NCBI GenBank assembly: GCA_921293015.1 | Contig: OV121081.1 | Span: forward strand, 64,621,022 to 64,685,021 | Length of the DNA: 64,000 nucleotides | Direction: 5' to 3' | From: Phorcus lineatus | Lineage: Eukaryota; Mollusca; Gastropoda; Trochida; Trochidae | Shown: positions 1-64,000 of the stretch, piece after piece | Layout: each line of letters opens with the position of its first letter | Numbering within the stretch: the first letter of the stretch is position 1 | Program-made: the position numbers and the translations under genes | Notes under the pieces: model-generated | What the model saw: the letters and a program-made list of their open reading frames with translations, nothing else | Told to the model about the DNA's origin: nothing | Databases searched by the model: none

Positions 1-1487
1 AATGTGAATATTTGAGAGAGAAAAAAAGTGTCAAAAATAGATCCAGCTCATGCATTTAAATCAAATCATTTGGAAGTACAATTACTCTTTTTTAGTTTAA
101 AAAGTCCTTCCAATTTGTTGACAACTACTTTGAAATAAGCTATGGAAGAAATTAATTGATCAGTAATTAACAATTATTGAAAGAATGCTTGTATTTGAAA
201 ATGTATCATAATATATCATCCTGTGTCTTGCTGCTTGTGTGTGCATTTTAGTCAGTACTCTTTCAACAGTATTATATGGAATTAGATAACATAAATGTTT
301 ATTACAAATATTCTTGAGTAAGGACTTTTTTTTGACAAAGTTAAGTCCTTCCTGGACGCTGCAGAGCATTTTTAAGAATTCTGTGGCAAATATAAGTTAG
401 TACTGTTTCCCATTTTTAATTCTGCTTTAATTTCAGTAGTTTAGAGGGGCATAGAGTATGTTGTTGGAGTCAAATATGTCAAACTTTATAAATGGTGTTT
501 TTTTATCGAGAAGTAGTGTTTGTTTCAGAAAATCAGAATCCTAATGCTTATCAGTTCGGAATAGTGACAATGAGCGGGTTAGTGTCGTGATTTGTAATTT
601 ACAGCAAACACAAAACACTACCGGTAATATTGGTTGATAGTATTTAGTAGGTCATTTAAGTAATTTACACGTTAATTTGACATAATTTCAAATTTTTAAT
701 ATTTATAGGGCCGTTTTCTGAATATCAGTGAAAACAAGAAAATAATATCATATTGGCATTTTAGGGACAAAGATGCTAGTTTAGATAACAATTTTAACTT
801 AACTCAGGTCATAAGGTATTTTGGCTCATACTTAAGCCAAATTTAAAATCATGAAACATACACTGTGTCACTTTAAACTAATGAAAAGTACCTCACTGGT
901 AATTACTTTATCGCTTACACTTAATTTGTACTTTTTATATATATTTTGTGCAATGTCTTTTGCTGTGGGAAATTTACTTTATGACCATGTCTCAATTTGT
1001 TCTAGGGAAACCGTACATAACTTTGTCACATCACAAATAGCTAAAATATTGCCCAAGCGGTGTTAAATAATAATCTCTCAATGACTACATAAATCTGTCA
1101 TCAATCAAGTTTTTATGTTATTACTTTTTTTTATTACTTTCAAAAAAGGTGAATTCTGTAGGTATTTTGCATGATATGGTTTTTCTGAGGACCAGACTGT
1201 GTTGTTGATCTGACAGAAGCCTATTTCGGCAGATTATTCTGCAACCCAAGAAGTGCAGATTCCACGGGACTGAAAATTAATGGAAACAACAATTCCTTTG
1301 CCACTTAAAATGTTATTAGGTCAGAGGATAGATTTAACAGTGACATTAATAAAGCTGAAGTTATGTCAATCTTTATAGTTAACTTTTCTGGAAACAATGT
1401 GCCAAAGGTTTAAAGAATTTCGTATGAAATTATCCATTTGTCTCTAAAAACATGCTAATTTCTTCTTCAGAGTTGTAAACCTCATCA
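1..1487. other. Upstream region of the F-box gene
   Basis: No coding region can be supported here; the short ORFs have no recognisable domain and the base composition is AT-rich. A pyrimidine-rich stretch ending in AG at 1469-1470 looks like a 3' splice site, so at least one untranslated 5' exon of the F-box gene probably lies here, but I could not identify its donor. Confidence 0.5.
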
Positions 1488-2798
1488 ATGGAGTCGAAGG
1501 AAAGACCTGGTATGACAAAAGGGGCAACAGTGCCGAGAAAACAACGGAAAAAACCTTCACGTAAACGTCCACAATCAGCCCCAGCTGTTCCTAAATCTAC
1601 CTCAGGGGGAAGTGACTGTCAGCGCGGGGATCGGTACCATGCCACATGTTTTCCCCTTTTCTCGGGTCCTTCTTTACTTGGCGATGCCGACTCTCAACTT
1701 CTAAGCAAGAAACATGCAAAGAATCATGGAGATCTTCACAGCAGCATATTTCCATTCCAAACTCTCCCAGATTTCTGCAAGTTGAAAGTCTTCTCTTTCC
1801 TTACCAACATAGAGAAGGGAAAAGTTTCACTGGTATGTCAGAATTGGAACACACTGATGAGAACACCCCGACTGTGGAATCGCGTTTTATTCTCAGCTCT
1901 ACCTCTTGGATGCCTGCCCTCTTCTGATCTTCATGAACCAAGTGAACAGTGCTATGACTGCTATAAGAGCCGAGTATTCCTCTTTGCAGAATACCTCATT
2001 CATATACGACCTATTCTTCATAGTTTTGAATTCAAACTAGACATTGCAGACGCAAAAGTAAGATATTTGCAACTTATTGAGAACGTGATGCACAAGTCTC
2101 ATTGTACAGATCTTCAGTTTGCCGACATCAACTGGAAGGAGACTCCAGCCTTGCCCTTCTGGCTGGAGTCTGCCCGATGGTCACAAAGTGATGAAGTTAT
2201 ACAAAATCATCGACATAGGCAGCGGTTGTTCGTCAACTTTTTCAATGATTTCACAATTATAGCTCCAAATTTACAGACACTTATTTTACCATTCGATTGG
2301 TCGGAAAACTCAGTCGAATATTTAACCCGTTTGAAAAATCTACAAATCCTGGTGCTAGAAAAGTACTTTGTCTTTCAAAACCTCAATCAAAAGCTCTTGT
2401 CTCGATTACTCGGAAACCTTCCCAAGCTAACTCGGCTAATGCTGGAGGTGTGGACACCAAGTGGCCAGGGACTTCTAACCTACAGTCTTGCATCAAAATC
2501 AGTTGAATATCTTGATATTTCACAGAGCCGTGGATTCTACGTCCAGAAGCTGAACATGCCGAATTTGAAAAACTTCAGGGTTGCACGCCATCCATGGAAT
2601 GGTCCCATCGTCATGGCTGAGAATGTTAACTTGCCATGTCTATACGATGTTCTCACAATGGGCGCTCCAAATCTCGAGATGGTAAACGATCACAAGCTTG
2701 GGGAAGGATGGTTGGATGATGTCAGCGTTGAACTGGACGCGGTTCTCAAGACAGTATGCTCTTGTCGCAGACACAAGAATGGATGGGCTTTGTACTAG
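1488..2798 (+). CDS. F-box protein with leucine-rich C-terminal region
   Basis: The ORF encodes 436 residues, uninterrupted, in one exon. An F-box lies at about residues 88-133 (FPFQTLPDFCKLKVFSFL, then VSLVCQNWNTL and RLWNRV), with the expected pattern of Leu-Pro, a buried hydrophobic core and a Cys/Trp turn. F-box proteins bind Skp1 and act as substrate receptors of SCF ubiquitin ligases; that role is inferred from the family. Residues 1-40 are basic and Ser/Pro-rich (RKQRKKPSRKRP), which could be a nuclear localisation signal. From about residue 260 the protein is Leu-rich with irregular repeats (NLQTLIL, LKNLQILVL, LPKLTRLMLEVW, SVEYLDIS, NLKNFRVA), consistent with LRR-like substrate binding. 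The start is supported by an in-frame TAA at 1476-1478 just downstream of a likely splice acceptor (AG 1469-1470). I cannot assign a specific FBXL/FBXO orthologue. Confidence 0.85.
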   Translation: MESKERPGMTKGATVPRKQRKKPSRKRPQSAPAVPKSTSGGSDCQRGDRYHATCFPLFSGPSLLGDADSQLLSKKHAKNHGDLHSSIFPFQTLPDFCKLKVFSFLTNIEKGKVSLVCQNWNTLMRTPRLWNRVLFSALPLGCLPSSDLHEPSEQCYDCYKSRVFLFAEYLIHIRPILHSFEFKLDIADAKVRYLQLIENVMHKSHCTDLQFADINWKETPALPFWLESARWSQSDEVIQNHRHRQRLFVNFFNDFTIIAPNLQTLILPFDWSENSVEYLTRLKNLQILVLEKYFVFQNLNQKLLSRLLGNLPKLTRLMLEVWTPSGQGLLTYSLASKSVEYLDISQSRGFYVQKLNMPNLKNFRVARHPWNGPIVMAENVNLPCLYDVLTMGAPNLEMVNDHKLGEGWLDDVSVELDAVLKTVCSCRRHKNGWALY

Positions 2799-3294
2799 GG
2801 TACTGCTACCTTTAACATTGTAGTCCAAGAATATCTAGGGAATCTTGGGTCTGTCAAAACAGGTCCTGAACGTGCTGATCCCCAGATCCACATCATTGTC
2901 TGAACCTGCAGCAATTGCTACTGTAGATTTAAAAGGCAGGTTAAGGGTTAAAGTTTTAATCTCTCAATTTTAACCATCAGAATATTTTCACCTAGACAGA
3001 GTATTTTCAAAATAACATTTACTTAGAGGATATTTTCTGATGTAGTTTAATGCAATGAACATGCTATTTTTATACTTAATCTCAAATGATTTTTTTAAAA
3101 ACTTGCCTTTCTGTCAGTGGCAATGAAAGTAAGAAATACATTAACTTCTGTACAAATTTGATTCACTCTCTTCTGAAAGGTGTTAAAATTTTTCCTTGGC
3201 TGAAATCAACATTTTTCTGTTTACATCGCTGTTATCTCTATAATTGCTATAATTTCACAGAATTTGATGTTGCCAAATTAAAGTACCGGTAACC
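2799..3294 (+). other. Probable 3' UTR of the F-box gene
   Basis: No coding signal. An ATTAAA variant polyadenylation hexamer sits at 3277-3282, just before a MITE; no canonical AATAAA was found closer. The extent of the UTR is a guess. Confidence 0.35.
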
Positions 3295-3419
3295 ATCAGG
3301 GCCTCCATTCACTAAGCATTCATGTGAGCTAAGTAGCTAAGGTAATCTTAGTGCAATGTTAAAGAATGGGAGTTAAGGTTAACCTAAGCAAAGGTTACTG
3401 TATGAAAGGAGGCCCTGAT
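3295..3419. mobile_element. Short MITE with GGGCCTCC inverted ends
   Basis: The ends are inverted repeats: ATCAGGGCCTCCATTCA at 3295-3311, matched by TGAAAGGAGGCCCTGAT at the right end, with one mismatch. The element is 125 bp, has no ORF and an AG/TTAA-rich centre. No clear target-site duplication is visible, so the superfamily is open. Confidence 0.6.
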
Positions 3420-3451
3420 CTATGGTACTTTCATTCCATTCTCTTGATATA

Positions 3452-3822
3452 TACCGTATTCGACGTGATAAGCGCCCGGGGCGCTTACAAAATTGGTAAA
3501 AGGGGGCGCTAATTAAAACGATAAAATATTTCCTCAAGTTTAGTCTTGAAAGTGTTTTCTTACGATACACATGTCTTTGAAATATGGTTTTGTAACTTTT
3601 ATCATTTTGATGGTGGCTGGGAGTCTTGAAATACCCTGTATTCTTCACTTTAGTGGAAGTAAAAGACTTATTGCAAGACTGAAAAACCTTCCTCAATGAA
3701 TCAGCATGCAAGGTAAGCAATGTTGAGAGGTGGGCGCTAAATCAGGACGCATATTGTTCAGTCACAAACGTGGTGGGTGGGCGCTTATAGGGGAGTGGGC
3801 GGTTATTAAGTCGAATACGGTA
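3452..3822. mobile_element. Non-autonomous TA-flanked DNA element
   Basis: TACCGTATTCGAC at 3452-3464 is the exact inverse of GTCGAATACGGTA at 3810-3822. Just inside both ends lie GGGCGCTTA-type sequences (GGGGCGCTTAC on the left, GGGCGCTTATAG on the right). The outermost TA may be the duplicated target, as in Tc1/mariner-type elements. The 113-codon minus-strand ORF in this interval spans the element and its neighbour and has no recognisable domain, so I treat it as spurious. Confidence 0.65.
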
Positions 3823-4905
3823 CAATGATTTAAGTTCTCTGTGACAGACCAATGAAACATCTATAACCTTAGATGCAGTAATATTGAACCAATTCTCTAC
3901 TAGGAACTGTAGCTACAATTATTCCTGTTTTTATTGTAGCATGGACAAATATTTTCTTAGTCAGTACCTTTCAAATTCATCATTTACTACCATCATAATG
4001 TCAAGGTTATTTCAAAGTTTTTATAGTTAAAGTTTTTATAGGATAGTGAATGGATAAAAAAAAATATGTCCAAAAATATTTCATTTAATCTTTTCATATG
4101 TTCATTATGTCAAGATGACATTTTTTTAAGGTCATCACGACATCTCCTTAGCACATTTAAATTTTTACAACTCCTTTTAGACAACAGAATGTTCAGATTT
4201 GTTCAATTGTTATTTGAAATCTTACTGGTACTGTAGAAGGTTGTTGGTTTGAACAGTTGTTTTTTTATTCAAACGGTGCCATATGTTATGTTTGCCAAGT
4301 CGAGGTCATATGGATTCAAGGTAGATAGTGTATTTGACAGAGATATTACAGCCTAATGAAATGGTTTCATATCATGTTGGCCCCGTAGACTTGAAACCTT
4401 TATCCACCATAGAGAAATGAACATTCTGCTAGCGTAGTTTATCTGCTAAGCTTCCATCATATCGCAATATCTACCAAGATAGATGCCTCTACATTACCAG
4501 CCAACGATACCAGACACTTCAAGTGGCGGTACGAGGATGAAAAGAAAGAAGGTTCAAGTATTTTGCTTAAGGCTTCTTGAATAGCCACATCATCTGGCTG
4601 AAAGAATTACTTAGCATATTAAGCCATGGATTTTAGCTGTCAGTGATACAAAGTTAATGCCTTGTCGTCAAAGTGTAGGAGAAGCTTGTAGATACAATCA
4701 CTGATACAGCAGGACGAGGATTCATCTTCTTGCAATACTTGTGTGCATTGAATATCTCTGACTGGTTGTTGCTGTAAACAGTCTTAACTGCTTCACATAA
4801 AGTGTACTAGGTGGGGGAGGCGCTGACCTACGCTATAGAATGGCGAAAATCATTAAGGGAACTAACTATGGATCAAATAAATGATTCATAACGGTACAAG
4901 AAAGT
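3823..4905. other. Spacer with no recognised feature
   Basis: AT-rich non-coding sequence between two repeat elements; I see no supported gene or repeat. Confidence 0.4.
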
Positions 4906-5118
4906 TAAAGTATGGGGGGGGAGTACCGTCAATACATAGATAGAACTCTTGATAGACTTTCAAGACTTTAATTGTAACGTTTCGGGGGTCGATTGACCCC
5001 CTTCATCAGACGTATGATGAAGGGGGTCAATCGACCCCCGAAACGTTACAATTAAAGTCTTGAAAGTCTATCAAGAGTTCTATCTATGTTTTGACGGTAC
5101 TCCCCCCCCCATACTTTA
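4906..5118. repeat. Near-perfect 101-bp-arm palindrome, probable Penelope-like terminal fragment
   Basis: The left arm 4906-5006 and right arm 5017-5118 are inverted copies that differ at one base and in the length of a G/C homopolymer (8 versus 9). A 10-nt loop (CAGACGTATG) separates them. Each arm contains GACCCCC and GAAACGTTAC next to TGATGAAGGGGG, the arrangement of the hammerhead ribozymes reported in Penelope-like retroelements. Near-identity of the arms points to a recent head-to-head insertion or template switch. No reverse transcriptase ORF is attached. Confidence 0.75.
4974..5009 (-). ncRNA. Hammerhead-ribozyme-like core
   Basis: Read on the minus strand from 5009, the sequence has CTGATGA, then a GC-rich stem II (GGGGGTC, loop AATC, GACCCCC), then GAAAC, the conserved catalytic core of hammerhead ribozymes. 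In the other arm of the palindrome (5013-5049, plus strand) the first core base is A rather than C, which should inactivate it. Stems I and III and the cleavage triplet could not be defined confidently by eye, so activity is uncertain. Confidence 0.55.
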
Positions 5119-5211
5119 TGCTTCACATAAACATCAGTGTTTGTGTAGGCCGTCTCCTTGAAAAAGCTCCATATTATTTAAGCTTCACAATTTGTGCAAA
5201 GGTCTCAACCT

Positions 5212-5553
5212 TTAAAGGGGCAGTAGCACATCTTTCTAGATAAAGAAAGTGATCTCACTTAAACAAAAATAAATGTTACCAATGACAAGACAATCTGTTT
5301 TTATCAAAAGAAGTAGTTTTCAAACAAACGTAAAATCAATTTCCCTGTCTTGAATAATAAGGTGTTCGCACAAAAATTGATGCCAGTAGTTTTTGTTTGA
5401 TACTTGGTAGTTCTTTTTACAACTACGGATAATGAGGTGGAGTAATGAGGTGTTTGACACGCTAAAGATAATGCGTTTGGCATTAACATATTATATTTAA
5501 TGGGGAAAATTTGGAAAACTAATCTTTAAGAAAATGTACTCTTGCCCCTTTAA
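5212..5553. mobile_element. MITE with TTAAAGGGGCA ends
   Basis: TTAAAGGGGCA at 5212-5222 is inverted at 5543-5553 (TGCCCCTTTAA). TTAA at both extremes fits a piggyBac-type target. The interior has no coding capacity. A diverged relative lies at 49153-49551: both share GATAATG/GATAACG plus TTTGCAT/TTGGCAT blocks before a GCCCCTTTAA end. Confidence 0.6.
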
Positions 5554-8500
5554 GTAATGATTTGAACAGCAAGTTTTGGTCACTGATATTTGGAAATAAG
5601 TAATTTCACAGATGAATTGCCTGTTTTTCATCAAGAATTATTAAACTTGTTGAAAACAAAGGTTGGAATTGGGCTGACTGATAATATCAAACTTTTAGTA
5701 TTTGGTAAGTGTCAGGCAGGGAATTTTTCTTATTCAGAATAGGATTTTCATATCATTTAACAAACCATAAGTGAGTTTTCTTCAACAGATCTCAAACTTG
5801 GAATGCAAACGTTCATTCCAAGTGGTGTATGTCACATATCCAAATACATTTATCTAATTACTATATCTCCCCCCCCCCCCCCCATGTTTTGTCTTCAAAT
5901 TAGTTAAATATGTATATTATTTTTAAGCATGTATGTATTATTATTAGTAGTATTTAAAACTCTGTGATAATTCCTGGATTGCAGTGCAGGATGTCAGTGG
6001 AAGTGCTAACTTGCTTGACTTTCAGAAAGGAAAAGAAGTTGATATTTTAGAGCAGTGGTATAAGAAGTGCTCTAGTTTGACCACTGATACAAATGTTTTG
6101 ACGTTATGTGATCTGTTTTTCAGAAATAATTAAGAGTGTTTGGGGAAAAAGTGTTACTGGTTTTGTTTACGCATTTATATCTACAACCTCGAATAATTTC
6201 AAATGATATATTTCTTATCAAATGATAGTGTATTTTATGATTAAGATGTTTTCCATATCAATTCTTGATTAGGTTTATAATAACAAATTGCGTATTTATG
6301 AAAAATTGCATGAGGAATTAAAAAAGAAAATTTATTTTCAACGTCCTTTTCAAGCCGTGATGGTTTATGGCATCTCCTCAATATTTTCTACATTAGTAGC
6401 TGCCTGTCTGCCAGCCAATTAAATCTTAACTACACTAGGGGCTGGTTGGAAAGATATCAGCTGGACCTCCTAGCTTGTATGATTTTAACTTTACTGAGGC
6501 TTGTCAGTTTTCTTGATGAAGAGCTTGATGATATTTGCAAAGCAAGAGCCCTGCTCACCAGTAAGAACTAGGACTTATTCCAAACACTGTCTACATATAT
6601 ACTTCATTATAAAATTAGAAGATAAATGTTTGCATTTGAAAATTACCTGGATTCATTGTTATTCAACACCCACAAAATGTAGTTTTAAAACCGACGTCGT
6701 TCATTGCCATTCATCGTCATGTTCCAAAACAATTTATATCATTTTGAAGAGAATTAAGTAAATAAAAGGGCAATGGGATTATCATGATCTTTGAAAAAAG
6801 TTAGAAATGTGTTGTTATTCTAACTTTTTCGAAGAAAATCAAAATCTTTTACATTTTAGTAAAATGGAGAAAATCACTAAAGAGATTGTTTTATACACCA
6901 GTAGATAAATTTTGATCATTACAGAAATCTGATTTAAAAAATCAGATTTTATACTTCTGTGAATATCTTAAGTTGTGTAAGTCCTCTATATATAATGAGA
7001 GTATTTATATCATCTGATGATAAAATAACTAGCCTAGCTGGTATGAAATAGCACACCTGTCAGTTCAAAACTGAAATACAAGTTTGCTAATGAAAGCTGT
7101 TAAATTTTATGCTACAATCCCCTTTTACCTCAATTTAACTCTTACAAAACCACTAAAGGGTACTGAAGGCTCCACCTAGTGTGAGTTTGCTATGATCTTG
7201 GCTGAAAAGTGTTTTTAAAATGTGCTTCTTGAAAACTTTAAATCACCTATAAGAAAGTTGGTTGAGGAGGCAGCAAAGAACAAGATGAAATATCACCTTA
7301 ATATCAGGCAGGGGTTGGGGCAATGTTTGCAGTAGTGTTGAAGCATTGCCTTATTAGGCTGATTTGAGGTCATATAATAGACACAATATTGATGCACATA
7401 GTGTTTGATTTACTGTGTTTCATTAGGGATGCTCCAATCTCTCAAATTTGTAGTAGGGGGCACTTGTCAATTGTGGTAATGGGTTTAACAGGGCTTAAAT
7501 GCTTCAAGCATTTGATGGAGTATTAAAGTAATTTTTAAAAATTACGCTTTAATTTTTAATTCAGCAGTAGAACACTTCTATGATAATAATCAGGATAACT
7601 AAATAATTTTATTTTTGATTATTATTGAACTTTTTTTTAAAAACATATTTCGTATGACAAAAGGTTTGATGTTGAAAAGTAAAAGACTATCTAGAAGTTA
7701 AGACATAACTAAATTCATTTGCTTTAAGAGTTATTTTAGTGATTAAATCAATATCCAACATTCAAAGGTATATAAACCAAGGATATCTTGGGTCAAACAA
7801 GATACAAAATAGTATTGAAAAAGGGTAAAGAATTAAGGATATTTACCAGCATCTGTAGTTTTTTAGTTATTTTCATTGAAATTACTACATTATTTTGTAT
7901 AGTATTTCAGAAGGTTATCATGGTTTTGTTTATTGAAGATAGATGTAGATTTCATTTTTTTATTCACACAAGGACCACAGAAAATATATCACTCACCCAT
8001 ATAATGTTTTGTGAGTCAAATTTTTTTCTTCACATTGAAGTCTACAAAATGGCACTTTCCATCATCTTATTTCTTAGGTGTTTTCAATGTACAAATCTTG
8101 TGTATATATGGTATTTGGGGGCAGAGTCCCTTCCCACAGAAGATATTTCTTAGCTTTGTATATTTTAGTATTTCATTTTTCAAAGTAAAAAGTAGTTTGA
8201 AGATTTTTGTACATTTCAAATTTGATATATTTATTACATGTATGTTGTAAGTAAAAATGTATCCTCTTTATGAAATGACTGACAATGGCAAGTATTGTTG
8301 ATGTTTTTGACAAAAATCTCTCCACTTTTTTATTTAGATAGCATTTATGTATGTCTTACTGTAATAGTTAAAATATGTTTTTCAAGTAGCAGAGAGCTTA
8401 TAAAAGATAATATTTAAAGATTGTTGTTATGGTAAAAGGGAGATAACTCCATCTAGATTTGTGTCTAAATTAAATGATTTTCCTGTGAAGTTGCATTGGT

Positions 8501-11500
8501 GAGGATTTTTTATTTTTATTTTAGCAGTTAATTCAAATTTTGTTCATTTTAAATCTGTTTTATTCATTAAATTTGTTACTTAAGTATTTGATGGTGGTCT
8601 GGAGAGCAATGTGATGGTTTCCAATGTGATTAGATTGTCATGTCTGGTCTTTTGACAGAAAAGCACTGATGAGTAATCTTTCAAGCCTACTCTAATAAAA
8701 TCTAAATCAGATTCATTAAATGACAATAAGATATATCACATGATATTACGGTACCTGTCTAAATAAGATAATTAAGTATTTCATCGGCATCATCATGTTT
8801 CTCTTTAAGTTGCTTGTGAATAAATTCATTGCTATTTTGGAGACAGTAAGACTGCTGAATTTTATAAACCTCATTGACCACAGTCAAAGTTCTTAGGGCT
8901 TTTATTATATTTAGATTAACGGCTTGGGAATGATTCCACATTTATTCATTTCATTCATAATCATTGGTTTGTAATTTAGTGAATCTGATTCTGGTAACAT
9001 TGGTGTCTTTACCACAATCCAATTATGGGTAAATGCTTTGTAATTTATGATTTGATATTTAATCCTTGTTGTTTTATGATTACATAAAATGTTGTTCAAT
9101 TTTGTTTTTTTTGCTATATTGGTAAAGAAGACTATAAATTCCTGAAAACTGTAAAGCGGAAGAACTTATATGAGTGTTTTCATCGGAAGATAATTATGAG
9201 GATTCCTCAATTTAAGCTTAATCATATATATTGCAAAATTAACCTTGTTTCAGAAAGATAATTTTTGTGTATCATATTTGTTTCAATATTTTACCATTTT
9301 ATTTGATTTATTGATACTTGGAATATTTTTTCATTTTGAATTTTGAAAGTGTCACAGGAATTTACATACTTAAGATTTGTATTTTATTTTGACATACTGT
9401 CAGAAGTATTGACAGTTATGTTTAGTGATATTGTTTTATTGTTGCCAAATTGTTTGTTTACTGGATGATCCAGGAGAGTATGTTTTTTTGTGATTTAGAC
9501 AAGTTTGCAGTAGATGCTTGTTGTTAATGACTTACAGTGCAATTATATCTTTTGAATTCTTTCTACTTGCAAATACATCATTCTCAATTTCTTAAATGAA
9601 TACAAGTCTTTGCTTCTTGTCTTTTAATTTGGTCTTTGTTCAGGGCACAGTTGCACACACCTACACTAAAATATAGGTTCTTTCTTGACAATACCATTTC
9701 TGTTTTTTTTAACCCTTTCCATACTGCTAAGAAATCGCTCACATCGACTGACGGATAGAGGCAAGTAAATTATATAATCATAATACTTCAATGTCATCTG
9801 GCATATAGATCCTTTGATTTGCAGTTGGAACATAAGGTAACAAACAGTGTATTAGTATTCAGGTAAAGCTTTAGGTTTAGGCTCTTGATTGGTTCTGTTG
9901 ATGTGATGATATTTGTGATAATGCCAACTTCGGTCATCCTGACTGTTAAATACCACTTACATGGAAACAATTAACAAATGTTAAATCCCTTGTTGCAAAA
10001 CCAAGACTCAAAAGGAGTTGTCATGGCTATGCATCAATATAGCCCTAAATCAGACTAAGGTAGTGTGCAATTGTGCCTTTAAGTTGAATGGAACCTGATA
10101 CTTTTGATTCACCTTTACAAATAATCTTGATACAGTTATTTCCTTTCCAGAAAAAGTTAATTATGTTTAGAAATTTCAGTTAAGCGAATCTTTATATACA
10201 GACTATTATAGAATCAGTGAATCTCAGCAAAGAAAGCAGCAGTTCTTAAATGAATGAAATGACAATGACGTGTCAATATGTCAAACACCACTCAGCTGCG
10301 TTTGCTGTCTTCAACAGGCTACATGTTAAATTCCACTCATTAGTTGTATTTCCGTGTTTCATCACTTCAAAAGCCTGTGTTACAGGGCATAAAACACAAA
10401 GACCCCTCAGGCTAGTCTGAAAAATAACTATAGGCTGACATTTTCCTTCTCCAAAATGCTTCAAGGTAAGATTCTCTTTACAAAAGATACATGTACTCTT
10501 ATTTTCTTTTGTCTGGATGTTAAGTGCATCATGTATGTCTAATTTTGTAAATGATGTTATTTTATCAAGAAGTATGCTGCAATCAATCAAGCATATTTTG
10601 AATGAAACCCCTTAAGCAAACTATGGTTCACAAGTGTTAGATAAGTCATATGACTGCTAGGGTACAGGTAATTGGGATATAGAAGTTCTGAATATCTTCG
10701 CCTGTGGTGTCTTTGTGTGGACTGACCCTGAAGTATTTGTGGTGATGTGTAAGGTGCAACACTAGAGGCGGGAGTGTGTTACTCTCTAGTGCTGTGTCAG
10801 CCTGGTTGGTTGGTTGCTTGATGTGTGTGAATGGATCTACAACAGGTGCACTCTGCAGGTGCTTGCTTCTATCCAGCTTTATTGCTTTTGTGAAACAGAA
10901 TGGGTAATTTTATTGGTTTGAATTCAAAACTTCTTACTTCAGAATTGTTTTGTTGATACTGTATTGTAATGACAAGTAATGACAAGACTGAATCATTCCT
11001 TTGCCAGCCAATAGGACATTGCAATGTTGTTATTCCCCTTTTGGCAGTCATGCTGGACTAAAAGATCAACTTACAGTTTGTGAGATCTTCATTTGTGGTC
11101 TCAGTCATGTTATTCATGGGAAAACTCTTTAATCAATTAACTTAATTAATCAATTGAGAAACAGTTTTGATAAAATGATTAGTTCAATGTTTGTTGTAAG
11201 TAAAAGAGGAGGTAAAGAGCCATCTGCAGTTGTGAGTTAGGAAGGAGAATTTATTATATGCTTATGAATGCATTCATGTGTTTTAGTGCGAATGTATATG
11301 AACAGAAAATAAAAATTATAAAAACAAATTTTTAAATTTTTTGTGTTGCTTTTATTGCATAATAACAATAAAATCCTTTTTCTTAAATATACCCATTTGC
11401 TGCATCTGTTTGTTTCAAAATCAATGTTCAATAAGTTACCAAATGAATGAATACGGGAGGTGATAGCAACTAATGTTCCTCCTGAATGTCTTCATACTTT

Positions 11501-12081
11501 GTTGAGGCGAACTGGCCAAGGTCCTAAGTCCAACCAAATTAAGGGGTTTTCTCTTATCTAACAGGTGCGAACACAGACGTTCTCAAAAATGAACAAACCA
11601 GAACTTGAAAAACCTGTACGCCAATGTCACTGATTTGCCAAATTTTACCCTTGACTCCCCAAAATAATTACCTAAAGGTCCATGCCTTTTTTCAAAAGAA
11701 ATTAACGAAAATGTGTTATTGACTTTTATACTTTTATTCTGTGATTGACAGCGACGGGGTTGATTTATCAAACTTATAAACTTATGACAACCCGCAAAGA
11801 AATTGAAGCGGTCCAAAAATGTGATTGTTTCCGCTTGACATCTACACTACACTACAGTAGTTGACCGCGGGTTATCAAGACAGAAATGACCAAATGTATA
11901 TGTTATTTTATCCATGCAAGAATAATGTTCATCTGTTTTCTAAACATCATTTTGCTAACTGCATTTATTAATCATAGTTTGTTTATTGAAAGTCGTTTTA
12001 GCGATCTTGTTATTCATTCATACGTGACAGATGGCAAATAAGGAATTAGGACTCCACCTCAGCTACATTAAGATTAATTGA
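5554..12081. other. Long AT-rich spacer
   Basis: Open reading frames here are short, lack domains and fit chance in AT-rich DNA. Visible simple sequence includes a 15-base C run at 5869-5883. The motif GGGAGATAAC occurs near 8442; I recall it as frequent in molluscan repeats. I see no supportable gene. Confidence 0.45.
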
Positions 12082-12425
12082 TAATAATAATAATAAAGTA
12101 CATTTATAATGCGCACAATCCAGACATCAAAGGCTGCTCAAGGCGCTACAACACAATGGGAAAGTCTACACAAAGTGAAAAAAAAAAAAAAGGTCAAGTC
12201 AGATGTATTTAGAAAACAGATAAGTTTTAAGACTGTATTTAAAAGATTCGAAAGTCGGGCAGAGTTTGAGATCAGATGGAAGAGCATTCCACAGCACCGC
12301 GACATTGTGAGAGAATGTTCTCGAGCCAAAGGATTTGAGTCTGTAGCATGGCACTACTAAGAGGTTACTGTCCATGGATCGGAGTTGTCGGGATGGCACA
12401 TATGGCGTCAAAAGTTCCTTGAGGC
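12082..12425 (-). mobile_element. 5'-truncated LINE (L2/CR1-like) 3' end
   Basis: On the minus strand the frame ending at 12199 reads LLTPYVPSRQLRS, then FGSRTFSHNVAVLWNALP, then FKYSLKTYLFSKYI and a stop. This is the typical C-terminal tail of CR1/L2-type LINE polymerases. After the stop come a T-rich tract, a GCGCCTTGAGCA segment, GCGCATTATAAATG, and a TTA microsatellite at about 12081-12096, matching L2-type 3' ends. Upstream of about 12425 the homology stops, so the copy is severely 5'-truncated and not mobile. The extra residues at the start of the 141-codon ORF are not recognisably LINE. Confidence 0.8.
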
Positions 12426-14304
12426 CGTTTTCATTGTTTCCATTGTTCCATTGCTCAGTTATCAGTACGTTACCGAATTCAATGTTTAGGACGTCTGTAA
12501 ATTTAAAACAGTTAACATTTTGGACTTTTCCTCCAGAAATGCTGTATTTCCTAACCCGGAATTTTGTGGGAGATAACTGGCACCCAGTGGATGAAAGTTT
12601 GTACATAAAGGAATTCATTAGCATATTGTATCAGGGTTGTTACACAAACTGCATGTGGTGAACTGTGTCTATGGTGTTACAATTCAGAAGGTATTTCAAG
12701 CTGCTGAAGATATTTCAAGCTGCAATTAACGCATGTAAGAGCATCTGTGCTTTAATTATAGTTGCTGCTTCGAGACAAATTGTATAAATCTTAAAAGGAG
12801 GTCTCAACCCTTAGAAATTATTTTTTACTACTTTTATAGATTGAGTGGGTCTAACATAGTGATCTACTTTGATAAAACAAATAAGCGGATAAAAGTTTAA
12901 ATGTTTTGGGCTTTCCTAAACAAAAGTAGTTAGAGAATATCTTATCATCTTATTTGTTAGTCTTCAACCAGAGTTTGAAGAATATTGCGTTACCAAGACT
13001 CTGTTAAACGCTTGACTTCTTCCAATTCTAACATTTCGTAACACTTCTAAAAGGTCGAAGCTTACTTGAACTTGTAAACAAACCAAAAAAACGTACCAAA
13101 GATTCCCAAACACCAGGACTGATAACGAAACGCCCGACAACAATTTGCAACCTTTCATACTAGACTCATGTTTTCCTTTATCTTTAATGCACGAATATTT
13201 GATTTCTCATTTCATTTCATAATTTCGCGTTGAATACATTTTTGTTAAATCGCCGGTAAACAAAACAGTAACAGTTACAATATTTGAGGCCTTTATTGGT
13301 TAAATAAATTGTATTCTACTATTTGAATACGATTTTGTTTAGAGTAAACATTACTGGGCAAAATAATTGGTAAATGTTAATAGTTTTTATAATGGTTTGT
13401 TTACAACATAGCACCATAGCCTCGAAATAGTCACGAAAACAAACCTAGTAAATTATTCAAAGCTCTATAGTGAGTATTTACAAGTTCATCTCACTATACT
13501 GTAGACACGATATGAGCCAGTACGAACACGGATATTTCATTTTCAACCTCGAGGTCGCCATAACACCATATCATCATAACAACAGACCTAGGACTAGTGT
13601 ATCGAACGGGTTTTAAATTCTTATATTGACTGAGCAAAAGCGAAGAACATGCAGAACTTTGCCTAACTCGTTTTAGACACCTATAGTTATTATCAATTAA
13701 ACTCAAAGCTTTTATGAAGAAATAATTTTTAGAAAAACATCGGATAGGCCTCTACATCAACTTGTAAGCATTCGGTCATTTTCGCAACTGCAGATCATTT
13801 TAAATGTTCAATGTAACAACGGTCTGTGATACCAGATGGTGCAAGTAATATTTGTACTAATAAGCGTATTGAAAATATGACATGAGATAAATAACTTCGA
13901 CCATCGAGAATTAATAACTGTGATTCTTGTTTGAAAAGCCAAGTTATTCCATGGTAATACATTTGATGTGAATAATATTTTGAAAAACAGTTTACACCAA
14001 GAAATTGTTGAGATTTCCATTGAACAAAAGCCGATATGTATAAACACACTAAAAAATGTCAATATTAATTATTTTAGCTCATCAGGTGTACAGGACCCAT
14101 AGTGGATCATATTTGTTGGATAATCAATCATATAACAGGCCTAACTGCTTGGCTGTCTTAATGCACCATTACGAAGTGAAATAAAACGGTTATAAAATAA
14201 ATCAAGCACATGGCGTGGCCATATTCAAACCTCCGCGGAATATCGCTCCTAGTGATTCGTGCAGTACAGTCATCTCGGTAGTGGTGTATGGATGTACTAC
14301 ACGT
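12426..14304. other. Spacer with no recognised feature
   Basis: AT-rich sequence. Two minus-strand ORFs overlap near 13795-14062 in different frames, which is more consistent with chance than with coding. No domain or splice pattern was found. Confidence 0.4.
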
Positions 14305-14489
14305 GTGGATTCACAAGTCAGATAGAGAGGTCGTTTAAGTACTTTCTAATATGCCGGTTGACAGTTCTTTCATAGAAAATGAGTATATAAAAGTGAGAAA
14401 CATTGTCAATGGCAGAAATGGTACAAAATGTAGAACAACTACCTATCTCTTTGACTGAGTTTTTTTTATCCATTTGTGGATTCACAAGT
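14305..14489. mobile_element. 157-bp insertion flanked by 14-bp direct repeats
   Basis: GTGGATTCACAAGT occurs at 14305-14318 and again at 14476-14489 and brackets a 157-bp segment, as expected for a target-site duplication. A second copy of the bracketed segment lies about 1 kb away at 15320-15475. The element ends in a T-rich run. It contains an ATG at 14409 that opens MAEMVQNVEQLPISLTE, conserved in part in the second copy. Family unknown. Confidence 0.55.
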
Positions 14490-15319
14490 TTAGTGTTAAA
14501 AGGGAATGATAATATTTACATATTGGAATTAAAAAAGCGACATCAAATGTTTTCAACTGTTCATACGTTATATTTCACAACGCGTCTGGAATTACTCTGA
14601 CAGTATTCTGTCATGAAAGCGGAACGTAATATATAGAGTAAGGCAAACCATGCAATGCTCATGTTTGATAACATGTTTTTTAAAGATGGGACTCATAATG
14701 GAGAACTTCATCAAAATTGTTCCCTGGTACACCTCTGCTGGTGCGGGTATTGGCTTCGGTCCAGTTAACTTCCTTACTTTTTGTAATCGCTAATTGAGGT
14801 TAAAAATATAAATCAACTTTCTTTTACATATATCCTTCAATAAATTGTTTCCATCGTTTACATGTTTATGAAAAATTTCAATTGCATCGACACTTTGACA
14901 GAGTGATTTCAAATAGGTTTGTATTACAACAATGACATTCTGTGGATTGTTAATGCGTTGTATAGCCTATTACCAAATAGGTACCTTTTATTTAGTTTAA
15001 TAAAACCTTTGATGTGAAACTTGACGTATTGACTATTTTTCAGAAGTAGCCTGTCAGCGCTTATATTTGATTGCTACCAAAGTTTGTGCAGTGCTATTAA
15101 TGTTCGTCAATGAGAAAGCACCTTGCAAAGTTCAATATTTCCGCGTGTGCGAACTTTAACAATAGGTTAGGTATTCTAAGACTCAGATAAGTACATTGCT
15201 TTTAAATTTTGCGCTGCAAAGTGCTAATTCAATTCTCTCAGATTTTGAATATGATTTTATAAAAGGAATTATCAATTGACAACAGCAGCTTCTCTTTGAA
15301 TGACACTTTGCTCTAAGGT

Positions 15320-15475
15320 CAGATAGAGAAATCGTTAAAGTATTTTCTAATATGCGGGCGACAGTCCTTTCATAGAATATGAGTATATTAAAGTGAGAAA
15401 CATTGTAGAAACAATGGCAGAAAAGGTACAACATATAGAACAACTACCTTTATCTCTTTGAACTGATTTTTTTAG
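15320..15475. repeat. Second copy of the 157-bp element
   Basis: The sequence from CAGATAGAGA to the terminal T run is clearly homologous to 14319-14475, with scattered substitutions and small indels. The same ATG is present but the peptide stops soon after (MAEKVQHIEQLPLSL). No flanking direct repeat is obvious, so this could be an older insertion or a segmental duplicate. Confidence 0.6.
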
Positions 15476-16555
15476 GTATTCATATTGTATCGTATTTTCT
15501 TAAATCCCGTTTTTTATCATACTATCGATTAGAACTGTAATTTGATAACGTTTAGTTTTTCAGTCTACTAACAAAAAGTGCAAGTGCACATGCAGTAATA
15601 GGATACTATTATAAGACCATTTTGAAAGGACATATCTGTTGGAGAAATACAGTTACTAATCTCAACATCAAGCTTTCTAATAATCAATTATTGATATTTT
15701 CCTGATAAAAAAAACGTACGTGATCAGAATAAGCGAACAGATCAATCGATATCAACCCTTACCAAAACTCCAGATGCTTGGGCAACAATAACGCGCGAGA
15801 AATGGACAGGTAAACAGTGCAATACGAGATTGCGATATATAGATGTCATGTATTTACACGATCGACCCGATTTCCGATGTAAAAATACCGAATCCGTTTG
15901 TATCGTAAATTTGTGTATTTCTTCGTTCCTTCCATTATTGGACGTAAAATATTCATGGCATTTTCCGAACAAAACAAATAACAATTGTTTCATGTAGTTA
16001 GGATATTCCAGACGTTGATTTTTCTAACAGATTCATTTTTTTTAAAAATCATATTGAATAACAAGAACAATAAAACGATTCAATAGCATTACCTGCTGAC
16101 ACACTTTTTTTTTACAGAAATAGGTACTCGGTTCAGTTTTTCAAATACTAATACCAACCGACATTCCTTTTTTCAATGAACACCTGCAGTTATTCATATT
16201 TCAAAAATATCCAATTATTTTGCAATATGTATATATAATCAAATTTCTGATATTTTAATTGGCGCAAAGTTGTCAGTTTCTGGAATATGCTACAATAGCA
16301 ACCCGCCGTTTTTGTCGTTCAATCAATTTCATTAATTCAAACTGTGCGTTGTAGTCTAACACTTTGTAAAGGCGTTTTGTCTTGGATTTCTGTCGTCTCA
16401 GTTTGATGACCATTCTACCATTTGGTCGAAAAGAAATGAAGGCATGTTAATGTGTTTTTAAGAAAGAATTGACTTTGGGCTGTTAAAGACCTGGTGGACA
16501 ATGGTGGGGTATACGCATATCCAAGATACCATTACTGTCAAATTGAAAATTTGTT

Positions 16556-17200
16556 AAGTTTCTAATGTGATGAAATTGTTACATCAAATCTCTAGCGTAT
16601 TAGAATTTTGACATCACCAAGTTTCTAACGTAATAGATTTGTGACATCATCAAGTTTCTAACGTGATAGCATTTTGACAATGCTAAGTTTCTAACGTAAT
16701 AGATTTGTGACATCATCAAGTTTCTAACGTAAGAGCATTTTGACATCACCAAGTTTCTAACGTAATAGCATTTTGACAATGCTAAGTTTCTAACGTAATA
16801 GATTTGTGACATCACCAAGTTTCTAACGTAATAGATTTGTGACATCATCAAGTTTCTAACTTAATAGCATGTTGACATCACCAAGTTTCTAACGTAATAG
16901 ATTTGTGACATCATCAAATTTCTAACGTAATAGCATTTTGACATTACCAAGTTTCTAACGTAATAGGTTTGTGACATCAAGTTTCTAACGTAATAGATTT
17001 GTGACATCAAGTTTCTAACGTAATAACATTTTGACATCACCAAGTTACTAACGTAATAGACTTGTGACATCATCAAGTTTCTAACGTAATGGCATTGTGA
17101 CATCATCAAGTCTCTAACGTTATAGGATTGTGACATGATCAATCTCTAACGTAATGGCATTGTTACATCATCGAGTCTCTAACGTAATAGATTTGTGACA
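16556..17200. repeat. 33-bp minisatellite array, two alternating unit types
   Basis: About 19-20 tandem units of the form CATCANCAAGTTTCTAACG followed by TAATAG and either ATTTGTGA (type A) or CATTTTGA (type B). The two types often alternate, giving a 66-bp higher-order period in places. Two adjacent units near 16975-17030 are shortened to 30 bp, and the edges are more diverged, as expected for unequal exchange. Because 33 is divisible by three, the minus strand stays open and spells an 11-residue repeat (SQIYYVRNL-type); I regard that as a by-product. Confidence 0.9.
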
Positions 17201-18359
17201 GTTCCATCAAAACAATAGCATTATAATGTCATGTGCTTAATAATGGCATGTCTTTAATCATGCTAGATCATTGTTAAAACCAATTCAATCAAAAAATAAC
17301 TCCTACGAGAAAACCTTTCCCAAAGACCAACGCATCTTTAGCATATTCAGGCGAATTTGTATATTTCTGAATATTTTCACATTATTTTTAGAGAAGTTTT
17401 TAAATTGCTTTTATCTCGAAATATCTGTCGACGAATTTAAAATCGGCGTTGCTGAATGCATATGCTATATTCATTAAGAGCATTCACACGTGTTTGGCAG
17501 CAAAGAATTCCCTGTAGTATTATTATTGTTCAATTGTTAATACAACCAGTTGAGCTAACTTCCCACAGCTCTGTTGTAAAAGTGAGAGCGTCGTGATGTG
17601 AATTCAAACGTTTATTACTGGAAGTATTAAGGCGCTGGTAAAGTATATGGTGAATGCAACCGTAAATGACATGCACTGCTTCAGTAACATGGAGGAAATG
17701 GGTCGATTCTCTAATTGCAATTGGATGTGTTCTCGCGACACCGACAATGACAAAGTTTTCTTATTGATTTATCATCCTGCAATTTAATAATCAATGATCA
17801 CGATTACGAATTTACCTTTAAATATAGAGCCACTCCTTAAAACAGTACTTTCTTAAATGCGAGTCGCCAAAGACATTTAAAGATCGCCCTGGGAGAAAAC
17901 GTCGAAGTGGAATATTTCAGGTTGTTGGCTAGTCCATGAACTTCTGTGAAGGAATCAATTAATCGAAGGTTTTCGGTTTCAAGTCCGTGCTGGTAAGGTT
18001 CTCTCAAACGCATCGCATTTCTCCCACACTCCACCAATGGCGACGTTTCAGCGATTGAACGTTAATTATGAATATCACAATGTCCAAAATGTATTAGACG
18101 AAGTACAGATGTTTGAACCAAACGGGCATCAAACCTGAACAACACGTTTGACATTTCTTAGAAATAAGTGAAATCGATGAATACATATTTTGGTTTATAT
18201 AGTTCAAGAACTTTCAGGAATAACTGTTAAGCAAGCTTGGAGAAAAGTTCTGGACCATAAGTCATTAGGCAAAGGTGGTTATGTCCAGGATAACGTGATC
18301 GTGATTCCAATAGGCCTTTTTTCTGATGGTCATTTTATCAATCACACTACATTATTAAA
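17201..18359. other. Upstream region of the PAN/hemopexin-like gene
   Basis: No coding region is supported. A TTTATATA sequence at 18194-18201 lies about 160 bp before the start codon at 18360 and could be a TATA element; this is weak evidence in AT-rich DNA. Confidence 0.35.
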
Positions 18360-18671
18360 ATGTCTCTTTGGATAATAACGACATTGGTGTTGATAACATT
18401 TACCAAACGCTGCCTAAGTGCCGAGGCGTTACGGAACTTCTGGTTCTCGCCCTACGGGTTACCGGAGTATGGACGCCAGGTACCCCACGAGGGGGTCACC
18501 CTTGGAAGCATGAGCATGGTCCAATGTTCAAGGAAGTGTGCGGACAGTGACCACTGCCAGGCTTACCAGTTCCAGAAAACAGGTGCCCGTGCAGGGATAT
18601 GCTATACCTTCACCTCGCTCACATACAATACCATTATGGTACCATCTCCTGGACATAAATATTTCGAGAAG
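18360..18671 (+). CDS. PAN/hemopexin-like gene, exon 1
   Basis: Encodes residues 1-104: signal peptide and PAN/apple-like domain. It ends in phase 0 at the donor AAG|GTAATT (GT at 18672-18673). The ORF continues past the donor, but the intronic extension has no domain character. Confidence 0.75.
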
Positions 18672-21600
18672 GTAATTATTGTTTTCATACACGAGAGTGA
18701 AATCATCTCCTGGGTCAATCTAAATAGATTTAGATTGGCACTTCTATATCATGCTATCAAAAGTATGACATGATATTTGAATAATGTTGATTAAGAATAA
18801 TTTAGATTCCTCTTGAGCATCAACATTTCGAGAGAGTTATCATTATTTTCATACACGAGAGAGATACTATCTGCGGGACACAAACATTTAGAGGAAGTGA
18901 TTTTTTTATTGATTTTTTTCATGAATGGTAGTAATAGCATTTTCTGGACATAATAAAAACGAAAAGGTTGTTTCTTCTCTCATACAAAATATTTATTTAA
19001 TCCCCGTGACAAAAATATTTCAAGTGGGTGTGTTTTTCATGCATGTCATTGATAATTCCAGGACATAAATAATCTGTCTGTAAGCATATCAACTATGATC
19101 ATATGTTGTGTTTTGAGGCTGAGAACCCTAGATGAATTTCATGGACATAAAACAAAAATAACATATGGAAATAAAAGGGAGACAAAGTGACTTGTCCGGA
19201 GTATATCTCATAGACTAAACATGCTAGCTTCACTTAAATGATACACGCGTCAGTCATTACCCACACATGTGCTTTTTAAGGGTTAAACCCGAAAATTAAT
19301 TTAGTTTTGCGGTTTCCATGGAAATTTGACAAGAACAGTGACTCTACGACAAAATCATTTGTCCGGAGCATATTACCAAATTTTAATACACATATCATGT
19401 GCTTTTTAAGTGCAAGAGTTATATTTGAGTTTTATCTTTTGCGTTTTCCATGGCTACAACAGTGAAGGAAACACATTTAATCGGGGACATCAAAGACATT
19501 TCACCAAATAACAATGATATTTCATTATGATTTGCATGCAATCAGTCGTACAATCTTCCCCAATGTTCATCAATTCACATCGATATGTATTTTCCTATCT
19601 TGAAATTCTCTGAAGCGGGAAGCAGGAAGCGAGGGCATTTTAGTTATATTACCGTGTACAGTGTTATGCTTTAATTTCTTCGCTATCGTTACCACGTGAA
19701 ATATCATTTTACTTTGTCAGCTTTCATTGAAATTTGGACATGATACGTTTATTGAATTTCACTTATTGTTCAATCCTCAATACATAGAGTTGTTTACCGT
19801 ATATCTTCTAAAGATGTGCGACAATCAAGATCTAAAGACAGTAAAAAATCTAGAAACCAAACGATGGCATGCAAGTTGGAAGAATAATGATTATTTTGAG
19901 GTGATGGTCCTACGTTAGATTTTGTGCAATCGTTGAGGTGAGACGTTTTGAAATTCAGAAAATTGTGTTGGTTAAGTCCATGATCATTTACTCTTGTACA
20001 TCTGTGGATATAAAAAAAATGATGAAGGTGAAGAATATTTCATTTGAAGCTTTTCAATTTTCGTCATGTCGGTTTTCTTTACTGCTTCCAAACTGAAAAT
20101 TGTTCTTCAGGTGGCGTGCATATTAAGTGCTATGGTTTATATGCGCAGCGTATGCATGATATCGTTATAATGACCAGTTATGATTCTTGGCTATTCGTTA
20201 TATTTATTCATAATGAGTAGATAAAGGCTAGTGAATGCCAGTCAATTGAGACTAATGTTTTGAACAATTCTAAGACGTTATTTTGGCTGCGCTGCCTCTT
20301 TCTGGCAACAATGGTGGAAGGTGCAAGGATGTATACGCCCCTGTTAAACCAATCAGATTACAATGAACATACGATTTCTGCATCATATAAGGAACATGAA
20401 ACCCGTGTTTGACCTCTACGAAGTTCTATTTTACTGTAGTAAATGCCCTGGAAAATATCCGGCATTCATACAAGTATAAATTCAGACTTTGTGATGTAAA
20501 CGATATGCTGCATTCTGATTGGATCAGACATGGTCATGTGATCGGTATACATTTCAATGAACCCAAAGTTGAGGGTTATACAAAATAACCTTCAGTAAAT
20601 GCAGGTTATACGATATCGTGCCGGAACTATTTTCTAAAGTGACAGCTGACAGCTGATAGCCAAAACACGCTGTACTGTCACCTAGATTCTGGACAGTATA
20701 AATACGCGAGTGTTATTTGTTAACTTTGATCTATTTAAATTAAACTTTACATTTTCCACTTTTTTCCAAAAATATAATCATTGTTAGTTTTTTGATACAC
20801 AAAATGTATTATTTGTAGAATAAAAAAGTGTCATTTTTACCGAGTCTTTGGAACTATTTTGTTTATGCGTCTGAATACGGGTAGAGATCCGTCTTGGTGT
20901 AACCGGTACGTAGGTCAGTGCGACAAGCAGCTATAGAATTGCATTTCGAATGCATTTTCGCTTTAAATACAACGTTTGAATTTATAAGAAATGAATTTCA
21001 TCATATGGTTGTCCACACGGTTATAACCTGTTTGAAACTTGTAAAATAAACTTTTGTATAACCGGCGTCGCAAGCTTGCCGGTTATACAAGTTTATCTTA
21101 CAAGTTTCAAACAGGTTATAACCGTGTGGACAACCATATGATGAAATTCATTTCTTAATTAAATTGTACTCTTCAAACCGTTTATAAGCTAATGAACAAT
21201 CACATTATGAAATTTATTTCTTAAATAAATGTCAGTAGTATAAATGACGTCGAAAAGCTCCGGCATTGATATACTATAGTTTACATTGAACTTTCAAACC
21301 GAATATAAGCCAGCGAACAAAGGCATTAAGAAATATATTTATTATAAATTCAAACTTTGTAATTTAAAGGAGTTTAATTTCTTCTTTAAACGAAAATTAC
21401 TATTAAATGCTTAAACAAATCACAGCAAAACCACTGATTTGAATTCCATGTAGCAAGCCCTAAGCTCCGCTCACATTAGGGCCGCTTCAGTCATAATGTT
21501 CATAGACAATCTCTGCAAAGTAATTACTTATAGTTCATAAACTGTTTTATCAAACATTAACTTTTGAACATCTAGTCTTCTCTTAGAATTTGCAAAAAGT

Positions 21601-24600
21601 CATTCGTAATTACAGCATCTTGTTGTTTCATTACTGCGCAATGCTACATTTATAAAATAGTCTTGACGTTAAAATGATCTTGTTTCATCCAATTAGAAGA
21701 CGTCCAAACAGAATTTTTAGTAAACGCCAAAATATGGCGTTCATATTTGCAAACTGCAGTGTAGGGTTCATCGGAATGTTCTTTAGTCACGTGACCTTGT
21801 AAAATCCAATCAGAAGGTAGCATATCGCCTAGATTTCAAATTCTGAATTTATAAGACAATAACGGCAATGCATCAATCTTGAGTGTACTTTATCATATTG
21901 ACATGAAAAATAATAGATTTAGTTGTCATCAAACCTACATAAATGGAATATGATGAATCGTGCACACGTGGTTATTTTGTTGTTAATCCATGGCGTCCAG
22001 TAGCAGTGTATACGTCCATCCGTCAATGACAAGCAAAACACCACCGTACGTTATGTCAATTGCTATAGCTTGGCATTAAATCCATTCGCTAATGAATGAC
22101 GGCAGTAATCTATTACACATTTGAAGGGTGGTATGTGGACTAGGGTAATAAAACTTGCACGGCAACGTCTCCCTGGTTAGTGTTAAAAGCTCAATGTGTG
22201 TTAAACATGGAAACTGAACCTGTTTTAGTTGTACAAGATTACTGTAAAGTGATAACTTAACGCAAAAATGAAATTTTTAATAAATATTTATTTGAAGGTT
22301 CGGTTACAACTTAAATAGCCAAACAAAAGAAGCGATGTTCCTCCATTATTTTTCCATTATATTTGTTTGTCATTTGAACCAACATTTACGTTTTTAGGTA
22401 AGGTTTCAGTCGATCGTTTCTATGAAGCTTGCTTGTGCAGTAGTGTCATGGAGTTCATGTCCATTAATAACTATTAAGGAAGCTCCGGCTGTATATGTCC
22501 ACAATCTGTAACAGGCATTTCCCTTCCATATCATTTTCAGTTGCAAAATATTTGAATGATATTAGTTACAATAATCTTTGTGTAAGCACTGTGTAATAGA
22601 GAACACGTCAGCAAAACATACAATACCATTCACAAAACGAGCTGGCATCATTCAAAGTTGTATTCCTTAAAACATTATGACAATGTTAAACGGAATACTT
22701 TGCTCCTACAATTTAAATAACTCAAAAATGAATCGTTGTTTTGTTTAGTTTATCCATTTTTTTCTTTTAGTTGCATTTCACTTAAATCAAAACGTGACTA
22801 ATTTAACTGTTACACTCTTCAAAAAACGACAACCAATCTGTATGATGCTGGCACAACGCCCTCTGTCGGTCAACGAACGCTGTCAGTTGACGTCCGAGGA
22901 CGCTGTTGATGTACCTAATTATTCAGTTCCAAGTATTTGATGAACTGTTTGAGGTTGTGTCACTGCCCTTCACCAATTGACACCATCTCAACCAATTTTG
23001 TTGACGTTTTGAATTAAATTGGCAGTATGTTCATTTTTGCAACGATAAACATTACTATAACACGTTAATTTCCATGAAGACTAAATTGTGATTCACCACC
23101 GAATAAGACTTTCCTTCAGTTTGTATACGCGATTGGTCTGCAGGAAGCGACCGAAAAGGCAACATTGGTTGCTCCGATGAAAGTTCAAATGTCGAGCAAC
23201 TGCGGATCGCTACTCAAAGGTTTCAATTGGACCTGTGGCAACGTTTACATTTTCGCCATTCTGTTGTGGGATAATGATAGATTCTTTCCCCTGCAATAAA
23301 GAATAAAAAGAGTTTAAAGAGCCACTCCGTGATTTTCAGAACATACTATTTACCTTTCATACGAACCTATATTTCATACGTGGTGATATAAAATCAAAAC
23401 GTCTTAACTTTTCATTTCCAAAAGACATATATATGACAAATACTGGTTTTCGATGAAAATCTAAAATCAGCCTTATAAATGCACAGAGGTGTAGATATCA
23501 CGTCCAATATACATGGGTACAAGTTATATAACCTAACAAACACTATCACCTCCTAATTGCCATCCTGGCTGTTTTAGATAAGTCTCCAAAATTACGTTTG
23601 ACTATTTGACGCGCGCCACTGTCCGGTTTTGATCATAATTGCGACGTTCCACCTTCATATTGTCACTGTAAAAAAACAATAAGCTTTAAAATGTGTCTTT
23701 TTGGTAACAGTCGATACTTCGCGATCAAATGACACCATTGATTAAGCTTGGCATATATGACTCCAACAACTCACGGAGTGGCTCTTTAAACAAAGTATGC
23801 CTTCCATGCTTTTAAGCGCCTCTCCGTGATTTTCATGACATATTATTTACCTTTGATACGAACGAAAATGTCATATGTGGTGATATAATATCAAAGCATC
23901 TGAAGTTTTCATGTCCAAGAGGGATGTATATGACAAATATACTGGTTTTCCATGAAAATCTAAAAACAGCTTTATAAATGTACAGAGTTGTAGATATCAC
24001 GTCCAATATACATGGATAATAGTTATATAACCCAACAAACACTATCAACTCCTAACTGTCCTAGCTGTTTTTGATAAGTCTCCAAAATTACGTTTGACTA
24101 TTTGACGCGCGCCACTGTCCGGTTTTCGCGATCAAATGACACCATTGATTAATTTTGGCATATATGAACCCAACAACTCACGGAGTGGCTCTTTAAGATA
24201 CCACTTGCTTTAGTGCCGACTGTACGTAATCTGAAAGGTCCTTTACATGAAGTTTTACGAAAAAGAGTTTTTTTCGCGCTGTAGGTGTAAACAATTACAC
24301 AACAACGATGTTATGTAAAAAAATATTAGAGTTGTATTTTGATTTTGATGCTTGTAAACGAAATGTGATTATGGAGAATACTGTTACACATAGGAAAGAT
24401 GAAAAGACAATCTAATTAAAGGTCAGGCACCTACCCTGTTGGCATTAACATTTACCGAAATGAAATGGTTGAAAAGCAGTCAAATGATCTAAAGTTATGA
24501 TATGATTCGTTGTTCATGTAATATTTTCTGTTTCAATAAGTATAAGTGTTTAAAGCTACATTATCATTTCTTATGGTAATAAATCCTGATATTATCCAAC

Positions 24601-27600
24601 TTAAACAAGACACGCGCAACTCAAGCGTAGATACATTTGTGCACATACGTTGTTAACTTTCAAAAGCCCTTGGTTGATTGTGCAATAGTTTGATTTATCT
24701 ATAAAAAGATTTCAAATATTCTTCATAATATCATATTTGACATCAACCTAAAAGCCAACAATGATATACAATAGCCTTCAACAAATGTCAATCATAAACT
24801 CTTGCGAACCTTAGATTACAGTTGTGTATTACTTACGGTTACAACCATATCGGGCTTCATATTATTCATATGTCAAATTATCTCTTTGTCATGGTGATAT
24901 GACGTTATATGAACAACATTTGACGTCAAATTTATTAATTCTATTGTTTACTGTTGGTTTGTGCGTATTTCCTAAATTTCATTAATTATAGAATAAACAA
25001 AACATTGTATTCCTCTCAATGCAATATTATGTTTATCACACGAGTGCTTCAATATCAGTATTTTTCTTGCTACCGCTCGTGAAATACTAAATTTAAGACA
25101 CCTGTGTAGTAAACACAGTCAGGCGTAGAAACTCATAACATCTTGAAAGTTTAAAAAAAATAATTTTGTAATCTGAAAAAAAGCAGGTTACACACCCTGG
25201 AAAGGAATCTGCCTTTATCTTTGTGTGTAGTCAACAAAAATCAGGCAATTTACCTCAGGCTGATTTAATGACGCTTGGAATAAGGACAGCTTTGATCACC
25301 TATAAAGTGTACTTTATAATACCGTATACATTTTTTAACCAGATAACATCGAAACTATGTACATTGCTAACGTTTTAACACCCTTTTACACATGCCTATT
25401 TTTGAACATTCTTGAATCACATGAAGAAAATGAGTGAATCATTGATGTTGCAACATAATGGCATTTAAAATCTATATTTCGGATTTACACTATTTCATCA
25501 CAACTAAGTTATGAAAGCCACGCAAGTCGTCCATAATTTAATTCAGAGCGCCTGTGTTTATGTCGAACAATAATTCAATATATCTATAAACCATGTTTTG
25601 TATAACGTGTTTATAAGGTGTATAAAACATATAATGGATTTCTAAAATGATGAGCACGTCCTTTAAATTAAAAATCAATGTATTTTCGATCCCAAACAAA
25701 TTGATTTTTAACGTTCATGACTTCCGTTGCCTAATCTGTGTACTTTGCTGTTGATTCTATAGAACACAGCTTCTATTGTATGTTAATTACGTGTATCCTC
25801 ATTCAAAACAATCTAATTACTTTGTACTTAAGCGAACGGTCATTAATATTAATTATCATTATTATCTACGTCATATATAATCATAAGAGACATACATCAC
25901 AACTTGATAGAAAAAGTTGAAAGTCCACACTTAAAAATAAAAAAAATTCTTATGTTACTTCTTCTTACGCAAACCAAATACAAATCTATGTGCGTTGATT
26001 TATGTTAAAAAACATATATTTTGTTTTTAAAAAACATATGCATCCAGTGAGTGTGTTTATATCTGGGCGAATAGGAACTGTCATCGTTGAGGTGAAATCA
26101 AAAAGGCGATTTTTGCCATGTCTAAATGTAAAGAAGAAAATACACTGGTTGTTTAGCTGTAAATCGGTAAGAACGACTTGTTGTTAGGTGAAATTGAGTC
26201 ATTTCACCAGTCTTTAACATCAACAAATCACACATATACATGCGTTACTGACATGATATTATTTATCTGAAATACATACCAAAACATCGCTTGAGCCATA
26301 AGTGCGCCATAAGTACAGCTCGATTAACACAGTAAATGATTTGATAAGCGCCTTGATGGAAAACCTCCATTAACCATGTTATCATAATCTTCAAGGATAT
26401 TTTGTGTCGATCGGGAGAATGACTAGTATCAGAATATCCACAGGCGTTATTTTATTCAAATAGTATCATCGCCCATTTGTACTAAACTCATCTCTGCATT
26501 GACCCGAGGCGTTAAGATTTTTATTGGCAATCTCAACATCAAAGATAGGATTTAAAAAATCAAGTCAGTCAAGTCAAACCTCAAACATTCCGAGGCAGCG
26601 AATTGGGAAAGTTTGAATAAAACCTTCATCAATCAAAGTATTTGTGTGAATTATCAACTCGTACTTGAGTAAATATCTTGAACAAAATCTGTGTTTGTGC
26701 CACAGTAATTGTGTCATAATTTGTAGAGCTTGCACCAATTATGGTCGTAACTTCCCCCCTTGAATAGGATAATTGGATTCAGTATATGAATACAACTTAA
26801 TATCGGAAACGCGATGTATCGACTGGTCCATATCGATGGACGTTAAAGTTTTCTCTTCACGAGAACCAGGCAACGCCAAAACAGAAACGAAGGATACGTG
26901 TTTATCTTTTCTTCAAAGTTCAATATCTGTATAAAGGTGTTCCGAATGTGAATTAACGTGGACAACTTTATACAATCACTTCTTAAGGGTCATCGAGGTT
27001 ATCAAGTATACCAGATAAGTATAATGTTACACTTTTGAAAGATGATTCATTTGACCCTAATTTTCAAAGGTCTGCAGAAGTACATCAACATGTACCGTAT
27101 CATCTGGTATCAATTGCAAACAAAGATCATTTTGAAGACAAAACAGAGAACACTTTTTCACCAATTTTTCTCTATGACAATTCGACGATGGCAAACGCAA
27201 CCTTGCTACACTGCGAAGATTTGCAGTTACCCTCTCCAAAAATGTCAGTTATGTAGTCATTTTGGTATAACGTAAATCTTATTTTAGTGAATGGATAACA
27301 CATTCAATACGTTAATATAATAGGCTTTTTTTGAATGCAGTAAAATTCACATTATTTCAAAACTAATGTTCAAGGTGATTTGGTTATAAAGTTGAAATAT
27401 CATGGTTTGATCCAATAAATCCAGATAATATAAACATAAGTATACATGTAAATATTTAGATATGAGTAAAGATGCGACCGGGTATAAACAAAAAACGTGC
27501 AATCAATGATAATTCATGAACACAAGAAACTTATTCTATTTCTGTATCTATTAAATGGGTGTATCTTAAAGTATAAATCTTTTCTTGGTTGTCTCGCCCT

Positions 27601-30600
27601 GTGTTAAGAAAGTGTGCAATGGAAAAATACAGCATAGTGAACTCATATAGAAAATGGGCGGACTGCGGATAATACATTTGGATATTAAAAAAATTGCTTC
27701 AGTGCAAACTTCTTCAGTGCAGGAAGCTCATGTAATTATTTATTACATTTAAATGTAGAATTTTGTCATGATTTATTTTCAGTATTTATGAAACATGTTT
27801 TGTTAAAAAATATAGAGCAATTGTTCTCCACAGTTAGCTGAACATTATTCGTTATGTCTTGTTAATGTGATGTCATACTATAACTAATATTGTGCAAGAT
27901 ATATTAGTATACATTTTCATGTTATATATAAGAAAGTAATTGTTTCCAAGCAGTAGAAATTTAACACAATAGAAAACAAAGATATGTTCACTGTTGGGCT
28001 TATTTGGGTCAAGTAAAAAATCTTATGTAATATTTTAAAGTAAGTTAATCATGATGGTTACCCTTTCATGTAGAAAACATTATTAGCCATGCCTCTATAT
28101 ATTGGGCTATGATGACTATGATTATAAAGTTGAATTTTAAAGACCAGAAATATTTACTGCAAAGTTGCACTAAATCTGCATTAACTACGATATGTTAATA
28201 TTCAAAACGACAGTCGCTCTCTTAATCCAATAAAAATGCTTATACTACATTTTTAAAAATTGTTTTAATTACAAGACGGTTTTACAAAATACAAAAGCTG
28301 CACCCATTGCTACCTCAGCCGTTTTAACTGTCCATATTTTTTTCCCATTTTGTACACAGCTGACTTCATGTAAAGATTTTTTTTATATCTTAAACCGACT
28401 TCGGCCGTCTTCACATTTTCTTTATTCATTATTGTAAAAAAAAAGCTGAAGTCAGTCCCCGTACCCTCATATGCCTTGAAATAGACAATTTAAACCAAAA
28501 AAGTGCCTTTTTCGGCTAATTAAGGGTTTTCTCGTTGCATTAATTACTTCTAGTGTTTTAGATTGAACTTATACGTTATGCTTACCAAATAATTACATGG
28601 TAGAATACCTGAGTGAGGATCGTTAGTAACATCAAGAGAAATGCATTAACACCGGTACCTTAACAAGGCGAGCTAGAACGAATATGACCCAGATATAACT
28701 CAATACATTTGTATTAGTCAGTACATTCACAAACATTATTTGTCAAATTTATGGATATTGTGTACCTCCACAGCATCTAAATTAAATGGTTAGACCAGAC
28801 GGTTATGATCTGAACATGACTTCTCAGTTCTCTAACGAATTCATTTTAGCCAAAAAAAAGCTTTTAAAAAATAAACCTTTTCGTCGTTACACACCTTCAG
28901 GTAAAAATGTTTCTCTGTAAAGCTTAAGAATGGATAGAATTTAGACATCCGAATTAATCCTTCTGAGCCAGAGAGGAATTCATGACTTTTAACTGCATAA
29001 ATTACTAACACATCAATATTTTAAAAAATGATCATCACGAGCCCATTTCATTACACGTGTGATTATGTATATCCATACCAAATGAAGGAAGGAAGAAGAC
29101 AGTACTTTCAATTGTTTTCTTACAATTCAAATGTTTTTGCTATTTCCCTACATATTATTATATCATAACATACTAATAACGCGACAAGTCAGACGGCCGG
29201 GGCCAATTCTAAGAGCACCCATGGAATAATATCAACCGGGGCTCTTGAATATTGTCCATATTGACTCGTCTCTCAGCGGAGAAATAAATGTTAAAATTCA
29301 TGTCAATGAAAAGCTATTCCCGGCGTACGTTAAATAGTGGTGTTCTTCTTGGTATCCTGACATAGACTGAAATCTATGGAATATTTTACTTTTGAATTAC
29401 TTTACAGTTTAGTACGCGTTTTAATATATTTATTTCTCGGCTTTGCAGTTTTACGACGTTTGTGTAGCTTACAACTTAATTAATGATAAACAAAGAGTTA
29501 AAAGTTACAATATAGATTTATACAAATAGGCAATACAATATCAAATGAGTAACAATTGTTACTTAGTTAAAAGTATATTGAAGTATATGTAAGTCCTGGG
29601 TAAAACAGAAGTTTATAAGATGAATCTGGCTGGTAAATCCAAAACAACGAGAACAATGGCGTAGAAGAATGATCGATCAGATAAAGACGCCAATAGAAAG
29701 CTTAATGTGAGAATGTTTCTATAGCCGGCCACATGTATAGGTTTGATAACATTCCAACACTTTTATCCCTGGAAGTTTTCACAAGAAATTAGGTATAAGA
29801 TATTCAGGAAACGCAAAGGAACCTCTAGAACAAGTTAGCCAACAAAACCAAAACAAAGAAGTGTGCGACCCATTGAACTGGGCAACAAGGTTGCACATGT
29901 TAAACATGTTAACAATCACATTCTCATAATACTAGTGATTGTGCTAAAGGTGTACGCCTGACAGCCTTCAAGCAAACGTTAAACGGTCGTATTCTACTAG
30001 TCTGTCAAAAATATTCCTCTGGCAAAATATTAAAGGAGCCTTCTTAAGTCTAGAAAATGTTGGCAAGTCTAGTTGCCTTAGCCATAGGGTCTGTCCCAAT
30101 CTGCAGAGTCCACAGGATTCTTGGTGAAATTAAGTATTGTACAGGACTCCTTTTTTACATTATTTCATACCAAATATTGAAAAATACATTTTGGTGAAAT
30201 CTTTTTTCATAGACTAAATGTTAGTCTAGTAATGTACGCCAACTGATCGAAATGAGTCAATGTACCATGCTTTTGAGTTATATTTCCATAAGCCTTGTGT
30301 GACCATGAGCCATAAGCAACACTAACAACTCCTTTGAAGTATGAAGCCTTGAAATTTGTAAAGAAAGTATTACAATATTTATACAGATCATGTTGAAAGG
30401 CATTACATCTAAAAATAGCATAAGACGTTAGAACTGACGTTTTTAAAGATAGTGGTGGATAGGTTAGAAGTGGGTTAGGTACTAAGGTAAAGAGATGTTC
30501 CTACACTGAGAGGGATGAGTGGTCATAAAATATTCAGCACATCATGTATAATGATGTAACTTTGCCAAATGCGCCAGGTATTCTGTACAAGGGCATGTCA

Positions 30601-33283
30601 TGTAGGTCATGCAGCTCTACGCAGAGTTTGTCACTTCGGGTACTTTATGCTTCCAGAAACAATGCTGCAAGATATATACCATATTGGCAGGCACTGGGGC
30701 GGACAGAAAGATTGTTTATTATCGTCTCACCATATATACACAAATAAGACTCATTTTGTGCATAATTGATAAGAAGTATATGGAGTTATGAGAGAAAAGA
30801 CATAAAACCTCAAATATCAGCATACGATATTATGAAGAAGGTGGTAATACATAATAAAAATAAATTGATAGTGTATTAAAAAGCATAAAATATACATTAT
30901 TTATACAAATACTGCACTGGGTTATTATGCAGTGTTTGTCACGTCGGGTAACGCTATGCTTCCAGAGAGAATGCTACAAAGTATACACCATATTGGCAGA
31001 AACTGGGTTCCAATGCAGAGCTATTTACTCCGGGTACTTTATGCTTCCAGAGAGACTGCTACAACGTGTACCACTATAACGCAGTCATCATGTACCCTGA
31101 CGTCATGCGGCTCATCCTCTTCACGGCGGAGAGGACACTCGTATTCAACGTCATCGTGGACGGTACTAGGGTTCTTTTCCAGGGGAGGATATCCACCACC
31201 CACGACTACTTCTTCCCCGGGGTCGTCGGTGCTGTGGACGGGGTCTTCCAGGGACCCTCGGGCTTTACCTTCATCGTACAAGGTGAGAGGATAATATTGA
31301 CCTCGCTCGTTTGCGCATTGAATCGTTAACGATTGATTACAGTTGAAAACATCTAAGGATAACCTTCGGTGCTTCGTCAGGCTTGCATGTAACGTTATAA
31401 TAAAGTTTAAATAATAAGGTTGAATACTGATATGCTATCGACTTCTGTAAAATAACCATTTCAAACAAGTTGATATTTTTCTCGGACCTTTGTTATGGTT
31501 TGATGTCTGTCTGTCAGTAACTTGTCAGAATTTCATAAAGTTGCAAGATTATTGGTTAGACAAAGGGCTTGTGGATATAAATCATTTAAACCGATCGATT
31601 TGGATGTGTCATAATGTATATAGACAATGACTGTTTACTGAAAGTTGACTCTGACAATCAGTATGCTCTCAAATATTTGTCTGTCCGTGTGTGCCCTCAG
31701 AATCACCAAGCTCTTCAAAGTCCCCATATCATCATCCTCTGTGATTGATATTAATTATGATAAGTAAATGTGCACAATTTGAAGAAAGTAATATGGTGGA
31801 TATGGGATTGCTTCTGTATTGAGACTTACGACACTTGTGTCTAAGTGAGGTCAAACAGAAGTGAATGTTTATCGGGATACTGTTTCGGTTAGCTAGGGCA
31901 CACTCGTGTTCAAGAAGGAGGGGATTGGTGCAGTACAGTCTAACAATGAGACTCTGAAATGAAAAATGCATCAGTTGAACTCAGAAATGAAAAGGAGACT
32001 GAAATGTGCAATCAAACTTTAAAGTCTTTTTATAGACTTGCTTAGGCTTCTACCTTATTTCATGGTCTGGCCTACAGACTATGCAGTACACAGTAACATT
32101 TCTATAGTTATGTTTTGTCATCCCTCACTATTGAGCTTCCAGCTTATAATATCTACAACTTGAAGTATGGTACAGGCATGACTGATCAAATTCCATGAGC
32201 GCGATGTTGAGAAATCTACGATAGACGTCTACATATTATTTAGGCTACGGCCTCTTATCTACTTTGTCTGTGCTGAAGTGACCTTCACAACATTTACAGA
32301 ATCACACAACATTTTTTTGGACATAACTTTACAAGAGCTTTCTGACTGTTTTCTTCTCAATTTAGAATGTTTAGTGTGCAGCAACTTATGTGACATGACT
32401 TTTATTCGCATTATGAATGCTAGATTTAGCAACATATAGTTTCGTGTAAATTTATAAATAAACAATACCATTTCAAATATTCTTAACAATAAAACAAATA
32501 TACTTGAAAATGAAATTAGTATGAATAGTTACAGACAGCCAATGTGTAATATAAATCAAAAGCTATATGAGCACATGTAAACAAATATTTTCTTTTTTTC
32601 TGATAAATGTATCCCAACATAAATCAAATAATACAAAATATTTGTCATGCCGGTGATAAATTGGGTTTTGTCACCATGTACTTTAATAACAGTACATTAT
32701 TGTTATATAGAGTACAATAGTCCTACAATACAGTGATTTGTTGAGGTCGGGATATATTCAGTTTGAGCTAATCATTAACTCATTGACGCATCGGATATTT
32801 ATTGAGACGGAAAATGTAGAATATGATATCAATCGTGTCTTATTGTTTGTGTCACGTGTTCCAGGGAACAGCCTCAAATGCTTTGAAGCTTTGGATGCAG
32901 ACTATGTCAGATTTGAAGAATGCGGAGCGTCTGAGTCTGCCATGCTTTCCATTCTGGATCCATATTTCGCATCTGAGACCTACTTAGATGGAATCGTTGC
33001 TCTTGACGGCAACGGAAGTGACGTACACGTATTCAAAAACAACACCGTCTACCGCCTACAATGGTCGGATGCCGATTCTAAATACAACGTCATCGACAAC
33101 TTTCCTATCGATGATACCGGAAGTGAGAATATATGGGTGAACGCGCCGGTTAACGTGACGGCCATGACGCGGCAGTTCGAAGCAGACACCTACCTGCTGG
33201 TGGAGGACTACAAGTTGATCATGTACAGCACTGAACATCAGAAAGTGACGGCCATACTCTTCATGTGTGACAACAGTTCCTAA
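18360..33283 (+). CDS. Secreted PAN/apple plus hemopexin-like domain protein (three exons)
   Basis: Joining exons 18360-18671, 31051-31282 and 32865-33283 gives 963 nt and 320 residues with no internal stop; the intron phases agree (0, then 1). Residues 1-21 form a signal peptide (hydrophobic IITTLVLITF, then a small-residue cleavage region). Residues about 24-104 resemble a PAN/apple domain, with Cys 56, 60, 66 and 81 in a C-x3-C-x5-C-x14-C pattern. Residues 107-316 show four weak repeats (MRLILF..VLFQG; VDGVFQ..FTFIVQG; LDGIVAL..VHVFKNN; VTAMTRQ..TYLLVED) with FPG/FPI linkers. They are bracketed by Cys107 and Cys316, as in the four-bladed hemopexin propeller closed by a disulfide. N-glycosylation sites lie at about N240, N278 and N318. 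The protein is probably extracellular; its ligand is unknown. No metalloprotease domain is present. Confidence 0.75.
18637..19080 (+). repeat. Decayed tandem copies of the exon 1 donor junction
   Basis: The exon edge (TCTCCTGGACATAAATATTT, then CGAGAAGG and GTAATTATTG) recurs downstream in degenerate form. The clearest copy starts near 18817 (CAACATTTCGAGAGAGTTAT, then TTTTCATACACGAGAG). Weaker ones start near 18873 (GGGACACAAACATTTAGAGG), 18943 (TCTGGACATAATAAAAACGA), 19001 (GTGACAAAAATATTTCAAG) and 19057 (CCAGGACATAAATAATC). Spacing is about 55-75 bp where consecutive copies are visible. They lie in intron 1. Confidence 0.55.
19170..19460. repeat. Two diverged copies of a roughly 170-bp unit
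   Basis: GACAAAGTGACTTGTCCGGA (from 19181) and GACAAAATCATTTGTCCGGA (from 19350) each begin a block. The block continues with CATGTGCTTTTTAAG and ends with TTTTGCG-TTTCCATGG. Both lie in intron 1. The overall layout recalls the array at 62.9-63.9 kb, but I could not establish a relationship. Confidence 0.5.
20985..21157. repeat. Palindrome with 80-82-bp arms
   Basis: The left arm 20985-21066 and right arm 21078-21157 are inverted copies around an 11-nt loop, with one substitution and a 2-nt length difference noted. The innermost stem is GTATAACCGGC / GCCGGTTATAC. The arms carry CCACACGGTTATAACC. There is no ORF. Near-identity suggests a recent foldback element or inverted duplication within intron 1. 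Confidence 0.85.
21165..21345. repeat. Two degenerate copies of the palindrome arm
   Basis: Segments at about 21171-21224 and 21288-21345 both follow the order TTCAAACCG, ATAAGC, GAACAA, then a TTATTTCTTAA-like or TATATTTATTA-like end. This parallels the right arm of the adjacent palindrome (TTCAAACAGGTTATAACC, ending in CATTTCTTA). They are much more diverged than the two arms are from each other. Confidence 0.45.
23314..23789. mobile_element. piggyBac-type MITE (copy 1)
   Basis: TTTAAAGAGCCACTCCGTGA at 23313-23332 is inverted exactly at 23771-23790. TTAA tetranucleotides at 23314-23317 and 23786-23789 fit a piggyBac-like TTAA target. The element is about 476 bp, non-coding, and contains GACGCGCGCCACTGTCCGGT. 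It lies in intron 1 of the PAN/hemopexin-like gene. Confidence 0.8.
23812..24196. mobile_element. piggyBac-type MITE (copy 2, internally deleted)
   Basis: This is the same family as the element 22 bp upstream, in the same orientation. TTAA occurs at 23812-23815 and 24193-24196; the right inverted end is intact (TCACGGAGTGGCTCT) but the left has changed (GCGCCTCTCCGTGA). It lacks roughly 90-100 bp present in copy 1 after TGTCCGGTTTT. The interior is otherwise clearly alignable. Confidence 0.8.
24197..28575. other. Intron 1 interior of the PAN/hemopexin-like gene
   Basis: AT-rich intronic DNA. Overlapping short ORFs near 27035-27275 are open in several frames at once and show no domain. No exon with suitable splice sites and phases was recognised. 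Confidence 0.4.
28580..30000. repeat. Old segmental duplicate, copy A
   Basis: Blocks here match later segments. The ATGGTAGAATACCTGAGTGA region (from 28598) corresponds to ATGGTAGATTACCTGAGTTG (from 34941). The 29480-29540 block with CAATACAATATCAAATGAGT corresponds to about 37290-37362 (TAATACAATACCAAACGAGT). The 29868-29935 block (TGCGACCCATTGAACTGG, AACAATCACATTCTCAT) corresponds to about 37668-37735. Order is conserved, with large indels between blocks. Confidence 0.55.
30625..31015 (+). pseudogene. Two degenerate copies of the exon 2 acceptor edge
   Basis: The real exon 2 begins TATGCTTCCAG|AGAGACTGCT and encodes RDCYNVYHYNA. Two upstream copies retain the acceptor and following codons: near 30645 (TATGCTTCCAG|AAACAATGCT, encoding KQCCKIYTILA) and near 30956 (TATGCTTCCAG|AGAGAATGCT, encoding RECYKVYTILA). 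Upstream intron sequence (TTTGTCAC-TCGGGTA) is duplicated too. Homology ends soon after the shared TTGGCAG, so they are not full exons, but their intact acceptors could compete in splicing. Confidence 0.65.
31051..31282 (+). CDS. PAN/hemopexin-like gene, exon 2
   Basis: Encodes residues 105-181 and the first base of codon 182. The acceptor is TATGCTTCCAG (AG 31049-31050) and the donor CAAG|GTGAGA (GT 31283-31284). It carries Cys107 and the first two hemopexin-like repeats. The exon is clearly GC-richer than its surroundings, as expected for coding sequence. Confidence 0.75.
31283..32864. other. Intron 2 of the PAN/hemopexin-like gene
   Basis: Starts GTGAGA and ends GTGTTCCAG. It is non-coding and phase 1; no further element was recognised. 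Confidence 0.6.
32865..33283 (+). CDS. PAN/hemopexin-like gene, exon 3
   Basis: Begins after CCAG at 32864 in phase 1 and completes codon 182 as Gly. It encodes residues 182-320 and the TAA at 33281-33283. It carries hemopexin-like repeats 3 and 4, Cys187, Cys201 and the closing Cys316. The open frame extends upstream into the intron, but that part has no domain character. Confidence 0.75.
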
Positions 33284-34125
33284 GTTGGGCATCGTCTTGA
33301 GTCCATTCGCAGGAAGATCTCACCAATGGTTTTCCCTTATCCTGAATCATTATAGGGTTTTAAACGATTCCAGTGGTGTGATATACGGGTTTGAAGATGG
33401 TTAAAGTTCAGGTTGTATGTAATTCATATCTTAATCAGAAATGAGAACATTATGTGTAATGTTTATTAATACTGTACAGCTGAGTTAAGACACTGAAACA
33501 CACATATAGGCCTAGTACTATACTGTCCTTTTTCAGTTTTAAACATTTCTACGGGATAATGTAAATTTATTACTGACCCAACATTTTGACTTATCCCACT
33601 TCAATTCTATTAAAATAGTTATGAAGGGAATTAAAAAGATTCACTACATACTCAGTTTTTTCTTTCTTATCCAGTCTTTACTTACAGAGTTGCGAATGTA
33701 TTTATAAGTGTATCATATGGTATTTGACTAGTATTTTTTTTGCCTAAAGTTGGTGAGTGCAAAATGAAAGGGGTTGTGTATAGTGTCTAATGAACACAAA
33801 GGAGCTATACACACATTTGTATAAGTCTTCTTTAGATGTGTTCATGTAAGTTAGAGTTATCCTATCCTTGCTGTTAACCCCGAAGGAATCACTTATCGTC
33901 ATATCCCTAAATTGTTCTATTAACATTTGTTGAGTTGAAGATTTTAGTTAAACATATGTGTGAGTAAACATGCATTTAGATGAACATTTCTTTGTCTGTT
34001 GTTTAGGCGGTAAATTTCAAGGTTTCGTTTGTAGAGAGTTGTTACCGCGTCCTGTATTTTTGTATTTTGTTTTCATTATATCTTTAGAGGGAAAATGTTG
34101 TTTGTGATATCTGGAAGATCGGGAA

Positions 34126-34131
34126 AATAAA
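34126..34131 (+). terminator. Candidate polyadenylation signal
   Basis: First clear AATAAA after the stop codon of the PAN/hemopexin-like gene, about 840 nt downstream. The interval between them is non-coding and would be 3' UTR. Weak without transcript data. Confidence 0.35.
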
Positions 34132-34715
34132 AATCCACAAAGATCATGTTTTAAATTGATTTTCTAAAAAAAAATGAAGTGCTAGCGCAAGAAGTATTTA
34201 CTTTTCGAAACTTATCCCTGATACAATATTAATTTAATCAGGACTGTTTGACACATATGGCCACGGGATACACCAGATAGAAAGCGTTAATTTCTAAGTT
34301 CACAAAGATTTGTCAATCAGAATATGAATTGTTCAGCCGTGTAACTATGTTTATGAATTGTTAAAATCTAATATTTTCAAATCCACATGTTCTCAAAATA
34401 AAATCTTTAAATTTATTTTTGTATTTTTCTACTTAAAGGAACTAGTGCACGCATTTCCGCTCTCACCTTGGCCTTTTTTATATGGAGACATAAGCATTTA
34501 CTTGAGTTTTCTATTCATGCAATTAATTGCTTATTCATCGTTACAATTAACCTGCAAATAAAAATGAAAATATACAGGCGGCCGAAGTCACAAAGTGATG
34601 TAGAAAATCGTAGAAATGTAGAAAAAGTGTCGATTGTGCAAAAATCAGAAATATTGATTGTTGAAAACCGCTGACCTGGGATTACGTTTACCTTTTGAAT
34701 TTTACCCTAATCGCA

Positions 34716-34990
34716 TTACTCTTGATAAGGGAAAGAATATTCGCTATTACGATATATCAGTTGCTTCACCCATTTCTTATACACTTTATACTGCTGTATT
34801 AACCATAACGGCTGTCGTTTTGGCTTTTCAGGCTGTATGCAAAATTTTAATCTTGCCGATATCGAAGTTTTCTGAACACTTCCGGTCTTTAGACAAAAAC
34901 TTAAGATCATGAAAAGATGCTTATTTTACAAATACAATAAATGGTAGATTACCTGAGTTGGGGTCGTTAGTATTATCGAGAGATATGCTT
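34716..34990. repeat. Old segmental duplicate, copy B anchor
   Basis: TAACCATAACGGCTGTCG at about 34800-34817 matches TAACCATAACGGCTGCCG at about 40106-40123. The following block with GGGGTCGTTAGTATTATCGA parallels both 28610-28640 and 40280-40300. These share order, which suggests a decayed multi-kilobase duplication rather than isolated transposons. Confidence 0.5.
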
Positions 34991-36429
34991 TTTCTGTGCA
35001 TTATTCATCTTTACGAAAAATTGGTGTGCAGTTATGCCTTAAATGTTTTGGCACAAGTACTAGTAACCAATAACTTCTTGCACTCATCCAGAACCGTGTT
35101 GTAATTAGGTATAAAGATTGATTGAGTTCACCTGAGACTCAAACTAATCCGATCCTTCTCCTAATAACATATATAACAGAAAACATTTTATCAAAACAAC
35201 TTATATAGCTCATAAAAGTAAACACTTCACATCAACCACGGAATCAAACCGTCCTTGCCAATTTTTCGTCTGCCTCTTTAATGTCCATAATCAATGAGCT
35301 TGTCATATAACATTTGATTAGCACGAAGTGAAAATACTTTAATCAGTCAAATGTTCAGAACCATTTAGGGTCCATATAATTGAGAAGAAGTTTGTTCATT
35401 TTTAGCATGTATTTGTACATGTAATGCCACTACTATAGAACTTCTTCACAGTTTTTATGACATTTAGGTTGACGTCAGACACTTTCATTCCAAGATTCTG
35501 ACACGCAATATAACAATAATCATAACCTAGATTCTGAACTTCTGAAACAGAATTTATTGGATTCTTCATCGACACCGTAATAACAGGGAAAATAGCCTAT
35601 AACAAACAAGCAGATTTTCACATACATACTTGAGGGAGTCAGACACGTGAGGACAGTAGCCTAGTTCTTAGCTTTCCAGTGCAGTAAGTCGTATATAAAT
35701 GCCGCCTTTGAAGATGACGTTGAAGAGTCTCTCACAGGTAAGCACTTAACAGAACGATTATTTAGATAATACATTCGCTGCACTATGTTGCACAGAATCT
35801 AAAGTTGCGTAGCATAGATCAACATTTAATCTTACTGAGATTGTGTTTACAAGAAGTATTCCGAAATCTTGCAGACTGATTAAAATTCACCATGTTCTGA
35901 GGAACCAAAGTTTCAAAATATTGCCTGTATCGGAAAACGAACTCGTCCGTAAGTCTTGAAACGATCTGGTTCTTAACGCAGTAGAGTCAATATTTTTTAA
36001 TTCTCCGAAGATGGTCGTTTTTAATCAAACTGGAATTATCAATGTTTGCTCTGCAGTTGGTGGATGAGATGAGGAAGCAGCACTAAAGTCAAGCTTATGT
36101 AATCATGTCATTCAAAATGTTGGAGGAGGCCCCTAAAAACACTGTATTTTTCACACGTTTCTATACAAACACTACATTAACGATTTGTTAGATTTGCAAA
36201 TATCGGAAAACTTATATAAGAAAGTGTGAAATCAATTGTAAAGTACTACTCAATTGATTAGTTTTCACGAATCGAGGATTCCGAACTCAAGATCATCTCG
36301 TTTCTAACCAATGTGTTCCCTCCAAAGAAGTCGCAATTTTTTCATATCATGCCCCCACAATATCTGTTCCCGCCTCACTCTACTTGCAGTTGTTGAATTT
36401 TAAACAACCCAATTTTACTGGCAGAGATT

Positions 36430-36565
36430 ATTACCCGAGGAGGTGTGTCATATGACTTTTCGAAACGAGTGTTAACTTTTGTATGACCCGAGCGTGAGCG
36501 AGAGTTATACTCAAATTCGTACAAGTTTCGTAAAAGTCATTATGACACATTTCCGAGTGAAATGA
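36430..36565. repeat. Inverted-repeat element with a GAGCGTGAGCGAGAG centre
   Basis: TGTGTCATATGACTTTTCGA (from 36444) pairs with the inverse sequence ending at 36549 (GTTTCGTAAAAGTCATTATG, then ACACA). Arms are about 24 bp with two small differences. The centre contains GACCCGAGCGTGAGCGAGAG. Non-coding; family not identified. Confidence 0.55.
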
Positions 36566-37279
36566 TTTCTTTATTACCTATCATATACCCTTCAGAACGC
36601 ATGAAAATATTCAGAAAACGACATGCGGACGAAAAGACAAATTTGCTGTCTCGAAAAATTTATTGTAGTTTTTGCTCGAGGTCTTATGTAATGTATATTT
36701 CGAAAGTAAAGTAACGGTTTTAATGAATTGGTTTTCCCTTATCGTTGAGAAAATATCTTATATCTATTTCCAAATTAATATTTCCTTTAGGTTTCCTTAA
36801 GGTTTTTAATGATATAATCTGTACGTGACCCATCTCAATGTACTAGAGATTCTTCTTCGATTTTTGTGACCTAATTTAAAATCAATAAAGTTTCCTTTTA
36901 GAGATTCACAAGCGTCCATAAAAGGTTCTATGGAATCGTTAACACAACATTGCGAACATATATCTAATTTCGGGTGACCCTTTCTATAATTGTAAATGTT
37001 TTTGTAATTGTTTGTGCAAAGAATTTATTCATGGATTCGAACAATGTCTACCACTAACCGACAGCACTGAAAATCATGAGAAAATCATAAGAAAATCATA
37101 AGATTGATATGGTATATAGAGAGTATATTTGACATATCTTGTTTGACACTTTGATAAACTTTTCTCTTGCTGCCGATATTCATAATTAAGAACAAATTTA
37201 AGGACATGTATTGTGTTACGTGTAAATTTAGTATCGACAAATGTCTCCAGTTAAACAAGCAAGCAATTGGATATAGTTA

Positions 37280-37740
37280 TAACAATTTGATTGATAATTA
37301 ACAAAGACTCTAAAGCTACAAGATAGATTAACAAACAAAGGTAATACAATACCAAACGAGTCACACCAGGATATCTAAACATATGTTCTCCTGAATCAAA
37401 CAGCAGTTGGTGTGAGTCTCGTCTTGATGACTGATGAATCCCAAAAACGTGGAGAACAGTCACACAGGAGAATGATCGCAAAGTCAAATGTAGAAAAACC
37501 AGGAAGCTCGATATGTCTAGCTTTCCTCAGACAGCCCTTACAATAATGGAAATAATGCCTCCAGATTTTTCCAATTACAGAAAGATCTCAAGCAGTAAAG
37601 GAATACTTGGAAAGTTCTAGATGGACATTCTAGACTAAGCGAGATTACATAACCCAAACAAGCAATTGTACGACCCACTGAACAGTGCAGCAATGTTACT
37701 CAATGTTTTACTTGTAAACAATCACATTATCATCAAATAT
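37280..37740. repeat. Old segmental duplicate, copy B distal block
   Basis: Diverged counterpart of 29480-29935: GGTAATACAATACCAAACGA, GTGGAGAACAGT, GAATGATCGCA and CGACCCACTGAACAGTGCAG occur in the same order as their partners. No coding potential. Confidence 0.55.
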
Positions 37741-39685
37741 TTGAAGTTTATATCTTATCGAAAATGCATAATCTCTCGTCATTTACATAAGGTGTTAACA
37801 ATTCGACAAGATCGAATTTCTCGTTAATACAGTTGTAGAAAAGTTCCCTTGGTGATACAGAACCTAAGGTTCTATTATCATGATGTCCACTATCAAGCAA
37901 GTAATAAATTGCATGAAATTAGGTTTCATGATATTGAAAGATTAAAACAACGAACATGCATGCTATGTAGACAAAAATGAATGCAAACAAGCCTAGCATC
38001 ATTTCGTAATCAAGGAAAGCAATAAAAGCTTTTTCTAAACTCTGGCGTCATCAAATGAACCAGAAGGAGAAACGGGAAGACTACTGTGTTAACCTTTACA
38101 TATATCGATATCACGCTGTCTTGTTAACATTTCACAACCAAAATCAACAAAATCAACAAATTGATGTCACTCAATACAAGTAACGTCATGAGGACGAAAA
38201 ACTAAACCTATAAAGATCGAAGGGAAGGTTGATGCAATAATGTCTCTTTATAACATACCTGAACAAATCGCTTTTATTGGAAAACCTAAGTGTTTATCCG
38301 ATGGAAAGAGAGTGGTTGACCATGAATATATCTCGCTAATGAGTGCTCTACATTACTTGGTAATGACGTCACGCTGTTGTCTTCAAGAATCGATTGCTAA
38401 TAGACTGTCCCAGTCATGGAGCTTGTCAGGTTTTGAATTTTTTTATGATAAAAAGTCTACGTTATTGCTTCAAGAATGACAAATCTAAAACGTCTCAAAT
38501 ATGAAAATACACTTCTGAGTATTTTCTTGAGTCAATAATCAAACATGCGATTCTCAGATTGATACTATTTTTATCAGGCTTGTATCCATTACATAAGCTA
38601 CTGTGGACTAATAGAAGTTTTTTTGTCGGTTAGAAACTTGGTAAGGAGTGGGGCGCGCGTGGAGACCATTGGTAGCATAAAATGGTTAATTTATACCATA
38701 GCAGGCACGTGCAGTGGGGGTATTAGCTGTATATAGCATAGCGACACGTGAAAGAATGGCAATGCTTCTGTTTCCGAATTGAATCTGTTTCATGTGTGTG
38801 GACACCGAAACTTGCGTTATTTTCAGTAAAATGTGGATATTTGAATAAAGGCATTTTCTTGTTTATTTGAAGCTATGCATAGATGTTACAAAAGAGTGAA
38901 GAGCATTTTAGCTGTTATGACTTTATGCATCACAAGTCGTAGGTTTTGAAGCCATCTTGCACTGAGATCTTGCACTCAGAATTTAAAAAATAAATAAATA
39001 GCACGTAAAAAAGGAACGTCTAACCTCGGTTACTCTATGCTTATGTAGCGATATCTCGACCTGAAACCATCACTCCAGGGGTATATCAATAGGAATCCGC
39101 TTAAAAACATTTTTTGGCTACAAGCAATCTAATGCTGATATACCGGGCTTCAATTAAGCAATTATGTTTTAGTTATCATTTCAATTTCCTTATCCTGAAT
39201 AAATCTCAATTTGAAAATTTACTTTTTGGCTTGTTCTTCCTCCTTATCAATAGCTACTTTATTACTCCATCACTAAGACACTGAATGATTTTGCAAGCTG
39301 ATTGTTTGTACAAGAAATAGGGAACATGGTTAGTCAATAAGCCTATCAACAGAAGTTTATAGAGCATTTCGATTGGTGACCTGGAGGAAATTCACATCAG
39401 AATATTAAAACAGAAATACTCGTGATCTGATAAACAAAATCATAAGGTTTGTTTGTCTTTTCATTGCGGGTAATGTTGACAGAACCGCTAACAAACATCA
39501 ACTCTGTCGTCTATTGGAATACCTCGTGTCATCCATATCGATGATCATCATCATTTATTGGTAAGGCACATATTGGTTCAAATGCAAACGGCCATATTGA
39601 CTTATCGTCTTATTTTATATTTATTCTCCACCTCGTAGCTGAATGTGTGATTTAACTGAGATAACAACTTCCCTGTGATTATCAC

Positions 39686-39765
39686 TGCACATTCTTCATC
39701 CCGTTTTGGAAATGAATGTAAACATTGCACATTCTTCATCCCGTTTGGGAAATGAATGTAAACAT
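39686..39765. repeat. Two-unit 40-bp tandem duplication
   Basis: TGCACATTCTTCATCCCGTT begins units at 39686 and 39726; the copies differ at one base. Non-coding. Confidence 0.85.
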
Positions 39766-40039
39766 TGCATGGAGTACTTATCATTTTAGTATAGTTTCAG
39801 ATTTGCACCGATTGTCATATAAGAAAAAGGTTTCCTAGGTGTATAAGCACGCATTGTCTACCTCAAATTGTACATACTAATCATTCTTTACAATTGATCT
39901 TCAACCAGTAATGCAATTTTAAGACGACCGAAATCTCTTATGGAAATGAAAATCGACGGTTGCTGTGCACAGATTGGGAAAATGGTGGTTTAAACAGCAA
40001 AACGGGGATCGTGTGCAGCACGTATTCCTTAACCTCTTA

Positions 40040-40320
40040 ACTGAGAACATAGAATGAAATATTCTTTATTAAAGTATTGTGGAATTTAACCGTTGATGTT
40101 GCAATAACCATAACGGCTGCCGTTTTTGGAATAGAAATTTTATGCCAAATTAGCATCATACTGATTCGTAGTTCATGCTGAAATAATGAAAGGTTGCATT
40201 CATGCCTTCTAGCCTTTAGAAAATAACCTGAATATGTATGCTATTTTCTAGATAACGTATAAGTTAGCTTACTAAGAGCGGGTTGTTAGTAAAAGGCACA
40301 GTTAGGCTTTGTCTGTGCAT
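40040..40320. repeat. Old segmental duplicate, copy C
   Basis: Contains the shared CCATAACGGCTGCCGTTTT segment and, about 170 bp later, GAGCGGGTTGTTAGTAAAAG followed by TCTGTGCATT. This is the same order as at 34800-35000. More diverged than copies A and B. Confidence 0.45.
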
Positions 40321-43300
40321 TTTTTTTATATCAATGAAATGATAGTGTACGTTAGAACCTCTTAAATATCAATATACTTTTTTTTCTGGAATCTGCATTG
40401 CGATTATTTTTAGTGAGGTATTTTTTGGAAAGAATAATGATAATGAATATAATGCAAATGGTCCTTCTTTTTTTAAATATTCTTTGACTAAAAATTCTAT
40501 CAAAAGTTTTCAAAATGCAAAACTCGCTTAAAGATTAATTTGAAGAAGAGCAACTTTACCCCTTGATGCATATCTTATAAAGCCCGTGAGCACATCTTCT
40601 TTAATTAACTCCTCTCCCTATAATATTAACTTCTGGTTATTGTATTGATTATTGACGCTTTTGTTAGAGGAACGAGTGTAAATATAAAGGTTTACGTTCA
40701 TTGGAATTAAAATAATCTCTGTGTTACAAAAAAAACTAAAGAAATTCAATCGAGCAATACCGGCTGTACCCGGAAGAAGCGAAGGGGTGTTTAGAGATAG
40801 TATGCCATATAGATTTTAGATCAACAGGTTTTCCATAGGTCATGCTGTAAAAAATATCTTAAAGAACTGTCACTTTGATTTTATTCAGACTGGGCTCCTG
40901 GAACTACGACACATCATTTGCTACGTCTCGTATAAAAGGCACTAAACCAATTAAGCTACGTTAGTCCATTTCTTTAACTCAAATTATCAAAATTGTCCAA
41001 AATGACCAAATACATTTTTTTTTCGCTTAATATCCCTACATAGTAATTTCGTCTACATGATAATTTGGTTGAGAGTTAAGGTGTTTGATCCTCTGCAGAT
41101 AATGTATCTTGCTTAACTAAGAAACTAATATTAATGAGGAGAAATTAGAAGCATTGATTTCCCCAGAAACATGAGCGATCAGCGATACGAGTCATTTGCT
41201 TTCGTAAATATTAAAAATAATATTCATATCAATAAATACAAGGTTTTAGGAGCTACGCAGATACAGATACGCTGATGAAGCCGGGTGTCAAACTAACTTT
41301 CAGCTGAACATCAATAAACATTTTTACTTTTTTCCTAAAAGACTTCAGTTAAGTTTCAGCCAATAAAAACTTACGGTCGTTTTCTTGTCGAGACGTCGCC
41401 GGCTAATGAGGAAAAAGGACTTGATGTTTTACAATCTACTTTGAAGACAGATTATGTAAGAATTTTTTTCGTATCCTCGATAATCTAAAGCAAAATAATA
41501 ACCTATATAAGTTATGACCATTAAGTATGTCATCGAGTTTAAAAGCAATGTCATGTTATAGAGCGAGATTAAAAAACTATGTGCTTAGTTAAGTTAAGAT
41601 GTATTTCAGTTTCAAGAGTCATGGTCGAAGTTATCGAGTGGATCATGAAAGCTCAAGTTAATGATTGGTTCGAAAAGTTCAATTGGTAAGTAATCGTGGT
41701 ACGAATTCTCACCCACAGGTAAAAAAATGCATTTGACTCGCTAGTAATTCTACATAAGACATTGCCATAACTTGATTTGTGTTCGTCTTTATCAAGGGTT
41801 CAGTTGACTTTCTGTAAAGTGACACAGGGTATGTTTCATATATTGTATATGTGATTTAAATAAGAGCAAAAATAACATAATATGTGAGAAAAGTTTAAAT
41901 CGCCTTTCTAAAAATGCATCTGTTCATCTCTGAAAATATTAAGTATGTTGATAACACAGACACCTGGCGTCTTCAGGTTGTCTAGTAAGTAACTTATCGA
42001 CGAACAATGGTTGACATTCCCTGCCTCTGTTGATGCTTGAGGATCGTGCAATACAACGTTAATTCCTAACATAGGATATTTACACCCTAAAAATTAGTAT
42101 CACAAATCAATATTTCCCTGACGTTTGCAACCGTTGCTGGCGTTTTGACCTCAATACCTTAAACTGTCTCGTGAAGAATAATGAGTTCGGTTTAGTTGCC
42201 TTACAATAGTGATTCTTCGACTTTAATAAACGATCCGTCTCATCGGGATTGTCCAGTCTGAAGCTGCTGCCTGACTTCCCTAAGACGGCGTTCCAAGTCA
42301 CAGATCTACTTTATCATTTGACTGATGAGTGCTCAGTGTTGGTCTGCTCCTCAGACAACACGGTTATCATTTAGAAACTCTTCAGATGAGTTATCGATCA
42401 TTCGTTTTTGGTGGGAAAGCCATCTTTCCGTGTTCCTTGGTCCTTTTCAAACTGTCATTTGTTTTTTTTATGACAAAGGTTGAGTTATCACCAAGATCAA
42501 TCTCATTTCAATTAGCTACCTGGGTAGTAAAATTAACTCGTATCTAGTTTCTGACTAGTACTGCTCTTTTGGGATCATAAGTCAGGAATTGTAGTTTTTA
42601 ACTTCTTTCAAAGATACTGGCTGAAGTCATTCAAAATCATTGGTTTAGCATTATGAGAAAGTTTGTAAATTCGCCTGAAAACCTTTGACCTTCTGTCACT
42701 GAACACAGCACTGCGATGTTGTTTCCGATTCATACACTGAGATGTCCTAGCCCAATCAACCCTTGTCGGTGAATGGATTGAACGAAGTGTGCATGCGTTT
42801 CAGATCACGTTGTACTAATATATTAATAGCTTGGGAAGTACGTTCGTATAAACATTCTCCTAATGGGCCGATGACCTCCCATCCAGCGTTTTAGGTCTAA
42901 GGATATCAGGGTATATGATGGAGCTAGGCGGGGACAAAAACGCTGATGTAGCAGGATGATGACCCCCATACGAATAAAAGATTTGATTTAACTTGACCTG
43001 ACGTCTGATTAGTGGCTCTAAGACCGTTCCGCTGGTTGGAAAACGTGTTTGTTGGTTGCATGTTTAAGCTGTTTCTAAGAAGCGGTAAATGATATCAGAG
43101 TCTGTACATACGATTTTAGCTTTCTATGGCTATCCCTTCAGGATCAAATTAATGTAAATCTAGTCCGCACAAACCTCTGCTTCAATAATTACATGAAAAT
43201 CAATCATTTGCAAGTCTTTCGAATTTGATATCCAAGCCATATTAATGCGTTACAAGTTTCGAAGACCTCCAACGTTGAATTGACACATTCGTAAATCAGG

Positions 43301-44387
43301 AACCACACAAAATAAACATTCAATGACGAACGAAATCATTTTTATTAATGTCATGTACATTGCACAATGATTAATAGCGCTTATTGAGAATGATAAATCA
43401 AGAAATATCGATCAACAGTTTATTTCAGCGAATAACTATGACAATATTGTGCAAATCTCACATCATGAGGCAATTAAATATTTCTCCATACCATAAACGA
43501 GCCAACTAAAAGCCCTTCGTCTTCGTCCACGTCTTGTGGAAGCGAATATTCCTCAGGGCGCAAATTTCTATTTGGCATTGAACTCCTACGATCGTAGGGA
43601 AAGTAACGCACAAAACAGCAGACACGCTAAATTAGATGTTTTGAGATAATTACACTTTAATTTAGATTTATTCATAAATTTGGCAAATGATTTTCTATTT
43701 CCATTATATGATTTTAATATATATTATTATGATTATACTATATGTTATATTGTCATAATACAGTCAGAACGGCGAAAGTAAACCAGAACTGCGAAAAGTT
43801 GCATGGTCGAAAATGACAAAATGGCGAATATATTGATCATTGACATATTTGAAAAGAATACCACACAAACAACCATTGACCATCAAGGTTCAAACGTATC
43901 AATGTTGTCAACATCTCGGCTTCAAGTTACCTACATATTGTCAATCTTTGAACTTCGTGTTCATTCATTCCATTTAGCCAAGAATAATAATGATTATGAT
44001 ATAATTATATATTGTAGATTTATTTGTTAACACTCTTTTGCGCCAATTACGTTGTCCAAAAAACGTTAAAATTTTTTAAAAATATAAAAATGACATATCA
44101 CGTTCAAACGATTAAGTCATTTAAAAATGATAATAATAATAATAATAATTTGATAACACGACAGAGCGAGTTGATATCGTCGTACAGAAAACGACATTCC
44201 TAGGCTATAATGACTCAATTCGGGATATTCATAGTAAATAGTAAATAATTGTCGAGATAGTTTTCAACAAACGTTCGTGAAGGATGATTGGCGGAAGTGT
44301 TACACAATTCCTAATCTACGTAACGTCTTTATATCAAGAAAGGAGGGCGTAAAAATCACGGGAATGGCTGAACCAAGCCAGAGAGAT
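40321..44387. other. Intergenic spacer
   Basis: AT-rich DNA with no supported gene. A segment near 41091-41125 (GTGTTTGATCCTCTGCAGAT) resembles the interior of the TTAAAGGGGCA MITE family but lacks recognisable ends. A TAA microsatellite lies at 44131-44149. Confidence 0.4.
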
Positions 44388-44398
44388 CGAGGTACAAG

Positions 44399-44713
44399 GT
44401 GAGTGAGGTGAGTTGGTGTTTAACGCCGCTTTCAAGATTATTTCACTCATATCGCGGCTGCTAGTATTATTGCAGGGAGAAAGCCCGCAACACTATTGTG
44501 GGTATGCATTGCGGTGAAACCTGCGAGCATCGGCTGGAACTAGCGAACCATGGGTGGTACTGCGCTGAATTTCAGTGTAGCATTGCACCCAAACCTGACT
44601 GCGTGTAGAACAGTTCTCTACTGCAGACAAGGTTGCCGAGCCCCTGGCGGGATTCGAACCACGGACCTCCTGATCCGAAGCCGAACGCGCTAACCACTGC
44701 GCTATCCCGCCCC
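44399..44713 (-). mobile_element. tRNA-headed SINE with perfect target-site duplication
   Basis: Read on the minus strand from 44713, it begins with a tRNA-like head: GGGATAGCGCAGTGGTTAGC matches the RNA polymerase III A box region and GTGGTTCGAATCCCGCC the B box. A tRNA-unrelated body follows, ending in a CTCACCTCACTCAC tail. TCGAGGTACAA at 44388-44398 is repeated exactly at 44714-44724, the expected target-site duplication. The T stem is eroded, so this is not a functional tRNA. The two overlapping minus-strand ORFs here are by-products. Confidence 0.9.
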
Positions 44714-45491
44714 TCGAGGTACAAACTGCGGCATGGTGAAACTCTGACTGCTGCTGTGTTTGTGATACACGCCGAATAGACAAGACAAGACAAGTATAGA
44801 TTCTGAGAAGTCAAGTACATTTTCTGGCGTTTAACCAAAAAAAGATTGCATGTATTAGCTTGCCTTTGTTCGTTAACTACCATAAGTATTTTACATCTTT
44901 ATTTACCTACTTGTATTAATCGAAAAAAAATTCCTAATGTTTCGATCCCATAGATATAGAAATATATATAGAAATTTCATTTTATTGATTCACTTAAAAG
45001 ATGTTAACTGGGTGTAGCGAGCCATGTAAACATCTCTCTTTCAAAAAGCATTTGAATGTAGTTCGCCATTGACCTTAGTATACTTCTATATGAGAATAGC
45101 GAAGCTCTTACCATGCACAAAATGTAGAAGTTGCTAAAGCACATTGTCCGTTACTTCAATCAAGCATATAATAACATAAAATCTCAATTATCTCAGTTAC
45201 TCGTGGGAGAGTCTTGTAGAACAGTCAACTAGAGAGTATACGACAGAGGAAGAATGGCGTATAGTAGTGCATCATGAATACTCAGAGAATGTTCTCAATA
45301 GAAACACAAAATAAACTGAATCCTCAATTCGTAGAAGGGTCTCTTAGAGTGGTACTATAAAGGAATAGCATTCTTCACATTTAGAATAAGGAAGTTCCTT
45401 TAGACAGAAAATGAAAAATATTTTAGAGATAAGTTATAATTTTTAGGTGCTGTCGATGGAAGGGAATGGCAGGGCAAAGACTAAAATCAAA

Positions 45492-45497
45492 TTTATT
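45492..45497 (-). terminator. Candidate polyadenylation signal of the channel gene
   Basis: TTTATT on the plus strand is AATAAA on the minus strand, about 148 nt past the stop codon of the DEG/ENaC gene. Plausible position, no transcript support. Confidence 0.4.
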
Positions 45498-45644
45498 TTA
45501 TCAAACATTTGAGCATTCAAAACATTAATGAAAAGAAAAGTCGTATTTATCATTCATTATAAATCAGGGTAACAATGAATTAAATAAAAGCACAAACCAC
45601 TGACTAAGTTTCGTATATAATAAATAAGTTTCATGTTCTGACAT

Positions 45645-46006
45645 CTAAAATCCCTCTACATCTTTACATGTAGAATATGTTCTTCGACTTGGTCTTGTCA
45701 CCTTTGTCCACTTTAGGTACTCCGGCGCGAAATCTGACCATGTCAGCACATTGCTACCGGATCGTCTCCTCTTGAAGTTTTCATTCGTTCCTGGGTTCGA
45801 ACCCATCCAGAAACCATCAGCGTTCTGCATCTTGGTGAGGTTGAGGGGAGGGATGGCAGGTCGGTCGGGCCACCGTGTCCGACGTGGCGAGGGAAGCGTG
45901 TTGAACCTTTCCCTCTCCCGGAGATCGTCGATATATCGTGGTGTGGGCCCGTCCATGTCGTCCTTCGAACCATAGAAGACCTTGTTCTCCAGTCCAGAAG
46001 TGTTGC
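45645..46006 (-). CDS. DEG/ENaC gene, exon 12 (tail end and stop)
   Basis: 362 nt including the stop, residues 639-757. Basic and Arg/Trp-rich, with RRTRWPDRP, GFWMGSNPG, NVLTWSDF and YLKWTKVTRPSRRTYS. Acceptor TACCCAACAG at 46007-46016. The frame stays open for 119 codons, GC-rich, which argues for coding. Confidence 0.8.
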
Positions 46007-49000
46007 CTGTTGGGTACATTCACATTACATAATATCGAAGACTATTTCCTCAATGGTTTACGAGTCTACAGCAACTTTAACTGTAAATCTAGTAAATACT
46101 GGTAGGACACTATCTATTTTTTGAGACAGTGCGCTACTCAAATCAAAAACTTAAAGGGAGGCTCAGAGAACTGGCACCTGCAGGATCCTGTCTTGCTTGC
46201 TTGATTTTGATTTTAGGGGGAGTATCCCGTTTTGGCTGTTGAAATATAGGGAAATAAGGAAACGGGGCGTTGTCAGAACTATTACCTGTTGTGAATCCTG
46301 GTTTGGTCCATCTCTTCCGACCCGAGGCTGGTCCTTCTAAAGACCTCCACTGCGGTAGGCCACGGCATGCAGACCAGATGTTCTGATTCTGCCCCGTAAC
46401 CTTGACCTCGGGAACTTCCGGTTGATCCCTAGGGGTCAGCCTAGACGATATTGCTTCGTATGTGTGGTCGTCGGTCCTGGGAGTTTCCATCTCCTTGATG
46501 GGGTCAAGTGAATGACCTGCAGGGGTCAAGGTCGAGAGGAAGGTGGTGGAGGACTGGAGTTTCTTCCCCGTCTCCTGGCTCGTGTTCTTCCCAGACCAAG
46601 TGAAGGTGTTGACATCTCCATCCTGCAATCTCTCCATTCCCGCCTTCTCTTCCTGCTTCCTGAAAACATATTGGGGATTGAAAACACTTAAGATGATGGA
46701 AATATAAGTAAATGGTCAATGAATAAAAAAAAAGCCTGGAAATTAAAAAGTTACTTAAAAAGTACATATCCTGCATGTCTGTACGGTCATTGTCAACGTT
46801 TTTTATCAGAAGTAATCTTGGTATTCACGTTTGGATTAGTAGATCGAAATGAACATTCCTGAGGGTTAAATTTTCCATAAAACTGATGAAAATTTTATAC
46901 ATATCTTTAATCCAAGCTTGGAACACTTCTTACTTTGTTTATATCGAAGATGGTAATTATACAGTCACAAATTACACAACTAGTTAAACTAAAGTTATTC
47001 TTTGTTGAATTTTTTCGGTACGAATATCAAAATGATTACCCATTATATAGTTTGCTATATATGCCCATGAAGACATGAAAGAGGCCGACAAGGATCTGTA
47101 GGCAGGTGAGGAGGGACATCCCGCACACGAGAGCAGACAGAGCGCCCACCTCCATCAACAGGGCGAGCACCTGCAAATGCCAGAAACATGCAGTCATCAG
47201 TTTCGTAGGCGTCAGTTCACCCAATCCCATTGAAATCAGTCTAGCCATTCTCTCACATTTTGTCTTTTCTTCACAACTTTAGAGGTGCTGTTTTAAGATC
47301 AAAAGTTTATAGCGAACGGTAGCCCATCATAGTAGTGTTTCTTGTCCCGGCGGAAGAGACAGATAGCTCGCTACATCACCGCGAATGAACTTCCAAAAAG
47401 TCTGAACATTGTAAACAGCTTAACGCTGTGTAGTGGGTAATTTAACACTGTATGATCTAATTTGTTGTCTTATCCGAGTCGATGGTCAACGGGGGAACCG
47501 TTTTAAGCTGAATGTCTGAGATATTGAAAGAGCGATCTAGCGGGGTATATCTATGAAGTGAGTGAATTTGAGACTTTATTTCATTTAGATTTTGATTTCA
47601 CCTTTTTACGGGTTATTCTTAAAACATAATTCTAAAAGGGAGGAGTTCATATATTTTGACAGGAATTACAAGAATATTTACTTTTTGGAATCAAATGGAT
47701 GGCTGTTTTGTGAAAAATTGAAATTGTGATGCCCAGTTCGATTCTAGGATCAGGAATGTATTATTCATTAACACAATTCTTACTGTTACGATTGTTTGTT
47801 CAAGCAAAGTAATGATTAGAACGGGAGCAATCCTTTTTTACTAGTATATCACGTTTAAACAATGTAGGTCGAAGTAGGAGCATTTAAAATAACCTAATAA
47901 CTTAATTAACCGTTTGTATGGGTTGTTTGAGGGATTACGACCGGGATGCCAACGCTTTCATATTCACAACATGCCATCTTCTGTTGTAAGTAGAACCATC
48001 ATCTTTATAGACGCTTTATATCTCGTTAGGTTTTTAATAAAACATACCGTATCATAAAATGATCCAAGATAAAAAAAAAAGCAAGGAATTGAACGATAAA
48101 TGTATATAATTAAAATTCACATTAATCGATCCACTAATGAGGTAACAGGGTAAATCGATAAATCGATAAACGATTTACCTATCGATAAACATGGATTATG
48201 AATCGATATGCTACGCCTCTCAATCAAAATACGCCAAAAGTTAAGTAAAGATTTCAGCTCGATTTAAGATTTCACTTCAGCAAGGAAATTGATTTATTTC
48301 GTCTCAACGACCCCATCCATTTTCTTTACAGATCACTGTATTAGCATCATCCACGTGAATGCGCGCATTCACACACGGTGACATTCTGTGACACGTGGAC
48401 CAGGTCAGAGAGAATAGGCCACTAGCAATAATTACATTGAACCTAGACTTATAGTTGACTTCGTATCTGGATTGATTTGGAAATACATTAAACAGCATTT
48501 GGTCTCCTAAACATCAGGCCTTCATTCTTATCGACTGCGTCTCTGTCCGGGAAACGACCATTATTATGTATTATGTTTTTAAAAGGGAAGCCGTCGGGTT
48601 TTTAGAATTTTATTTGAGACAGGTATTTTTGTAACCGGGACTATTAACGCTTGATATGTGTACCATTCGTTAATTTGTGGTTGTTGACCTATTTAATTTG
48701 ATTTAGATATCATCATCGTAAAGGAAGAAGATATACACAAATTCAAACATATCCAGAAAAAAATTGCGATTTTGAACAATTCCAGCCTGAAAGAGTTGCG
48801 TTAAACAGAGGACAAGTATCTCTACTGCATCATAGAACATGTATCAGTTGCTAGTTTGAGAAAATATTATTCTGCTATGTGACATGCTATCAGAGACAGA
48901 GAGTGTGATTGAAATGATAAATTAACTGTATGAATGGCATTAAATTTTCGGTATGCAAATATTCAAACGGCAAAACACAGGTGCTTTGAATGATATTTTG

Positions 49001-52000
49001 AAGCTTGTATTCAACCGTAAGAGATTGAACTGCCATATCATGTAGTCGAAATTCAATTGATATATATTGATATAAGAAACATTACTTTCGGTTTACATGA
49101 CGAACAATGTGAAAATCATGTTAGTATGTGGGATAAATTAACTGATAGAACGTTAAAGGACACATGAAGACAAGACAAGACAAGTTATACTTTCTTCTCA
49201 ATCAGCATGCCTCAAAGAGGGATTAGCATAAATAGCATAATTTTTATCAATTGTAAGATTGTAAGACAATGATTGTTGATCAAAAGGAGAAGTTTTAAAA
49301 CGAATTTAGACGATCGGTTAAGCTATGCAAATCCATTTCCCTACCTCAAATGATTAAAAGGTCTTCACACAAAAATAGAAAATAGAAAGGATTTAGCGTG
49401 ATACTTGTATATTTCCTCCACGACTACAGAGGGTCATGAGTAATGAGATGTTTTGACCCTCTAAAGATAACGGATTTTGCATAAACTAATGGTTATTGAA
49501 TAAAATTCGAAGAAATAAATCTTTCAAAAAGACGTGTTTCTGCCCCTTTAACTGTGATTGATACCAGATATGATCACTATCGGTGTTTATTTTGTAAATA
49601 ACTATGTCTGGTTTTCCTGTATTCATTCAATGGATCTCCTCTTACCGTCATATCCTCCTCTTCCTTGAACCACTCGTAAGCTACATCGTTTGCAGTGATT
49701 TCAATATGAACAAGCTTTTTTCTGAAACAAAAGTATATCTTGTTAGACTTTCGTATCAAAGAGGGAAAATTTACACTTGGCGGCTGTTTTTAAAAATTAA
49801 TAATAATAACAACATTTCATACACGATTTCTTCTTGTTCTGAACACATGAGATTTGCCAAGTTATATATTGCGGTCCTCTGACAAATGTATTACCAAAAT
49901 GGAATTGAACCAACGGCCCTACAGTCAGCTCGGCTGCTCGACGTCTTATTCAGTAAATGAGGGGACATTTTCTGAAATGGTTTGATTTGAAACACATACT
50001 TTGATATTAATTAAATCCTTATCATTAATCATTATTAATTTTTATCAAGACTGTAATTGAAACAATACAGGGTTTGCAATACTTCTTTCTATATATATTG
50101 CGTGACAGTAGCAAAAACCAGGTTAGAGGAAGGGAGGGACATAAACACTGTTAAGCATTTCGTGTTTTCGGTTTCCAACGATGGAAAGGGGTGGAAAGAT
50201 TTCAAGAATTAAGACCTCAAAGAAACGAAAAAACTTGAAATCGGTTGAAATAATGCTGACTCGCGTCACTGTAACTTTTTAAAATGGTGATGTTTTAATC
50301 ACAAGGTAAATATTGAATCTAGTTCCCTTGATTCATATGATTATTTCATGTAATTGTTTGGATTTGACTTTTGGTTTGACAAATAAATTGGTTTTCTAAA
50401 TGATAATCGTAGTCCGTTTGTTCCGTAACCGTTGAACAAGCCATGGTTCCATAGTTTTGATGGTCTAATAAGGAGGAGATGGTAGTGCGATATAAAAGGT
50501 ATTTAACGGTCGATTTAGGAAATTGCAAACCGCGCCCTTGTCTCTTAAAATGTCCTTGATTTGAGCCCGAAAGTGATATCGTCATCCAATTTCACGGTTT
50601 TTGGCTCGACAAAGAGTACTGAATAAATCACCTGACATGCGCTATAATATTAATAACTTTGGGTATTTGCTGTAACTAATAAGTGAAACAGAGCGGCAAT
50701 GGCTTGATGTTTACAAATAGACGCGAGCCTCTAGCTTCAGTTAAACACGAAAACCACATCAAATATACAAAACTAATGTCCTCCTCGAAACACGCTGGAT
50801 TGATTTAGTGGAAGGTTATGGGTCTTGAAGCTCTTTGACAAATGAAGCCTGAAGTGTACAATGTCATGGATCTGCCTCCTACTCTAAGTCTTGTCCCGAA
50901 TCAAGTGTGGATCCATATCGGTACTTCCAATCTACTCGACTCTCTGGAGCATGGAACAAAACCATTACACAGAATGAGTTTCATTTTCAAAATTCAAATC
51001 ACGTTTAATACACAATACCATGAATGTCAAAACAATAATCAATCTGAAGTCATAAATGAGGACGTTGTTCAAAACCCTGTTTGATATAATCTATCGACTT
51101 GGAAGTGACGGATGTGGCCATCATAAGGTGTTTAATAAGGTTCAATACCTCGTCAGTCAAGTAGGGGTCACTGTAAAGCTTAACGTTATAATCTTATATG
51201 TACCGAAACATCACTTCACGTAACCAATGTCAACAGGTAGTTTACCATTTGGTACAAATCGTTTTGTCACGGTTAGGTTCGCCCGTACTATTATTTGTTA
51301 ACAACTAAATCAACTCATCAATTTTCGCACAAGCGTAGAGAATGGTAACTGGTGGAACTTTCGCAAATCTAATTGTTATGGAGCAACTTGCCCATGGACT
51401 GACGTAGTCTGACCATGGTTCTAATGTTAGCCTATGAAGCGATGGTCGGATTCATACTGACACGCACACGGACATTATATAAAACTGTAGATCTAAATGT
51501 ATGTAGACTAACAAACATCCATCCAGTACTTCATTATCATTGATACCCACATACTACAAAATGGCTCCTAAACCACGTAACCTACGAAGTCACCATGATT
51601 TACCTTTCTGGCCGTTATGCCCTTTCTTTTGAACTTATTTACAAGTCTCTATGTACATTATGAAAACTTACCCCATATATATAAACAAGAAATGACTGTT
51701 CGCGATCGATTTTTCGATATTCTTGTACGTTACATTATTGTATTACGTACAGTCGTGCAAGAAACAAGGAGAAACTCAGGAGAGGCCCGTTCACTAACTG
51801 ATCTAGTAACACAAACTAAGAGCGCTTGGCAAAGACTTAGGCTTGCCCTTGTTCTTATCTTTTCCTTGTCAAATATCAGACTATGTTTCAGTTTGCCCTT
51901 GTTCTTATCTTTTCCTTGTCTCAACCAGACTATGTTTCAGTTTGTCCATGTTCTTATTTTTTCTTTGTCTAATATCAGACTATGTTTCAGTTTGTCCTTG

Positions 52001-55000
52001 TTCTTATCTTTTCTTTGTCTCATATCAGACTGTGTTTCAATCTGCCCTTATGGAGACGGCAAGGCCCGTCTCTATTATCTAAATAGAGGAGTACTAGCTA
52101 CTCATCGTACCTTGGTCGTATTCTTCAGAGACTTTCATTGGTTAATATTTTCTTAACAAGACGTATTGGTTATTTTGAGTGAAGTATAGAAGAGGGACAG
52201 AAAGCCATATGTGACAGAAAATGTAGGAACTCTTCATACAAATATACGATTAATTCTACAATTTAAACACTCTAACTGATAATTTACCTAAAAGAAATAG
52301 ATGTCTTTTGGTGACTTCAGAATGTGTTGTGTAACGTAATTTGATACATGCAAACACATTCTCACCTGCAGGTTAAAAAATAATCAATTGCATTAGCTGT
52401 CCTATACAGAATCACCGAAAGCTCCTTAACTAAGTGGTTCAAGAGGAACAGGAAGTAAATGATTGTGAAGTATTTTAAAGAAATGCCTACATAATAAATT
52501 CATCAACTTGATGGTTCACAGTAGGGTAGTTAGGTTCATGACTAAAAAACATCGCTTATTTTTATGTGATCTTTTTAAGTGGATAGTGTCTAAATCAATA
52601 TTAACCAAGATCCCTCGCCGCCATTATCTGGCTTGTAAACTGACAAACCATAAATTGTCTAAACCAATCAGGGCCCGGCTTTAGAAGACAACAATATCGC
52701 CCTCACTGAGTTCCATTTAGAATAGCAATCACGTTGGATACTGTCAAGTATATCAACAACAAATTAAAATCATCAGGACCGTGTTCCAAAGGAACAATAT
52801 CATGTCTCAACTAAAATACTTTTAACAGTCGCAAATAAATTAATATTGTTAAGTAAATAGGATATCGAATTGATGATATAAAAGAAGATCTTGCCAACTT
52901 TTCTAATAGATTATTGTTATAATCTTGGGACACTGTGACCTTATCTTTACAAAAGGCATTAAATGTGCATAGATTTACCTTTTCTAAGTTACCTTCGATG
53001 TATAATCAACACATGAGGTATTTACTGCATCGATAACGGAAAACGCTTCAATAGAAACGGCAGGCTGCATGTAACAAGATATTTATAGGCGTCTGTAAGA
53101 ATATATTGCTTCATGATAATGGCAATAAAATATCATGAGGAAATGAACGTCCATATTGCGAGATATATGAAAACCCTAACACCTCTGGCAATTGAATATT
53201 GGCACGAATTATCGATGTTAAACCGTGGCGAGGTGTCAGGGCACGTACTACAATCTATAGTCGATTGATTTTCTAATTTATCCATTGTAATATAATTTAT
53301 AACTGAATAGCTCAAACCAATTCATAACTTCGTCTTTAATTCATTTATAAGGTCATCTGGTAATCGATTTTACTTTATTTAATGTCGTTAGCGTTTCATT
53401 GCCCAGACAGACGCATTGAAATGTCTCGTTAATTTCATACTAACCTTACAGACTAACATTTACAGAAAGTGTAATGGACGGAAATTAAATTAAAGGTACA
53501 ACTCGCACAATATCCCTTTGGCTATGATAGCTTTGATATCAATCATATAAACAACTTGAAAAGCCACGTTGCCTCTGTAACAAGTGGAGCACTTTCTTCG
53601 CCTAGAAATACAGAATCCCGATTGGTTCCGATTAAAGTTAGTTGTGCAATCTGCGAGTGTTGTTTTAAACTTATTACTGTCTCTGCTGTCGGGATGACAG
53701 GCATACCACATGTAGGCTACTGTCGCCTAATCAGTTTATACTTGATGAACTTTTAGGACGCAAGCGTATCTGTTGACAATACGTGTTGCTGGTTACTATT
53801 GTTACATAGGTTACGTAGAACTTACAAAGCAGCCTTGTATTAAAATTCACTTACAAAACCATCGTTTACTCCAAAAGCGATCTTATATGGCCTTAATGAA
53901 ATAAAATATCGGGACGAACTATTTGTGGTTAGAGGTTATTGATATATTTGTCTTGGAATTCTAATACTTTACATCATCCTTGTGACTTTGAAAGTTATGC
54001 TTTTAAACGAGCCTAAAACATGTAAGTGATTTATTGTCCAAATTGATGGGTCAACAGGCCTCGAAAACTAAAGGAACGAAACTCAAATTTAGTGGTCTGT
54101 AACTGGTCTATGCTATTCACCTGATATCCGAGCTGCTTCCATTGTAACCCTTCCGTCTGAGACTCGGCAGGAGATGGTCCTGAGTGGGAAGGAATAAGTG
54201 ATATAAATCGTTTTATACCTTATTCATCAAAACTGTCATATTCATAAAAATGTCTTCAAGATTAAACGATATGATTGCGAATAATTAAAATATTGAAACG
54301 AAATGAAGGTTCTTATTTAATATAAATTATATTGTTAAATGTTGGTATGTAGTCAGGTGAAGTTGGACGCGCTTCATTACCGGACGGGTTTCCCGCTGCA
54401 TTGTTTATAAGTTTCATTAGGACGGGTTATCTCCCTTCAAAGGTAATTATATTACTAACAATAAATAGACTTATAAAACGTTAAGATAAAGGCATTCAAT
54501 GCCAGCTCATAGCGCTATATAGAATTTCAAAATACACTACAGTAGACATACTTGATCGAGTATTCAAGTTACCTCTCTGTGTAACTTCGTTTAAAAGAGG
54601 GCTATAGCTTCAGCGTCTCGCAAAACCCTTGCGGTGAAATCATAAATATTGTTACATCTCAGACGTACTTATGTTGTAATAAATATGTGCTGTAGGTGAC
54701 TGTCCTCCGGGCTTCTATGTGGTTTTGGGAACAGACCGAATGGGACACTTAAATTTGATTTAAATCAATCACTATTCTGACATATTCAAGAAATGACCTA
54801 AGTAACCTCTGTGGGTAAAGAATGAGGTGGGGAATCATCACCGAGAACGATAGTATTTAGATATATTCATGTATTTTTCTCGTATTTCTCACCTTATGGA
54901 CTTCAGAGGGCCATGGTAGTGAGGACGCTGAAGTGATCACCTTGACGTCCCTATAGCAAAAATAATTGTCAGAAACATAAAGACATTTCCTTCAAGTTGT

Positions 55001-58000
55001 TTTTGGATAAAGCTCAGCACCACTTCCACAAGGAATCCACGTTTCTAAATAAAGGACAAATTCAAACAGAAAAAAACCCAGTTTCATACAAATTATAGGT
55101 TCTATGTCCAATATATAGGGTTTAATCATGTTATTCAAGACGACAATGAATTCTCTCTCATTATTCTAATGTTCGCTATCCTTTTACTCGTCTATGTAGG
55201 AATAAAAACATGGAAGTACGTGTACCTATTAACGTGTATCTTACCTGCAGTCAACGTCACAGTTGCACGGCAGCGACCTTGACCTCTTCATCTTTTCCAA
55301 GACACGTATACATACATCTGAGGGGAGAGATTAACACGCGTATAGACATATTTGAGGGGAAATTAACACTCGTATACACAAATTTGAGAGGAAATTAATA
55401 CTCGTGAGGTAATATGGTCATGTGAAATACAAATTTATTATGCTAGTTATTGTCCGTAAAATTATTGTATTGTATATTCTATGTCAAATATACCTAAGAA
55501 GGCAAACATCGATTTTATGTAGTCTCAATTGTTTTTGAAAAAGCATTTGAAATTGTAACTTGAAATAAACTCGTGTATGTTCTTCTATAGAAAATATGTT
55601 GAATCTGTTGAAAGATATGTATGATAAGGCATCTGCTTGTGTTGAAGCTGTAAACAAGTTGACAGCAATATTCAACAAATCGTTAGGGGTAAAGCAGGGT
55701 TGTATGCTCAGCCCAGAGCTGTTATATTTTTCATCAGTGAGGTTTTGCGGATTAAGAGAAATATCTGTCAAAGATAGTTTAAATTATATTTTATTGCTGA
55801 GTTCAAAAGACAACTAGATGCATTAGTTTGGTCTCGCTAACAATGTGAGTTTGAAGTCATTCTTGACAAAATTTGTATAGTTGTATTCAGAAATGGTGAG
55901 TATATAAAGAAATGAGAAAAGTGGTTCTGCAAAGGAACACATAGGAAGCTGCTATGAAGCATGGTAGTTTCAGTAGGATCACAAAGGAATGTATTAATAT
56001 CGATACGTTTAATACTGGATTTCAACAAAGATGTAAAGATAATGAAATTTAGAATTGGCATTCTAGGTTAACATCGTCATCTTTTCTTAAATACTATTGA
56101 AGAATCAAATCTGCCCTGGTAACTGAGAAATACATTTAGAACTTCATCACAATAAAGATCTTAAACGTATTTTGTGCAAATTCCAATGCCTAAGCCATAA
56201 GTTGGGCATTCAAGAATAAAGATATAAACAAAATTTGAAATATCTTAATGATCAACAAGATGAATTTTAATTTCTAATTGTATATTCCTTTTATTCTGTA
56301 CAAAGAAAATTTCATATATCCACTTACCATAATAGTTCTCCAACAGAATTAGTATTCTAACAACTTTTAACAACATTAAATCTTAATCTGTTGAAATCTG
56401 TTGCAGCATTTCTAAACAGTAGTCTGCCTGTTTTCAAAATTACATGTTAACCTTTCCAGCCGAGAACTATAACTTTCAACGTTTGGACCCTCGGCCATGA
56501 GGCCTTCAATACAAAAACGTCTTCTTCTTGAGTGGCAATTCATAGGTTATTAAAATGGGAATTTGATAGTCATAAACGACATGTTTGCGATTAATTATTG
56601 ACATCAACCAGTTTTCAAAAACAAATTAAAAAGATATTTTAAAATAGAATGCTATTTTGGTATAGCATGAATGGTGTAAGGTTCTTGCAATATGTAAATG
56701 GCTATTGTTCATATTGGTTAAAAACGGTTAATAACACATAGTCACTTTTTACTGATTCTTGATTCAGATACTGAAATATTGTCCAAGAGGCGCAAAAAAA
56801 TAACTCATTCACACTGATTCAAGAACAAGAATTTATTTGAACCAGAACTATAAAACGAAGGAATATACAGAATATCGAGTATCACTTACATGCAAACTGG
56901 GTGTGTATCTGACACCGATCTGCTACAGGTGCATCGATATCAACAGAGCAGCCACACACATCCCTCGATAGGCGCTCGAAACAGTCTCTTTCACACTTCT
57001 GAATAATAAAACATATGTTAGAAACGCTGGCTATACCGATCCATCTCAAAATGCTGTTAACACATTTCAAGAAAACCTAGAAACTGTAAGTTGTTTACAC
57101 TCACATATGACAATCTGACGTAGATTTCATAAGCATTGATATTAAGCATCATCAAGATTAATCATAAAATATACTATCCCTGCATCCTTGATCCTAAAAT
57201 CTGATATCAAACAGGACATCATGTCATCTTTGACCCGTGGTCATTTCACGGACTGCAAATACTTTGGCCAACAATTTGTGGGATGCAGCTGTGGTATCAC
57301 CAGACACCATAACGTCAGAGAAGAGTATCAAGCAATTGCTTAATTAATTTGATTGATAAGCATATAAAACAGAACTGTGTGTGACGCTGTGGCCGTTAGC
57401 ATTCTCACCTGTTGAGTGTAGCCAGGTGCAGCGTTGCATGTGAGGGCATCGTATATGGATACCTGAAGAAGCAAGAAGTAGATGATTAGTAAAAGTTACA
57501 AGCAACGAAGAGTCGACCAGGGGTTAATAATTCTGTTAAAAAACAACAACAGAATTTGATTGATTTAATACATCGTACAACTACCAATGGTGGGGGTCTT
57601 AAAGAATTGATAATGAAATATTACTGCCAGTAAATATGGGACCTATTAATTCAATGATTCTAAAACTCAAGTCACAGATAGACATTATATGCAAAGTAGA
57701 TTTCAAGGTGAAACTGATAGTGTTAATCATCTGTAAAGTCTTTAAAACTATGCCCAAAAATAACCTGAGATGAAATATAAAGCCACAGGGCAAAGGGTTA
57801 TTTTCCGGATACAATAAATTTCACCAAAAATTCAAATATAACGTGCACATGTTTCGTCAGGAAAAAAGCAAACTAATGATGCTCTATCATAAGAAGTTAT
57901 ATAAAATACTTGAATCAGGTTAGGAACTCTTCCTATTGAGAAATCATATTATGACAGAATTCTACACACTTTCATACAATTGTTGTCACATCGTATGTAT

Positions 58001-60911
58001 ACAATGTTGAAAATTACCTTAAAGAGCTATTTGGCATAACAAAATCAAGTTATGAACATGCTTGAAATAGAGAACATATACACACATCGTGTTTTTGTAC
58101 CAATTCCCCTGTACTTAAACTCCGTTCGGTTGCAACCGACCTTTCTACATAAACATCACCTATACATCAGTTACATAAATGTTTCATCACTCACTGCCAT
58201 TAGACAAATAACACAATACCCGTACCAACGGAATACTTAACGCCAATACTGAAACATGTGATTGAGTGAGGCGCGGGTTTCGAATGTGTCAATTTACAAA
58301 CGTGAGAATAGATGTTCTGAACATTTGGGTTTCCCTTACCAACTAGTTTCGGTGGAGAAGTTTTTAAATAATCCCTAAAGAGAATGCGCAAGGAAGACAG
58401 AAGGACCTCCAATAAACCATTCTAATAGGTTTGATGAGCTACATATTGAGTTAATCATCACATAGTAAAAAAATGGATATTAATCAATCCATCAAGATTA
58501 TTTCGTAAAAGGCCAAGTACTACGAATATAAACTATATGAAACCAGAAAGTGTTGAGAATAATTACAAACAGAAAAATGTGAACTTATTAGTTTATATCA
58601 CCTTTTGTAAGTTTATTTTTAGTGCATTTCCAGGGGAAACATGGTGGTCAGAAACGGCTTGTGGTTGGGTTGAACCCGAATGAACTTTGACCTTAAATGC
58701 TAGTGATGACGTCATTGATCCGAGATAATCCTCTGGGCGAGTATTGAGAATTAACGTAAGCCTTTCTGGAAGAGATGATTAATGGATAAGAAAAGCTTGA
58801 ATTCATGCACAATTGGAAATATTGGACATTGAATTATAAAAATTTAGTTTAGGTATTTTCCGATTTGATTGCCTTCGAACAAAAAATTTACAATAGATGT
58901 CAATGTTATATTCAAAATAGTAGCAATCCATGATAGAAAATATATGGAAAATGTGATCTAAAAGCCAATTTAAGTCTGATTATTTTCTCAACATGTAAGT
59001 AAACAACTTTACTAAATATTTACTATATGAATGAGAGTTTTGGTTTAATACGTGTCATCACAACTTAAAACTGAAATCAATCAATCAATGAGAAGCCTTT
59101 ACTTTCTGCTCCATATTGATAATACATGTACATATATTTTTCATATGGAATACCATTATTAACAAAAGTGCCTTACCAAAGCCTTTAGTCAGTTGAACAT
59201 CCAAACAATTACCATTGTCGACGTCAGATTGGTAAACGAGATTTCTGAGAAATTAAAAATATATTTTTTGAATTGTTCGTTCGGTGGTGAAATAAGGCAT
59301 TTGTTGAGAAAAGGTGTAAACTTTTACGAGATTTATCTGATTACCTCAACGATTATTTACGGTATTCGATCTTAGCGCCTTACTAGAATCTGTACATTCT
59401 CTGGATCAGCTGAGTAACAGACAGGTTTTATCGAAAGGAAAATAAGATTTTCTTGACAACAGCTTATTTATTGTGGAATTCGTGACGTTTAGGTGGGATA
59501 TAGGGATTATTGCATGTGGTACATATATAAACCATAAATTAGTCTTCCTTATGCATATCAATTTTAAATGCTCTTAAAAGATTTAAGAAGTACTTACGTA
59601 TTCTTTCATGCTTAACATTAAGCATAAAAATATTCTACTTTAGAAACTGAGTTTCTTTGTTTTAAAGGCTATCACGGTTTCCTTTTTAGCATAGTTTCAT
59701 ACATTCATTTTTAAAGGTTAAATCTTTAATTGATTCAACAAATATGTTACTTCTTTGAATTTAGAATTAACAAAAACCAAGATAATACTTTCTGAAAATC
59801 TACTGTAACTCTTGAGCTGAAAAGCGATAGAAGGGATCTTTATACATTTTTCGTTCATTAATTCTGCTCTTAGTATTTTGTTTTCTCTATATCAAAACTA
59901 ATGTTTATAATGATAAAATAGGTGATTATTATATTCATTTCATTGCATTTCCTCTTAACTCTAGTCGTATGATTAAATTTCAATATAGCTGCAAAGTGTT
60001 ACAGTCATGTATTACATTGGGAAACCCTCTTGAAGAGAAGAACGACCACTTTCATGAAACTCAAACTGTTAATTTGAATTGAATGTTTTGAAAAAAGATG
60101 ATTCCACGAATTTTAAAAAAAACTTTTAAGACGCTGTGATGAGCAACTTTGCTGTGACATTTTACCTAGAATCGCAAGTTTTGCCATCAGTCCAGCACTG
60201 AAGAAGGTCCTCGTATAGCTTTACGCCGTGACGACGAAGCTCCTGTCTGCTCGGTCGTAGAGCATGCTGCAAGTTGCTGACGTCAGCAGCTAGGGCGTTC
60301 CTAAAGAGCACTTCCCAGTCCGATGAGGTTTTCATTCCTTTAAATAGGTTGTACTCATGTCTTGAGTCCTCTACTATCATTTCCTCAGCACCCAAAATGC
60401 GGTGCAATTCCTTAATACGCGAATCTTCTGCCAGTTTAGGCTTTATTGGAGAAAATGTTTGTATGTTCTTAAGTGTCAATAATCCTTCGAAACGACTGCC
60501 TTTTAAAGTTGATTTTCGTAGAATGTTTGCATTGCACAGTGAAACAGTTAAAGGTAAATTATAAGTGAATCTGGAATGCTCTCTAGATACGAAGACGTAG
60601 TGGGAGCCAGTTGTCATATAATGTACAACTCTAGCAGAAATAAGATAGGACAAAGTACCCAGCCCTGCTGAACACACGCACACCCAGAAAATTAAACCTG
60701 TCAGCGAGCTTGTGCCGCCAATGAACGAAGTACAGTGAAGGTCCAAATACACCAGCCATCGTTTGATTTGGAAGGGTAGATATTCATGTTTTGATTTCTG
60801 CTTTACTTGAGACGCCTGACAGTCCTGCTTTGTTTCAGAGTTCTTTTCACATTCAGCAATAGAGGTGAAATACCTTTCACAGCGGTCTGGCCATTCTTCT
60901 TCTCTCATCAT
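45645..60911 (-). CDS. DEG/ENaC family cation channel subunit (twelve exons)
   Basis: Twelve exons with GT/AG borders join in frame to 2274 nt, 757 residues. The family forms trimeric, amiloride-type sodium channels in the plasma membrane. TM1 lies at about residues 70-97, the extracellular domain at 98-469 and TM2 at about 470-502. The post-TM1 motif reads LPLTVSLCN. The extracellular domain has exactly fourteen Cys (126, 239, 246, 262, 335, 346, 350, 359, 361, 373, 383, 398, 400, 404), matching the number and nearly the spacing I recall for ASIC1 (seven disulfides). The SASSLPWPS motif is at 412-420. Oddities: the pore motif is GMS (486-488) rather than GAS/GSS; Gln494 replaces the usual Glu after it; the N-terminal His-Gly motif reads Ile-Gly (64-65); the C-terminal tail is about 250 residues. 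Gating stimulus (peptide, proton, mechanical) cannot be told from sequence. Confidence 0.9.
46286..46659 (-). CDS. DEG/ENaC gene, exon 11 (cytoplasmic tail)
   Basis: 374 nt, phase 2 in and phase 1 out, residues 514-637. Hydrophilic and Ser/Thr/Pro-rich; contains TYEAISS (Y580, a YxxPhi-type sorting motif candidate) and Trp residues 534, 608, 617 and 630. GC-rich relative to flanks. Confidence 0.8.
47040..47170 (-). CDS. DEG/ENaC gene, exon 10 (TM2 and pore)
   Basis: 131 nt, phase 0 in and phase 2 out. Residues 470-512, including LLMEVGALSALVCGMSLLTC and LQILVGLFHVF. Aligns with the TM2 consensus (Leu-Leu-x-Asp/Glu-x-Gly, then Gly-Ala-Ser) but has Met in the middle of the selectivity triplet. 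Confidence 0.9.
47171..49645. other. Intron 9 of the channel gene
   Basis: Contains the MITE at 49153-49551 and a short self-complementary tract at about 48152-48190 (repeated ATCGATAAA, AAACGATTTACC). No other feature supported. Confidence 0.5.
49153..49551. mobile_element. Diverged TTAAAGG MITE in intron 9
   Basis: Begins TTAAAGGACACATGAAGACA and ends TGCCCCTTTAA. The interior block (GAGTAATGAGATGTTTTGAC, CTCTAAAGATAACG) matches the element at 5212-5553 (GAGTAATGAGGTGTTTGACA, GCTAAAGATAATG). The left end has lost most of its inverted-repeat match. Confidence 0.55.
49646..49721 (-). CDS. DEG/ENaC gene, exon 9
   Basis: 76 nt, phase 2 in and phase 0 out. Encodes KKLVHIEITANDVAYEWFKE and EEDMT, the final palm strand before TM2 (L-x-x-x-I-x, then Tyr and acidic residues). 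Acceptor TTTGTTTCAG. Confidence 0.8.
49722..54120. other. Intron 8 of the channel gene
   Basis: 4.4-kb intron. Apart from the 50-bp tandem repeat at 51843-52050, I see only AT-rich DNA with chance ORFs. Confidence 0.5.
51843..52050. repeat. Four tandem 50-bp units in intron 8
   Basis: Units start at 51843, 51893, 51942 and 51992. Each reads TTG-CC-TGTTCTTATCTTTT, then C/TTTGTC, then ATCAGACTATGTTTCAGT, with 1-2-nt length differences. The plus-strand ORF through it is a by-product. The plus strand is pyrimidine-rich. Confidence 0.85.
54121..54179 (-). CDS. DEG/ENaC gene, exon 8
   Basis: 59 nt, phase 0 in and phase 2 out, residues 425-443 (DHLLPSLRRKGYNGSSSDI). This is the loop between the WPS motif and the last palm strand and is poorly conserved. 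The exon is supported mainly by splice sites and phase. Confidence 0.7.
54893..54950 (-). CDS. DEG/ENaC gene, exon 7
   Basis: 58 nt, phase 2 in and phase 0 out. Encodes DVKVITSASSLPWPSEVHK, with the conserved Ser-x-Ala-x-x-x-Trp-Pro-Ser motif of the lower palm. Confidence 0.85.
55245..55317 (-). CDS. DEG/ENaC gene, exon 6
   Basis: 73 nt, phase 1 in and phase 2 out, ending LPCNCDVDC. The last three thumb cysteines (398, 400, 404) have the C-x-C-x3-C spacing typical of the family. Confidence 0.85.
55590..56090 (+). pseudogene. Decayed LINE reverse transcriptase fragment
   Basis: The plus-strand frame from 55596 reads MLNLLKDMYDKASACV, then FNKSLGVKQGCMLSPELL, the GVxQGCxLSPxLF motif of non-LTR reverse transcriptases. 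Further on, in other frames, IVVFRNGEYIKK and EKWFCKGTH match the palm/thumb region of the same polymerases. Frameshifts and stops separate the pieces, and the catalytic FxDD region is missing or unrecognisable. It lies antisense in intron 5 of the channel gene; more decayed sequence may extend to about 56.6 kb. Confidence 0.7.
56890..56998 (-). CDS. DEG/ENaC gene, exon 5
   Basis: 109 nt, phase 0 in and phase 1 out. Begins KCERDCFERLSRDVCGCSVD, the C-x3-C ... C-x-C thumb signature. The Cys spacing (4, 9, 2, 12) fits ASIC-type channels. Donor CAT|GTAAGT. Confidence 0.9.
57409..57462 (-). CDS. DEG/ENaC gene, exon 4
   Basis: 54 nt, phase 0 at both ends, residues 327-344 (VSIYDALTCNAAPGYTQQ). 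Supplies the first thumb cysteine, Cys335. Acceptor TTCTTCAG, donor CAG|GTGAGA. Confidence 0.8.
57463..58601. other. Intron 3 of the channel gene
   Basis: AT-rich, no element recognised; ORFs in it are chance. Confidence 0.5.
58602..58765 (-). CDS. DEG/ENaC gene, exon 3
   Basis: 164 nt, phase 1 in and phase 0 out, residues 273-326. Contains LTLILNTRPEDYLG and VKVHSGSTQPQA, then VSPGNALKI, matching the palm/knuckle region (Gly-Leu-x-Leu, V-x-IH, PG) of the family. Confidence 0.85.
59177..59244 (-). CDS. DEG/ENaC gene, exon 2
   Basis: 68 nt, phase 2 in and phase 1 out. Encodes NLVYQSDVDNGNCLDVQLTK and GF, supplying the GNC motif with Cys262. Acceptor TTTCTCAG, donor TTTG|GTAAGG. Confidence 0.85.
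59245..60165. other. Intron 1 of the channel gene
   Basis: AT-rich, no element recognised. Alternative splice-like sites near 59383-59406 and 59594 were tested and fail on frame. Confidence 0.5.
60166..60911 (-). CDS. DEG/ENaC gene, exon 1
   Basis: Encodes residues 1-248 plus two bases: cytoplasmic N terminus, TM1, first palm strand and finger up to LLQCWTDGKTC. An in-frame TAA lies 9 nt before the ATG, so the start is in this exon (ATG-ATG, first chosen). Donor AG|GTAAAA. Confidence 0.9.
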
Positions 60912-62919
60912 TCTAAATTAAGCATATATATGTACGACATTTATTTACATTTAACTTGCTTTTTCGCAGTAATTGTAATATAAACTTAAAATATGAAGAA
61001 AAAATTTCTTGTTTTCTCAAATAGTGAAGTCTGATGATGGTTGTCCATATTCTGTCTACCTTTTCATATCATTTTTTAAAAATGTTAACCGTTGGTAATA
61101 TAACTGGAACGAAACTCTTAACAGAAGATATAACAAAGCAACTAAAAAGGGATATTATTAGGATTCTTCAAATGTAATCTCAATCAAACATTTTTTATCA
61201 CCATGGTCCGCTTCTCTTTCAATATACATATTTGAAGTAACAACATAACAGTTTTCCGAAAAATATATCACAAAAGAAAATATTGTGAAGTAATCAAGAC
61301 TTTTTCCTTTAAAGTGTATTTTCTAATGGTCTCTTGAATATTCAATCTAAATAATTTCTAAATAATAACTGCTAACAGTTCCTAATCATGACAAAAGAAT
61401 CTATGAATTATTTACCTTTCCGCACTGAAACTCAAAACAAAATATTCCGTAAGAGGGAGTACCTGCTCTTTTGGCGTGTGGACTGGATATGGTTCTCACC
61501 TGCAGTGTTTTACTTACCATTACATACACTAATCACAGTACAGGTTTCCCTCCTGCAATCGGATTACCTTCAGATTTGGTCAACCCTTCAGCCAAATATA
61601 ATGCTACAACTATAAATCTCTTTCTCCTGACCTCGTAAGCAATAATCCCTTGAAGAGTCGATCACTCTACTAATGAACTACTGTTAAAAAGCTTCGTTTC
61701 AAATTCGTTCAGACATGAACAATGTTGATATTTCTTATCTTATTATGAAAAGTGTGGATTGTGCTGCTGCAAATATGACGATTAATTCTTGAACCCCGTT
61801 GTTAATACATATATGTAGGTTTGAGAAAAAGAAATGGACAAAAGGTTTACCGTAGATAATTCATCTATTCGTTCTACGAATATAATAATGCTAAAAAAAG
61901 TTTTCCACCATTCCACTGGTGGGGGTAAAGTGTTAACAACACGTAGGCGACAGTGATAATGTCATTGCGCTCATTAACAGGTGGGTTTCAGGCTCTCGAT
62001 TTAACTGATGAGTGATGTCGGTCGTTATTAATTTTAATTTGAAGATAACCATTCTGAAATCCGTGAACAGATTATCAACCAAATCGAATGCTTAATGAAG
62101 ATGGAAGCTCTTAGCAGAACCTCGTTCATTCATTTAGCTTTGGTCACTAAGCTACTACCATCATGGTTTCTTCGAGGCATTGGCATCGCGATCCGACTCG
62201 CAGGCAAAATAACCTAGCCAGCTCTGAGCAAGGTAACATGGTTCTCCATTTGCGCATCATACTTTTAGAACGAGAGAACAAAGTGCTCAAAGAGAACCAT
62301 GAAGTCTAATTAAGAAATACGCTGAACTTTACACGCGCGGAGTTATTGTCCAAACATTACCAGCAGTAAATAACTTATCTCAAATTTGAGATGCATAGAG
62401 ATTCTATTCACATATACCAAGACAAAATATGTCTTGAAATATTATAAGATCAAAACAATGACACCGCTGCTAAGGACAGTGAACTGAATAAACGGAAATC
62501 TGGACAATAATTGACGTCATTGCAATTGTTTTAAGCAACGACTGATAACACCGAGACGTTTTAAGTCATTACGTTTATGAGTGGGTTATGCGTGCAAATA
62601 TAAGCAGTGGATTGACCTATTGTGTTGTTAAAACAAATAATGACCCACGAGTAGGGCAGATTGCTTATATACTGACGACAGTAATGAATTGGTTGTTTTT
62701 AGATTCGAATAAAACAATGCACCTTGGCTGAAATAGAAGAGAGTTGAGTTGCTTATTTCGGCACATAATGTTAGCCCCTTGTTAATGATTGTAATTGTGT
62801 TTAAATGATATTCGTTTCTTTGGTCGGTTTGTCGTTCCCGGCCAAACGAAGTTTTCGGGGATACTAGAAAATAACCTCCGTCCGTCAGTGCGTTCGAGCT
62901 ATTCTTTTCCGAACAAGTC
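60912..62919. other. Upstream region of the channel gene
   Basis: A possible 3' splice site (AATTTAG) sits directly before the ATG, so an untranslated first exon may lie here. No coding region or clear promoter element was recognised. Confidence 0.35.
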
Positions 62920-63850
62920 AAGAGCCACAGGGCCTAGCTCATTGAAACTTCATATGGAACAATAAGCATATAAAGTGGTATCCATTGGGGTTTTAAAGCG
63001 CTTCCTACATATATTTTTGGCCGTAATCATGAAAACGCAACCTAAATCTTTTTATTACTTAAAGCCTGTAAGTCGTAGTTCATAGAAACTTAGTATATGA
63101 ACAATCATAAAATGTAGTGCTGCCTTTAGGGGTTTTCAAATTATTCCTGATATTAGTTTTGGGCGTTTCCATGAAAATGTAACAATTTGGATTCCGGAAA
63201 AGAATCCAGAAATTATAAGGATTATCTCATTGAAAGTTAGTTTATGGCATAACCACTGTATTTAGTGGTGCTTTTGGAGTTCAACTGTTTTCAGCCATTC
63301 CTTGTTAAAACAAACTTGAATTTGGTTTCTGAGCCATAATGCCTTAAGAATTGAAACTGCTACATAGAACAATTGCCTTTTCGGAGCTTTTAACTTATTC
63401 CTACTTTACTTTTGGCAGATTCCTTAAAAACATTGTTTAGAATATTGATGAACCAGAACCCAAAAACCATAAGGCCTAGCTCATTGGTATAAAATTGGCA
63501 TGTATAATCAGCATGCGTTGAGGTACCTTTGGGGGTTTTGACTTCTACCGAATTCTAGTTTTGGCTATTTCCAAGGAAACACAAACTACAATGCTGTTTC
63601 CAAGGTTGAACCGTAAAACCTTAACCTTAACGCTACGCACAATGAAACTTAAATCTTATCACCCATGATCTCCTTATGATAGTTCACAGTTTAGTTTTTA
63701 ATTTGAGTGTCCATAGAAAATACCAAAAATAAATGTAGGAAGAATTTTAAAACCCCAAAAGCCACTCCTTTACATCATGATTACTCCACATACAAAGTTT
63801 CACTTAGTTAGGCCTTATGGTTTTTTAGTTCTAGACCAGAACAGAATTCA
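62920..63850. repeat. Degenerate tandem array with an inverted terminal copy
   Basis: At least five diverged units of about 115-145 bp repeat the order GCC-TAAGGCCTAGCTCATTG, GAAACTT, GTGGTGCCTTTGGGGTTTT, TTATTCCTA, TAGTTTTGGCC, TTTCCATGAAAA. Examples start near 62927, 63063, 63218, 63335 and 63465. Near 63743-63840 the unit recurs in reverse orientation (AACCCCAAAAGCCACTCC, then GTTTCACTTAGTTAGGCCTT). Non-coding; the family was not identified. Confidence 0.6.
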
Positions 63851-64000
63851 CAGGGAGGCAAATGAGGATTGACAGACAGGGGTAATTTCTATATCACCAA
63901 AAACTTTGGCTGTGATAAAAAGCAGTCAGAGTCAGGTTGAGGTCATTTTTATATCAAAAAAAACTTTGAGTTTTGAGTAGGGTGGAAGGGGTTAATTAAG

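Follow-up and report, generated by a model that had tools for sequence, protein, structure and literature searches.

This locus raises two questions: whether twelve separate exons on one strand make up a genuine ion channel gene of the DEG/ENaC superfamily and, if so, how the channel it encodes would behave. The window, i.e. the whole stretch of DNA analysed (64,000 nucleotides), corresponds to C1:64621022-64685021 of a host genome of 958 Mb in 74 contigs.

Gene model

The focal gene was rebuilt from the DNA on the minus strand, where it runs from 60911 to 45645 (Table 1). As the sequence-only reading had proposed, its twelve exons join in one frame: all 11 introns are bounded by GT...AG, the start phases of exons 2-12 (2,1,0,0,1,2,0,2,0,2,1) are consistent throughout, and the joined frame of 2274 nt encodes 757 aa with no internal stop. 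An in-frame stop lies a short way upstream of the ATG at 60911. At the other end of the conserved part, exon 10 begins at a phase-0 acceptor located 8 codons ahead of the GG pair, an arrangement likewise seen in seven paralogue TM2 loci.

Table 1. Exons and other features of the focal gene, with positions in the window and the evidence used for each.
Feature	Positions	Strand	Evidence
Exon 1: N-terminus, TM1, beta-1, finger region (aa 1-249)	60166..60911	-	spliced profile; Pfam ASC
Exon 2 (aa 249-272; C262)	59177..59244	-	spliced profile; intron position and phase match L064
Exon 3 (aa 272-326)	58602..58765	-	spliced profile; L064 introns
Exon 4 (aa 327-344; C335)	57409..57462	-	spliced profile; L064 introns
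Exon 5 (aa 345-381; C346, C350, C359, C361, C373)	56890..56998	-	spliced profile; L064 introns
Exon 6 (aa 381-405; C383, C398, C400, C404)	55245..55317	-	spliced profile; L064 introns
Exon 7 (aa 405-424)	54893..54950	-	spliced profile; L064 introns
Exon 8 (aa 425-444), 20 residues	54121..54179	-	spliced profile; L064 introns
Exon 9 (aa 444-469), segment preceding TM2	49646..49721	-	spliced profile; L064 introns
Exon 10 (aa 470-513): TM2, filter G486-M487-S488	47040..47170	-	spliced profile; pore alignment
Exon 11: cytoplasmic tail (aa 513-638)	46286..46659	-	splice sites; open frame; GC
Exon 12: end of tail and TAG stop (aa 638-757)	45645..46006	-	splice site; open frame; GC
Candidate polyadenylation signal AATAAA, ~147 bases beyond the stop	45492..45497	-	motif match only

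Exons 11 and 12, which encode a cytoplasmic tail of ~245 aa, rest on their splice sites, a phase-consistent open frame, the AATAAA motif and GC content (0.551 and 0.522, against 0.289 and 0.398 in the adjoining introns). These two exons and the 5' end are without the spliced-profile and paralogue-intron support given to the ten conserved exons. Scanned alone against Pfam, exons 11-12, which fall outside the ASC domain, gave no match, and no homologue of the tail was found; tail matches to colicin E7 in the PDB (E 0.3-0.87) were taken as chance. Since the frame stops just past residue 513 if exon 11 is left unspliced, a short-tailed form of the protein is possible.

Several other features were recorded in the window. 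Intron 8 contains a tandem array of 4.2 copies of a 50-base unit (51843-52049). The plus strand carries a 439-codon open frame with an F-box (1479-2795; PF12937, 1.6e-07) and an open frame with a PAN domain barely above cut-off (18327-18770; PF00024, 1.3e-04). On the minus strand, an open frame at 12202-12630, which had no match in the Pfam scan, resembles by eye the terminal part of a LINE reverse-transcriptase ORF, and another at 44496-44810 resembles by eye a tRNA-derived repeat.

Spliced-profile search and controls

A spliced protein-to-DNA aligner was written and supplied with a profile built from same-genome paralogues and segments of ASIC2, ASIC5 and delta-ENaC, with the focal gene excluded. 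Run on positions 44500-62500, it recovered exons 1-10 with a score of 124.0 bits, and all of its internal splice boundaries coincided with the hand model; being local, the alignment started at 60845 in exon 1 and stopped at 47090 in exon 10. The 27 controls comprised seven real or reversed stretches (the opposite, plus strand of the same region, a pair of reversed sequences, and both strands of two further 18-kb pieces of the window) and 20 Markov resamples, with window positions 36003-44499 and 62501-64000 left out. They scored between 20.1 and 31.6 bits, which excludes a chance result.

In a genome-wide scan for PF00858, conducted exon by exon and yielding at least 83 matches, none of those 83 fell at the focal locus; exon 1 by itself reached 4.3e-05 and 23.2 bits, slightly below the curated cut-off of 23.6, and the joined protein alone matches strongly. 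A domain scan of this kind can thus overlook a strongly diverged multi-exon channel.

Domain architecture and cysteine framework

The Pfam search of the joined protein that had been suggested as a check was clearly positive: the 757-aa product matched ASC (PF00858) at 6.4e-37 and 128.1 bits (cut-off 23.6), near full length, with residues 58-496 aligned to positions 7-453 of the 455 in the profile. Hydropathy peaks near residues 69-92 and 467-508 mark two membrane helices flanking the Cys-rich domain. The more specific NCBIfam models for ENaC (TIGR00859, 77.8 bits) and the degenerin deg-1 (TIGR00867, 47.5 bits) remained below their cut-offs of 428 and 598.45, respectively.

The rebuilt protein has exactly fourteen extracellular cysteines (126, 239, 246, 262, 335, 346, 350, 359, 361, 373, 383, 398, 400 and 404), in agreement with those cysteine numbers that had been quoted previously. 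After alignment with MAFFT, all of them shared columns with the cysteines of all seven DEG/ENaC channels compared, FaNaC included. The 'ASIC disulfide pattern' ascribed to the protein is therefore correct as far as the alignment of the cysteines is concerned, but it is common to all seven channels and not diagnostic of ASICs.

With an ASC domain, two membrane helices, fourteen cysteines and a G-x-S filter, the protein is a member of the DEG/ENaC superfamily, and the locus almost certainly represents a real DEG/ENaC gene. This gene is apparently intact. The clean frame, together with the retention of all fourteen cysteines at ~19-26% identity, argues for a folded protein under selection. To that extent the sequence speaks for the description of the gene as 'functional', but the motifs in the pore and ahead of TM1 are non-canonical, as detailed below.

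Introns in common with paralogues

Expressed as profile columns (phase in brackets), the nine introns that separate exons 1-10 of the focal gene are located at 175(2), 210(1), 266(0), 293(0), 331(1), 355(2), 375(0), 395(2) and 421(0). Those of L064 (C5:6.79 Mb), a paralogue outside the profile, are found at 175(2), 211(1), 266(0), 293(0), 329(1), 355(2), 375(0), 395(2) and 421(0). All nine hence correspond to introns of L064, equal in phase and within 2 columns in position; L064 differs by two extra introns within the stretch that forms focal exon 1. The gene at C1:48 Mb (L066+L067+L036), whose N-terminal exon alone had entered the profile, has eight of the nine introns in common with the focal gene and a single exon where the latter has exons 4 and 5. 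Three introns within two columns were in common with the gene at C1:57.46 Mb, and one each with the multi-exon genes at C1:68, 70.49 and 75 Mb.

The introns in common with paralogues indicate that the exons of only 18 to 26 residues are old and real, and that the focal gene descends from the exon class of the C5:6.79 Mb and C1:48 Mb genes. Intron structure thus places it with these two paralogues, and it has diverged far beyond both.

Relatives and classification

A genome search with the full protein, in which 19 candidates were scored, returned 18 matches, twelve of which were the gene's own exons; the other six were 18-26% identical. The focal gene appears to be single-copy. A match at C16:18.80 Mb (35% over 98 residues, E 0.008) was rejected as a paralogue, since it contained three stops and was absent from the full-protein search. 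Among the nine longest of the 14 paralogue models, the top blastp match was L064 (23.4% over 337 aa, 1e-15), followed by the C1:48 Mb gene (21.7% over 314 aa, 3e-13).

The closest PDB sequences to the focal protein were delta-ENaC (9blr_A, 5e-10) and ASIC5 (9mky_C, 1.7e-09), with no FaNaC chain among the matches at E<=1; for L064, the top solved matches were FaNaC (7yvb, 1.2e-42) and gamma-ENaC (1.7e-40). The structure 7yvb is that of an FMRFamide-gated Na+ channel from the sea hare Aplysia. A single-exon FaNaC orthologue with 808 bits to 7yvb was identified in the host genome (L023, C11:25.33 Mb), on which basis the host animal is probably a gastropod mollusc. The blastp alignment of this orthologue with the focal gene reached 29.6 bits and covered only 58 residues.

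The focal branch was the longest in a 14-row tree (4.45, median 0.89), the top identity being 25%. It had no supported partner; its position adjoining gamma- and delta-ENaC received a support of 57/16, and in the unconstrained tree it fell outside the clade containing ASIC2. None of the three groupings submitted to AU tests was rejected; the p values were 0.427 for a grouping with the ASIC-type rows, 0.173 for one with the two paralogues that have its introns in common and 0.229 for one with the FaNaCs. Because of the long branch, the tree and the clade tests give no placement. Judged by its sequence, the protein is a divergent DEG/ENaC channel that is not assignable to ASIC, FaNaC or ENaC.

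The genome survey also yielded observations on other loci. Two 948-residue stop-to-stop open frames of the DEG/ENaC type (L024 and L025, at C5:4.70 and 4.73 Mb) have ~435 residues inserted shortly ahead of the last extracellular strand; the insert of L024 was mostly read as an intron by the aligner and may be either an intron that happens to stay open or a genuine insertion. Within a single 70-kb stretch, near-identical TM2 segments, belonging to L024, L025 and the related copies L043 and L044, are present at four sites. L063, on contig C74, matches COX1 and has 13 TGA codons in frame, in which the contig resembles mitochondrial DNA.

Residues of the pore and ahead of TM1

Pore positions are given in the primed numbering found in the available part of PMC8536179. 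The degenerin site, G433 of ASIC1a in the excerpt of PMC5383329, was assigned to -1' via the chain numbering of the 528-residue ASIC1 entry. For comparison within the genome, 23 pore segments were collected, of which one was spurious (the N-terminus of L024/L025) and one a duplicate of the L065 gene, leaving 21. The residue at -1' was counted in 15 of these, after exclusion of L045, L049, L051, L052, L055 and L061, where a splice acceptor may lie at that codon.

The TM2 of the focal protein has M475 at -1', A479 at 3', A482 at 6', GMS at 10'-12' and Q494 at 18'. In the comparison channels, by contrast, -1' is occupied by a small residue, 3' and 6' are Gly or Ser, 10'-12' read G/S-x-S and 18' is Glu; the small residue at -1' and the Glu at 18' are usual in the superfamily but do not define it. 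In all 21 pores of the same genome, both 3' and 6' are Gly, the filter is G-x-S and 18' is Glu, and the 15 distinct ones that could be read at -1' show Cys (8), Ser (5) or Ala (2), where the focal protein has Met. In the five solved channels, -1' is occupied by Ser (3), Gly (1) or Ala (1), and 18' by Glu without exception. Position 21' is Val in the focal protein and acidic in most, not all, of the others. The Met at the centre of the filter is not remarkable, as Ile, Leu and Phe are found there elsewhere in the same genome.

The HG motif preceding TM1 is absent: MAFFT pairs H59-C60 with it, and a shifted alignment (TSFIGG) gives I64-G65. In the excerpt of PMC7308080 the His of this motif is called conserved across the superfamily; the motif is nevertheless typical of the superfamily and not strictly defining, CeDEGT-1d being likewise without it (PMC8536179, excerpt). 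Among 20 paralogue TM1 exons of the host genome (loci L023-L041), the dipeptide is QG in 14, HG in 4, KG in one and TA in one (C1:48 Mb). The departure from HG is thus less unusual in the host animal than these papers suggest.

Interpretation of the pore

By analogy with mutated channels, the focal protein could be a cation channel with a gate biased open and with weak selectivity for Na+, a reading to which we give slightly less than an even chance. Judging from the family, the subunits would assemble as a trimer. Its gate would be partly open at rest owing to the native Met475 at the degenerin site, because the residue at -1' is small in all readable comparison channels and its enlargement opens several channels of this kind. 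According to the excerpt of PMC9822975, the degenerin residue is small in sea-anemone channels, and placing Thr there produced a constitutive current in five named channels; the sixth, NeNaC3, carried none with the same substitution. Cys or Val at this site of ASIC2 led to activation by other ligands or to constitutive current (PMC5383329, in the part available), and the baseline current of ASIC2a was raised by G430V (PMC13273826, excerpt). The replacement of the 18' Glu by Gln would probably entail poor separation of Na+ and K+; neutralisation of E18' or D21' in ENaC increased its K/Na permeability, as stated in the excerpt of PMC8536179. The same excerpt names 6' as the amiloride site, and Ala at this position would probably alter the block.

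Some published results point the other way. With bulky residues at the degenerin site of ASIC2, conductance and selectivity were reportedly unchanged (PMC13273826, excerpt). In ENaC, loss of or changes in the HG motif lowered open probability or current (PMC7308080, in the part available), an effect that pulls against an open bias of the focal channel. Moreover, what is known of the degenerin effect comes from canonical channels with one residue substituted, and the changes at 3', 6', 18' and in the HG motif may compensate for it here. The stronger proposal, that the wild-type sequence equals what is a degenerin gain-of-function state elsewhere (Met at -1', no Glu at 18', Ala at 3' and 6', no HG) and encodes a leak channel that is open in its native state, weakly selective and unusual in its lower pore, is accordingly put forward as tentative and rather doubtful.

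Other explanations start from the same residues. The protein might be an ordinary Na+ channel gated by a stimulus (peptide, proton or mechanical) and closed at rest, its pore residues having co-evolved to compensate for one another. The fourteen cysteines, the G-x-S filter and an acidic 0' residue would suit such a channel, as would the behaviour of one of the six sea-anemone channels, which remained closed at rest despite a larger degenerin residue (PMC9822975, excerpt); a genome with so many DEG/ENaC exons and a clear FaNaC orthologue, moreover, probably includes peptide gating. We nonetheless consider this reading unlikely, as both the degenerin site and 18' are unlike those of every readable comparison channel and changes at these positions alter gating or selectivity in the excerpted studies (PMC9822975, PMC5383329, PMC8536179). 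It is less likely still, and in our view improbable, that the subunit is non-conducting on its own and either modifies heteromeric channels or is silent: the HG motif and four conserved positions of the pore have changed together while the cysteine framework was kept, and HG changes reduce ENaC current (PMC7308080, excerpt), but the protein has G-x-S as well as its two membrane helices, and the sequence names no partner.

The branch length and the loss of residues that are conserved among the other pores compared could also be signs of a decaying gene or young pseudogene. This view is very hard to reconcile with twelve exons free of stops and frameshifts, canonical splice sites at every intron and a complete set of cysteines at such low identity, and we regard it as a slim prospect. 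That no gene exists, and that short open segments were chained by chance, is conceivable insofar as most of the exons are too short to be conspicuous as open reading frames; the distance between the focal score and those of all 27 controls, and the nine introns in common with a paralogue, reduce its probability to practically nil. The explanation that we prefer for the locus as a whole, and consider evenly poised between right and wrong, is an intact, apparently single-copy gene for a DEG/ENaC subunit that would form a trimeric, open-biased and weakly selective channel.

If this interpretation of the pore is true, the gene represents a natural experiment on gating and Na+ selectivity in DEG/ENaC channels, namely on how far the joint loss of near-universal residues (the small residue at the degenerin site, the Glu at 18' and the HG motif) is tolerated.

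Comparison with known channels

The focal protein belongs to a well-known kind of channel, of which it is a very divergent member with an unusual pore. Delta-ENaC and ASIC5 can be aligned with it over palm, thumb and TM2 and have the same G-x-S filter; the alignments with 9blr_A and 9mky_C begin at focal residues 234 and 340, respectively, delta-ENaC being 25% identical over 263 columns, and the residues at -1' and 18' differ. With FaNaC (7yvb) it has in common the superfamily fold and the fourteen cysteine columns, as aligned with the FaNaC of the host genome. Among the paralogues, the C1:48 Mb gene resembles it in being without the HG dipeptide, but is canonical at -1', 3', 6' and 18', whereas L064 combines the same ASC fold with a canonical pore, SDIGG...GAS...E.
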